Shown here piece after piece: positions 1 to 64,000 of a stretch of DNA of 64,000 nt. This DNA is from Acanthochromis polyacanthus (lineage: Eukaryota; Chordata; Actinopteri; Pomacentridae), in the NCBI RefSeq assembly GCF_021347895.1, contig NC_067122.1, forward strand, positions 40,801,082-40,865,081. The letters run 5' to 3'. The notes under the pieces were generated by a model that made no database searches, was not told the DNA's origin, and saw nothing but the letters and a program-made list of their open reading frames with translations. The stretch's first letter is position 1; the number at the start of each line of letters is the position of its first letter. The position numbers and the translations under genes were made by a program.

Positions 1-16
1 TGAGACCCATGATTTA

Positions 17-23
<7 letters not shown>

Positions 24-56
<33 letters not shown>

Positions 57-57
57 T
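24..57. repeat. ATT trinucleotide microsatellite
   Basis: An uninterrupted run of ATT units lies near the left edge of the window. The adjoining ~170 bases (58-230) are richer in G and C than the DNA that follows and look repeat-like, but I cannot assign them to a family. No reading frame here is convincing. Confidence 0.85.
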
Positions 58-218
58 TATGACTGGAGCCGCCCAACAATAAAGCGGCCCACCGGGGATA
101 TCCCCGGTGTTCCCGATTACCCAGCGCACCACCCAGGGAGTGCATTTCCATCTGACAATGGCTGTGGTCTCCATCCCCCCCACTTTTAAAAACAAACTGA
201 TGCCCTTGGTGGTGGCCC

Positions 219-1100
219 AAATAAAATAACACGGATTTTTATGAACGGTAAGAGGATTGGAAACGATGGAATCTAGAGATAAAATTAGCGATCACGGTCT
301 CACTCATCATGCCATCTTCACAAGGATGTAAAAAGATGACAAAAATATAATGCAAACTACATGCTAGCATAATCACTCAGACTGTACAGTACTGGAAGTA
401 TTCTAGTCTTCCTCTGCGTCATCTTTAAAAGTATCTTTTTGTCATTTCTAAATCAGCCTGAGCTTTTTTGGGAAAACACAACTCACACAAATATATTGTT
501 TTGTTTTGACCAGATCGAATCCATTTACTTCCGTCTTTATTTAATATTGTCAGTGGTTAATGTGCTCTGAAATGACGGTTAGGAGGGAGAACTGAGCATG
601 TTTTTATTGTTTTATGAGTGACTAGTTTTGATAATGTGGTCTTAGTTTGTTCTGATGCATTTTATCAAATCAAACTAATGTTCTGCTGCGTGTTGTTCTG
701 ATGGGAGGTTGCTGAGGGTCTGGGTGTTTCTGTGAACAAACCCAAGTTAAAGCTGAAGTTCAGCTCTGGATCTGTTCCACTGAACTCAGACTAACACACA
801 GCAGTGGATGTGTTCTATGTTGTGGGTTTTCTTGGTGAGACAGTAATTAGTTCTGTGGCTCGTTATTAACCAGGCAGCCTGTGTTAAGTTGTGACTATCC
901 CCAGTTAATCTGGGTGTGCTTCCTGAACAATCACCAGGTGTTAAACACCTGACAGAATCACAAAGATCTATGTAGATGAAGCGGAATGTTTATCGGACTA
1001 ATCATTGGCATGATGAGTCAAACTGTGGTCTCTAATTTTATCTCTGGATTCCATCATTTCCTCTCACCATTCAGAAAAATACATGTTTTTTATTTTTCCA
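219..1100. repeat. Inverted repeat pair (about 219-313 and 1003-1100) flanking unassigned DNA
   Basis: The two ends are diverged inverted copies of each other. Both contain ATGGAATC(T/C)AGAGATAAAATT and end inward at ACTCATCATGCCA, and the outer parts share AATAAAA followed by a T-rich run. The ~690 bases between them hold no frame or repeat I recognise. The shape suggests an old DNA transposon or MITE with long terminal inverted repeats. I could not define a target duplication, so the class is open. Confidence 0.45.
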
Positions 1101-1342
1101 GCACATTTCTTTTGTCTGTAGGCGATATTTAACAAGTAACAACAGTAACAACGAGATTTTTTGGAAGCCCTGATGTGAACGTGGTCACATTATAAATTAA
1201 GGCCTTTGTTAAAACACACATACAGTTTGTCATATTGCATCAACAGCATATACCAAATACAGAAAGGTGTGATTGACCCAAAAGTTTATAGGAGGGCGAT
1301 TCTTATAGTTTAGGGGGAGGGTGAGTCCCAAGGAGGTCTAAT

Positions 1343-2400
1343 GTGGAGGCTAGACGGCACCACCACATGAAGGAAGCTGAGCTGGTGCGGGAGGTAGAGC
1401 GATACCGGCTAGATATAGTTGGGCTCACCTCCACGCACAGCAAGGGTTCTGGAACCAGAATCCTGGAGAGGGGTTGGACTCTCTCCTACTCCGGAGTTGC
1501 CCAAAGTGAGAGGCGCCGGGTGGGTGTGGGGATACTCACAGCCCCCGGCTGAGCGCCGCTTTGGTGGGGTTCTCCCCGGAGAACGAGAGGGTCGCCTCTC
1601 TGCGACTTTGTGTTGCAGAGGGGAAAACTCTGACTGTTGTCTGTGCGTATGCGCCGAACAGCAGTTCAGAGTATTTGGCCTTCTTGGAGTCTCTGGGTGG
1701 TGTCCTGGAAGGGGTACCGCCCGGGGATTCCATAGTTCTTTTGGGAGACTTCAACGCTCATGTGTGCAACGATGGAGAAACCTGGAGGGGGGTGACTGGG
1801 AGGAATGGCCTGCCCAATCTGAACCCGAGTGGTGTTTTGTTATTGGATTTCTGTGCAAGTCATGGATTGGCCATAACAAACACCATGTTCGAGCATAAGG
1901 TTTCTCATAAGTGTACTTGTACCAGACCACCTTAGGCCAAAGGTCAATGATCGACGTTATAGTCGTATCGTCAGACCTGTGGCCGTATGTTTTGGACACT
2001 CAGGTGAAGAGAGGTGCAGAGCTATCAACTGATCACCACCTGGTGGTGAGTTGGATTCGATTGCAGGGAAGACTGCCGGACAGACCTGGTAAACCCAAAC
2101 GTGTAGTGTGGGTGAACTGGGAACGTCTGGCGGAGGACCCTGTCCGTAGGGTTTTCAACTCCCACCTCCGGAAGAGTTTCTCCTGCATCCCGGGGGAGGT
2201 TGGGGACATGGATTCTGAGTGGTCCATGTTCAAAGCCTCCATTGCAGAAGCAGCTGCTAGGAGCTGTGGTCTGAAGGTCACTGGTGCCTGTCACGGCGGC
2301 AATCCAAAGACCCGCTGCTGGACGCCAGAGGTGAGGGAGGCCGTCAGGCTGAAAAAGGAGATTTTTCGAGCCTGGTTGGCTCGGTAGTCTCCCGAAGCAG
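1343..2400 (+). pseudogene. LINE endonuclease region (Rex3-like), frameshifted
   Basis: The reading moves through three frames (about 1343-1552, 1561-1935 and 1911-2387). Recognisable APE endonuclease blocks include LDIVGLTSTH near the start, a region ending [20 protein letters not shown], and [12 protein letters not shown] at about 1738-1770, where the GDFN motif carries metal-binding residues. In an active element this domain nicks target DNA to prime reverse transcription. The frame breaks show it no longer makes a working protein. Confidence 0.8.
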
Positions 2401-3259
2401 CTGAGAGGTACCGGCTGGCCAAAAGGGCGGCAGCTGTGGCAGTTGTGGAAGCTAAAGCTTGGGTGTAGGAGGAGTTCGGGGAGGCCATGGAGAAAGACTT
2501 TCGGTCGGCCTCGGGGAAGTTCTGGCAAACCGTTCGACTCCTCAGGAAGGGGAGGCAGGGCTTTGCTCAGGCTGTGTACAGTCGGGGTGGAGAACTGTTG
2601 ACCCATACTGGGAATATCGTCGAGCGGTGGAAAGAGCACTTCAAGGAACTCCTGAACCCGGTAAACACGTCCTCTATGGAGGAGGCAAAGCCTGAAGACT
2701 CGGGGGGATCTTCGTCCATATCCGTGGCAGAGGTCGCCGAGGTAGTTGAAAAGCTCCTCGGTGGCAAGGTGCCAGGTGTGGACGAGATTCGCCCCGAGAT
2801 GCTGAAGGCTCTGGACATTGTTGGACTGTCTTGGTTGACACGTCTATACAATGTCGCGTGGGCATCAGGTACAGTACCTGTGGAGTGGCAGACCGGGGTG
2901 GTGGTCCCTATTTTTAAAAAAGGGGACCAGAGAGTGTGTGCCAACTACCGCGGTATCACACTTCTCAGCCTCCCCGGGAAAGTTTACTCCAGGGTGCTGG
3001 AAGGGAGGATCCGACCGATAGTCGAACTTCGGATTCAGGAGGAGCAATGCGGATTTCGTCCCGGTCGTGAAACAGTGGACCAGCTCTTTACCCTTGTGGA
3101 GCTGCTGAGGGGGTCAAGGGAGTATGACTTGCCAGTCTACATGTGTTTTGTGGATCTGGAGAAGACCTATGACCGTGTCCCCCGAGGGGCTTTGTGGGGT
3201 GCACTGCGGGAGTATGGGGTCCCAGGCTCGTTGCTGCGAGCCGTTTGGTCCCTGTACGA
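2401..3259 (+). pseudogene. LINE reverse transcriptase, N-terminal part (Rex3-like)
   Basis: An open stretch from about 2487 gives fingers and palm blocks of an RTE-type reverse transcriptase: GGKVPGVDEIRPEMLKAL, ANYRGITLLS, CGFRPGRETVDQLFTL and CFVDLEKTYDRVPRG. The FVDLEK(A/T)YDRVPR block carries the first catalytic aspartate. The frame runs straight into the hAT terminus at 3260, so it is cut within the palm and continues at 5178. Confidence 0.85.
3252..3259. repeat. 8-bp target site duplication of the hAT insertion (left copy)
   Basis: CTGTACGA here is repeated exactly at 5178-5185, on the other side of the hAT element. Eight base pairs is the usual hAT duplication length. The same bases are part of the LINE reverse transcriptase sequence, so the order of insertion is clear. 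Confidence 0.95.
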
Positions 3260-3383
3260 CAGTGATCATCAACTGGCGGCCCGCGGGCCGAATCCGGCCC
3301 GCTGAACCGTCCAATCCGGCCCGCGACTGGATTCCAAAATTGTGAGGATCAAAGAGAAAATATCATGTGGTCCACACTATTAA

Positions 3384-4766
3384 CCCTCCTGTCGTGTTCG
3401 GGTCAAATCAGACCGATTTACAACTTAAAACCTTCATAAAAATTGTGTTTTACATCTGATTGCCTCAAGGCCTCATGATATCCTCCATACTATGCAATTA
3501 AACACATAAAAAAGATTTTCACCACTTTCATTGAATTTTGAGTGTTTTAATCAACCTTGTTACACCTGTTGTGTTCCCGGTCAAAAGTGACCGCCATAAG
3601 AAATGAATGGGTAACCAGAATATATTCGTCCATCAGACAGAAAATATTTCCATAAACAACTCACTCACTCACTCACTCACTCACTCTTCAGACCAAACAA
3701 TGTCTTTTGTGGGTACACATCTCTTTCCCGTGCTTATGTGCCGTTCCTCCCACGTGAACCGAAGCAATGAATCAAATCTTCGCACAGACTAGACAGGTGT
3801 CTGTTATGTGAACCCATCTCTTTCCCGCGCCTTTGTGCCTAACCCCCACGTGAACCACACCTTCCAGACTAATCAATGTATCAATCACTGTATCAAAACA
3901 TTGGCATCAATGTATCATCTTCACACAGACCCCATATATATAGCTTGATGTCTGCCTTGCACTCCTTTTACTCTGAGCACAATGAATAGGCGGCTGACCA
4001 AGAGGTTCTCTGTAGAAGAGGTTCTGGTCCAGATTTTTGGACAGGATGAAGATGGCACTGAAATTGAGCCAGAGATAGAGGAGGATGTCTCAGAAGAGGA
4101 AGACAACATGTATTTTGATCCAGACTTTGAGGAGACAGACCAGTCAACCGATGGAGAGGGAGAGGCATCTGAAGATCAGACACCTGAGGAGACTTTCCAG
4201 TCCAAGAGTGGACACTTGCTCTGGTCTTCAGTCCACCAGGACAGAGGAAGTAGAGCGGGAGTGGAAAATATCATAAAGATGACGCCAGGGCCAACTCGCT
4301 ATGCAACATCTCGTGTGGATGACATCAAGTCCAGCTTCTAACTCTTTTTACCAGAGTCCACTGAGGGAATTATAAACAAGCCTGAGATGCTGCAAATGTG
4401 ATGCCAACATTTTGCAAGGCCCACTCTAACCTGAGTGTCACATGCCGCTCATGTGCATGAATTCATATACACACGCACACCCCCCCCCACACACACACAC
4501 ACACACACACACAACTTCATGTTGAGTTTCATCTTTGGTTTTAATTTTTTTTACAGTACACGTTCATAATTGTAATTTTTACTGCAGTTGTTTATGTCTA
4601 TTCCATGAATTCATATTAAATGTCACTTGTTCACAGTTAAAGAATGTTGAATAAAAGTTTGCTGGTGAAAATGATTTTTGTGCTAGTTTAAAGCTGTTAA
4701 AACAGACCGGTCAATTTTGACCGGAAACACTAAAGTAAGGGGCAGGAGGTGAACACGACAGGAGGG
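3384..4766 (+). mobile_element. piggyBac deletion derivative inside the hAT element
   Basis: The ends are perfect 16-bp inverted repeats, CCCTCCTGTCGTGTTC at 3384-3399 and its complement at 4751-4766, flanked by TTAA at 3380-3383 and 4767-4770. TTAA targets and a terminal CCC are the hallmarks of piggyBac. The 1.38-kb body keeps only the first part of a transposase frame (3982-4341). A CACT-type microsatellite (about 3659-3688) and a CA run (about 4471-4513) lie within it. It is the youngest of the three nested insertions. Confidence 0.95.
3982..4341 (+). pseudogene. piggyBac transposase N-terminal fragment
   Basis: A 119-residue frame starts MNRRLTKRFSVEEVLVQIFG, has a strongly acidic middle (runs of E and D), and ends in a segment containing KMTPGPTRYATSRVDDIKSSF. 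The acidic N-terminal region followed by GPT(R)YA and an ...SF segment is typical of the start of piggyBac transposases. The catalytic DDE-type core is absent: the frame stops after SSF and the following ~420 bases lead directly to the right terminus. This is a truncated remnant, not a working transposase. Confidence 0.8.
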
Positions 4767-5177
4767 TTAAAGCAGTCAGTTCAGTCATTATTAAAGGATC
4801 TGTTTTCCACATCAACTTTTCATTTTGTGGCCTTAGAGAGTGCCATTTTACCCGTGTTAAGAGGCCTTTTCCTGTCACTTCTGCGGTGTTTCTTTTTCAA
4901 GTGCTCTGTGAAATAAAGTTGACTTGAGATGAGGCAAAATATCTCTATCACTCCTAGTGGCTGACTGTGGTACAGGTGATAGGAGCACTGACTCATAAAG
5001 GCTAAAAATGCCTTCAGTTTTGTAATGAAATGGGAAAAATATAAAAAATAAACATCAAATAATAATGTTATGCCAAAATTCGATTTTATATTTAATTTTT
5101 GTTTTGAGGGTCCGGCCCCCAAAGTGACTGTTCGGTAAAATATCTGGCCCTCTGGCAAATATAGTTGGTGACCCCTG

Positions 5178-6165
5178 CTGTACGACCAAAGTGAGAAGCT
5201 GTGTCCGCATACTCGGCACTAAGTCAGACACGTTTCCGGTGGGTGTTGGACTCCACCAGGGCTGCCCTTATCTCCAATGCTGTTTGTGGTTTCCATGGAC
5301 AGGATTTCAAGGCGCAGTCGTGGTGGGGAGGTTTTCGGTTTGGGAGCCTCAGGATCGCATCTCTGCTTTTTGCGGATTGATGTGGCTTTGTTGGCATCCT
5401 CAGACCGTGACCTCCAGCACACACTGGAGCAGTTTGCAGCCGAGTGTGAAGCAGCGGGGATGCGGATCAGCACCTCCAAGTCTGAGGATATGGTTCTCTG
5501 CCGGAAACCGGTGGATTGCTCCCTCCGGGTAGGGGGGAGTTGCTTCCCCAGCGAAGGAGTTGAAGTATCTCGGGATCTTGTTTCACGAGTTGATGGGAAA
5601 AATGGAGCGAGAGATGGACAGGCGGATTGGTGCAGCATCAGCAGTAATGCGGGCGTTATACCGAACCCATCATGGTGAAGAGGGAGCTGAGCCGTAAAGC
5701 GAAGCTCTCGATTTACCAGTCCATCTACGTTCCAACCCTCACCTATGGTCATGAGCTTTGGGTAGTGACCGAAAGAACAAGATCGCGGATACATGGCCGA
5801 CATGAGCTTCCTCCGTAGGGTGGCTGGGCTCAGCCTTAGAGATAGGGTGAGGAGCTCAGACATCCGGAGGGAGCTCGGAGTAGAGCCGCTGCTCCTTCGC
5901 ATCGGAAAGGAGCGCGTTGAGGTGGTTTGGCCATCTGACTGGGATGCCTCCGGGGAGACTTCTTTGGACGTTTTTCCGAGCACGTCCGTCTGGGAGGAGA
6001 CCCCGGGGTAGACCAGAACTCGCTGGAGGGATATATATCTCGTCTGGCCTGGGAACGCCTCGGGATCCCCCAGGAAGAGCTGGAAAGCGTTGCTGGGGGA
6101 GGACGTCTGGAACGACCTGCTCGCCTGCTGCCTCCGCGACCCGGCCCCGGATAAGCGGAAGAAAA
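5178..6165 (+). pseudogene. LINE reverse transcriptase, C-terminal part (Rex3-like)
   Basis: The continuation after the hAT insertion passes through several frames. Recognisable blocks include DSFPVGVGL-type sequence near 5225-5255, ALLASSDRDLQHTLEQFAAE at about 5385-5450, RISTSKSEDMVLC, MSFLRRVAGLSLRDRVRSSD at about 5793-5860 and the C-terminal REL-GVEPLLLRIG block. At the place where RTE enzymes have FADDV, the frame here reads LRIDV, so the catalytic Asp-Asp pair is lost. That and the frameshifts make the copy inactive. Confidence 0.8.
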
Positions 6166-6192
6166 TGGATGGATGGATGGATGGATGGATGA
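6166..6192 (+). repeat. GGAT/GATG tail of the Rex3-like LINE
   Basis: Tandem ATGG units directly follow the end of the LINE coding remnant (GCGGAAGAAAATGG...). Such GATG repeats form the 3' terminus of Rex3 elements. The 330 bases after it (6193-6516) hold nothing I recognise. Confidence 0.85.
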
Positions 6193-6524
6193 TTGGATTG
6201 TTAATCTCATAGGATACAGATCAGGCGAGGAATAGCTCACTGCAATCCTGAAGCAGAACAACAATCTGTCCATTCATCAACCTCAAGGCTCCAGCATGTT
6301 CCCATTCATTCAGCTGGTTTCCTTTAACAACATGCAGGTTGTTGCTTCATGCCATTTTTAAGTAAAGAATATTTGTAAATACGCATGAGACAGGTAATAT
6401 TTACATTTTATTAAACTGATCCAGTGCATTTAATATACAGAGGACCAATCCATCAGTGTACGAAATTTAAAAACTATTACAAATCTTGCAAAATATTAAT
6501 ATTACTAAACACATCAATCAGTTG

Positions 6525-6900
6525 GGGCTGCACAGTGGCTTGGTGTCACTCATGGCCTTGCAGCTAGAAAATCCCTGGTTCGTGTCCTGACCTAGACCTG
6601 GGATCTTTTTGTGTGGAGTTGGCATGTTCTCCCTGTGCATGTGTGGGTCTTCTTTCGGTACTCCGGCTTCCTCCCACAGTCCAAAAACATGCTCAGGTTA
6701 ACCAATGATTCTAAACTGTCCGTAGGTCTAAATGTAAGTGTGCTTGTTTGTGTCTCTATGTGTAGTCCTATGATAGACTGGTGACCTGTCCAGGGTGTCC
6801 CCTGCTTTCATCCTAAGTCAGTTGGGATAGACTCCAGCCCCACTGCGACCCTAATGAAGATTAAGCGGTGTATAGAGAATGGATGGGTGGATGGATATAG
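6525..6900 (+). mobile_element. tRNA-derived SINE, near full length, with GGAT tail
   Basis: The unit begins GGGCTGCACAGTGGCTTGG, has a tRNA-like head with a B-box-like CTGGTTCGTGTCC, the conserved middle CTCCCACAGTCCAAAAACATG, and a 3' part containing GACTGGTGACCTGTCCAGGG and AAGCGGTGTATAGAGAATGG, ending in GGAT units. Perfect 8-bp target copies ATCAGTTG lie at 6517-6524 and 6901-6908. This is the common teleost SINE type of which further copies occur in the window. I do not assign a published name. Confidence 0.9.
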
Positions 6901-6908
6901 ATCAGTTG

Positions 6909-8598
6909 AATAAAATAAATTTGAAGCTATATACACTTACTTTAATCTTCCGTAGGAAGCAGGGCCATCATTCACAAAGTGGTCTCGGAACTGCTGGCTC
7001 TGCTGATTCTATTAGCAGCTCAGGGTGGATACAGGAGACAAACTTTGTGACCTTTCTTCAGCGTTTTTCCAGACACACTCAACTTTTGTAGGTCAAACGG
7101 TGTGGTCCTCACCCACCCCCCACCCCGGTTGCTGGGTGTCTTGCAGCAACGTCGAGCAACATTATACCTGGCTCTGAGTTCGCTGTAAGCCACAACATTT
7201 TTACTGAGGCACACTTTTCACGGTTCTGCTTCCTGACCAGTACACAGTCCACCATCCCTGACCAGCCAGCAGTTAGTTCAGGTCTGCACAAAGATCCGTT
7301 GGAGCCCACATGCTGACCTACTACTGACACCCAATGACATCAAACTGGGAGTTCAGTCCAGATGTTTTCGGTCCCTTACAGATGTCAGTAGAATTTGGTT
7401 TTCACCTTCTCTCTTTTTTCTGTGCACATGATCATAGTCCAGTGTTAACCACCATTTATTTCATTCACACAACTACTAATGCAGATCAACAGTGATCCTC
7501 AGTGATAGTTCTGTGATGGAGGAGGAGAAGCAACAACAGAGGAGCCATGACCCATCCAAAGCTCCAAAGAAAAGACTCATCAAACCACAAGAATGAAAAT
7601 GTGGGTAATGGGAAAATTCTGCCATTGTATTTTAATATTTTTTCATTTGACCAGTTATTCAAAGGTGACAAAAAGTTGCACAGTTCAAAATTTGCAAACC
7701 ATTTTAAGATATCAACACCACTGCAAGAGTAGTTCTTTACTTGAATAATAAGAATGCATACTGGAAAACAGAAGTCTCTCCCCTTTACTGTTATTTGTAG
7801 GTCCATACACTTGTTCAATCACTGTGTGCTGCACACTGTCTTCACTGTCACAGCTCAAAGAACATGCTTTGAAATTTTTGGTCCTGTATTTAAAAAAAGG
7901 TTGACTCAAGGATGTTGAGGGATTAACCTGTAAAATGTAAAGGGGAATGTATCATGTGGGGCAAATGACGTCTGCTGCCTGTGAATACCTTGAGTCTATA
8001 TTTAGCAGGCATATGGTCAGTTTTATAATACAACACACAACACTAAGGGCTGCCAGAGGTGGGAAAAAATGAGAGGCCATTTTTTCTGTCAGGGCTTGAT
8101 GTACATGTCAAACAATTTGCAGATGGCTGTGTTTAAAATTAAAAGTATATACGATAAAAAGCCCAACAACATTATTAACAAAGAAAGAAAGAAGGAAAGA
8201 CATGGAAAAGAAATTTACGGGTAGAGGAGGTGGGGCAATCAGATTTTAAATGAGAACAGTGAAGAATATAATGTGGAATTTAACGTCAGATAAACATGGA
8301 GACAAATCCTCACATGGAGTTAGACAGGTCTGTCACATTTACAAATTCATTCGATGTGTAGCCTCACATCCCGGCCTCGTTAATCTTGAGAGGATGTTTG
8401 CCATTCCAGGAAAGTTGTCATGGAGATGCAGCAGGTTTTGCCTCATCAGTGATGAACTCCACATTTTTGATCTTGTTGAGGTTGCTGGGTGTTCTTCTTC
8501 CCAGGGAGCATAAAAGGGCATGGATGACAGTTTTACTGCAGTGTTTAACACAAGACAGAGTAAATCAGTTGTCTACCACTTAAAATACCAGATACTTC
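6909..8598. other. No gene or repeat recognised
   Basis: About 1.7 kb with only short, unconvincing frames. A weak frame around 7109-7330 on the minus strand has no family features I can name. A GAAA-rich patch lies near 8181-8200. This may be unique host intergenic or intronic DNA. Confidence 0.5.
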
Positions 8599-8609
8599 TT
8601 GTTGTGGAG

Positions 8610-8745
8610 CCCTGCGACAGACTGGAGATCTGTCCAGGGTGTCCCCTGCCTTTGCCCGAGTCAGCTGGGATAGGCTCCAGCACCCCCCGCGACCCTAGTG
8701 AGGATAAAGTGGTGTATAGAGAATGGATGGATGGATGGATGGATG
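8610..8745 (+). mobile_element. 5'-truncated SINE copy
   Basis: Only the 3' part of the SINE is present, from CCCTGCGACAGACTGG through GATAGGCTCCAGCACCCCCC to the GGAT tail. It is flanked by a perfect 11-bp duplication TTGTTGTGGAG (8599-8609 and 8746-8756). Truncation at the 5' end plus a clean duplication is the signature of target-primed reverse transcription. Confidence 0.95.
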
Positions 8746-8756
8746 TTGTTGTGGAG

Positions 8757-9329
8757 TAAGCTGAACCATCGACTTAGTTTACCTCAGAAACTTTGTCTTA
8801 TTTTGCCCTAAAGCCCTCATGAAGGTGTAGGTCCATGGTAGATCCTCTTAATGGTATTTTAACTATTCACTACCCACCAGTGTTGTAAATAATAGTGAAC
8901 TTTCTGAGTTTCTGGTTGTTTTTCTGCTCCTGCGACGGTTCTCAGTTGGGCTGCCATGCTATAAAAAATGAATAATTAAAAACATAAATAAATTATTGAA
9001 ACAAATAGAATAGGATAAAATGATTTCATGAAATATGATTTAAAGCCTATATATCATCTATAAAAACATTAAGTGAAACCATATGCTACATTGCCAGAAT
9101 GTTGAAAATCTGATTACTGTTTGTTTTTACAGTTTACATGCAGCATTAATCTGTTTGGTGACTGCACAGTGCACCAACAGTCACCATTTCTCTGTCCAGT
9201 TGTCCTCCTCAATAATGTTGATGAATGTGAAGCCTTTTAAGAGTGAGAGAACTACTGCAGGAGACAAACAGTACATGTTTTTATAATTCAGCAGGAATGC
9301 AATGAGACATTGCATCATCCATGATTTGT
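8757..9329. other. No gene or repeat recognised
   Basis: AT-rich DNA with short frames only. I see no splice-bounded exon, RNA gene or repeat here. Confidence 0.5.
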
Positions 9330-9736
9330 TCAGGTATGTAAAAGAAAGATGGCATACAGAATATCCAGATTAAATGACTCCAGAAAAAGACACCCACAGA
9401 TACATAGGCAGCTGATTCTGATTCTGGAGAGACTGTTGTATGGCAAGTGGATTATGATCCATATACTACTGAAAGTCTTGTTCCCTCTCATTTCAAAATG
9501 CCTCAGTGCCCAGATTATTTCAAGTACTTCTGCAATAGATTAACTGAGCTCATGTGGATTAATTTCTTTGAAAAAAAAAAATCACTGGGAATGACATCAC
9601 TTTTATTAGTTTGCACAGCGCCAGCTCCCACCTTACTGGCATCCGTGAACAGCTTAAAAAGATCTATAGAATGGAGGAGAACACGACAGTGATTCATCTG
9701 ACTCGAAACTTCTCTGCACCATGGAGGACCAATCAA
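9330..9736 (-). pseudogene. Ty3/gypsy-type RNase H relic
   Basis: Minus-strand translation gives FKLFTDASKVGAGAVQTN, then SDFFFSKKL, then after a frame change ALRHFEMRG and finally ESFNLDILYAI. These match, in order, the RNase H blocks of vertebrate Ty3/gypsy elements: a DAS--GAGAV block with the first catalytic aspartate, a -FFSKKF- block, an -AL-HF-VYV- block and the closing -FNLDI- block. Stops and frame changes break the copy and no LTRs are visible, so it is an old fragment. Confidence 0.65.
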
Positions 9737-10154
9737 AGTTCACCTTGAGACTTATTCAAGTAGTGTGTAGAGCACTCCTGTGGAGAAATACCTGCACAAC
9801 TTTTAATAATATTCCTTGGAGTTTCAAAAAACACAACTGGAATTCTCCATTAGGTTATTCAGTTTGGTTTTTATTGAGCTGTTTGTCATGGTACCCAGGG
9901 GTGACTGTGTACATTTGAGGATGACGAAAACTCTTGGATAAGAGGTGAAATGTCTTAAGAACCTAAAAGTAAAGTCCAGTTGCTTTAACCTGAATTTCCT
10001 AGGATTGACATGACCAAAAAACTTCTACATTGAGAGTATTCCAGAAAGTGTTAGTCCTCGTCTTTAGTGGAAAACGTGAATGATCAGCAACTAACACCCT
10101 AAATAATCTTAGCCTAACTGGGCCCATTTGACCTTGACCTGATTACCTTACCAT
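9737..10154. other. Unassigned; contains a teleost repeat-like phrase
   Basis: The segment around 9918-9995 resembles a phrase common in fish repeats (a GGATAAGAGGTGAAATGTC core followed by AAAGTCCAGTTGC). I cannot say which family it belongs to. Nothing else is recognised. Confidence 0.3.
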
Positions 10155-10167
10155 ATTGCTGTTGCCC

Positions 10168-10232
10168 AACAACCAGGCAATTGATTCGATGTGGCGACCC
10201 CTGAAGGGAAAAGCTAAAAGGAAAAGAAGAAG
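10168..10232 (+). mobile_element. 65-bp retroposed 3' tail with 13-bp target duplication
   Basis: A short insert containing GATGTGGCGACCCCTGAAGG and ending in AAG-rich sequence is flanked by perfect copies of ATTGCTGTTGCCC (10155-10167 and 10233-10245). A short segment with a simple tail and a long duplication fits a severely 5'-truncated LINE or SINE. The family is uncertain. Confidence 0.8.
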
Positions 10233-10245
10233 ATTGCTGTTGCCC

Positions 10246-12524
10246 TACCAAGGTAACATTTCGGCATGTTAACAGTAAGTAATCAACCAAGTCAAGAAAA
10301 CCAACCTGACTCGGATCAACTTAACATGGTCCTCTCAAGTGTGACTGGAGATCATGGCATTATCCGAATAGACAACCCACCCCAGTCACAGCAGACACCA
10401 CTGTGTTTATGAGGGGCTGGAAAGTAGTCAGTGAGAGTGTTGTAGTACATAACTCAAGTGGCATGATAGTTTGTTAATATAGTCCAGTGGGTGTAATTAA
10501 AGAGGCTACCTCCTAAGCACTCTGTGGTAAACTTGCTGTACCCTTTCAGTAAGTCAAACTTGCCAACGAGCTCCACAGAACTCATCCAGTCTGAACAGGA
10601 GTGGATGCACAACAGGTGTCTAATTCATGTCCAGTTTTCACCAACAACCATGGAGAAGAACAACCAGATGTGCACAGTTCAGCATTGGTTACTAACTGAT
10701 AGTCACTGGACTTTCATCTAACTGCTGAGATTCTTGCAGAGACAATAAAGGCAATAAAAACATGGCTTGCTGGCTCAGCTGCTCCCACACGGATATTGTA
10801 CTCAATAAGACAAGTGCAAGATGGAGTGTGTTGAACAGGAAGGAAAAACTTAAATGAGATTACTAAGTCTATTTTCAAGTGTCCAACCATTAGGAATGGA
10901 TTGCAAAACCTAGATTTCCAAGGGCCCCAGGGTTAACATTTATTTATAGATCAGAGGATCAATAAGCTTCCAATTTTATTCAGTTCTGCTCTCAGTACTG
11001 GAGAAATTAAGAAAATAGATTTTCTTGTTTTACTTACTGGCTACATAAACGTTTATCCTTGCACATTTTATTCTCACCCCACTCTGTTTCTAATTCGTCT
11101 TGTGATGCACTTTCATTCACTATTTCCCAATGCAGGAGAAACACTTTTCTCTCTCATGTTTGTGTGGAAACAGCTCTCTTTTCACCAAACTGCAGCACCG
11201 TTATAGCAGGGAAACTACTGGAAAACACGACTCTGGCTTTTACTGACGATCGGTGGAGAGAAGCAAAGCTCTAAAGAGCGGTTACAAGTCAACAGACTAA
11301 ATGCTGACAGTGATTGCTGCCACATTGTGATAACAAGTCTTTTGCAACAAGCAGAAACTTGATCAATCTTTGAAAACATTGAGTGAAAGTTCATCACATA
11401 AAGGTTAATAATGTACAGCTTTAACTGTGACTCACAGTTGACCTAGTTGTGTGCATCACGTAGAATTAAAAGCAAACATTTGCCAACTGCATGTTTAGAT
11501 ATGGGTGTGTTCATTACTTCAATGTAAAATAGTCACAGCATACACATATTTACTTAAAAATTCAATTTCAGTGTGCACAGAGCAGCTCAAATTTATTGTA
11601 TTTGTAAATGCCCTATAAGCACACACTCTAGCTTTATTCTCATCTTTTCCACAACTGAAAACATGAAAGTGCTTCAAGCTTTTATTTATTTTTAAGTAAA
11701 ACCCGTATTGCATAGTAAAAAAAAAAAAAAAAAAAAAAAAAAGAAAGATAAACTTTCAAATAAAAAATCCTGTATCCAATTTAGTATAGTATCCAATGGT
11801 AATTTTGTTCCTTTTTTAATTTTTTATAAAAAAATACAATATAAAGAACTCACATGAGTAAAGTATCAGTAAGAGGAGTAGCACTGTTTAAAATCTTAAC
11901 AATAAACTATCATTAGACCTAATTTTTAACGGTGCCTTCTTACAAAATAACTATTCGGCATATAGAACTAATCATGTTAACGTTCCCTTGTTTGATCAAG
12001 AGGAGAACAGTGGGGGAGGTAAACATTACAGCAACATTGAACACTGAAAACTGGCACAAAGGAGACTTGCGATGTTTGGTGAAAACTTTCAAGGCTCTGG
12101 GAACGTTAAATGCTGGGACTGAGTGTTGGAAGTTTAACTGCTTTAAGACCTCTGTACATGTGCTGGTGGAAAAGTTGTCCCACAGATTTGTTTCAATAAC
12201 TTTGAGATACTAAAATCAGAATAAACCATATAAAAAATTTTTACCCGACTTGGTGGTGACGTTGGGAAAGAAATCAGGAAAATGGGTAGACTGATGCACA
12301 ATGGTGAGCAAGACAGAGCTGCCAGTCTTTGATCATGGCAGAGAACCAACACAGTCGACAATCAGGTGCTCAAATGGTTTGGAAAACCTGTATGAAAAGA
12401 ATCTGGAGTGTGGAGTCATCTCTCACAGGCAGTAAGTAAGCAGAGTTAAAAGGCAAAGCAAATACTGGCATATCATCTTTTTATATACATTTTTAATGGC
12501 AGGAAAGATCAGCACTAGACATTT
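10246..12524. other. No gene recognised; poly-A run at about 11718-11742
   Basis: Roughly 2.3 kb of AT-rich DNA. The only structure I can point to is a 24-base A run followed by AAGAAAGATAAA. The few reading frames are short and have no family features. Confidence 0.5.
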
Positions 12525-13285
12525 CCTTTTTTTTTTTTTTTTTTTTTGTGTCCTGTCCGGCAACAGAGCAGGCAGAATGAGGATCTGGCTGCTGCATTGT
12601 GCCATACAAGTTTGCTTTTCCAAGGGGAGTTCGTAAGTATAAGACTCCCCTTGATACTGTACAGTTAATTTATTTAGATTGAATACTTGTTGATTAGTTA
12701 AATACACATAAATTTGCCGGACCTGACAGGGGAAAGGCAGGAAGAAAGAAACGAGAAAAGGAGAAAAAAACAACAACAACAAGAGGGGATAGTGAAGAGA
12801 AAAGGAAAAGTGCAAGAATGCAATTATCTTTCAATTGAACCGACACAACAGATAACAAGCCAGTACACCTTAACAAGACACACCGGAACGCATCCTACGG
12901 GTTTTGTTACGAAACACAGCTAGTAATTATTCAAATCATCTATGTGAAACACACAAACTGAGGAAACATGTCTTTTGATATTTTGGCACCAGGACAAACT
13001 TAACACCCTCCAAGACAACATGGTTGCTATGTTCACATGCAGAGTACGGTGCAATTGTGACTGTGATCATGCAACTATGACCTCTGACCTCCGTGAAGGC
13101 CAGAAGCGGGCCCGAGAGCCCACAAGACCCAGGCGAGCCGGCAGCAATCCCAGAGCAGAGATCCGAAGCCACCAAACCACAAGGACGACCACGGACCGCC
13201 CCAGGCGACCAAGATCGGCGGCCGCCGCCCCCCCAGGCAGAGGGGTCAACATCGCCAGGGGAACCAGCCACCGCCGCAGCCAAGA
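12525..13285 (-). other. L1 3' UTR with poly-A tail
   Basis: After the break in ORF2 the minus strand becomes very G-rich (about 13080-13280, with GGGGGGGCGGCGGCCGCC) and then ordinary, ending in an A run just past GGACAGGACAC. Toward the end it contains an imperfect hairpin, CAAGGGGAGTC...GAACTCCCCTTG, at about 12617-12651. A G-rich tract in the 3' UTR is a known trait of L1 elements. Confidence 0.7.
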
Positions 13286-16160
13286 TCCAGGGTTATTCCA
13301 GATTGGAGTAAATTTACATGGAATGACTGAAGACTTACTTAATTTTAGAAATCCCACCAAGCCATTAAAGAGGAGCTGATATTAATGCTTTTGAACACTG
13401 ATGAGATTTAATAGTTGTGCTGATAAATGGCAAGTCAGAAACGGCTATGTCCTCACATATTGCTTGCTCTACATCTAACCATAACTCATCTACATTACTA
13501 GGTTTTAGCCATTTGGAAATATACTGCAACTTGCTAGCTAGGAAGTAGTGACTGAAATTAGGTAAATCCAGTCCACCTCTATCTTTAGTCTGTTGTAGAG
13601 TCTTTAAACTGATACGTGATGGTTTGTTTTTCCAAAGAAATTTGGATATATATGAGTCCAGTGATTTAAACCAACAGGAGGATGGTTTGGATGGTATCAT
13701 TGAGAATACATAGTTAACTTTAGGTAAAACCATCATTTTAATAGTGGCTACTCTCCCATGAGTGATATGGGTAAGTGCTTCCACCGTATAAGATCATCCT
13801 CTATTGTTTTCAATAAAAACTGAACAGAATTTAGTTTTGTAAGTTCTGATATCCTGGGAGAGATATTTATGCCTAAATATCTGAGGTTTCCAGACTGTAT
13901 TGTGATGTTAGATATTCTTGGTATGTCACAATTAATAGGCATGGCTGTAGTCTTGGACCAGTTGATAGAATAATCAGATATCAATGAAAATGTATTAATA
14001 AGCGTAATTGTCTGGGAGATAGATGATTTGGAGTTATTTAGGAAAAGTAATACATCATCTGCATAAAGACTTATTTTATGTTCTATATTGTTGGCTTGGA
14101 TTCCTCTGATGTCTCTATTTTGTCTTATGGCAGCTGCAAGAGGTTCAATAAAGATGGCGAAAAGTGATAGAGAAAGTGGGCAGCCCTGCCTAGTGCCTCT
14201 CTGCAAACAGAAACTTGGAGAAGTCTGGTCATTGGTCTTAACACAAGCAGCCGGGTTATTATAAAAGATTTTTATCCAGTCTATAAAAGATGGCCCAAAA
14301 CCAAATCTGTTCAATGTTGCAAACAGAAATTTCCAATTTACTCGATCAAATGCTTTTTCTGCGTCTAACGAGATGATTGTGGATTCTAAATGATATATTG
14401 TGGAATAATCTATTATGTTAATTAATCTGCGCATATTAGTAGAGGAATGTCTCCCTTTAATAAAACCTGTTTGATCAGGATGTATTATAAGGGGGGTTAC
14501 TTTTTCTATTCTACTGGCGAGAGCTTTGCTGATAATTTTGAGATCTACATTTATTAATGAAATTGGATGGTAGCTAGATGGAAGTGTGGGGTCTTTTTCT
14601 GGTTTTAATAACAAAATAATTTTGGCTAAGTTCATATTTGAAGGTATTTTTTGTTTGTTTTTAATTTCTGTTACCATTTTATGAAAGGTGGGAGCCAATG
14701 TTGTCCAAAATTCTTTACAGAATTCAACTGGATAGCCATCTGGACCGGGTGCTTTATTGTTCGGCATATGCTGCAGAGATTTCTGAAGTTCTTCGACTGA
14801 CAGAGGAGAATCCAACACCAATCTATTTTCATGTTGTAGTTTTGGTAGAGTAATTGAACTAAAGAACTGATTAATGTCCTCTTCTGTTGTCTTTATATGT
14901 GATTTGTATAATCCTTTATAGAAATCTCTAAAGGTATCATTTATCTTATCTGGGTCATGGCTGATGTTTCCATCTGGGTCTTTGACAGCAGAGATTGTTG
15001 TTTTCTCTTTGTTTACTTTTAATTGATTGGCCAGAAATTTACCAGATTTATTGCTATGTTCAAAGTTCTCTAAGCGAAGTCTTTGCACCATGAATTTAGT
15101 TTTTTTATCTATAATTTCATTAAGTTCAAGTTTAGCTTGTCTTATATCCTTCAGCGTGTGCTCTTCTGGAGAAACACGATAAGCTTCCTCCAAGGATTGA
15201 ATTAGAAGTTCTAACTCTGAGATTATTGAGACCTCTTTCTTTTTCTTATGTGAAGAGAAAGATATTATTTTTCCTCTCAAAACTGCTTTTCCTGCTTCCC
15301 ACAAAAGACACGCTGATGTTTCTGGCAAGTCGTTATCTTCTAAATATATAGACCATTCTCTTTTAACATAGCTGATAAATTCGGGATCTTTAAGTAATGA
15401 TGTGTTAAATCTCCAGTTTGTAGATGGGGGTTTATTATTCTTATTTTTAAGGGTAAATAATACAGGTGCATGATCGCTAATGGTAATGAGATGGATTTTG
15501 ATTTCTGAAATGTCATTCATCAGCGTGTTGCGAATTAAGAAATAATCTAGTCTAGAGTAAGAACGATGAGCTGAAGAAAAGAAATGTATATTCTCTTACG
15601 GTAGGGTGATGAGAACGCCACGCATCACAAAGACCAAAATCTTTCATATATTGTTGAACTGTTTCTGAGGATCGCCACACTCGCTGGTTTCCTGTGGTAC
15701 TAAGCCTGTCCATTCCCGGGTCACACACCATGTTGAAGTCCCCTCCTATAATCAGTGCGTTATTTGAATAACCATCAAGTGAAGTGAAGAGAGAGTGAAA
15801 AAAGGAGGAGTCATCAACATTTGGACCATATATATTCACAATGCACAGTTTAACATTTTGGATGGATATTACCACTATAATAAATCTGCCTTGTGGGTCT
15901 GCAATTGTGCTATCAATACCAAAGGTTAGTCTTTTATTTATAAGGATTGCTACTCCTCTTTGCCTGGAATTATAACAGGCTGAGTACACATATGGAAACT
16001 GTGCTGATGGAAGAAGATCCAATGATGAATTTGATAAATGAGTTTCCTGCAATAAAACAATGTCTGCTTGCAAATTCTGCAGTTGCTGATTGATTTTCAG
16101 TCTCTTTTCCCCTGTACCAGCTCCACGCACATTCCAAGTGACAAACCTTAGTGCGTTCAT
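13286..16160 (-). pseudogene. L1 ORF2 (endonuclease and reverse transcriptase), frameshifted and C-terminally deleted
   Basis: ORF2 starts with an APE endonuclease (FVTWNVRGAG, LLQETHLS, IGGDFNMV). One extra base near 15582 shifts the frame; on the other side it continues SISDHAP-like (TISDHAPVLF) and then a reverse transcriptase: NNKAPGPDGYPVEF, TGFIKGR, ISLDAEKAFDRVNW, RGTRQGCPLS and YADDVLLFL (about 14041-14069), with all catalytic aspartates present. A lost base near 13755 (LMG to RVATIKMM) and a further break near 13366 follow. The coding signal ends at TPIWNNPG near 13290, where an L1 ORF2 normally continues for a long C-terminal region. The join to G-rich 3' UTR therefore looks like an internal deletion. 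Confidence 0.88.
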
Positions 16161-16234
16161 GACTGAACAACTAAAGTAAGTGCTACATGCATATTACCAG
16201 AGCTTATATCTGAAAGGGGCCACATACGTGCATA

Positions 16235-17868
<1,634 letters not shown>

Positions 17869-18250
17869 TACATGCCAGCTAAGTGTGCATTCTGAATCAC
17901 CCTGTTTAATATTTTCAAACGTGGTTGTGCTGTTCCAACAAGCTTTAGGTGAGTGTGTTTATGTGAGCTGTGTATAGTGCTGATGTGTGTCAACAAATTC
18001 CTATTCTCATGTCTGTGTGTGAGGTTTAAGTGATTATAACAGGTGAAATATTGGTGAACTGTGAAAAGGTGAGAAAGAAAAAGAGTGAAAAGTGAAACGA
18101 GTAACAGTGAAAAAAATATAATATGATTTAAAAAGGACATTGGTGCTGTGAGCAGTGCAGTGAAGACGGGAATTAACTTTAGTATTAATTATTTTATGGC
18201 AGTGTTGTGTATAATGACATTGTGAGTGAGATCAAGCACATCACCTGACA
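17869..18250 (-). other. L1 spacer between ORF1 and the Tc1 insertion
   Basis: About 380 bases lie between the ORF1 stop and the Tc1 end. There is no open frame of note. With 16161-16232 on the other side of the insert, it makes up the spacer between the two L1 reading frames. Confidence 0.6.
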
Positions 18251-19102
18251 TCAGAAGAGCCACGGAGTGGTGTTCCGGTCGCGGTACAGTTGACCGTTGA
18301 TAAATAGTTTGTCCACCGCGATGACAGCACGAGAGCCTTTGGCTATAGCTTTCTTCCTGATGGGAAACAGGGCTCTGCGCCGATCCAGGATCTCTTTAGG
18401 GAACTGATCATTAACGCCGAAGTTGGTTCCCTTCAGCTCCCGGCCCTGACGCTTCACCTGCTCCTTCTGCTTGTAATTAGCAGGTCTCGGCCTGTGCTCT
18501 CCGGGTCGTTTCCCTCCGAGACGGTGCACTCTGAGGAAAGCGATGTTTTTAACGGTTTCCTCCAGGAGCTTCAGGTGAGTCTGGATGAAATTCTTCACCG
18601 TCGACTCGGGGTCTTCCTCCGTCTGTTCCGGGATTCTAGAGAAGACCAGGTTGTCTCTCATGCTCCGGGACTGGAGATCAATAACAGTTTCTTTAATTTT
18701 TTTATTTTCCTCTGATAGTCGGATGAACCCCTCGGTGAGGGATTTTACCGACTCTCTGAGGCTCGTGTTCTCCGTCGTCAGCTTCTCCACCTGCTGCTGG
18801 CTGAATTCCAGGGACTGGCGTATAGCTTGGAATTCCTGATGGAGCACTTCCAGCAGGCTCAGACGAGCGTCGAGACTGGACAATTTCTTATCTATAGAGA
18901 GAAGAACATCCGCCGAGTCGTTCCCAGGTGGAGAAATAGCTTCAGATGAATTATCATCCCGGAGCCTCTTAGCTTTAGCTCCGGCAGGAGTTGAGGTTTG
19001 GTTTGGCTTCCCCATGACGAGCGTGTCGTAGCAGCGATCTATGAACTCCATCAGGCTGGCCAAATCTTCCTCGCTGTACTCCAGAGTGAATCTGAAAGAC
19101 AC
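18251..19102 (-). CDS. L1 ORF1 protein (nucleic-acid-binding chaperone)
   Basis: An uninterrupted 283-residue frame has the layout of L1 ORF1p: a variable N-terminus, a long predicted coiled coil (about residues 65-150, with heptad-like LLSIDKKLSSLDARLSLLEV and LTTENTSLRESVKSL), an RRM-like block (about 155-215, starting SRSMRDNLVFSRIPE and including VHRLGG), and a basic C-terminal domain with R-ALFPIRKKAIAKG. In L1 this protein trimerises and coats the element's RNA. The start chosen gives the longest frame; an inner ATG at the VMGKPNQ segment is also possible. Unlike ORF2 it shows no lesion. Confidence 0.88.
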   Translation of the reverse strand: MSFRFTLEYSEEDLASLMEFIDRCYDTLVMGKPNQTSTPAGAKAKRLRDDNSSEAISPPGNDSADVLLSIDKKLSSLDARLSLLEVLHQEFQAIRQSLEFSQQQVEKLTTENTSLRESVKSLTEGFIRLSEENKKIKETVIDLQSRSMRDNLVFSRIPEQTEEDPESTVKNFIQTHLKLLEETVKNIAFLRVHRLGGKRPGEHRPRPANYKQKEQVKRQGRELKGTNFGVNDQFPKEILDRRRALFPIRKKAIAKGSRAVIAVDKLFINGQLYRDRNTTPWLF

Positions 19103-19150
19103 TTACTTCCACTTTCTACCGATTATTATTGTTATTATTATTTTAAAGTT

Positions 19151-20052
19151 GAAAGATTAGGGGAAGTAAATCCGCAAGCAAATGTGTGAGCGCGCTTTGT
19201 TTGAATTATCCGTCTCACAGAAAGTGCATCACTTACCACATCCTACGTCACGACATTTCCTAAATATTCACAAATGAAGGGATGTCCCAACCCAGATCCT
19301 AAGCTCATGGCAACTTCCAACTGATCAGGATCAAATGTAAACCTGATCCTTTGTGCTGTTGCTGTTGTCACACAGATGTCATAAAATTTTGATATGTTTA
19401 AGACATGCAGCATAATGAATCAATAATGGATTCATATATTACACAAAAAAATAACACTGGAAATTTGTCTTGTTATGAGAGTTACGAGAGCTTAATTTAA
19501 TACATATGCACTGGCTGAAGGTCATTAAGCATCCCAAAAGACTTTGCATGGTGTCCCGTTAAACCCCCACTATGCTGTCTGCTTGCCCATCTCCTCTGAT
19601 CACTACAGTATTTAACAGTAAGAGGTGGCACAATCAGGTACTACAGCCAGTCTGCAGTACTTGATGTGCGTATTATCCCGGACAATGGCATTGATCATCG
19701 ACTGTTACAAAATATCAAATGACTCAAATCAGAACGGGGACTAAAAACCTAATCGGGACATTGCTACACAAAAGCTGGCATTCAGGTAAGACAGTAATGT
19801 TAACTTACGATACAAGAAAAAAAAAACAAAAGCAAATAGCATTTCTCTAATGATGACACTATTTACTGTCTCATAAGAGAATGGTGACACACTTAAAATT
19901 CATAATATTTTTACATTACTCCTGAGTGGTTACACATAACCATCAATAAGGTACATAGGTATGCATCAGAGGCCAACATCCCTACTTTGACAAAGGCTAA
20001 ATATCTTTTCCTCAACGCATTAGTGGCATTGCTCTTTCCCTAACTGACAGAG
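19151..20052. other. No gene or repeat recognised
   Basis: The first ~100 bases may still be the L1 5' UTR. The rest is AT-rich and unassigned. Confidence 0.45.
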
Positions 20053-20175
20053 AAGATTTAGGATTTGTATCATGGATACAACCCTGAGACAGACTGGCAA
20101 CCTGTCCAAGGTGTCCCCTGCCTTCGCACGAATCAGCTGGGATAGGCTCCAGCACCTCCTATGACCCTAGTGAGA

Positions 20176-20602
20176 ACTAGAAAAGCACTCAGAGAGTGCA
20201 GACCTCCGCCAAGGATAGAGAGGAAAACAGGAAACCCATGCAGTAAAGGATCATGAGCTGGAATCAAACCTGCGTCTTTGACACAGTTCTGTTTACAAAT
20301 CACCTTCTTAACCAGTTGAGCTATCTGGACAACTTGCTCCAATTTGTTGGATGACATACTAACCGCTGATGTTTTTGTCTTATTTTGGACCACATACTAA
20401 AACATACTAAAAAATTCAAAGTGATCCAGAATCCAGGATCCTTTCCGGATTGCCACCAAAATTAAATCAGCTCTTCCTCTTACCATAGTCTACATCCCCT
20501 CAAAATTTCATCTGAATCTGTCCTGGCGTTTTTGAGTTATCTTGCTAACAGACAGACAGACACACAAACGCCAGGTATCACATAACCTCCTTGGCGGAGG
20601 TA
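20176..20602. mobile_element. TIR-like element (ACTAGAAAAGCACTC...GGCGGAGGT), copy 1
   Basis: The insert begins CTAGAAAAGCACTCAGAGAG, then GACCTCCGCCAAGG, and ends CTTGGCGGAGGT, so its ends carry inverted CCTCCGCCAAGG and CTTGGCGGAGG blocks. It shares both ends and parts of its middle (a GATCCAGA-ATCCAGGATCC region and TTTTGAGTTAT...GCTAACAGACAGACAG) with the element at 60271-60691. I could not fix the target duplication and do not know the superfamily. Confidence 0.7.
20251..20330 (-). repeat. tRNA-like segment with A and B boxes
   Basis: The minus strand reads GTCCAGATAGCTCAACTGG at one end and GGTTTGATTCC about 50 bases later. These fit the pol III A box (TAGCTCAACTGG) and B box (GGTTCGANTCC with one change) at tRNA spacing. 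It is either the head of a SINE or a tRNA pseudogene captured by the surrounding element. The sister copy at 60.3 kb lacks it. Confidence 0.5.
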
Positions 20603-21056
20603 AAAAAGCGGTGTATAGAGAATGGATGGATGGATGGATGGATGGATCATGGATACAAGTGGACGAAATGAGCATCCTCCTTAGGGTGGCTGGGCTCAGA
20701 TTTAGAGATAGGGTGAGAAGCTCAGACATCCAGAGGTAGCTCGGAGTAGAGCCACTGCTCCTTCACGTCAAAAGGAGCCGGTTGAGGTGGTTTGGACGTC
20801 TGATTCAGATGCCTCCCAGGAGACTTCCTTTGGAGGTTTTGACGAACACGTCCACCTGGGAGGAGACCCCGGGGCAGACCCAGAACACGCTGGAGGGATT
20901 ATTTATCTCGTCTGGCCTGGAAACGCCTCAGGATCCCCCAGGATGAGCTGGAAAGCATTGCTGTCTGGAATATCTGGAATAACCTGCTTCATCTGCTGCC
21001 TCCGCGACCCAACTCCAAATAAGAGGAAGAAAATGAATGGATGGAAGATTTAGGAT

Positions 21057-21362
21057 ATGCCTGCATAGCTGTAGTGATGCTAGTCCTTTCTACTTACTGC
21101 ACACTGCAGCAGCTGGCTCTATCAGTTGATAAAGATATTAAACCACAAACACTGTTGAAAATTTGTATCACTTTGCAACTGTGGACAAAATTTTCAGTTT
21201 TAATAAACTCAGTTTACAAGGCAACATTCACTTTTTAGTGGGCATAAACTGCTGACAAAAATGTGAGCAGATTGTATGAAGGCCAGAAAAGAAAATAGTT
21301 GGTTTGGACCCATTTACTGCCAAATCAAGACAAGTTAAGATGAAGAATTTCCGTCAAGATTG
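21057..21362. other. No gene or repeat recognised
   Basis: A short unassigned stretch separates the Rex3 fragment from the large inverted-repeat element. Confidence 0.5.
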
Positions 21363-21370
21363 AAAAAGTC

Positions 21371-23367
21371 GGTAGCACTTTATAACACGGCTCGTGTTTT
21401 ACAGAGTAGTTTCCCGTCTCTTACAGTGTAGTTTCCTCAACTTTGAAGGTAACTGTCGGACATGTACATGTCATTTCGCGCAACCTGAGGAGTACTTACA
21501 CTTGTGTCTGACAGTGTAAGTGCTGTTGTCTTACAGTGTAGTTTGACGTGTCTTAATGTGTAGTTTCCTCAACTGTGGGGGTAACTCTCATAAATGTAGC
21601 ATGACATTTTATGGACTCTTATGGGGCAGTTACGTTCATGTCTTATATGGTAGTTTGACGTGTTTTAATGTGTAGTTTCTTCAACTGTGGGGGTAACTCT
21701 CATAAATGTAGCATGACATTTTGCAGACTCTTATGGGGTACTAACGCTGGTGTCTTATACTGTAGTTTGACGTGTTTTAATGCGTAGTTTCCTTAACTGT
21801 GGGTGTAACTCTCATAAATGTAGCTTGACATTGTGCGGACTCTTATGGGGTACTAACGCTGGTGTCTTACAGTGTAAGTCCTGGAGTCTTACACTGTAGT
21901 TTCCCGTGTTTTACCATGTACTTACCATGACACTGTTTACCATGTACCATGTCAAAACAGTGTCATTTTCCTGAACATATGCCTTTACTGTACAAACCTT
22001 GACGTGCCACTTCCTCTTAAGAATCACCATGGACCCCTACAGAGTGTGTAGACCAATGATAAACTGAAATACTGTAAGGTATTGATGAGTATGTGTTTCA
22101 CATAATAATGACAAGACATGCAGACGTACAAAACATCTTTATTTATTTAATATCTTTATTTTTCAGAGACACCAATTCACCTTTTAAAGTTACCCAGCCC
22201 TTAAGATCACCCTTGTCTTTCCTTACTGTCTAACTATCCAGTACTTCCACTGCAACAACCCAGCACTTTACCTGCAACTACTGGTCAACAACTGGGAACC
22301 GGGCTGTCTTATAAAGTGAACACTTGTTGGCTTCACTTACTGTCTAAATACTGAGTACTTTACCTGTAACTACTGGTCAACAACTGGGAACCAGGCCATC
22401 TTATAAAGTGAACACTTGTTGGCTTCACTTACTGTCTAAATACTGAGTACTTTACCTGTAACTACTGGTCAACAACTGGGAACCAGGCCATCTTATAAAG
22501 TGAACACTTGTTGGCTTCACTTACTGTGCCACTATTGAGTACTTTGCCTGTAACTACTGGTCAACAACTGGGAACCGGGCCATCTTATAAAGTGAACACT
22601 TGTTGGCTTCACTTACTTTTAAACTACTGAGTACTTTACCTGTAACTACTGGTCAACAACTGGGAACCGAGCCATATTATAAAGTGAACACTTGTTGGCT
22701 TCACTTACTGTGCAACTATTGAGTACTTTGCCTGTAACTACCCTCCCTACCTATGCAGGTACCGAGTACTTACACTCTAAGTACCCATGACCTGTCTGTA
22801 AGTACAATGGGTTCTGTAACATTGTTTCCATTATTAAATAAATTTATTTTAAAAATAACCAATTCACAAACCAGAGCAAAATAATAAAAACATTATGCAT
22901 TATTGATAACTCTTACTTATAAGAAAAAATATTCTATTTATTTAAACTAACTATAGGAAAGTACGACATAAGCTAAACCACTATATAAATAATATTCAAC
23001 TACTATATACAAAAGTACTGCTAAATTTCACAAAAACGTAATTGTGCCCAATTCCCCAAAACAAAAATGCCACACAAACTCCACTAAAAATTAGAACTAT
23101 AAACAATATTTGTTCATTCACATCGATAATCTACTTTTTAGACCTTTTCTTTTTTGCTTTCTGCTTCTTCTTCTTCTTCTTTTTCTTGGGCTTCTTCTTC
23201 TTCTTTCTTTCGTCCTCTGATGAGGAACTTATTGCCGACGATCTAGTTGAGACGTCTTTCGGTTTTGCTGTTGTCGGTAGAAAAACAATACATTTTAATT
23301 AATGTCATTAATGTATTACAGCTTGATCAATGACCACATCACATGTTTAAGGCTTACAAGTATGTGT
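21371..23367 (+). repeat. Left arm of the 8.8-kb element
   Basis: From the tip inward: a ~160-bp terminal region; about three ~115-bp direct repeats (about 21535-21900) built on GTAGTTTGACGTGTTTTAAT and GTAACTCTCATAAATGTAGC; a spacer; five ~92-bp tandem units (about 22275-22745) containing GAACACTTGTTGGCTTCACT; an AT-rich part; and the inverted copy of the lysine-rich frame, which reads outward on the minus strand (about 23290-23138). Homology to the right arm ends at about 23367. Confidence 0.85.
23138..23290 (-). other. Lysine-rich reading frame in the left arm, outward reading
   Basis: The minus strand encodes a tail of the form KPKDVSTRSS-ISSSSEDERKKKK followed by a long lysine run and a stop, the same as on the right arm. 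It could be a terminal exon, since CTACCGACAACAG before it looks like a splice acceptor. Coding is not established. Confidence 0.35.
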
Positions 23368-24601
23368 GCTTCCTAATGGAGATTTGGCATACTGAACTTT
23401 CAGTTTGCTCAGTCATAACTTAACAAGTAAAAAAAAGCTGTTGCCTACACAATAGCCTCTTTTGTTTGTTGTTTTTCCTTTTTAGGTCAGGCTATTGCAA
23501 CTCCAAAAATCACAGAAAACACAGGAGTGAGAGATTGTTACAAGTCTAAAACACGTTGTTGTAAATTCCCTGTTCGTTTTGCTACGTAGATCTGTTCATT
23601 TTAGTAAGGCACCAAGGTTCATTTTAGAGAATGCATAGATACATCAGTGTAGGTTTTCGGTGATCTGGACAATTCCATCTCTGCAGAAAATGCATTCATG
23701 AAGACAATGAGTTATCAACACACTGCAGAACGTGTAGTGGTTGATTTATGAAAATGCATATTGTATTCTATTGTTATGACTCTCTGTTAGTTAACCTTTG
23801 TTCATGTGAGATTTTGCAGCGGTTCTTACAGCGTTTAGACTACCTTATATCTTTGATTAGATGGAGGACATGTTGAAAATTTGGCTCAAAGTTTGGAAAA
23901 ACAGCAGGGAATGTTGAGCCTTCTAATGGCAGTTCAGAGAATACGGGTGCATCTGTGTGTTATACATGACTTGTGGGTACGGCTTCAACTGGAGGACACT
24001 GGTATGAGAGGGGTGAACCTCTTGGCACAGGTCCGAACCTGAAGTCAACCATGGAGAGCTCAGACAAGCCATGCAGCATTGAGGATATCAGTGGTTGCAG
24101 TCTGAGCCTTTTCAGTCCTTTACCAAGAGACAATAATGGTTCAGGGAGGGGCCCTGAAACAGATTGAGAAAAAAAAGAAGTATGTGTGTTAAATTTACTG
24201 TCCTTCCACACATCTCTTGCAGCTTGTTTTTGTTTTCAATTCTGATGTTAAGAGTCATTCTGGGAAACTGCTCACTGTCAATGATGTTGGATACTGAGAG
24301 ACAAAACAATAATTAATGCATCAAACACAACCAGAGATGTGCATGTATTATAGCTACACTTGTGCTATGGGTTGTTCATTCAGGCAAAAAGGGAGAGTCT
24401 TGGCTAGCTACTACCTGTATAGTGTTAACTGTTGCTAACATTGGCTACCGTTGTTTATTACAGAATACAACATACATTAAAATACTCATCCTTACTGAAA
24501 GAAGGAGGATAAACTGTGCAACTTCACACGTTATAACCATAACATTAGCATTGTTTATGTTACGGGTCTCAGGCGTGAGTCCACAGCAACAAATATGTGT
24601 G

Positions 24602-25506
24602 CAACCTGCATCAGGTGAATAAAGCAGGAACAATTAAGTCTCACTGCACCGCATTTCTCCCCAGATTGCTTCTGTGTTTTATTAACACCTCAAAATAATC
24701 AACAAAGCTCATAAACACATTTCTGTTCTTCACATTTCAGTTCTTTATATTTGTCTGAGTTTTCAGTTCACTAAAGTCCATCACTACATTCCATTTTCTC
24801 ACACTTTCCATAAAGTGCAATTTCACTCTAACATGTTACCAATTCTGACACAAACACTCTCTCAGTGACCTTTCTTCGTCCAGTAAACACTTGTAGTCAT
24901 TGAAGTGCATTAATTTTTACAGTATACTGTATAATGTTGCTTATTTTCAGCATCATTCAAATAAGTACATACTGTCACTTCAAATTTGAGAAGCTAGACA
25001 CTCTACTCTGTAATAATTAGAGGCTACTGAAATGTATTTACTTGAAAATGCTTATGTTAACATATTTCACAAAATGTTTTAACAGAACAACCCTTTTCAC
25101 ATCATGAATAATCAGTGCTCACTATAAACAGCATTAAATAAGTTGTACAAAATACATTTAAATCATGGTAATCTCATTAACAATGTAAATACTAAACATT
25201 CATAGTGTACGGGAGCTTTCAGAACACTTTACTACTGTTTTTCTACATATCAGACCACTTTTGCGGCCCTCGCAATGACATCAGCAGGAGAAAACTCCGT
25301 CGAGACCAACTAACTTTCTTTGTCTTTATATGTAACTGTTTCGACGACATTTCACCACTGAACGCTTTACAAACAATCATCCTAATAAAGTGTGGCCTTA
25401 TGAGGTAGACAGTTACAGATTTTTCACAGTTACCAACCTGTATCAGGTGAATAAAGCAGGAACAATGAAGTCTCACTGCACCGTGTTTCTCTCCAGATTG
25501 CTTCTG
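24602..25506. repeat. 73-bp direct repeat pair in the centre of the 8.8-kb element
   Basis: The stretch 24602-24674 recurs at 25434-25506 (both contain CAGGTGAATAAAGCAGGAAC and CCAGATTGCTTCTG) with few differences. The DNA between them is AT-rich and unassigned. The pair suggests an internal duplication. Confidence 0.75.
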
Positions 25507-26585
25507 AAGAAAGCACGGAGTGTGTCTCCTCACACCGGTCCCAGGTGCAACTAGAACAAACAAAGGTTCCGCCTCACTGCTGCCTACACAGAAGTGCCAT
25601 TCTTTCAGCTTTAGTAGTACAACAGCAATTAATTTAGACCCAATTATTATCAACATACATGTACATACTAAACAAAATAATGAACTTAGTAATTATCCTC
25701 AATTTTTATCACATAACTGTGGTCACACTATTTTATGAGCGCCACATTTACATCGTAGAAGATCTCAAGCGAGTTAGCTAATAACCTTCATAGCTGTAGA
25801 TGAACTTCTCAAAAAATAAAATGTATCCTTTGTCCACTTTGGAACGGGAAGTAGGACAATGTCTCTCGGTTAATCTGTAAACACCTTTAAAAGTACTGTT
25901 GCTAGGTTTAAGAGAGATTCCGTAAACAGAGTAAACTTGTGGGATACAGGCCCGCGGAAGTCAGAATGATTTCCACTTACCCTTGTGTCACGTTCATGCT
26001 CAAGATCCAGGAATTGGCTGTTTGGTTCCGGTGTGTACGTGAAAGTCCGCAAAGAAGAAGAAGAAGAAGCAGCAGCAGCAGCATATCAATGTCATTGTGT
26101 TAAAAACGTTTCATCTTAGCCGTTTTAATTTTTTGTGTCTCAGGTAAGTGTTGTTTGTTTATGGTAAATATACTAAAGGTGCGTTCACAGGAGTCAGTGT
26201 TCTGAGTCGCTTGAACATATTTCCTCCAGTGGTAATTTTAAGTATGTGGGCGACACCATGCTAACACTAGCCAATATAAGGAGGCCACCACGTGCAAGTG
26301 GACATTGGACAAATAGAAGAAATATTGGCCTGTATGGCGCTTTGATAGACGCATCGGCAGGTTATCCTTTATTACACCAATACATGGGCGTAACGGATGC
26401 GGGGTACGCGTGGGAGATGTCCCCTGCACTTTCCACATCTGTCCCCTCTGTCCCCCGCACTTTTTTCAGCCGTTACAACTGCTAAACCCGTTATTAGCAT
26501 CCAGTAACGTGTTTTCCCGAGCCGTCTTTGAATGCACCATGAGCGCATGCTAACGCAGGTGTTCCAGACAACAAGTCCTCCAATT

Positions 26586-26644
26586 CATACGACCGCATCG
26601 GTCGTTTGCACCGTGCACCGGAATACGACCTATGCGGTCGTATG
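26586..26644. repeat. Perfect 13-bp inverted repeat (possible cruciform)
   Basis: CATACGACCGCAT at 26586-26598 is the exact complement of ATGCGGTCGTATG at 26632-26644, with a 33-base loop that contains the smaller palindrome-like GCACCGTGC. A related GACCTATGTGGTC appears near 26920. The function is unknown. Confidence 0.8.
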
Positions 26645-26765
26645 AACGTTTGCGCCCCTACGGGGAAAACGAACGCATTACGGGATTTAATTCGCGAAAC
26701 GGCTTTTCCGTCGCAAAACAGCTTTTTTCTCACTTTCCCAACACGTTTTTAGGGTTATGGTTAAG

Positions 26766-26779
26766 GTTAGGGTTAGGGA
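26766..26779. repeat. Short telomere-like run
   Basis: GGTTAGGGTTAGGG gives just over two units of the vertebrate telomere repeat, next to degenerate AGGGATAGGGACAGGG. It is too short to be more than a curiosity. Confidence 0.6.
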
Positions 26780-28304
26780 TAGGGACAGGGATAGTGTTAG
26801 ATAAAAGTTTGTTCATGATGACGTTTCACCTGCGACTCCAGAGTGTCGATATTTACTCAACCGCCAGAGGTCGCATAGTCAAAACGTAACACTGGGTCGT
26901 AATACGGGCGTGTACAGACGACCTATGTGGTCGTTTTTGGTTTGAGGACAGGCTCGTTCCAGAGGAGACGTGCTGCTATGCTGAGCATTGCTGAACCTGC
27001 GTCTGGAGTAATGTTTAGCAAACCAGCCAGAGCTAGCAAGAAGCAAAAAACTTTACACAGTTCTTTCCAAACAAACCGTGTAAGTTGTGTGACCTTGTTG
27101 GATGCAAACAATGTTAGACTTGTTAGCTAAATGATGACAAGGTAAAATGTGGCAATATATCAATATGTTAAGCTAGTTAACAATAATTCAAATGTGGTTG
27201 CCTCTGTTACATTACTGCTAATTAGTTTATTCTTGGAATAAACCCAGTCCTCTTTCATTTCTGGGCAGAAGATGTGCTCACAATTGCTCTCCATGTATTT
27301 AAGTCTTTTGGTCCCAAAAGAGGAGAGTCAGGGAGGAGAAAAAAGAAGAGGCTATCTATGGTATAAAAGTGGTTAAATTTACAACTATTTTTTACTCCTT
27401 CTCTTTCAAATTCTATCTCAGAATTTTGATTTTCAGATTTTTTAATGATTATTTCCATAACAAAGAGCAGAGTCAGGCAGGAGATGGACCAGAGGCGGCG
27501 GCCAGCAGTAATGTTGACCATGCAGGGTCTGCAGAGGTGAAAAAAAATATATAAGTGGCTGAGAAAAAAATATGTATCTATGGGTTAAAGTGATTTTGAG
27601 GTTAAATTCTACTGCAATTTTTACTCTTCCTAATGCTATTTCAGAATTTTTCTTACCACATTTTTTTATGTTTATTGCCATAACAGAAAGAGCAGAGTCA
27701 GGGAGGAGATGGATCAGAGGCCAGCAGCAGGGACAAGGATGTAGGGTCTTTACAGGTAAGGAGAGATTATAACTTCCTGAGAATAAGATATCTATTGCAG
27801 GGAGAAACCAGGCAGTACTGATCATTTCATGTTCAGTGTTTGGCACCTTTGGCTACTCGTCCAGTAGATGTTCAAGGGACATTGTTGTCAACTCAACTAG
27901 AGTTTGGCCACTAAAACTTTAGATTTTATAGTTTAAAGTTTTACACTTTATAGTTTAAAGAACTAGCCTAGTTGGTCCCCTGGTATTGCACTGTGGCTGT
28001 TAGGGATTATGTGGTTCTTTAGCCACTAAGGACGGTGCAATTGAATGTAAGAGAATGATAAATCGCTCTGAAAAATTTGTCCCCCTCACTTCTGAGATGG
28101 TGGTTACGCCCATGCACCAATACTTTTATTCGCAGTTGTCGCAAAATCAAAATGTCGCAAAATGAGGTTTAAATTTAAGCTTGGTGAAGCACTGTAGGTA
28201 CATTTCATTCAGTCACATTTGTTGTCATTTTCTTTCTTTTTCCCAGCTGGAACCAGCAGCCAGACCACTGAAAATACAGTAATGGACAAAGCTCAGACAG
28301 CCTT

Positions 28305-30163
28305 ACACATACTTGTAAGCCTTAAACATGTGATGTGGTCATTGATCAAGCTGTAATACATTAATGACATTAATTAAATGTATTGTTTTTCTACCGACAA
28401 CAGCAAAACCGAAAGACGTCTCAACTAGATCGTTGGCAATAAGTTCCTCATCAGAGGACGAAAGGAAGAAGAAGAAGAAGCCCAAGAAAAAGAAGAAGAA
28501 GAAGAAGAAGAAGCAGAAAGCAAAAAAGAAAAGGTCTAAAAAGTAGATTATCTATGTGAATGAACAAATATTGTTTATAGTTCTAATTTTTAGTGGAGTT
28601 TGTGTGGCATTTTTGTTTTGGGGAATTGGGCACAATTACGTTTTTGTGAAATTTAGCAGTACTTTTGTGTATAGTAGTTGAATATTATTTATAATAGTGG
28701 TTTAGCTTATGTCGTACTTTCCTATAGTTAGTTTAAATAAATAGAATATTTTTTCTTATAAGTAAGAGTTATCAATAATGCATAATGTTTTTATTATTTT
28801 GCTCTGGTTTGTGAATTGGTTATTTTCAAAATAAATTTATTTAATAATGGAAACAATGTTACAGAACCCTTTGTACTTACAGACAGGTCATGGGTACTTA
28901 GAGTGTAAGTACTCGGTACCTGCATAGGTAGGGAGGGTAGTTACAGGCAAAGTACTCAATAGTTGCACAGTAAGTGAAGCCAACAAGTGTTCACTTTATA
29001 ATACGGCCCGGTTCCCAGTTGTTGACCAGTAGTTACAGGTAAAGTACTCAATAGTTGCACAGTAAGTGAAGCCAACAAGTGTTCACTTTATAAGACGGCC
29101 CGGTCCCCAGTTGTTGACCAGTAGTTACAGGTAAAGTACTCAGTATTTAGACAGTAAGTGAAGCCAACAAGTGTTCACTTTATAAGATGGCCCGGTCCCC
29201 AGTTGTTGACCAGTAGTTACAGGTAAAGTACTCAGTATTTAGACAGTAAGTGAAGCCAACAAATGTTCACTTTATAAGACGGCCCGTTTCCCAGTTGTTG
29301 ACCAGTAGTTACAGGTAAAGTACTCAGTATTTAGACAGTAAGTGAAGCCAACAAATGTTCACTTTATAAGACGGCCCGGTTCCCAGTTGTTGACCAGTAG
29401 TTGCAGGTAAAGTGCTGGGTTGTTGCAGTGGAAGTATTGGATAGTTAGACAGTAAGGAAAGACAAGGGTGATCTTAAGGGCTGGGTAACTTTAAAAGGTG
29501 AATTGGTGTCTCTGAAAAATAAAGATATTAAATAAAGATGTTTTGTATGTCTGCATGTCTTGTCATTATTATGTGAAACACATACTCATCAATACCTTAC
29601 AGTATTTCAGTTTATCATTGGTCTACACACTCTGTAGGGGTCCATGGTGATTCTTAAGAGGAAGTGGCACGTCAAGGTTTGTACAGTAAAGGCATATGTT
29701 CAGGAAAATGACACTGTTTTGATAAGTACATGGTAAAACACGGGAAACTACAGTGTAAGACTCCAGGACTTACACTGTAAGACACCAGCGTTAGTACCCC
29801 ATAAGAGTCTGCACAATGTCAAGCTACATTTATGAGAGTTACACCCACAGTTAAGGAAACTACGCATTAAAACACGTCAAACTACAGTATAAGACACCAG
29901 CGTTAGTACCCCACAAGAGTCTGCAAAATGTCATGCTACATTTATGAGAGTTACCCCCACAGTTGAGGAAACTACACATCAAACACGTCAAACTACACTG
30001 TAAGACAACAGCACTTACACTGTCAGACACAAGTGTAAGTACTCCTCAGGTTGCGTGAAATGACATGTACATGTCCGACAGTTACCTTCAAAGTTGAGGA
30101 AACTACACTGTACGAGACGGGAAACTACTCTGTAAAACACGGGCCGTGTTATAAAGTGCTACC
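28305..30163 (-). repeat. Right arm of the 8.8-kb element
   Basis: This is the inverted copy of the left arm: the lysine-rich frame at the inner end, five ~92-bp tandem units (about 28930-29410), then the ~115-bp repeats (about 29750-30010) and the tip at 30163. It is about 140 bp shorter than the left arm. An AATAAA at 28830-28835 lies past the lysine-rich frame and could be a polyadenylation signal. Confidence 0.85.
28404..28546 (+). other. Lysine-rich reading frame in the right arm, outward reading
   Basis: After an acceptor-like CCGACAACAG the frame reads KPKDVSTRSLAISSSSEDERK, followed by a lysine run, and stops at 28546. An acidic serine patch before a lysine tail could be a nuclear or nucleolar tail. 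The frame needs a phase that my candidate upstream exon (28247-28314) does not supply, so coding is uncertain. Confidence 0.4.
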
Positions 30164-30171
30164 AAAAAGTC

Positions 30172-31339
30172 TTACCAGTAACAGTGGATTAGTCGTAAAA
30201 TCCAGTTGTGTTGATTAAAACTCATTTAACTACCTAGTGTAATATGGTCACTGCAGTGCTGGAGGTGTTCCTTAACTCTCCATTAATGTGAGTGACTCTA
30301 CAAAAGAAGAATTCTTATTATCATTCTTCTAAAATTCAAATGAAGAGATCAAGCTGTTCTGCAAGTTTTAACATCCAGAGAAGATGAATTGCCCTGACTG
30401 GCACACATGTTCACGGGTGGATTGCACCACAAATTACCAGTAACGCTAAACATCTTGTAAGATTCTGGTAATGAGTATGTAATTTGCAGTAAACATGTAA
30501 GTTTATGTTTGCTGTAGACGGCATTTCGGGAGCAGATAGGTGCAGTTGCAACTAGGTCATTGTTATGGCCTCTGCCGGCTGTGTGGTTGGAATTGGACTT
30601 GAACAGCCTCTGTGTTTTGAGGTGGCTTTAGAGACTGTATTGTTTGCAGCTGGCTCTAGTCCCACCTAGCAGACATCAGGAGTGATCGGCTTGGGGTTCC
30701 AGACCTGCTCTCAGCCCTGGTTCTCACCGCCTCTGGGTTTGTCGAATTGGTCCACCACCACAACTCCTCTTCCCACAAGACTCCAGCTATCGCCACACCT
30801 GAAGGATACATCTGCAAACAAACAAATAGTCATGGTGGCTGGGATTGAACATGACCAATTTCACCCTGGTGCCTCTTGAGTGCTTATGTTCTGTAGCCAC
30901 TGAGGGGTGTCTTGTTGGAAATGTGTGCATTGAGGCACCACTTTTATATAGTTAATTATGCGCACTTGAAACTAATTTGTATTGTGTTAGTTTATGCTGT
31001 TTGGTGTGGGTGTTGATATTGTATTTAGGTTTGGCTATAGAGTTTAGTTGTTTGTTTTTCTTTAAGCAGGTGATAACTCTGTAAGCCATTATTTGGTTTT
31101 CTTTTGTTTTTTGATTTAGCACCATCCACCAGCCCTCTTTTCCTTTGTTGGACCACTTCTGTGTTACTTCTGTCACTGAGCAATATATTGCCTTACCTAA
31201 CCAATTACATCTGGTTGCTTTTGTTGCACCCAGCTGACCCTAGCAATTGGGTCGTAAAAGTCATATTGAAGGAATGTTGTTGCAAATTCTTCCTTGTGGT
31301 TTTTGCAGTGTCTCAACAGTGATTTTCTTGGTAGTTGAA
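30172..31339. other. No gene or repeat recognised
   Basis: Short frames only. I see no RNA gene or repeat that I can name. Confidence 0.5.
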
Positions 31340-31440
31340 TAGTGGAGCAGTGATTTGTACTGTTCCCTCACAACAAAAAGGGTGTGAGTTTGAATCTGCT
31401 GGTTGGTCTGTGCAGGTTTCCTTCCAAAGACATGTGTGGT
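31340..31440 (+). mobile_element. Old, degenerate SINE head
   Basis: The sequence GTGGAGCAGTGATTTGTACTG, then CCCTCACAAC, GTGTGAGTTTGAATC (a B-box-like stretch) and GTGCAGGTTTCCTTCC follows the order of the SINE head seen at 33851, with many changes and no 3' half. Confidence 0.5.
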
Positions 31441-33844
31441 AGGTGGAAAGGGTTTGAATATCAGCGTAAATGTTCATCACCCAGCGGTATTGACACTATC
31501 CACAACTATGCATATCTGTGGTAACATTACGAAACATAAACTACATCTGTTTGCGAGAGACCCCTTTTTTTGTAAGAGGACTTCTGGTTGCTATACATGA
31601 AGTATAAGAAGTTATTGATATCTTGGATGTCTATTTTTCCAGACATAAAACTAGAGGAATAATGCTAGAGCTGAAGTTTTTTTTTGTGCAACCCATGGAG
31701 TTTATATAAGTGAATTTAAATGGCATTGACTTTCTAATAATTCACTGTTATTATTATTTCAATCAGCCCTTTCATGCCTCTGCCTTTTCTCTTTTTATAA
31801 ATTTGCAATCATCAGTGGATCATTTATTACTCTGAAAGGTCTGTTTCTGTTCCCAGTTTGGGACTTTTTTTCTTAAAAGATGAGATAAAGAGAGAGAAAA
31901 CAGATTTCTGAGGTGATGGTGGGAGGTGGAGGTTGACAGGAGAGAGAGACAGAGAAAAAAAGGAAATGTGCAGAGTTTTTCGCTTCATGAGAATAAATGG
32001 ATACTGCTTGGATCATTTTAACGCGTCATAAACTCTACCCCTTTCTCACTTTCCCTCCTACCTTCCTTTTTCTTTCAGAAACTCTCCCTCTGGTTTCATT
32101 TGAAAGGTGCATGCCTCAGAGGTTTGACTAATATTCCCAACTGGCTGTCAGATTTCATATGGTGGCAGCTTTTCCCCCCTTCACTAACACAGCATCCGAC
32201 CGTTGGCCTTTGTTATAGGGAAGAGTGGCACCTCAAAGAAATGCAGTATTAAAAGGAAATCAATTTTGGACAGCAGAGACAGGAGAGACAAAGAGTAGAG
32301 ATAAATACAAAGTGTGAAAACGAGCTATCAAGGAGCACGACGGCTGTGGTCTGTTTCCCATGTCATCTGCTGGAGTCATGCTGAACACTGACTTTAACTT
32401 ACTGTCTGTGAGTTCTAGAAAAATGTATCTTCTGCTTGATTTATGTCACTGTAGGCACATTAAACCCACAGAAAGCTTCCCAAAAGTCTCCTTAGACAAT
32501 CTTTGTTGATTTGCACTCCCTCCTGTGTTAGACTTCAGGCATTAACTTATCAGCACCAGGAGATTGGTTTGATTCCAGGTTAATCAAACACGTAATAATC
32601 GATGGTAAAAACATGAGTCAGAGTCAGCTGTCATGTATGATCATTCTAAATATATATTGTACATTTAAAGAAGTTAAAAAGAAGTCAGAGATGCGTCATA
32701 TTATCAGATTAGTGTCGAGAATTTCTTTCATTATTCAGTACAGTCTTAAAAGAGGTATGTTGGATCTATAATTATACAGCACAGCTACTAAAATAGATTC
32801 ATTTTGACAATGTTTTTTCCATCTAAGATAAAGTAAAAGTGAGTGAGTAAATCAATAAAAAAAATAGCAATCAGTGCAGTAATTTGAGACAAAATCCTGA
32901 TGAAGATTGAAGATCAAACACTATGCTTCACTTTAATACTGTTGCCCTGAAGAACACTAAAGTGAAATTCATGGAACATGTGTACTGACTTTGTGGATAT
33001 TATGAATTATTTTCTGAGTTTTATATGTTTTATCTATTTATTTATTTATTTTTGACATGTCACGTGCCATATAGATGAGAAAAATAACTGCTTGAAGGGA
33101 ATAAAAAGGTCTTAAATGACGAACACCAGAAAGGCGTGTGCAGTAATGTCATGCTAAATTAAACTCATCACAAAAACTGCCACTTTACATGAATAAACCC
33201 TAAACCCTGTAACATCTACCCACATTTCTTACTATAAAAAGCAAGAAGTCTGGAAGCGTCATGTTCATGTGACTCTTTCAATAGAAACAGTGTGCAGCTA
33301 AGCAAGAATGAGCTCTGATAGATGACACAAAATGAGGGGACAAAAGAATTACTGTTTTGTGTGTGCACTTTTATTATTAAGCAAGAAAGTGCTGTAGTTG
33401 TGTTATAAATGTCTTAAAAATATTTAGACAGTTTGAAATGTTATGACTTGCGCTTTCAAACAATGACTCAAAATGGTTCGATGCCATTTAATACACAGCA
33501 GGAAATGTTCAGTCTTGGTGAGTCTTCAGGTCTTTATGGAGCTAAAATCAAAGTCTTCACTATTAAGAATGAATCACAGGACAAGCTGTGACTGACAACT
33601 GACAGAAAATGATCACCCAACTCTGCCAAGCCGTGTCAGAACTGAAAGAAGAGTGAACACTGGAGTTACATCTGCATTCTGTGCAGTGGAAGTCGTTCTG
33701 TAAATGCTGAATGTGTAGATCTGTTTCCTTCACAGCATCACCAACTTGCATACCACTCTTTAGTGTCACTGTTAATGGTTCTAATGTTGCTCACATGCAA
33801 TCTCCCGCCCTTATTTATTCTATTTTATTGGTTTTTACTGGATT
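31441..33844. other. No gene or repeat recognised
   Basis: About 2.4 kb of AT-rich DNA with GA-rich patches near 31885-31970. No coding or RNA feature is visible. Confidence 0.5.
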
Positions 33845-33850
33845 TATTTT

Positions 33851-34223
33851 GGGCTGCACAGTGGGTAGTGGTTAGCACTTCTGCCTTGCAGCAAGAAGAT
33901 CCCTGGTTCAAATCCTGGCTTGGGCCCGGGATCTTTATGCATGGAGTTTGCATGTTCTCCCTGTGCATGCGTGGGTTTTCTCCGGGTACTCCAGCTTCCT
34001 CCCACAGTCCAAAAATATGCTGAGGTTAATTGATCACTCTAAATTGCCCGTAGGTGTGAATGTGAGTGTGATTGTTTGTCTGTATATGTAGCCCTGTGAC
34101 AGACTGGCGACCTGTCCGGGGTGCCCCCTGCCTTCGCCCGAGTCAGCTGGGATAGGCTCCAGCACCCCCCGCGACCCTGGTGAGGATAAAGCGGTGTATA
34201 GAGGATGGATGGATGGATGGACG
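33851..34223 (+). mobile_element. tRNA-derived SINE, full length, well preserved
   Basis: This is the best SINE copy in the window. The head GGGCTGCACAGTGGGTAGTGG contains an A-box-like TAGTGGTTAGCACT, and GGTTCAAATCC at about 33905-33915 is a B box. Then follow CTCCCACAGTCCAAAAATATG, GACTGGCGACCTGTCC, GATAGGCTCCAGCACCCCCC, AAGCGGTGTATAGAGGATGG and the GGAT tail. A 6-bp TATTTT is present on both sides (33845-33850 and 34224-34229) and may be the target duplication. SINEs of this build are transcribed by RNA polymerase III and use a LINE's enzymes to move. Confidence 0.93.
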
Positions 34224-34229
34224 TATTTT

Positions 34230-35503
34230 TTCTGGATGCAGCTAGACCTTGAGCTTCTCCATTCACACTCTGTTTCTGTTACTAAAGTAAGTGACAATGG
34301 GCACTGATCCAGCAGGCACCAGTATTCAGCACCTAACACAACACTCAAATGTTTTCTCTGGCGATGGAAACTCAGAGCCTTGGTTTAAAAAACACTACAG
34401 ATGAATTTAGAGTTTTTGCCTTGAGACCCAGAGTCATTAAAACACTCATTTAAGCTTCACAGCCTCCTTTAGGATGACTTGGATCAGTGCTTTTGTTAGT
34501 CTGGACAATCCACATCCACAGAATACAGTGTGTACAGTTTGTACTAGTAACTACATCACTAAAACAACCTGCCTAATATTAAGGAGGTTCCCTTTGTGCT
34601 GCCAAACAGCTGAACTGCCGTTGTGTGATGCTTTGTGATGTTTGGCACCGACATGTTCACAAATAGATGTGTTTAACAATGATAAGCATCTTTTAAAGCT
34701 AAATTTGCTGCTGTCAAAATTTTGTTACATATAATGATCTTCTACTTCTGCATGGGTCTACTGTTAAATCACTAATTTACCTGCCAGAAGCCTGGTAATA
34801 AATGCAGAAGGCTGAATTTCAAGCAGAATTTGCAGGTTCTGTTCTGACTTCATTCAAAAGGATCCCAAATCCAGGCTTGGTGCAGGACCTTTATTCACAG
34901 CATGTCAGCTAATATTCCATCTTTTTGATGTTTATGATATTTGAAACCCTTTAACAAACCCCATTTAAACCCTCAATGGTTCAGGGCTAAATTTTACATC
35001 TTGACAGTAGGGGTGAGCCTGACAGCATGCAGTTAAAGTAGCACAAAGAGGACTTGATGCTGTAGAAGTTTTAAGACGGAGTAGAAAGTTGAGAAAAATA
35101 TTTTGTAAGCAACAAATGTCCCATAAAGAGCAATGATTTCTGGAGATATCGACAAAACCAAGACGCAATGAGAACTGTGGTCAGAACAGATTCACATTTA
35201 CTTTGTTTCATGGAAAATGTTTGTTTTGTTCTTTCTTACAATGTGAATCACAAAAGTTTAAAACTATTGATGTGGTGGATAAATTGGGTTTAGATTATAG
35301 ACTGCAGCCTAACACAGGATTACAAACCCTGACATGATGCCAAGAAATCAGTTGTTTCATTTTTTTCTAATCCCTTACACCAATTACAAATCGTGTTTTT
35401 AAAGAAATCCACATGTATGCATCTCTCCTTCTATACAGATTAAAGCACTACAATCAGAGGATCAAAATATTCTCAGTCTTTTAAGAAGTGACCTGATGGT
35501 ACA
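34230..35503. other. No gene or repeat recognised
   Basis: Unassigned DNA. I see no frame with family features. Confidence 0.5.
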
Positions 35504-35505
35504 TA

Positions 35506-35842
35506 CACTGCACTTCAGAAGTTTGGGGTCGCCCAGGCAATTTCATCTTATTTCATGAAAACCCACACTTTTATTCATTCTAACATAACTGCACTAGTCA
35601 TCAATGAGCCTTTCAACACCATTAGCTAACACAATGTAGCATTAGAATACAGGAGTGATGGTTGCTGGAAATGTTCCTCTGTACCCCTATGGAGATATTC
35701 CATCAAAAATCTTGCTAGAATAGTCATGTAGCACATTAATATTGTCTGGACGATATGTCTTATCTTTCTTGAAAAAAAAAAACAGCATTTCTTTCAAACA
35801 CAGGGACATTTCTAAGTGATGCCAAACTTCTGACCGGTAGTG
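35506..35842. mobile_element. Tc1/mariner-type MITE
   Basis: The left end reads CACTGCACTTCAGAAGTTTGG and the right end, inverted, CACTACCGGTCAGAAGTTTGG. TA dinucleotides flank both (35504-35505 and 35843-35844). At 337 bp with no transposase frame it is a non-autonomous element, and its termini share the CAGAAGTTTGG core common in fish Tc1-type repeats. Confidence 0.85.
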
Positions 35843-35844
35843 TA

Positions 35845-36490
35845 TATGAGCACATATACCCTGAGCAGCTAATATCTGATTTTGTTTGATAAATGAAAGA
35901 GAAAGGGCCAAAAAAATAAAGATTTATAAAAATGCTCTGATGTTTTTTTTTTGTTTTTTTGTTTTTTTTGGCGTTGCTATATGTTTGATACCAAAATAAA
36001 GTTTCAAACTTGTGCAGGCATGACCTGCTATATTGGTTTGCTGCTGTGAAAACAACTTTTTGTTCTTTTTCAATGATGAGCTCTGTTTTGTCTACAAAGA
36101 GCAAGAAAGATGTATAGTTTCTTTTATCAGTATTTGCTGGTAGCTCATGATAGCATTAAGGTCACACCACTAAAACCTTCTACATGTACTGCAAATGGTG
36201 TGTGCTTCACAAAATTAAGCAATAACCTGTTGGGTTCCATTAGGCAGTTCATTAATAGTTGTACATTTGTTAGAAATCCAGGGTGCTCATGATGGAGCCA
36301 GTGTTTGCACCTATACTCTGATCATTCTTATCGAAATGATAAAGCCAGAATGAGCCAGACAGTGTAGGAGGATGCAGTGCTTGGAGCCTAACACAGAAAC
36401 ACAGCAGTGGAAAAGGAAACCGAGACAGACTGAGAGCCTGTAGTCGACCAAGCAGCCACTAGTCAGTAATTTGGACTAAAAAGGTCTGAA
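35845..36490. other. No gene recognised; T-rich run near 35942-35970
   Basis: AT-rich DNA. No coding or RNA feature is visible. Confidence 0.5.
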
Positions 36491-36495
36491 CAGCT

Positions 36496-37140
36496 GATGG
36501 CTCTATCCATCTAAAATGGCAGCTGACCTGTGAGAGTGGCTCTGGGGTCAGGCTGGATTGGACTGGGAGAGATGCACAACAGCTTCACAACAACAGACAT
36601 GTGCTGCTTGGATGAACAGTGTGAGTGTAGCCGCTGTTATTCCTGCTATGGTCACAGTCAAGCTGAGTTTCTACACTTTCCTAAGGACAGGCTTGTCTGT
36701 CTTCATTTTCTGTTTACATTTCATTAAGTCGATGACACGTCCTAATACCTCTCTTTCATCTCATCTCCAGCGAGGAGGTGCAACGGGCCTTCAAGGCTCA
36801 ATCCATCTAACATGGCAGCTGACCTCTGTGAGAGAGAGGAAGGGGAGGAGGGGAAGAAGAAACAAGGAAACACAGATGTCAACTTGTCGAAAGTTGGAAA
36901 AAGAAAAAAAGCACAACCACCAGAAGAAGAATTGAAAAGATGGAAGAGAAAACTAAGGCTTCTATTTTGGACTAAGATGTGGATTTTAAGTTTGGTTTGA
37001 AGCTCCTGTAACTCCATCATATCTAACACCGCCTCTCCACCACAGGCTGTCTGCTGATGGCTTCATCCATCTAACGTGACAACCAGCCTCTGAGAATCGC
37101 TTTGGGGTCATGATGGGTCACAGCTGGAGGAGACAGGAAT
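36496..37140 (+). repeat. Three dispersed copies of an ~80-bp phrase
   Basis: Copies at about 36496, 36793 and 37053 share CTGATGGCT-like sequence, ATCCATCTAA-ATGGCAGCTGACC and, in two of them, GCT(C/T)TGGGGTCA. They differ clearly from each other. A polyadenylation-like AATAAA occurs later at 37277. This could be an internally duplicated non-coding transcript or an unknown repeat; no protein is evident. Confidence 0.4.
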
Positions 37141-38785
37141 ATAGAAATACAAAGAGACAGGGAAACAGAACGACATGTGATTGACTTCATTGTTCTTTAA
37201 TACAGTGCTGATGATGAATGATCTAATCAAGGATAAGTATTGATGTAATGGGACCATCTGAAATCTGGGTGAAGACAAATAAATTCTTACCTTTTAAATC
37301 CGCCCTGCTGCTTGTGTTATTTTGTAAACTGCATGGATGAGATGCAAGATGATGAAGGTAACGGCAGTCTTAAGCTTTTACCTCAACCTGAACACCAAAC
37401 TTTGATGTGCTTATTGAAACTAGCCACGTCATATTTTGAATCATTACAAATTGTCTTGTAAAACAGAAACCACTGTTTCCTGTGAAGGAGGCACTGATTG
37501 AAGTTAGTTGTACTTAACGGATGTTTTCAGTTCAATAAACTCCTTCAGACTATGCCCATGTAGCTGTATTACATGATATACTGTGTGAAATGTGCTTCTG
37601 TCTGTAACATCTTGCTTTCAATCTGTGTCTGACTGTACACCATTTGTTTGTCAGATTGTGTAATGAATGCCTTGGGAAATGTGATGGTATGATGTAAGTA
37701 GAAGAAAGTAAGTTTAGAAAACATAGATGTTTTTGAATTTTTGCTTGTGTTGTTTCAAACAAATGATCATCTAACAGGCTTAACTATTGGATGTGCGAGC
37801 TGGCGCTTAGCTCAACATCTGAAAATGGAAGTAAATTGTTGTCATGGATACAGAGAGTTATATTGTGAACTGTAACTGGAGCCAATGTGTGACACTTCAC
37901 ACAAACACTTTAAGAAACTCACATTTTGTACTTTGCATTTTGTACTTTATATTATTTGTTATTTTTATTTTACTGCTGACCTCTGTGTAATTGTGTAATT
38001 TACATTTGATTACTGGCTATTGTACTCTGTCAAAATAATTTCCTCTGGAATGAAAAGTAGATCTTATCATAGGAACATGAAATTATTATAAAACAATAAT
38101 ATCAACAATAATAAAATGAACACTGGAAATTATTTCATCTTAGGTCTAGATGACATCTGGAAAGCATTCTTCTTTTGTAATCTGTAAAATATTGTGACAA
38201 CCCCTTTGACACTTTCTGAATGACTCAAATAAGACATTGTCAGTGAGTTGTAACTGCATGGTGATCAGCCAACACAGATATCAATGTTAATATGTTTGAA
38301 TATTTTGTTTACCTTTGTGTCTAAATACCTTGAATGCATGTTAACATGTTTGACAGGATCTGTGTCCTAAAAATGCAGAAAGAATTAAAATAACTGTGTT
38401 GAATCCCACACAATGAGTCCCGGCGCATATGTGGTTAAAATCACTACACCATGTTTTTTTGAACACATTATTTACCTTTTTTGACAAAAAAAACAACCTC
38501 AGACCGTGATTTCGACAGCAAATACTCTACCTGGTGTTTTTAATGATAAGACAGTAACTTTTAAGACATGACTTTGAAAGCACTCAGCAAAATTAGTCAA
38601 ACACTATCCTTCAAAGGTGTCTAAAGGTATTTTGACAGTAATGACACCTTTCTTTACAGGAAAACAGCAACAGACTGCTCAAAAGCAGCTCTTCAGAACT
38701 ATATTCCGATTACCTGGTGATACAAATCTGAACCCAGCACTTCTTATAAATAGCTGCAGTTCAATCCATCAGTCAAATTTTTTTT

Positions 38786-38787
<2 letters not shown>
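37141..38787. other. No gene or repeat recognised
   Basis: AT-rich DNA with only short frames. Confidence 0.5.

Positions 38788-38817
<30 letters not shown>
38788..38817. repeat. TA dinucleotide microsatellite
   Basis: An uninterrupted TA run follows a T-rich stretch. Confidence 0.9.
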
Positions 38818-38820
<3 letters not shown>

Positions 38821-38989
38821 ATTAGGAGCATATGACAAACATGTCAGCAGTCAACCTGGTCCACCATCAGCAGGAGCAAATGTCCAAACAGTCCTGTATA
38901 CAGCAAAACAGGACTCTAAAAGAGACTCGTGCAACACTAGAACTGACTGGTTTGTAATCATCTGAGAGATATTTCATCCAATTTCATCT

Positions 38990-39200
38990 TCCCTCCTTTC
39001 ACTAGACTGACACTTAAATTATTAAAGACTTCAATATTCATCTAAATAATTCATCTGACCCCTTCAGTGAGGCGATGTCCTCACTTATTGACACATTTGT
39101 CTTCAATCAAATTCGTACATGAAAAGATCCACCAACACCTTTGATCTGCATCTGGCTTGTTGGAATTCTGTGCCTGATCTAACTGTTTTGTCATTTCCTT
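38990..39200 (+). pseudogene. LINE endonuclease relic (L2/Rex1-like)
   Basis: The + strand from about 39024 translates as KDFNIHLNNSSDPFSEAMSS followed by LIDTFVFNQ, which matches the GDFNIH block and the following helix of APE endonucleases in L2-, CR1- and Rex1-type LINEs. A stop and frame changes follow. The fragment is short and old; the clade cannot be decided from it. Confidence 0.55.
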
Positions 39201-39445
39201 CACGCCTTCATTCGTTTTGATTTGAACTGTCACATCAGTCGACTGACTTGATTGACACAACGCACCTACTAAACTGCTAAATGAATGACTATGACTTGAG
39301 TGAGAGTATCTTGAAGGAATGAAAGGTTACCAGAGACTTGATTTCTTGGTTTATTGCACATTACAGTGTGTTTACAATTATACATCTGAACAGCTAGTTT
39401 CCAAAGATTTATGCACCGTATGTTGGAATAAGGGAAGCAGGCTGA
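39201..39445. other. No gene or repeat recognised
   Basis: This may include decayed remains of the LINE fragment to its left. Nothing more is clear. Confidence 0.4.
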
Positions 39446-41494
39446 TTAGGGTCCGAGCACCGACGGTGCCGAGGACAGGCGGTGCAAGGGCACCAGCTGT
39501 CCAAGGCCCCACGGTGCCTAGGACCCTATTGAAACCCTTGGGTTTATTATTAGGGTCCGAGCACCGCGGTGCCAAGGACCCTATTGAAATGCAAGGAATT
39601 ATTATTATTATTATTATTATTACGCTTTTTTCTATAGACGGGGAAATTGCAGTTTTGCCGGCCTTATCATACCCCAAAATGCATCAAAGTTGGCATGCAC
39701 ATTAGGACTGGTGACAAATTTGAGATTTTTGGGTAGTTGCGCATGTGTGTCTCAAAATGGCTCCATAGCGCCCCCTACAAAATTGAAAAAGTGGTCATTA
39801 GGCCAACTGCCACGACATTTCACCTACAGCTACAATATTTGACGGGCATATGCAGCACTTCTGGACACATGAAAAAGTCAATCATGACCATGCTGTAAAC
39901 CCTACAGGAAGTCAGCCATCTTGAATTACCTGTAAATTTTTTGAGATTCATAACTCATCGGAGTTAAGGCCGAGACACGTCAAATTTGGCCAGTATATGC
40001 AGTAGACCTCCCTGATTAAAAGTTATCAAAATGCTCTGAAAAAGTCAAAGGGCGTGGCCATGGCAGTGATCTAAACTATTGATCCTTTGCCATGAAACAG
40101 GAAGTGGTGTGCAACTCTTCTGAACATGCTCCAATCTGCCTGAAATTTTACATGTATGATCAGAGTCCCACCCTGACAACATCAATGTGGTTATGTACAT
40201 TGACAGTCATAGCGCCACCTTGTGGTATCGGGAAGTACACATTTTTTACACTTTCATGTAGTATTCTTACTCAGTTGATCAGATTGACCTCAAATTTGGT
40301 GACAGAAGCCGAGACACGTTCATGATGATTCCCAGAGAAAATGGTGACTTGTCATCAAAGGGCGTGGCCATGGCGGCGTGGTGAATTTCTTGAAAATTAA
40401 ATTATTCATATCTAAGCTTGAAATGGTCCAATCAGGACCAAACTTCATGTGATGGATACCAGTCAGTATCTGAAAAAATCCACAGTCATATATTTGAAAA
40501 TTCTTATAGTGCCACCTTTTGGCAATAACAAGTATTTGTCATTGCATTCGCATGTGCCATTACCCCATACTTTATAACATCATTCTAAAAATTGGACAGC
40601 TAAGTGTTCACGCCTTGACGATGCCACAGTGTGAAGATTTTGACGATTAATAACACGCTGTTGCCGTGGCAACGTCTCATTGCCGTAACAAAGAAGGTAC
40701 TTTCTGACAGGTTAGAAATGCTCAGTAGCACAACAAAATTAAAACACATATCACGACTGATGAACCGTTTCAAGTTTTATTGGAATTTCACCTGATTGTA
40801 TCAAAATGACTCCACCAAAATGGCTCCACCAAATTTCAAACATTTACTACGGCCAGTGCGCATCACCTACAGCTACGAAATTTGGTAGGGATTTGGAACT
40901 ACTCAAGACACACAAAAATGTAAATGACAACCATGCTCCATATCGACCAGGAAGTCAGCCATTTTGAATTATGTGTCAGATGTATTTAGGATTTGGGGTC
41001 ATTTTTGACTATTTTCAAAAGCTATATGCTCAAACAGGGTTACAGTGAGAGAGCTGAAATTTGGCCAGGATGTACAGCAGGCATGGGTGACCAAAAGTTA
41101 TCAAAATGCTTCGCAAAAGTCTGACGACGTGGTAATGACAACTACTGGAATTGGATAATTTGCCATGAAACAGGAAATGCTGCATAACTGTCCTGAATGT
41201 GCTCCAATTTCCATCATATTTTACATGTATGATCACAGTCCTGCCCTGATCAGATCCAAATGCTGAAATACAGACATGGTTATAGTGCCACCTGGTGGAT
41301 GGAAGGAAATGCTCTATAACTAACCTGTATATGCTTTGATCTGCCTGAAATTTTTACGTGTGATCACAGTCCAATTCTGATGACATCCATGGGCCGGCAT
41401 ACACTCTCGGTCGCAGCGCCACCTGGTGGACATGTATGGATTCGCCGACCAGTGTGGATGCGAGGACCCGTCCATCGCTGCTTGCAGCTTTAAT
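39446..41494 (+). mobile_element. Hairpin-headed repeat, copy A
   Basis: The unit starts TTAGGGTCCGAGCACCG, whose first ~100 bases fold back on themselves, then has a second, shorter header (39551), an ATT run, and a ~1.9-kb body. It ends with GATGCGAGGACCCGTCCATC and GCTGCTTGCAGCTTTAATT. The body reuses phrases such as GGGCGTGGCCATGGCGGC, ATAGCGCCACC(T)TGGTGG and CATGAAACAGGAAATGCTG several times. It encodes no protein that I can see. I recognise it as a common teleost interspersed repeat but do not know its class. Confidence 0.75.
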
Positions 41495-42110
41495 TAGGAT
41501 CCGAGCACCGAGGTGCCAAAGGACCCTATTGGAAACTTAGGGTTTTTTTTTAAAATTAGGGTAAAAGTACCGAGGGTGCCGAGGACAGGCGGTGCAAGGG
41601 CACCGACTGTCCAAGGCACCAACGGTGCCAAAGGACCCTATTGGAACATGAGGGTTTTTAATTTTTTTCTTTATTAGGGTCCGAGCACCGACGTGCTGAG
41701 GACAGGCGGTGCAAGGGCACCGGCTGTCCAAGACACCAAGGGTGCCGAAGGACCCTATTGAAACCCTTGGGTTCATTAGGGTCCGAGCACCGAGGGTGCC
41801 GATGGAAGGACACCGACTGTCCAAAGCACCAGCGGTGCCTAGGACCCTATTGGAACCTTAGGGTTTTTTATGTTTCTTCCTTATTATTATTAGGGTCCAA
41901 GCACCGAGGTGCCGAGGACAGGCAGTGCAAGGGCACCGACTGTCCAAAGCACCAGCGATGCCCAGGACCCTATTGGAACCTTAGGGTTTTTTATTTTTTA
42001 TTATTATTAGGGCCCGAGCACCGAGGGTGCTGAGGACAGGCGGTGCAAGGGCACCGACTGTCCAAGGCACCAGCGGTGCCTAGGGCCCTATTGGAACCTT
42101 AGGGTTTTTT
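41491..42110 (+). repeat. Tandem array of hairpin header modules
   Basis: Six header modules in a row begin at about 41494, 41557, 41673, 41778, 41891 and 42007. A full module has the form AGGGTCCGAGCACCG, then GGTGCCGAGGACAGGCGGTG, AAGG-like loop, GCACCGGCTGTCCAAGG, CACC, CGGTGCCTAGGACCCT, which is an almost complete inverted repeat. Each is followed by ATTG(A/G)AAC and a GGGTTT-T/ATT-rich run. The last module begins copy B. Confidence 0.85.
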
Positions 42111-44449
42111 ATTTTTATTTTTCCTTATTATTATTATTCTGCCAAAACAACTACATTTTTCAGGGCCTGAACATGCTCGAAAAGTCATGAAAATTTGCAC
42201 ACACATCAGAACTGGCGAAAAATTTCATATTTTTTAAGGCATGTGGAGGTGTGTGCCAAAATGGCTCCATACCGCCCCCTACAAAATTTTAAAAAGTGGT
42301 ATTAGGCCAACTCAGAGGGAATTTGGTCAAGACCTACAAAATTTGGGAGGCATATGCAGCACATCAGGAAACACAAAAAAGTCAATCACAGCCATGCTCT
42401 ACACCCAACAGGAAGTGCGCCATCATGCGTTAACTGTACAAAATCTATGATGAACTCCTCCTAGGGGGAAAGTCTGAGCGATCTGAAATTTTGCCAGTAC
42501 ATACAGTAGGTCTTCCTCAGAAAAAGTTATTAAAGTCTTCCTTCATAGTTAAAGGGTATGGTTGTGGCGGCCTGTCGAAATTTGATCCTTCGCCATGAAA
42601 CAGGAAATGCTGTGTAACTCTCCTGAACATGCTCCGATCTGAATGAAACTTTACATGTATGATCACAGACCTGCCTCGATGACATCCATACAGCAAGATT
42701 CATTCACAGTCACAGCGCCACCTTGTGGTATCAAGAATTTGACATTTTTACACTTTCATGTACTATTCTTAGCCTGTTGCTCAGATTCACCTCAGATGTT
42801 GTGACATAAGCCTGAACACACTGATGATGAAGCACAGAAAAAATGGTGACGTGTGATGAAAAGGCGTGTCTGTGGCGGGACGGCAAAGTTTGATGTTTCG
42901 CCATGAAAATTGAAGTGTTCATATCTCAGCTGCAAAGGATCCTATCTGCCCCAAACTTCATGTGCTGGACACCAGAACCAGTTTGAGGACATCCACACTG
43001 AAAAATTTAGAAAAAGTCATAGCGCCACCTCTTGGTAACAAGCAGTTTAGAAATTACATTTGCACACATCATTGCTCCAAACTTTGTCATATCATTCTGA
43101 AAATTGGTCAGCTGATTCTTCACCCCCAGACAATACCACAGTGTGAAGATTTTGATATTTGATGAAATGCTGTTGCCGTGGCAACGCGTTGTTTTTTGAC
43201 AAACAAAGTACTTTTTGACAGGCTTAGAATGTTCAACAGCTCACCAAAATTTACACACACATCACAGTCGTCTCAAGGAATAACACTGTATGCATCTCTG
43301 CAGGGCATGTGCTATAGCGCCCCCTGCAGTATGTTTAATAAACAGCCCCGGCAGCATGTTTCACCTACATCCACAAAATTTGGGAGGCCCATAGAGCACA
43401 CCAGGACACACAAAAAAGCCTCTTGGAGCCATCCCCTAAACTCAACAGGAAGTCCGCCATTTTGAATTAAGTGGATAAAATTTCTGTATTTTTTTCATTT
43501 TTGAGAGCGAACTCCTCCTCGGGGTTAAGGTCGAGAGAGCTGAAATTTTGCCAGGATATACAACACGATGTTATGATCAAAAGTTATTAAAAGATTCTTG
43601 CAGAGTCAAAGGGTGTGGACATGGCGACCTCCAGAATTTTGATGGTTCGCCATGAAACATCAAGTGCTACCTAACTATCCTCTGCATGCTCCAATCGACC
43701 TCAGACCTCACATGATTAAACACAGTCCTGTCCTGATCACATTTATTGGCCAAAATACATTCACAGCATCTACCATAGCGCCCCCTAAAAGATATAAAAT
43801 ATAAAATAGCCTTCACACAGACTTTCACCTATGACTATGAAATTTGGCATGCATATGTAGCACATCAGTGCAAGCAAAAAAGTCTCTTGGAGTCATTCTC
43901 TGAACCCAATTGGAAGTCCGCTATTTTGAATTAAATGTCAGATTTTTGGTGTTTTCGGTCATTTTCAACAATTGATTTCTCACAGGCAATAGCTCCAAAA
44001 CACCTGAAATTGGGAAAATATATACTACACGCCTTCAGGTTGCATATTTGCGACAATTGTTCACAAAACTCAAAGGGCGTGGCCATGGCGGCCAACTGAA
44101 CTTTAATGTTACACCATGAAGCAGGACGTCTTGTGTAAATCCCCTGTACATGCTGCAATCTACCTCAAACTTTACCTGTTTGATCAGAGTCCAGTCCTGA
44201 TGAGTTTCATAGACCACTATACAGGTCACAGAGATAGCGCCACCTGGTGGATGGTCAGAAAGTGCTGCATAAATAGCTTGTACATGCTCCAATCTGCCTG
44301 AAATTTGACCTGATTGCTCAGAATCCAGCCCTCGTTACATCCTTGGGGCTACATACACTCTCAGTCAAACCGCCACCTGGTGGACATGCGTGGATTCGCC
44401 GACCAGCAAGGATGCGAGGACCCGTTCAATGCTGCTCGCAGCTTTAATT
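42007..44449 (+). mobile_element. Hairpin-headed repeat, copy B
   Basis: This copy has the same order as copy A: header, ATT run, body with repeated AGCGCC(A/C)CCT and CATGAAACAGGAA phrases, and end at GATGCGAGGACCCGTTCAAT then GCAGCTTTAATT. It is closer to copy C than to copy A; from about 42240 onward B and C are nearly identical. Confidence 0.78.
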
Positions 44450-44653
44450 AGGGTCCGAGCACCGAGGTGCCGAGGACAGGCGGTGCAAGGGCACCGGCTG
44501 TCCAAGGCACCAACGGTGCCGTAGGACTCTATTGAAACCCTACGGTTTATTATTATTAGGGTCCGAGCACCGAGGTGCCGAGGACAGGCGGTGCAAGGGC
44601 ACCGGCTGTCCAAGGCACCAACGGTGCCGTAGGACCCTATTGGAACCCTACGG

Positions 44654-44701
<48 letters not shown>

Positions 44702-46633
44702 TGTCTCTCAGAACAACTGCATTTTTGAGGGCCTAAACATGCTCAAAAACTCATGAAAATTTGTACACACACCAGAACTGGTGAAAAATTTTATATTCTA
44801 AAGGAATTGTGGTAGTGTATGACAAAATGGCTCCATAGCGCCCCCTACAAAATTTTAAAAAGTGGTATTAGGCCAACTCGGAGGGAATTTGGCCGAGAGC
44901 TAAAAAATTTGGGAGGCATATGCAGCACATCAGGAAACACAAAAAAGTCAATCACAGCCATGCTCTACACCCAACAGGAAGTGCGCCATCATGCGTTAAC
45001 TGTACAAAATCTATGATGAACTCCTCCTAGGGGAAAAGTCTGAGCGATCTGAAATTTTGCCAGTACATACAGCAGACCTTCCTGAGAAAAAGTTATCAAA
45101 ATCTTCCTCCATAGTTAAAGGGTGTGGTCGTGGCGGCCTGTCGAAATTTGATCCTTCGCCATGAAACAGGAAATGCTGTCTAACTCTCCTGAACATGCTC
45201 CGATCTGAATGAAACTTTACATGTATGATCACAGACCTGCCTCGATGACATCCATACAGCAAGATTCATTCACAGTCACAGCGCCACCTTGTGGTATCAA
45301 GAATTTGACATTTTTTACACTTTCATGTACTATTCTTAGCCTGTTGCTCAGATTCACCTCAGATGTTGTGACATAAGCCTGAACACATTGATGATGAAGC
45401 ACAGAAAAAATGGTGACGTGTGATGAAAAGGCGTGTCTGTGGCGGGACGGCAAACTTTCATGTTTCGCCATGAAAATTGAAGTGTTCATATCTCAGCTGC
45501 AAAGGATCCTATCTGCCCCAAACTTCATGTGCTGGACACCAGAACCAGTTTGAGGACATCCACACTGAAAAATTTAGAAAAAGTCATAGCGCCACCTCTT
45601 GGTAACAAGCAGTTTAGAAATTACATTTGCACACATCATTGCTCCAAACTTTGTCATATCATTCTGAAAATTGGTCAGCTGATTCTTCACCCCCAGACAA
45701 TACCACAGTGTGAAGATTTTGATTTTTGATGAAATGCTGTTGCCGTGGCAACGCGTTGTTTTTGTGACAAACAAAGTACTTTTTGACAGGCTTAGAATGT
45801 TCAACAGCTCACCAAAATTTACACACACATCACAGTCGTCTCAAGGAATAACACTGTATGCATCTCTGCAGGGCATGTGCTATAGCGCCCCCTGCAGTAT
45901 GTTTAATAAACAGCCCCCGCAGCATGTTTCACCAACATCCACAAAATTTGGGAGGCCTATAGAGCACACCAGGACACACAAAAAAGCCTCTTGGAGCCAT
46001 CCCCTAAACTCAACAGGAAGTCCGCCATTTTGAATTAAGTGGATAAAATTTCTGTATTTTTTTCATTTTTGAGAGCGAACTCCTCCTCGGGGTTAAGGTC
46101 TGGAGAGCTGAAATTTTGCCAGGATATACAACACGATGTTATGATCAAAAGTTATTAAAAGATTCTTGCAGAGTCAAAGGGTGTGGACATGGCGACCTCC
46201 AGAATTTTGATGGTTCGCCATGAAACATCAGGTGCTACCTAACTATCCTCTGCATGCTCCAATCTACCTCAGAACTCACATGATTAAACACAGTCCTTTC
46301 CTGATCACATTTATTGGCCAAAATACATTCACAGCATGTACCATAGCGCCCCCTACAGCATTTAAATAATAGCCTCCACACAGACTTTCACCTATATCTA
46401 TGAAATTTGGCATGCATATGTAGCACATCAGTGCAAGCAAAAAAGTCTCTTGGAGTCATTCTCTAAACCCAACAGGAAGTTGGCCATTTTGAATTAAATG
46501 TCAGATTTTTGGTGTTTTTGATCATTTTTAACAAATGATTTCTCACAGGCAATAGCTCCAAAACATCTGAAATTGGGACAATATATACTACACGCCTTCA
46601 GGTTGAGTATTTGTGAAAATTGTTCACAAAACT
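44450..46633 (+). mobile_element. Hairpin-headed repeat, copy C, cut off at its 3' side
   Basis: Two complete header modules (about 44450 and 44557) and a long ATT run (44646-44701) precede a body that matches copy B with an offset of about 2.57 kb. Homology stops abruptly after CACAAAACT at 46633, where copy B continues CAAAGGGCGTGGCC. I read this as the insertion point of the Helentron. Confidence 0.78.
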
Positions 46634-46884
46634 TTATCTTTATCTAGTGTTCAATATATTTTATCTTCTTTTTTATCTGCAATTTGAGGTCTCACCTTTT
46701 TCTCAGACTTGTCTTATCTTACCTTTGATGTCACATATAGAGTCAGATATTTCTGTTTGCACCGTGTTCGTGTGGATGATGTGCTAGTTTATGGAAATTT
46801 TAAATGTTTTTGGAAAGACTTTGTAGAGTGAAGTACTTGATAACATATTATAGCAGTTTTTTTTCCAGTGCCAAAATATTCAGC

Positions 46885-46941
46885 AACACTGCAGGGAATC
46901 GAACCCTATCCCAGTACAGCAGGAGTACCATTACCAGTGTT
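46885..46941 (-). other. tRNA-like fold lacking a D arm
   Basis: On the minus strand AACACTG at one end pairs perfectly with CAGTGTT at the other. Between them GTAC-TCCTGCT-GTAC makes a stem with a 7-base loop, and AGGG-TTCGATT-CCCT makes a T-arm-like hairpin with the TTCGATT loop typical of tRNA. There is no room for a D arm. It could be a decayed tRNA or SINE head, or a structural signal of the Helentron 3' region. Confidence 0.4.
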
Positions 46942-47434
46942 TTTTGCTTTTTGACACTACATGGAAAGTAAAGCAAAACCTGCATTACAACGCCATTTGG
47001 CTTGCTACAGTTGACAAATGTTAGATTATTAAATCAATGTATTCATTCTAAGAAATATCATGTACTTATTTGGTTGATTTATATATTTCATTATATAAAT
47101 GTTGTTTCCAATAAGTGTTTTAAGTTTTGTCTGTATTGTTTTTAATTGTAAATGCTGTTGTAATGCAGGAAAAAAAACATCTTTCCAATAAATATATAAT
47201 CTACGATAATACATGAAACTATTAATATAATAATATAATCTATTAAACTATTACATATATTAACATAATTTTTGTATAACATAAACATTTGGAGTACAAA
47301 TACCCAATATCAAATTCCAGTCCAAACTGAGGTTCTGTTCTTTGTCTATTAAGCTTGACTACTGGTGCTAAATTGTATTCAATAAAACAACAATGTTTTA
47401 GTAGAGGAAAGTAAACCTGTTGTCTTTTAAGAGT

Positions 47435-47478
<44 letters not shown>

Positions 47479-47570
47479 CTACTATTGATCAAATGATTAA
47501 GTCTTTACATGCTGTCTTGGTAAAAATGCTGGCTGCATTTGTTAAAATTACAATGTTGCTCCATATCATG

Positions 47571-50500
47571 TTATTCGGCCTTGTCATTAAAACAACAAAC
47601 TATTCCCTCGTGCTCACTAAAATAAGTAGGCTGCACCACTGACTTCACTTCATAACGTGTTGTTTTAATATACACATGATCAATTAATGTGCCCTTTTCT
47701 GTTGTAGGTTCTGTTACAACCTGAGTGTAGCCTTTTTCTGTTACAAATGAACAGATATTTGATGACTTCAAAATATCATCATTGAAATCTCCCATGACAG
47801 CAATGGTGTCACTTATTGGATCTAGCCAATCTAGTAACTTACCAAGATGCTGCTTAAACAAAGACATGGGATAGGATGGTGGGCGATAAATGACCGCTAT
47901 CAGTAGGTTGTATGTAAAATAGTTGTAGATCAAGCATTCCAGATTCGAATCAGGAGCTTGAATGACATTATATGCCACATTGTTTACGCTATACATACCT
48001 ACTCCACCATGTTGTTGGGCTCCTAATTCTACTAGTGCTGGGTTTTTACTACTATACGCTAAACATCTAGGACTGTTATTAAAACTGTAACCATCAATGT
48101 AAACACTATTAAATGAAGAGCCAGAAACCAGCCATGTTTCTGTAACAGCAATACAGTGAAGCTGCAAATGCTGCGTGCACAATTTCAAATCTGTGACATG
48201 TGCAGTTAAGCTTTGCACATTCATCAAAAACACAGTAAAACATGCTTTATTTATTACATGGTTTCTGCCCTCACTCAAAAACCGTGGCATACTATCAATG
48301 GCATCCTTCACATTAGCTTTACAATATATAGCTTGTTCATCAAAATCTTGAATTATCAAACCTGACAGACTGCGAACACGACTTAACGCCACATAAGCCT
48401 GTCCTGCTGCAAATACCTTTTTAAGACAGACCACAGCACTATCAACAGTAAGGCCTTGCACCTTATGGACTGTACAAGCCCAGGCAAGTTTCAATGGAAA
48501 TTGCCGGCGCATTCCACCTTTACTGGTAGCCCTTTCTTCCTCTGGTTCAATGGGTGTTGAACCCAGTAAATCTGCTGACACATTTGCAGTTTGTTTCCTC
48601 CTTTGTGCACCAATGATGTCATCATCAAACTTGACATACACTTTCAGAGGAAACTTACTAGTGTCAGACTCCACTATGTGTGTTACTGTACCACACACAC
48701 CATTGACAAGGCCATCTGTAACATCAACATTTTTACAAAGCATCACCCGGGCATCTTTACCAAGGAACAGAATGTCCTCCAAGCATGTGTTGGAGACTTT
48801 GGCATGATGCTTGTCCAACAACTCCAGTTTCCCTGTTTTCTTGCTGTTCACATAGTCTTGGGCGTCAATTTTAACAGATTGAGGACATGTCTTAAATAAC
48901 TGCACTAAATTATGCTCATTTACCTGTCTGTTAGTAGGAAAGATGTGCAAAGCTGAGCTGACTTCACCACTTTCACAATTTCTCAATTTTTCTACATCAC
49001 TATCTAGCATTACAGTCCCTTTGCATCGAGTTCTAACCCTGTTCAATATTTCTGCAAACACAACATCTTTTTGCCTAACTATAGTTTTCAACTCAGCAAC
49101 CTTAAACAGACCAGACCACAGGTTGACACCGCCATCATCAACGTACAGGGGCTTTCCCTTAACAGGCGGCAACTGATAAAAATCTCCCACTGCCACAACA
49201 CTGATATTTCCAAAAGGGGAAAAGTCACCGCTTTGTTTGATCTGCCTTAATCTGCCATGGATATAGACCAACAGTTTATGATCTACCATGGAGATTTCAT
49301 CAATAATCAGTAATTGCAGATCACAATATTTGGCACGGAGAGTATTAATCTTCTCCTCACCTAAAGGTGTGTATGGTAAACGTATATCTTTGCCAATACA
49401 AAGCGTGTTGTGAATAGTTGCTGCACGCAAATTGTATGCAGCAATCCCCGTAGGAGCAGTCAACAAAACACAAGTGTTGTCAGGATGACGACATGTTGTT
49501 GACAACAACCTCATGGCCTCATACTGAATAGCCTTGATTAAATGAGATTTCCCTGTACCAGCTCCTCCAGTGAGAAACAAGTGAATTGGATCTGGCCTTT
49601 TACCTGCTACCTTATTTAAACACCACTGGCGTATCTGATAAAAAATAGCCAGCTGCATCTCATTCAGAGATCTAATCAAACTCAAGCCATCACTTCTGCA
49701 CATGATGTTATTTCGCTTTTCCAAATGAGCTATCTCTTTGCCAATCACTGCCAGGTCAGGAATACTTTCAACATGTTCTTCCACTGTCTGCGTGTTAGCT
49801 TTACGCTCCTCTTTACATTCTAAACGCTCTAACTCTTGTTCTGGACACAACTGGCACCAGGCACCTTCATCAACATTATTGATATCCACAGCATTTTCAA
49901 TATTTTCTAATTTTTCTGCTTCTATTTCAAACTGACTTCTATTGTCATCCACAACAGACTTAACAGAATGTGTGGATCCGTCACTAAACCTCACAACACC
50001 ATTGTTGTAAAACTGTTCAAAAGTTTCACAGTTTGGAGGCTTTAGCTCTGCATCAACATGGTACGGCAAAAACAATTGCAGAATGCTCTGATAAAATGCT
50101 TCAGGCGTCTTTGTCTCAGAAAATCGCACATAGCGTACAACTGCTGGTTGTGTACGTGTCCTTTTGGTTACAAAACCACATTTATTTTTTAATGTAACAC
50201 GACTGTGGCATTTTTCATTCTTACTCAGAATACGATATTCTGATGCAAATGTTGCCATACACATGTCACTAAATGTGCTGTCATCGGGTCTATTCTTGTA
50301 CCTATCCACAATATTGCTCATCCACATCTGTTCAGTTGTTAAATCTTCTGATGAGGCCTTTTGTTTTAACACATTTAAAGGCAAACTCATCCTAACAATG
50401 TTGTCACCTGTTGGAACAAAAACTACTTTTCGCGAACATTCTTTTAAATGCATACTGCTAGTCAATCTATAAACACCTTCCTGTGCACAAACATCACGAT

Positions 50501-53500
50501 TATGCAGATACACACTGCCAAGGTTTTTCAAAGCTTCTCTAGCACTAATATTTTTATCCTTTGCTGCCTCCCTCTGAGCATTCCCTAACAACAGTCCAAT
50601 CTCCCTTTCTGCCTTAGAAATGTATGAAATTATGTACACTATACAAGCATATGCATCAACCACATACTGAATGTCCAAATTTGCATTCCAACATTTTAAA
50701 AGTGACTTATTGTATTGGTTAACCCAAACCTCATTGATGTCCCTCTTCAACACCACATGAGTTTTACCACCACCACAGCGTTTATAAGCCCTCTCAAAAC
50801 TGTCTTGATCTATACCTACACTTGCAAACAAATGCTCCAAATTTTCAAAACTAATTTTCTCATCAGACAGTGCTTTCTTCACTGAATCCAAAATCTGCAG
50901 CGCTCTGTCTTTGCGCATAACACAAATACAGCGTCCCAAGCTATCTCTGTTATCTACCTCATCATCCTCATCTAAATCACACTTACATTTTCCTTCGCTA
51001 TCTTCAGCACGACATATAAAAGTTCTCATAGATGAAGGCTTGGGGAAATTAAAACGACACACTGTTTTGTTTTTCTTACATGTTTTAGAGTGTCGTTTTG
51101 AATGCTGCTGCACTGATTTCACAATATCCAATAATTCCTCATCCTCTGAGGGTAACTCACATGTCACATATTCATCGATAAATTTGATCACCTCTTCATC
51201 AGTGTTTTTATCAATTACTGGTGCGTTTTCTATCCAAAATAGGCAATGCACATGTGGGGAACCACGCTGCTGAAACTCCACCCGGTAAAAGTAGTCCTTA
51301 ATTTTACCAATTGGATGGGATGCAGACATCAGGACTTCTCTTAAAAAACAATGCCACCTGAAATCAAACATTCGTGCCGCAGTGACAGGATTGCGACGCA
51401 ACAACTCACATCTGTCTGCCCACTCTAAGCTTTCAGGAGTCTCTGTTCTGCCTTCCTGTTTTAAAATACTATTCAAAAGGTTATGCCAGCGCAGGTCAGC
51501 AGAAGAAAATGAACAAAACCATGTGGGGATACCAAGCTGACGCACACACGCCAGTAGGTCACGCTGTGCTGCCTGCCAAAAAGCTGGGGTACCTCTAATA
51601 GGTTTTAAAAACCTATAACCATCATCAAACTGCAATAATTTGTTCAAAGACTCTTCGTTCACCTGATCTTTATCAATTCTGTGGGACTTATTACCTCCTT
51701 TTCCTTTACGTAGTGCTATTGATACATTTGACACAACCTGTTCTAACTCAGACATGTACTGAGCAAAAAATATGTATTCTACATTTCTAGCAAATCTACC
51801 ATCAGCATGCAAAATTCGGTTATTGAAATAACGTGATAATGTTAAACGATGCTCCCTTGTTTCATGAAATGTGTTACAGGCCTGTGGAAACAAGACTGGA
51901 AAGCATTTGGCCTCATTGTCTGGATCAGAGAGTAATTTAACAGGGTTATTCCCTTCTGCTGGGGCCACATTCAGAATATTATCAAAATATTGATCCAGAG
52001 CTTCCTGTCCAACATCAACAGGCATGAGACACGTATCTTGAAACATACAGTGCTGCTGCCTGTCATGAAGAAGTTCATCATCATTATTTGTCAATGCATC
52101 ATTATTTTCTACCTTATCTGTCTCATTTGCAACATCTGTACTGTCATCTTCCATACACAATACATTTACCCATTTATCATTGAATTCTATATCTTTATAA
52201 TGCCTATTTTCATTCTTTAAATATTGCAATGCCTGCCTTATGTGCATAGTGTCCACAAATTGGTATTCATAGTGTCCTTTATATGTTAATTTTCGCTTTA
52301 ATTTAACTGGCAACAATGAGCCCTCCATATTAGAACGGGGCAGCAAATTGCTTGTCTGCACTATGTTTGCAGGAACACATGTCACTGGTCCATGTACTCC
52401 ATTTTGCCCACCTTTAGGTAAGGCTAGCATTTTCTGAAATGGTATGTGCAATGCTATTAAATGCTGCTCTAAGCTGTTCAAAGCTGACAACTGTGGTGGA
52501 ATTGGATGAAGTCCCATTTTGTTGACAGCACAATCAGCAGGCATTTCACCTTTCCTAATTTTGCTATTACAAGTGAAACAAATCCACAGCTTACCTCTAG
52601 ATGTTTCCACCCATAGACATGGTATTTCACAATCATCAGTACATCTATGAAGGTATTCATCTGAAATGCATCTATCTGCAATCACAGCTATGTGTTCACT
52701 GTTTTTGTAGGATTCTCTTTTGCATTGTAAAACTTGATGTCTAAACAATAATCTGTGGCAAACAGAACATACAAAGTCGGGCCCATATTTTACCTTCTCT
52801 AAGAACTGTTTCATAACTACATCAAACTGGTGTAACCTCTCTTTCATGTCTTTTTTCCTCTGTGTGCTAGCTGCTATGACACGCTCTTTATGCTCAGAAT
52901 TTTCATGATACTTCCTTATACTCCTTTCCTTGGCTTTTTCCCTATGCAAACTATTATCCAAATATTTGCTTTTACTCATTTGCTTGACTTTTTCCCGATG
53001 CAAAATATTATCCAAATATTTGCTAACACTCCTTTGTTTTACTTCCTCCCTATGCAAAATATTATCCAAATATTTGCTAACACTCCTTTGTTTTACTTCC
53101 TCCCTATGCAAAATATTATCCAAATATTTGCTAACACTCCTTTGTTTTACTTCCTCCCTATGCAAAATATTATCCAAATATTTGCTAACACTCCTTTGCT
53201 TTACTTCCTCCCTATGCAAAATATTATCCAAATATTTGCTAACACTCCTTTGTTTTACTTCCTCCCTATGCAAAATATTATCCAAATATTTGCTAACACT
53301 CCTTTGCTTTACTTCCTCCCTATGCAAAATATTATCCAAATATTTGCTAACACTCCTTTGTTTTACTTCCTCCCTATGCAAAATATTATCCAAATATTTG
53401 CTAACACTCCTTTGCTTTACTTCCTCCCTATGCAAAATATTATCCAAATATTTGCTAACACTCCTTTGTTTTACTTCCTCCCTATGCAAAATATTATCCA

Positions 53501-53501
53501 A
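47571..53501 (-). CDS. Helentron Rep/helicase/endonuclease part
   Basis: This uninterrupted 1,976-codon stretch begins inside the 18-residue repeats. It contains a zinc-binding and DUF6570-like region (CSVCHRLLF, CFTCNSKIRKGEMPADC, about residues 230-390); the Helitron-like N-terminal region; the HUH Rep nuclease with GSPHVHCLFW near residue 749 and paired tyrosines in DAYACIVYIISYISK near 954; and a Pif1-type helicase with Walker A GGAGTGKS near 1314, LLIIDEISMVD near 1402, GDFYQLPP, and HKVQGLTVDSAVV and YVALSRVRSL near 1690. From about 1750 an APE-type endonuclease follows (MNVQSL, AVTETWL, GDFNDD near 1906, SEHEGIV at the end). All key motifs are intact. The final endonuclease marks it as a Helentron rather than a classical Helitron. 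Confidence 0.95.
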   Translation of the reverse strand: MDNILHREEVKQRSVSKYLDNILHREEVKQRSVSKYLDNILHREEVKQRSVSKYLDNILHREEVKQRSVSKYLDNILHREEVKQRSVSKYLDNILHREEVKQRSVSKYLDNILHREEVKQRSVSKYLDNILHREEVKQRSVSKYLDNILHREEVKQRSVSKYLDNILHREKVKQMSKSKYLDNSLHREKAKERSIRKYHENSEHKERVIAASTQRKKDMKERLHQFDVVMKQFLEKVKYGPDFVCSVCHRLLFRHQVLQCKRESYKNSEHIAVIADRCISDEYLHRCTDDCEIPCLWVETSRGKLWICFTCNSKIRKGEMPADCAVNKMGLHPIPPQLSALNSLEQHLIALHIPFQKMLALPKGGQNGVHGPVTCVPANIVQTSNLLPRSNMEGSLLPVKLKRKLTYKGHYEYQFVDTMHIRQALQYLKNENRHYKDIEFNDKWVNVLCMEDDSTDVANETDKVENNDALTNNDDELLHDRQQHCMFQDTCLMPVDVGQEALDQYFDNILNVAPAEGNNPVKLLSDPDNEAKCFPVLFPQACNTFHETREHRLTLSRYFNNRILHADGRFARNVEYIFFAQYMSELEQVVSNVSIALRKGKGGNKSHRIDKDQVNEESLNKLLQFDDGYRFLKPIRGTPAFWQAAQRDLLACVRQLGIPTWFCSFSSADLRWHNLLNSILKQEGRTETPESLEWADRCELLRRNPVTAARMFDFRWHCFLREVLMSASHPIGKIKDYFYRVEFQQRGSPHVHCLFWIENAPVIDKNTDEEVIKFIDEYVTCELPSEDEELLDIVKSVQQHSKRHSKTCKKNKTVCRFNFPKPSSMRTFICRAEDSEGKCKCDLDEDDEVDNRDSLGRCICVMRKDRALQILDSVKKALSDEKISFENLEHLFASVGIDQDSFERAYKRCGGGKTHVVLKRDINEVWVNQYNKSLLKCWNANLDIQYVVDAYACIVYIISYISKAEREIGLLLGNAQREAAKDKNISAREALKNLGSVYLHNRDVCAQEGVYRLTSSMHLKECSRKVVFVPTGDNIVRMSLPLNVLKQKASSEDLTTEQMWMSNIVDRYKNRPDDSTFSDMCMATFASEYRILSKNEKCHSRVTLKNKCGFVTKRTRTQPAVVRYVRFSETKTPEAFYQSILQLFLPYHVDAELKPPNCETFEQFYNNGVVRFSDGSTHSVKSVVDDNRSQFEIEAEKLENIENAVDINNVDEGAWCQLCPEQELERLECKEERKANTQTVEEHVESIPDLAVIGKEIAHLEKRNNIMCRSDGLSLIRSLNEMQLAIFYQIRQWCLNKVAGKRPDPIHLFLTGGAGTGKSHLIKAIQYEAMRLLSTTCRHPDNTCVLLTAPTGIAAYNLRAATIHNTLCIGKDIRLPYTPLGEEKINTLRAKYCDLQLLIIDEISMVDHKLLVYIHGRLRQIKQSGDFSPFGNISVVAVGDFYQLPPVKGKPLYVDDGGVNLWSGLFKVAELKTIVRQKDVVFAEILNRVRTRCKGTVMLDSDVEKLRNCESGEVSSALHIFPTNRQVNEHNLVQLFKTCPQSVKIDAQDYVNSKKTGKLELLDKHHAKVSNTCLEDILFLGKDARVMLCKNVDVTDGLVNGVCGTVTHIVESDTSKFPLKVYVKFDDDIIGAQRRKQTANVSADLLGSTPIEPEEERATSKGGMRRQFPLKLAWACTVHKVQGLTVDSAVVCLKKVFAAGQAYVALSRVRSLSGLIIQDFDEQAIYCKANVKDAIDSMPRFLSEGRNHVINKACFTVFLMNVQSLTAHVTDLKLCTQHLQLHCIAVTETWLVSGSSFNSVYIDGYSFNNSPRCLAYSSKNPALVELGAQQHGGVGMYSVNNVAYNVIQAPDSNLECLIYNYFTYNLLIAVIYRPPSYPMSLFKQHLGKLLDWLDPISDTIAVMGDFNDDILKSSNICSFVTEKGYTQVVTEPTTEKGTLIDHVYIKTTRYEVKSVVQPTYFSEHEGIVCCFNDKAE

Positions 53502-56500
53502 ATATTTGCTAACACTCCTTTGTTTACTTCCTCCCTATGCAAAATATTATCCAAATATTTGCTAACACTCCTTTGCTTTACTTCCTCCCTATGCAAAATA
53601 TTATCCAAATATTTGCTAACACTCCTTTGCTTTACTTCCTCCCTATGAACCACATTAAGCTGGTATTTCCTTCTACTACTTTGTTTTAGTTGCTTCCTAT
53701 ATGTTACATTTTGCCTATATGACCTTGAAGTCCTATCCTTAATATTGTGCTGATACAACTTATTTCCCACGTATCTGTTTTTCTTGTTGTTGTTCACTGC
53801 TTCCCTCAACATCACACTTTGTTCATATTTGACCTTCTTCTGAAAATTCCTTTTCTTTTTCAAATACTTAGAAAAATAATATTGTTTGCTGGAATTAACT
53901 ACACACCTTGTATTACAAGTAAGACTGTCATCACCAGCAACACTACTTTTAGCTCTACTCTGCTGTCTGAAATTGTAACCTTCAGAAATACCAAAACGGA
54001 CTTTGCAGTAACCATAGCAACTCTGCAATTGAGGTCGTTGTACACAAACAACAGTCTCATAATGGTTACCATTGCAGTTCTCTAAATATACTCCCTGATT
54101 TGTCAACATCCTATTCTTGCAACTATATTCAAGCCAGCGATCATCACAATAAGTAAAAATATTTACCCTTAAGTAATCTGCTGTTGCTTGAATCTCAAGT
54201 TCCGTAGCCCATCTGCCAACATAGCGCATTTTGGAAATTGTGAGATATTCTGTCATTGACGAATACTCACTCCTCAAAAGCTTTTCATATTCTACAGAAT
54301 CGGTTTCCAAAAGCTTTACAACTGCCAATCTAAGTTTTCTATGATGCTTCTGTGTACCACTAACAGCTTGACTAACTGCTCTAAAGAAACAATTACCATC
54401 TGCTTCTATTTTGTCATTGTGACATGGAACACCTAAGTCACCAACTTCATCATGCACTACTTGCAATTTTTCTGACTTTATGTTCAACTGTGAACACAGA
54501 GCTTGCACAACATCATGACAAAGAGGATGAAAAAGAAGCTTTCTAGTTGTCACATCACTGACAAAAACATCCTCAGCTTCACTAACTTCAGTCCCTTTTA
54601 GCCTTTTTGATGAACAAGTCTTCCTCACCATAGGACTTTTAACACCTCCCTGACGATTAGGGGCACCAAATGTTGGTACAAAGGAGCACTCTTCATTGAT
54701 ATCAAAGTCACTGTGTACACTGTCTGAAGATGATGAACAAACAACTAACAAATCTTTCACTGCTGGCCCTTTGTCAATGCAGTGAACACCTGCAATCTCA
54801 AACGACTTTTGATTTTTGCTGAGTCCCCTTCCCAATTTGCAGATGTGTTCACACACATTGTCAAGGCTACTATAATAAACTACTACACTCAAGCCATCTC
54901 CATCAATCATTCCACTAACACTGCGTGCATGCGAGTCAAAAAATGCATAACGACCACCTTCTCTAATAATAGCACATGTAGTGTTTACCACAGTGAGAAA
55001 GCATGTGTGATATTCTGTGAACATCTGTTCTAATCCATGCTTTAAAGGTGTATACACCCCTGTCGATATTAAATCTCCATCTACAACATCAACATCACCA
55101 CTGACATAGTCACCATATTGAAACTCAAAGTTGTGTCCATCAAAAACATACTGTTTAGGCAATTCTGGGACACACAGAAAATTATAACCATCAGTAATCA
55201 TCTTGTTTGCTTTCAAAAATGTGTACAACCTATCACCTGCAACTACGACCTCATCCAAAGTGTTTGACTGCCATAAGAAAACATTGTCAATGGTATGTTT
55301 TGCAATGGCTGCTAAACTTATAGCCATACACTGACGACCACCATTGTCAAAACGAGCATCTGCCTGATGAAAGGAACCCCTGACAGATGTCACTACATTT
55401 TCACACATGGAAAAGCAAGTAACCTCACTGCCACCATTAACATTACTGTCTGTGACTGGAACTGCAGCCCTGTCCTCTACTTCACTTGCCTCCACAGTAA
55501 TGCTGCTAATAGCATACCACTTTGGCTGTAGTACACGAATCATATTAATGATATGAAGCATCAAATCATTAAAACAAGTGTTAAAAACAACCACAGATCT
55601 GCCGGTTCTAGAAGGCAACCCAGATGCATCACATGTTCCACAATTAACCATTACAAAATAATCTTTATGATGAAAAATAGCAGTAACCAAGCCATGCAGA
55701 TTCAACAACGACATGCCATCAACCAACAACAGTTGTTTCATGTTCTCAAAGAAACACTCATCTTCCAAGGTACCAAAATGCTTGTACATTGGCACACCCA
55801 ACTCTACAATCCACTTCCTGCCAAACATACTGTGATGTTGTCTCAATTTGTCTCCAACAACAATTCTCTCACTGCCCTCCATGACATCTAAAGCCAACTT
55901 GCTTCCTGCAACACACACATCATCTATATCTGCCTGTTTCCATGTACACACGGGAGCAATCACATGTTTGATTGCAGCCACTACACTACATCCTGTCAAT
56001 ACATTTACATCATGTAGCAAAGTTGCATTCCTCACATAACTACCACAAACGAGAGGTGCTGGCAGTTTTTCACACACACACGGTTTACAAAAAATACCAG
56101 TCTTACTTTTGTTGGACACATGAGTGCTCAACGCAGCGTCCACCTCCTCAGACACATGCCCTGGCACTGCCCTTGAAGATAGTTGCTTGGAAGATGTGGT
56201 CACAAGACGTTCAGCTACCTCCACCTAAATAAAAAAAAATATGGAATGAATACAAATGCACATATTTTCAAAAATGATATGTTTCATGATTAGCAGTATA
56301 ATAAACTTACATTTAAATTAAAATTCTTCAATAAATACATGACCTTACAAGTCACTATAACACTTTGCACTGTCAGTAAAAGAAAAAAATACCAACCTCT
56401 TCCCTGACGAACACATTTGCAGTCTTGCTAGGTGATCTCCTGGAACACACCTGCACACTACTACGACCTGGTTCCACCTGCAACAACATTTTAACAGTTA

Positions 56501-58776
56501 ACTCAAAGAAACTTGTATATTTCCATTATTCATACTCGTTTGCATGAAGTTTTCACTGATCGGACATATCATTGCTTCTTTGCAATTGTAAATAGTACAT
56601 GAACCTTTCTCTCCAACAGTACACAGAAGAAATATTTTACCTGCTGCTGTGGCAGGTTCTTGTTGGACACGGCACACCTCTGCTTTCTCTTCACATGTGG
56701 CTTCTACAACAAAACAAACAAAAAAATGTTATTACAGACATTTTAAGTAACAGCACATCATATATAACCAGATAGCTGCAATGTGCAAGTATTATACCTG
56801 TCTGCGAGTTGTAACAGCTGTGCTGGATGGAGGAGAAGCAGGGGGTGATGTAGGAACATTTTCCTCCTCATCCAACAGAACAGCAAACCTGCCACGAGTT
56901 ATCGAGATGGAACAGGACTCCTGAAGTCTCTCTGGCAGCTTTCTCTGTAAACAAGTAAAATAGTAGATGTTACACAACTGCTCCCCTTGACTGATGATTG
57001 GGCACAACAAAGCAGCTCAAATAATCACACCACAAAGTTACATGACACTATGTTCTACCTTCTGGCCAACACGTGTCCACTCCAAAGGGTCGACTGGTGG
57101 ACGTGGTTTGCTGACCTCTCCTTTCACAACCACTTTTGGTGAGAATCTGGCCTGGTATGACTTGGGTGGGGTCGGTGGTTTTGTGACTGGTGGCTGAAGT
57201 ACCTACAAAAACAATATTCACAAACAATTTCATTTATTAAACTCAGCACAACAATGAGTTAATGCTATATGTAAACAATACATTTTTCAGTGCATATGTC
57301 AAAAACATGTATATACATAATAAAAACAAAAAATAGCACAAAAGCCACACAACACATGGAAATGTAAAGAGTTACCAAGCCTTACCATGTAGGAAGCAAA
57401 CCACAGCAACTGTGTCAGGATAGGCATCCCCACATCGTCGGACAGATGGACCTGTAAAAAGTCACAAATATAATTAACTTCATATTATTTGTTTTCATAT
57501 GTACAAAACTAGTCAATATAATTCTTCCACATTATACAATATAATGTCATACCTACCCCGTCATAGCACCACAAATCCAGATTTGTGAACGGAAAACACT
57601 CAGCAGTGGAGAAGTACTTCACACCTTAAAAAAAACAACAACAACACTATATTACTAAATAGAACAAAATATACATTGGATTGTATGTACTATTCAGTAA
57701 AGGTAACATATAAACAAAATACATAATCAATATATTTAGCTAATTCTACTGATCATTTATAAACATAAAAATGTGCAAGTATTACTATTCTACGTACCCA
57801 TAGCTGCAGCCACACGGTGGTACTCCTGACGAAGATGTTGCTGCAGCTCCACATCCTCCAAACGTGGAGGAAAGTCTTGAACTACCACCTTTAAAACACA
57901 ATTTTACCTCATTATAATTCCATCAAAAATTATGCAGATTTCATATGTTACACAGAATTTTTCATAACCTAATTATTATTATTCATTGCAAAAGAAGGCT
58001 AATATGCTTACATTGTGATGGAGACTACAGATACTGGCCAGAAGTTTTCTGAAGTCAGTTGATGCCTTGGAGATATTTCCACGAGAAAGGTCATTGCTTG
58101 GAGCAAGGAGACACACGGCGTCAGGCTTCCGTGGCAGAACAGCATTCAGAAACTCCTTCCTCAGATCAGCTGCAACTGCCCCTGGTGTGGACATCACCCC
58201 AAAAGAAAGCCCTCCAGGTCGCATCGGGACAATTCCATTGGCGAGATTTCTGAGATGCGAGTCCCCGACAAGCAGAACAAACTAAAAACAAAACAGCAAA
58301 TTTTAAAGTAAACACCATAATAACATAAATGTATAATATATATATAAAAAATAGTCATATCACATATATATACATAGAAAATATTAAAACTTTTATTTCC
58401 CATCAACCATCAAACCACACTCATACCTTCTTGTCTGGTGACTCGTCTGGAATAACCAATTTGTGCCAACGTTGAGTCACTGTAGACCTCTTCCATGTCG
58501 GCCCCTCAGCACGGCAACCAGTACCGTGGTCTAGAATAGCAACACAAAACAACAAAATATTAATGTCTGTCATTTACAAATCCCTTTATGGTATGAAATT
58601 ATGTGAATTAAACAAACTCTGGGGAAAAAAACTCTTCAAAATACAAATAATTGAAAATGTCAATACATACGAGGAGGAGAAGAAAGTTTGTGCTGGGGAT
58701 GGATGGTCTCAGAATGTTGCTTCTCCATCCTCTTCTTAGCAGCCAAAACACGCTTATGGTTCTTTCCACGTGGCAT
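47571..58776 (-). CDS. Helentron giant polyprotein: SGNH - C76-like x2 - OTU - Rep - helicase - endonuclease (spliced)
   Basis: I join ten small exons and one large one on the minus strand: 58671-58776, 58427-58530, 58012-58281, 57798-57888, 57557-57624, 57386-57451, 57059-57202, 56798-56944, 56641-56703, 56397-56477 and 47571-56224. Every junction has GT/AG and the phases agree (1,0,0,1,0,0,0,0,0,0). The ATG at 58776 follows a splice acceptor (TTTATAG) directly. The product would be about 3,260 residues if one missing base near 53522 in the repeat array is allowed for; as it stands the frame is broken there. The protein would nick, unwind and transfer the element as a rolling-circle transposase, with added hydrolase and protease domains whose roles are unknown. 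I rate the exon joins as good but unproven by transcripts. Confidence 0.8.
52960..53646 (-). repeat. 54-bp coding tandem array (18-residue units)
   Basis: About a dozen nearly identical 54-bp units encode DNILHREEVKQRSVSKYL. More divergent units flank them on both sides (for example DNILHREKVKQMSKSKYL and NVTYRKQLKQSSRRKYQ). The units are basic and probably helical and may bind nucleic acid. At about 53519-53526 one unit reads TTTGTTTACTT where the others have TTTGTTTTACTT; this lost T shifts the frame and is the only break in the large exon. Confidence 0.95.
53471..56224 (-). CDS. Helentron protease part: C76-like domains and OTU
   Basis: The first part of the large exon is open for about 900 codons, up to the frameshift. 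Residues about 60-230 and 282-465 are two related domains. The second reads RGSFHQADARF, GRQCMAISLAAIAKH (Cys at 299), LDEVVVAGDRLY and AFFDSHAR (Asp-x-His at 430-432), matching herpesvirus tegument-type (C76-like) ubiquitin proteases. The first keeps GSY, WKQADIDDVCVAGSKL and SVVVF but lacks the Asp-x-His. Residues about 600-730 are an OTU protease with EADGNCFFRAV (Cys 612) and NGNHYETV (His 721). The exon begins at a GTG directly after a TTTATTTAG acceptor, so it is not a translation start. Basic repeats follow. Confidence 0.85.
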   Translation of the reverse strand: MEVAERLVTTSSKQLSSRAVPGHVSEEVDAALSTHVSNKSKTGIFCKPCVCEKLPAPLVCGSYVRNATLLHDVNVLTGCSVVAAIKHVIAPVCTWKQADIDDVCVAGSKLALDVMEGSERIVVGDKLRQHHSMFGRKWIVELGVPMYKHFGTLEDECFFENMKQLLLVDGMSLLNLHGLVTAIFHHKDYFVMVNCGTCDASGLPSRTGRSVVVFNTCFNDLMLHIINMIRVLQPKWYAISSITVEASEVEDRAAVPVTDSNVNGGSEVTCFSMCENVVTSVRGSFHQADARFDNGGRQCMAISLAAIAKHTIDNVFLWQSNTLDEVVVAGDRLYTFLKANKMITDGYNFLCVPELPKQYVFDGHNFEFQYGDYVSGDVDVVDGDLISTGVYTPLKHGLEQMFTEYHTCFLTVVNTTCAIIREGGRYAFFDSHARSVSGMIDGDGLSVVVYYSSLDNVCEHICKLGRGLSKNQKSFEIAGVHCIDKGPAVKDLLVVCSSSSDSVHSDFDINEECSFVPTFGAPNRQGGVKSPMVRKTCSSKRLKGTEVSEAEDVFVSDVTTRKLLFHPLCHDVVQALCSQLNIKSEKLQVVHDEVGDLGVPCHNDKIEADGNCFFRAVSQAVSGTQKHHRKLRLAVVKLLETDSVEYEKLLRSEYSSMTEYLTISKMRYVGRWATELEIQATADYLRVNIFTYCDDRWLEYSCKNRMLTNQGVYLENCNGNHYETVVCVQRPQLQSCYGYCKVRFGISEGYNFRQQSRAKSSVAGDDSLTCNTRCVVNSSKQYYFSKYLKKKRNFQKKVKYEQSVMLREAVNNNKKNRYVGNKLYQHNIKDRTSRSYRQNVTYRKQLKQSSRRKYQLNVVHREEVKQRSVSKYLDNILHREEVKQRSVSKYLDNILHREEVNKGVLANIWIIFCIGRK
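56397..58776 (-). CDS. Ten small exons encoding an SGNH-hydrolase N-terminal domain and linker
   Basis: Exon 1 is basic (MPRGKNHKRVLAAKKRMEK). Exon 3 (58012-58281) begins FVLLVGDSHLRNL, with the nucleophile Ser of SGNH block I, and contains VCLLAPSNDLSRG, with the block III Asn. Exons 4-6 give DFPPRLED, YHRVAAAMG, FSTAECFPFTNLDLWCYDG and VHLSDDVGMPIL; the joined DGVH supplies Asp-x-x-His of block V. So the full catalytic set is present in one spliced frame. Exons 7-10 are rich in proline, serine and basic residues. SGNH proteins are esterases or lipases; the substrate here is unknown. Alternatively these exons are a separate gene just upstream, but phase and spacing (introns of about 80-210 bp) favour one transcript. 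Confidence 0.78.
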
Positions 58777-58912
58777 CTATAAACATATTAACACAACCAC
58801 ATACTTATTATGAAAAGCTTACATCTCTGCAGAATTCAACACAAGCTGCATTCATTCAATTTATCAACAACAAATATCATTAGAAAAATTAGAACAAAGT
58901 CATTAGTGCAGC

Positions 58913-60160
58913 AATGGCATTATTATTTATTGTGGCATTTATAATGTATGTCTCTTTTATTTTATGATTCTTTCGTTATCATTATAAAGTCTGCTCTGTA
59001 TCAGAGTTGATGCAGAGAATGTTTGCTGAGTTCTGTGCAAACTTTGATAAACCACTTTCATATGTCACCCCACCTATGCTTCTTCATTTCAACATGGATA
59101 CCACCAACAGCTGGGCTCCAGCCATTCAGACAATAGAGACCAATCAGTGGGTCATTACATCGCCCATCAGAGAACAATTGATACCAATCATGAAAACCTG
59201 TTGGACCACTTGAAGACTTGGCATTAGTGATGCACAAATACATGTCTCATGTCACATCTAAATCCTCTAACATCCAATAATTACACGAAGTCTTCTGTTA
59301 TTATTGCTATGGCTGTCATTAAAAAAATGCTTCAACAAATATCTACATTAAAGATGTTTAACAGTTTTCTCTCAACATTGCCATCTTACATTGTTTCAAA
59401 TGCAACACTTTTCACCACAATTTATTTTACATTCATCATTATCCTCCATTAAAACTAACTGGTAACTAAATTCAGTCAATACTCCTAGATACAAATCCTG
59501 TTAAAACATATCACCTTTAACTTTACTGTGCAGCTCTTCAAAAATTATGCCAACATTGATTATTAAAATATATACATTCCACACGTTTAACTGATTTCTA
59601 CCAACATCCCCGCCGTATTCATTTAGAATGTAGTGATTTTGACCATAATAGATTTAATATAACTCAATATTCCGCATTAAAACTCATATAAAGTACACAT
59701 CTGTACATTACAGATTATTGTATGAAAATACATAAATAGCTAGAAAAAGTTGTCTCTCTTGTGTAAAGGAAATGCATTTTAACAGAAACTTTGATTTAAC
59801 AAACACATTTCAAAACCAATTTCTTGATATTTGTTAAATCTAAATAATATTTTGACTTGGTTAAAGTCACTCACAAAAACAGAACCTGACTTTGATAAAC
59901 CACTTTCATATGTCACCCCACCTATGCTTCTTCATTTCCATATGGATACCGCCAACAGCTGGGCTCCAGCCATTCAGACAATAGAGACCAATCAGTGGGT
60001 CATTACATCCCCCCATCAGAGAGCAATTGATACCAAAACCTGTTTGACCACCTGAATACTACACCTTGGTTAAATGTTTAAACTAAAACTCCATCTTAAC
60101 TCACACAACTGATTTCTATTAACAATTTCACTAAATTTACTTTTACAAAACACCACATAT
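58913..60160. repeat. Duplicated segment, copy 1 (in the Helentron first intron)
   Basis: This ~1.2-kb stretch, starting near GGCATTATTATTTATTGTGG, recurs at 61516-62870 with few changes. Within each copy a ~170-bp phrase (GATAAACCACTTTCATATGT ... CCATCAGAGA) occurs twice. Compared with the second copy it lacks about 120 bp after 59250. Confidence 0.88.
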
Positions 60161-60270
60161 AAATCCTCTCTAAAGGGCCATTGGGCAGCCATTAAAGCAA
60201 GTAGGCGGACAGGAGAACCCAACAAACATTCTGCACCTAACTTTGTATAATTCTAACAAACAAAAACAAT

Positions 60271-60558
60271 ACTAGAAAAGCACTCGGAGAGCGCAGATCT
60301 CCGCCAGGCCATCTGTCTGTCTGTCTGTCTGTTAACAGCATAACTCAAAACGTCATGGACGGATTGTATTGAGTTTCAATACTTGTGGCCATCTCTCTCA
60401 ATTGTCCTTCGACCTTCAAAAAAATCCTGGATCCAGACGGTGATCCGGATCACCTCCAAAATCTAATCGATTGTTACTTGTGCTCTTCCGGACATTCTGT
60501 AAAAATTTGGTGAAAATCCGTCCATGACTTTTTGAGTTATGCTGTTAACAGACACACA

Positions 60559-60629
<71 letters not shown>

Positions 60630-60691
60630 ACACACACACACAGACGGACAGACAAGCAAACTCCGGTGATTACATAACGTCCTGGCGGAGG
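60271..60691. mobile_element. TIR-like element, copy 2, with foldback arms
   Basis: The ends match the element at 20176-20602 (ACTAGAAAAGCACTCGGAG, then CTCCGCCAGG; CCTGGCGGAGGT at the right). Inside, GTTAACAGCATAACTCAAAA near 60332 is inverted near 60530-60550, so the outer ~100 bp of both sides form arms. CTGT and CA repeats (60315-60331; CA run about 60551-60642) lie in equivalent arm positions. No coding frame is present. Confidence 0.75.
60551..60642. repeat. CA dinucleotide microsatellite
   Basis: A long CA run lies within the right arm of the TIR-like element, broken by a single CATA. Confidence 0.95.
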
Positions 60692-60877
60692 TAACAAATA
60701 TAAAAAGAAAAATGATATACAGATATATGGTATATTATACATCACTAATACCACAATTAATAATAATACCATCACTGCAGTACTGACCCTGTTGTACTAT
60801 AACTACAATTAATACAACATGCTGTTCTACACACGCATCACTTTCAACACCACAAAAATATTAGAGAAATCACTCAC

Positions 60878-61045
60878 CTCGATAGTACCAAACCAAACAC
60901 GTAGCAAAAAGAGAAAATAGGTGAAAAAAAATGGCTCAAAGAATATTCTTTGGTCAGGAGAACACGCAAATCCTCACAATACGTGAAACTAAAAGTCTCT
61001 GGTCTGTGATGAAGTGTGTGGAGCCTCTCGGAGACAATACCGAAA
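60878..61045 (-). other. Probable 5' UTR exon of the Helentron gene
   Basis: The minus strand carries a strong donor, ATCGAG/GTGAGT, at 60878/60877, downstream of a TATA-type promoter. The next acceptor on the same strand is the TTTATAG immediately before the ATG at 58776, so the first intron is about 2.1 kb. The upstream limit is set at about 30 bp from the TATA box and is approximate. The segment has no in-frame long coding stretch. Confidence 0.55.
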
Positions 61046-61071
61046 GACGGCGTTCACGTTCCTCACCTGAA

Positions 61072-61122
61072 TATTTATACATTTGTGAAGGGGCGTGGTC
61101 ACAACACACAGTCCGCCAATCA
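61072..61122 (-). promoter_or_regulatory. Promoter of the Helentron gene (TATA, CACGCCC and CCAAT motifs)
   Basis: The minus strand reads TATAAATA at 61072-61079, preceded by CCACGCCC at 61091-61098 and by an inverted CCAAT box (GATTGGCGG) around 61113-61121. The order and spacing are those of a classical RNA polymerase II core promoter. The 5' UTR exon donor lies about 200 bp downstream on the same strand. Confidence 0.6.
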
Positions 61123-61515
61123 GGAGCACCACAGAGGAATGTGGGCAGGTCATACTGGGATGATTTTCTTAAATTTGAAGCTGGAGAAAAGCTTCAAAAA
61201 GCTCGATTAATTCTGTCCCTTCTTTGCTTTTTACTGTTGTCTCAGTTTTCATTTTAACTGTTGTTTCAATCATTCATTTACTCTGACAGATCACAACTTC
61301 TGCTGACCTGCTGCCATGTTTCCCTCATCCCAGCTCCGCCGTTTCTGCTGTAATTATTTACTGGCTTATTTAAGGTTTCACATTAAAATCAACCTTAAAA
61401 ACGTCTCCCTTTAAACAAAACATTTGCTCACATTTATGTATTAACAACAAAAACATCCATCCAAACGACAAATTCTTCTGTGTAAACACATCCAACTGGA
61501 TATTACTGAAACCAA

Positions 61516-62864
61516 TGGCATTGTTATTTATTGTGGCATTTATAATGTATGTCTCTTTTATTTTATGATTCTTTCGTTATCATTATAAAGTCTGCTCTGT
61601 ATCAGAGTTGATGCAGAGAACGTTTGCTGAGTTCTGTGCAAACTTTTATAAACCGCTTTCATATGTCACCCCACCTATGCTTCTTCATTTCAACATGGAT
61701 ACCACCAACAGCTGGGCTCCAGCCATTCAGACAATAGACACCAATTAGGGGGTCATTACATCGCCCATCAGAGAACAATTGATACCAATCATGAAAACCT
61801 GTTGGACCACTTGAAGACTTGGCATTAGTGATGCACAAATACATGTCTCAAAAGCACATTGCTTTAATTACTAAATAGCTACTACACCTTGGTTAAATGT
61901 TTAAACTAAACCTCTATCTAACCTCACACAACTGATTTCTATTGACTATTTCACTAAATTTACTTTTACAAAACACCACATCTAAATCCTCTAACATCCA
62001 ATAATTACACGAAGTCTTCTGTTATTATTGCTATGGCTGTCATTAAAAAAATGCTTCAACAAATATTTACATTAAAGATGTTTAACAGTTTTCTCTCAAC
62101 ATTGCCATCTTACATTGTTTCAAATGCAACACTTTTCACCACAATTTATTTTACATTCATCATTATCCTCCATTAAAACTAACTGGTAACTAAATTCAGT
62201 CAATACTCCTAGATACAAATCCTGTTAAAACATATCACCTTTAACTTTACTGTGCAGCTCTTCAAAAATTATGCCAACATTGATTATTAAAATATATACA
62301 TTCCACACGTTTAACTGATTTCTACCAACATCCCCGCCGTATTCATTTAGAATGTAGTGATTTTGACCATAATAGATTTAATATAACTCAATATTCCGCA
62401 TTAAAACTCATATAAAGTACACATCTGTACATTACAGATTATTGTATGAAAATACATAAATAGCTAGAAAAAGTTGTCTCTCTTGTGTAAAGGAAATGCA
62501 TTTTAACAGAAACTTTGATTTAACAAACACATTTCAAAACCACTTTCTTGATATTTGTTAACTCTAAGTAATATTTTGACTTGGTTAAAGTCACTCACAA
62601 AAACACAACCTGACTTTGATAAACCACTTTCATATGTCACCCCACCTATGCTTCTTCATTTCCATATGGATACCGCCAACAGCTGGGCTCCAGCCATTCA
62701 GACAATAGAGACCAATCAGTGGGTCATTACATCCCCCCATCAGAGAGCAATTGATACCAAAACCTGTTTGACCACCTGAATACTACACCTTGGTTAAATG
62801 TTTAAACTAAAACGCCATCTTAACTCACACAACTGATTTCTATTAACAATTTCACTAAATTTAC
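61516..62864. repeat. Duplicated segment, copy 2
   Basis: This is homologous to 58913-60160. After CACAAATACATGTCTCA it carries an extra ~120 bp that ends at AAAACACCACATCTAAATC; similar sequence (TACACCTTGGTTAAATG ... AAACACCACAT) is found at the end of copy 1, so the extra part is itself a repeat. Near its end a small SINE tail has inserted (62876-62905). Confidence 0.88.
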
Positions 62865-62875
62865 TTTGACAAATC

Positions 62876-62905
62876 CATCCATTCTCTATACACCGCTTTA
62901 TCCTC
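62876..62905 (-). mobile_element. 30-bp SINE tail insertion
   Basis: The minus strand reads GAGGATAAAGCGGTGTATAG followed by AGAATGGATG, exactly the 3' end of the SINE. Perfect 11-bp copies of TTTGACAAATC flank it (62865-62875 and 62906-62916). It is an extremely short but clean retroposition. Confidence 0.9.
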
Positions 62906-62925
62906 TTTGACAAATCGTCTCCCTT

Positions 62926-62927
<2 letters not shown>

Positions 62928-62968
<41 letters not shown>
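62928..62968. repeat. TA dinucleotide microsatellite
   Basis: An uninterrupted TA run. Confidence 0.95.
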
Positions 62969-62971
<3 letters not shown>

Positions 62972-63054
62972 ATAGAATATTAAATCATTAACATTCAATT
63001 CCTTGTGTTTTTCTTTTTTGATGATTTTGTGTACTATAACACAGTGTCTGACTT

Positions 63055-64000
63055 GAATACGCCTAGCTACAATTCTTGTTACAATATATCACCATTAACT
63101 TTGCTGTGCAACTGTTAGAAAAATACAACAGCATTTATTATTAAAATATATACATTACAAACGTTTAACAGATTTTTACTGATATTCCTGTCATCATTTG
63201 TTTAGAGTGCAACGGTTTTGACCATAATATATTAAATATAGCTTAATATGCTGCATTAAAACTCATAGAAACTACACAGCTATACAATAAACATTATTAT
63301 ATAAAGAAAACATAAATAATGGCAAAGTTCTCTCTCATGTGTAAAAGAAAGACTTTTAAGCAAGAACTCTGACTCAACAAACACATTTTAAAACCACTTT
63401 CTTGATATTTGTGAACTCTAAATGCTTTTGTTATGACAACGACGCACTAATGTGCGCATTACAGGAGGGAAACACGGCAAACACCTACCTCCCTCCCAGG
63501 CATTTATCCATCCCATACCTGGGCGTGGGTTTGTGCTGTGTGGTTTGGTGCTTGATGGACATTTTCTCTCAATCTCCACTCGGTTGATCACCAGCCATTA
63601 TCAGGGAAAATGCTCACATTCCTAGTAAATGGTCCTCATTTCATAATGAATAGATAGTAGCCAGACCCATCTGGCACAGTTCTGGGAGTAAAAACAACAT
63701 GACAAACCTGGGATTTCAAGTGTTAAAAGTAACTGGTCACTAAAGTCACTCAATACTCCGAGATACAAATCCTGTTAAAAAATATCACCTTTAACTTTAT
63801 TGTGCAGCTCTTCAAAAATTATGCCAACATTTATTATTAAAATATATACATTCTACACGTTTAACAGATTTCTACCAACATCCCTGCCGTTATTCATTTA
63901 GAATGTAGTGATTTTGACCATAATATATTTAATATAACTCAATATGCTGCATTAAAACTCATAAACTACACATCTGTACATTAAAGATTATTGTATGAAA
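63055..64000. repeat. Further copies of the duplicated AT-rich unit
   Basis: 63055-63430 is a diverged copy and 63720-64000 a close copy of the segment at about 59460-59850 (shared phrases ATTATTAAAATATATACATT, CATAATA-ATT(T/A)AATATA and ATTAAAACTCATA). The window ends inside the last copy. The 290 bases between them hold no recognised gene. Confidence 0.8.

Follow-up and report, generated by a model that had tools for sequence, protein, structure and literature searches.

Our results suggest that the window, the whole 64,000-nucleotide stretch of Acanthochromis polyacanthus DNA analysed here, carries a Helentron gene that probably holds a texim-type SGNH hydrolase cassette between the Helentron's own N-terminal exon and its giant exon. 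The anatomy of this SGNH-Helentron gene is the firmest part of the explanation, and we regard it as very likely. That the module sits inside the Helentron gene, as read from the DNA and the proteins related to it, is new here.

On the minus strand, from 58776 to 56397, ten small exons with GT donors and AG acceptors throughout join into a single frame of 380 codons with zero stops, and exon 10 runs in phase 0 into exon 11, the giant Helentron exon, which begins at 56224 (Table 1). The first-pass annotation had proposed this structure, together with the Ser, Asn and Asp-x-x-His of an SGNH hydrolase and a DGVH motif formed across a splice junction; re-reading of the frame, spliced alignments and location of the residues bore out both proposals. 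At the borders proposed there, P0008 aligned with all of exons 1-6 and the beginning of exon 7, P0001 with exons 1-5 and the beginning of exon 6, and P0006 with the exon 2 donor, exons 3-5 and the beginning of exon 6. Because the three spliced alignments disagree over linker exons 7-10, the borders of these exons are weakly supported; the junction 56397/56224 is used in the P0001 alignment and is not used in those of P0006 and P0008.

Table 1. Position of the SGNH-Helentron gene and its candidate leader in the window
Feature	Position	Strand	Basis
TATA motif (61079-61072) and inverted CCAAT (61120-61116)	just upstream of candidate leader	-	sequence motifs alone
Candidate leader exon, donor GAG/GTGAGT at 60878, 5' end assumed	60878..61048	-	read from sequence
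Exon 1, first coding exon, start ATG, basic peptide MPRGKNHKRVLAAKKRM	58671..58776	-	joined frame, spliced alignment
Exon 2, 104 nt, start of texim cassette	58427..58530	-	joined frame, spliced alignment
Exon 3, catalytic Ser78 (GDSH), Gly104, Asn133 (SND)	58012..58281	-	joined frame, spliced alignment, residue location
Exon 4	57798..57888	-	joined frame, spliced alignment
Exon 5, 68 nt, Asp212	57557..57624	-	joined frame, spliced alignment, residue location
Exon 6, His215, DGVH formed across junction	57386..57451	-	spliced alignment, both borders with P0008 only
Exon 7, linker	57059..57202	-	joined frame; borders weakly supported
Exon 8, linker	56798..56944	-	joined frame; borders weakly supported
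Exon 9, linker	56641..56703	-	joined frame; borders weakly supported
Exon 10, linker, phase 0 into exon 11	56397..56477	-	joined frame; borders weakly supported
Exon 11, 5' part: two tegument-type (VTD-like) stretches, then OTU	53471..56224	-	Pfam; first stretch by eye
54-bp tandem array, 13.5 copies, one 53-nt unit	52920..53647	-	repeat analysis
Exon 11, 3' part: DUF6570, Helitron Rep, PIF1 helicase, AP-type endonuclease	47571..53534	-	Pfam; stop at 47571 end

The frame of the giant exon stays open only to 53471; it is broken by the 53-nt unit of the 54-bp array and continues as 53534-47571. This single break may be a mutation or an assembly error. In the 5' part of the exon, the first tegument-type stretch, recognised by eye, has its Cys and lacks Asp-x-His, the second (Herpes_teg_N, E 6e-6) has both the Cys and Asp-x-His, and the OTU domain (E 1.2e-10) has DGNC and its His. 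The 3' part matched Helitron_like_N (E 6.9e-32), PIF1 (6.1e-21) and DUF6570 (2.6e-18) in Pfam. Two characters place the element among the Helentrons: Rep and a PIF1-type helicase lie in one protein, and its C-terminus is an AP endonuclease (Exo_endo_phos, E 3e-7). By eye, a tandemly repeated basic unit of about 18-22 residues precedes DUF6570 in P0001, P0006, P0008, P0026 and the window; the units differ among them.

The catalytic residues of the SGNH module were located at 58260-58258 (Ser78), 58182-58180 (Gly104), 58095-58093 (Asn133), 57562-57560 (Asp212) and 57448-57446 (His215), with Asp212 and His215 on separate exons. A profile search of the joined protein, which the first-pass annotation had called for, matched an SGNH hydrolase in Pfam, namely Lipase_GDSL_2 at E 3.1e-6 (28.2 bits, below the gathering score of 32.9), as well as SGNH at E 5e-4 (20.2 bits, below the gathering score of 27). 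Moreover, the precomputed Pfam annotation assigns PF13472 to a number of relatives, and the Ser, Gly, Asn and His blocks are kept in nearly all of the 152 aligned SGNH proteins (all 32 of the SGNH-Rep clusters described below and the best 120 of 264 SGNH relatives). By its fold the module is an SGNH domain, and the OSK chains 5a4a and 5cd9 are found among its Foldseek matches. Searches of the solved structures, both by phmmer with the 380-aa protein and by profile, gave no match, and the ZfL2-1 esterase entry named in PMC3905857, 4c1b, is absent among the structure matches listed. Identity to SGNH hydrolases of the PAF acetylhydrolase and TesA types is only 16-18% over the aligned part. A chance open frame is ruled out by the catalytic residues, the homology and the shared introns. 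A CR1 LINE ORF1 lying by accident beside a Helentron is likewise ruled out, since the exons are in phase and Pfam gave no reverse transcriptase match in the gene, which carries RepHel.

A search with residues 1-380 returned 32 clusters of 2203-3541 aa, at 42-54% identity and all from fish by name. Their Pfam annotation includes a Helitron Rep domain in 32/32, a protease domain in 28/32 and an endonuclease in 27/32, and the same exon order, for which a search in other fishes had been proposed, was found in gene models of other fishes. The closest relatives are fish texim proteins, among them the UniRef entry TeximYa of Sparus aurata (51% identity). When RepHel was used as the query, SGNH was detected by profile in 38 of the best 120 of 616 relatives. 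Across both lists (126 proteins), a loose MPRxK-type start pattern occurs in 32 of 44 proteins with SGNH and in 21 of 82 without it; the other 61 of these 82 are not scorable as true absences, many models being cut at the N-terminus. Nine SGNH-lacking proteins were aligned with the window protein by BLAST. Five of them, cyprinid, loach and characin proteins by name, match window residues 416-429 with their residues 14-25, so that about 400 residues are missing where the N-terminal peptide gives way to the first protease-like stretch. The alignment of the other four starts at window residue 610-661, from the second protease domain on, and their first 17-37 residues match the window start weakly (E 0.03-3). 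Judged by these alignments, several SGNH-lacking relatives retain a comparable N-terminal peptide immediately ahead of the protease domain, a relationship that is new here, and the exon 1 peptide is probably the Helentron's own. The module, which had been placed at the front of the gene, does precede the transposase but lies behind an exon 1 peptide whose pattern is also seen in Helentrons that lack SGNH. The N-terminal peptides of SGNH-lacking Helentrons (e.g. P0225, P0219 and P0228, with MPRTKASRRSAAAKKR in the last) resemble the tail of histone H3 (ARTKQTARKS). Such a peptide may mimic that tail or just act as a basic nuclear signal.

In the 957-Mb genome, 24 of 1173 candidate RepHel copies were scored. 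They comprise the window, a related copy on contig C22, a C-terminal piece on C20 (96%), copies on C16 and C18 (38-40% identity, one stop each) and 19 copies of a second, high-copy family (40-41% identity, frames of 1,963-2,359 aa, one with a stop), which are a sample of that family. Partial copies with SGNH and Helentron pieces were found on C7 and C3. SGNH exons lie 4,529-5,328 bp upstream, on the same strand, in 19/19 of the scored family-2 transposase copies, another observation that is new here. Moreover, the family-2 SGNH gene, 2.1 kb with its introns, gave 44 matching stretches, of which 38 exceed 1.4 kb at 90-100% identity, the query included; a domesticated single gene is ruled out by these 38 places. 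Intron positions and phases are common to the window and family 2 before GTG, before F(V/I)LLVGDSHL, in MG/VK and in DG/VHLS. Exon 2 has an identical length in family 2 and the C22 copy, and exon 5 measures 68 nt in family 2 as in the window and the C22 and C3 copies. One window intron is absent from family 2, in which exons 3 and 4 form one 364-nt exon, and family 2 has one extra intron after the first exon. In a count that covered 32 of the 38 family-2 SGNH places (with copies on C20, C13, C9, C19, C3, C4 and C7), 21 were no more than 1 Mb away from the end of their contig, and clusters occur towards the ends of C20 and C13.

The SGNH core is open in 11 of the 13 family-2 copies used for the analysis of selection (13 of the 38 places); one has a stop and one has partial codons. 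Pooled over four SGNH and linker exons, dN/dS in these 13 copies is 0.41. When the decayed copy L053 is omitted, it is 0.29 over 205 SGNH codons and 1.14 over 40 linker codons. The family-2 transposase exon gave 0.24 in 19 copies, a sample different from the SGNH set. These ratios indicate that the family-2 SGNH is under purifying selection much like the transposase, which is also new here. The window compared with the decayed C7 copy gave 0.69. Part of the site is lost in two copies of this genome, because Asn replaces the catalytic His on C22 and GNSQ replaces GDSH on C7.

The family-2 gene may also make a shorter product. P0150, an NCBI model of 591 aa (LOC110972953 isoform X1, Acanthochromis polyacanthus), aligns to family 2 over the SGNH and linker exons and then over the first 68 nt of the giant exon, and its tail matches DNA about 150 nt after the RepHel stop. 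Note that in this spliced alignment the last exons are forced, and the tail was placed by separate matches. The short-isoform acceptor pattern, with an unusual GAG as the acceptor, is present in 19/19 family-2 copies, and the donor context in four of the six loci searched. Because the P0150-type tail frame has stops in one of five aligned copies, the tail may only supply an end. As for the window, the C-terminal 130 aa of the best 120 of 264 relatives gave no tblastn match at 1e-2 in the DNA downstream of its stop, so that a family-1 counterpart of the short isoform was not found there; the donor-like GTAAGA at 56106 in exon 11 is only a hint. We infer two splice forms because of P0150 and the published platyfish structure. 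Splicing of the P0150 type, over the transposase exon, is likewise new here and would explain the Helitron reported to lie in the last intron (PMC4021074), if this one gene model is correct. Among the observations that would speak against its module, the first-pass annotation had named transcripts that end before 56397 and Helentron copies without the ten exons. Taken literally, both have turned up, since the NCBI family-2 model omits most of the transposase exon and SGNH-lacking Helentron proteins exist, and neither refutes the module.

Upstream of the coding exons, a splice acceptor lies 0-1 nt ahead of the ATG at all four loci examined; the ATG directly follows the AG in the window, C22 and C7 copies, and one base stands between them in family 2. 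This arrangement supports a leader intron, and not the specific leader or promoter of Table 1. Among the genome matches listed, 61200-60711 has no further match. The window upstream of the gene (58912-64000) contains direct repeats that continue past the window end and, among the genome matches listed, are confined to this place; with 300-nt references, second copies are 98-100% and other copies 62-97% alike. Within the proposed leader intron, 60254-60697 is a high-copy repeat with inverted arms at 60314-60365 and 60515-60566. Behind the transposase, 44000-46633 holds repeats common to the C20 copy (L011) in a shifted register, perhaps the 3' region of the element. Elsewhere in the window we observed a reverse transcriptase and an AP-type endonuclease in overlapping frames (13748-16193, minus strand), another reverse transcriptase piece (2469-3305, plus strand) and a DDE_3 endonuclease (16894-17649, plus strand).

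Comparison of the two domains points to an exchange of SGNH between Helentron families. In the 41 proteins in which both domains are nearly complete, RepHel splits into two families with support 1.0 and identities of 38% between and 63% and 68% within them. The corresponding figures for SGNH are 54% between the families and 52% and 60% within, and RepHel and SGNH identities are weakly correlated (r 0.34). In maximum likelihood distances over 33 proteins (the 41 rows minus six near-identical ones, P0205 and P0207), RepHel gave 0.73 within family 1 and 2.27 between families and SGNH 1.11 and 1.00, respectively, a ratio of ratios (SGNH/RepHel) of 0.29 (0.25-0.34). The N-terminal peptide, as judged from protein starts, goes with RepHel: an M(P/T)RKG.RS start is found in 4/6 family-2 database proteins and 0/33 family-1 rows. 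Three texim-like proteins, P0078, P0137 and P0139 (from Paramormyrops, Denticeps and Neoarius), start with the family-2 type MPRKG.RSEAA, and family-2-like SGNH Helentrons may occur beyond the spiny-rayed fish. Distances, exon structure and the N-terminal peptide that follows RepHel favour, as a further new point, the movement of SGNH exons between Helentron families, behind exon 1; SGNH may instead have been captured independently from one gene lineage.

The tree-based tests are less decisive. With the six near-identical rows left out (35 rows), an AU test gave p 0.064 and a lnL difference of 30 for a single family-2 SGNH clade, the backbone of the SGNH tree lacks resolution, with no more than one change of family label required by its starred branches, and the label changes 4 times compared with a shuffled mean of 6.4-6.5 (1 and 6 of 500 shuffles as low). 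The family label is thus clustered to some degree on the SGNH tree. The case for exchange rests on the distances because of that clustering, the AU result and the unresolved backbone. SGNH could instead have been present in the common ancestor of both families, passed on vertically and lost elsewhere with no exchange; the common intron positions, the clade that the AU test does not reject, the clustered label and even the weak correlation of identities agree with such a history. We consider it rather unlikely, as the SGNH distance between families equals that within family 1 whereas the RepHel distance is three times larger between them, and no SGNH match was found in the hemichordate and abalone Helentron proteins P0233, P0236, P0240 and P0242, although the start is incomplete in some of them. 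Because the family label is clustered, we rated this vertical history higher, and lower the proposal that exon shuffling within transposon genes swapped an intron-bearing cassette among Helentron families with far more diverged transposases, and that alternative splicing, with the 7-kb transposase exon either retained or removed like an intron, yields both a polyprotein and a separate small esterase. That proposal stands somewhat short of an even chance.

The published view takes texim for a captured host gene with its own role, e.g. in spermatogenesis, and its Helitron association for that of a passenger, from which the fusion would be an artefact of gene prediction. It is supported by the Helitron-free texim-like genes of Oikopleura, amphioxus and sea urchin, by the testis expression and by a Helitron 3 kb behind the texim2 stop codon (all in PMC4021074), as well as by the end of P0150 in exons behind the transposase and the many shorter SGNH proteins annotated alone. 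Tomaszkiewicz et al. (2014) also have texim-free Helitrons in the same fish, and the similar N-terminal peptide is, after all, a pattern. However, the frame is open into the giant exon, into whose start P0150 also splices, relatives combine a similar N-terminal peptide with an empty site, SGNH accompanies every scored family-2 copy, and in the copies themselves selection separates SGNH from the linker; a captured gene therefore appears quite unlikely. A structural, non-catalytic role seems unlikely too. The SGNH fold would then be a lipid or RNA binding module, as in the OSK domain of Oskar, whose chains appear among the Foldseek matches, and liposome binding by the ZfL2-1 esterase is independent of the active site (PMC3905857); yet a pure scaffold would not need the four residues kept in nearly all of the aligned proteins.

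We therefore prefer the Helentron gene with an SGNH cassette of its own, and propose the following course for it. A texim-type SGNH hydrolase would have entered a Helentron as a cassette made up of small exons, ahead of the protease/Rep/helicase/endonuclease exon. The cassette keeps its catalytic residues and is in frame with the transposase, both in the window and in gene models of other fishes; in one family-2 copy after another it lies with its introns ahead of the transposase and evolves under similar purifying selection. To judge from distances and exon structure, it may have passed between Helentron families. Two splice forms would be made, a long SGNH-VTD-OTU-Rep-helicase-endonuclease protein and a short SGNH protein without transposase. 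The SGNH part would be an active acyl- or acetyl-ester hydrolase that serves the transposon at membranes or on acylated proteins, presumably in the germ line, the site of texim expression. This role, modelled on the proposal for the ORF1 esterase of CR1/L2-type LINEs, is put forward tentatively and by analogy.

If this is true, the fish gene said to be captured by Helitrons is the transposon's own second protein. Two lines of work would be joined, on the texim genes of fish sex chromosomes and on deubiquitinase-bearing Helentrons; whether texim is a passenger gene or a helper of the transposon, as asked in the 2014 paper, becomes directly testable; and the sex-linked texim copies of platyfish and guppy may need to be re-read as transposon parts. 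The first-pass annotation knew of no description of an SGNH domain spliced onto a Helentron transposase. A link between SGNH and Helitrons in fish had been published, though as a separate captured gene: texim (teximY/texim1-4) are fish SGNH hydrolase genes associated with Helitrons (Tomaszkiewicz et al. 2014, PMC4021074), the Helitron lying on the 3' side of texim or, for teximY/1, in the last intron. That work describes 15 exons, from prediction together with EST, RT-PCR and RACE, and testis expression by RT-qPCR; guppy texim copies have been noted as well (PMC7643365). Texim and the window module share the enzyme family, the place 5' of a Helitron and the many small exons. In the part considered here, the texim publication treats a separate gene; it does not report an in-frame fusion or a common N-terminal exon, nor does it deal with relatives that have an empty site, with a test of selection or with exchange among families. 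Among the titles and abstract starts listed for the Helentron literature outside subscription journals and Repbase, we found no in-frame SGNH-Helentron gene. Helentrons with tegument-type deubiquitinases and OTU have been described (PMC9741609, PMC4067079). As in the window, they carry RepHel, a C-terminal AP endonuclease, a tegument-type deubiquitinase (two in one zebrafish element) and, in some, OTU; SGNH, esterase and lipase are absent from the main text of PMC9741609. Finally, the esterase-type ORF1 of CR1/L2 LINEs (ZfL2-1; PMC3905857, PMC4120745) is, like the window module, an SGNH esterase in a transposon, and its transfer between the L2 and CR1 lineages has been suggested (PMC4120745). 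This parallel in an unrelated class of transposons may point to a common need for an SGNH enzyme. Compared by description, the CR1/L2 ORF1 belongs to a retrotransposon and has a coiled coil, whereas the window holds a spliced cassette in a rolling-circle DNA transposon.
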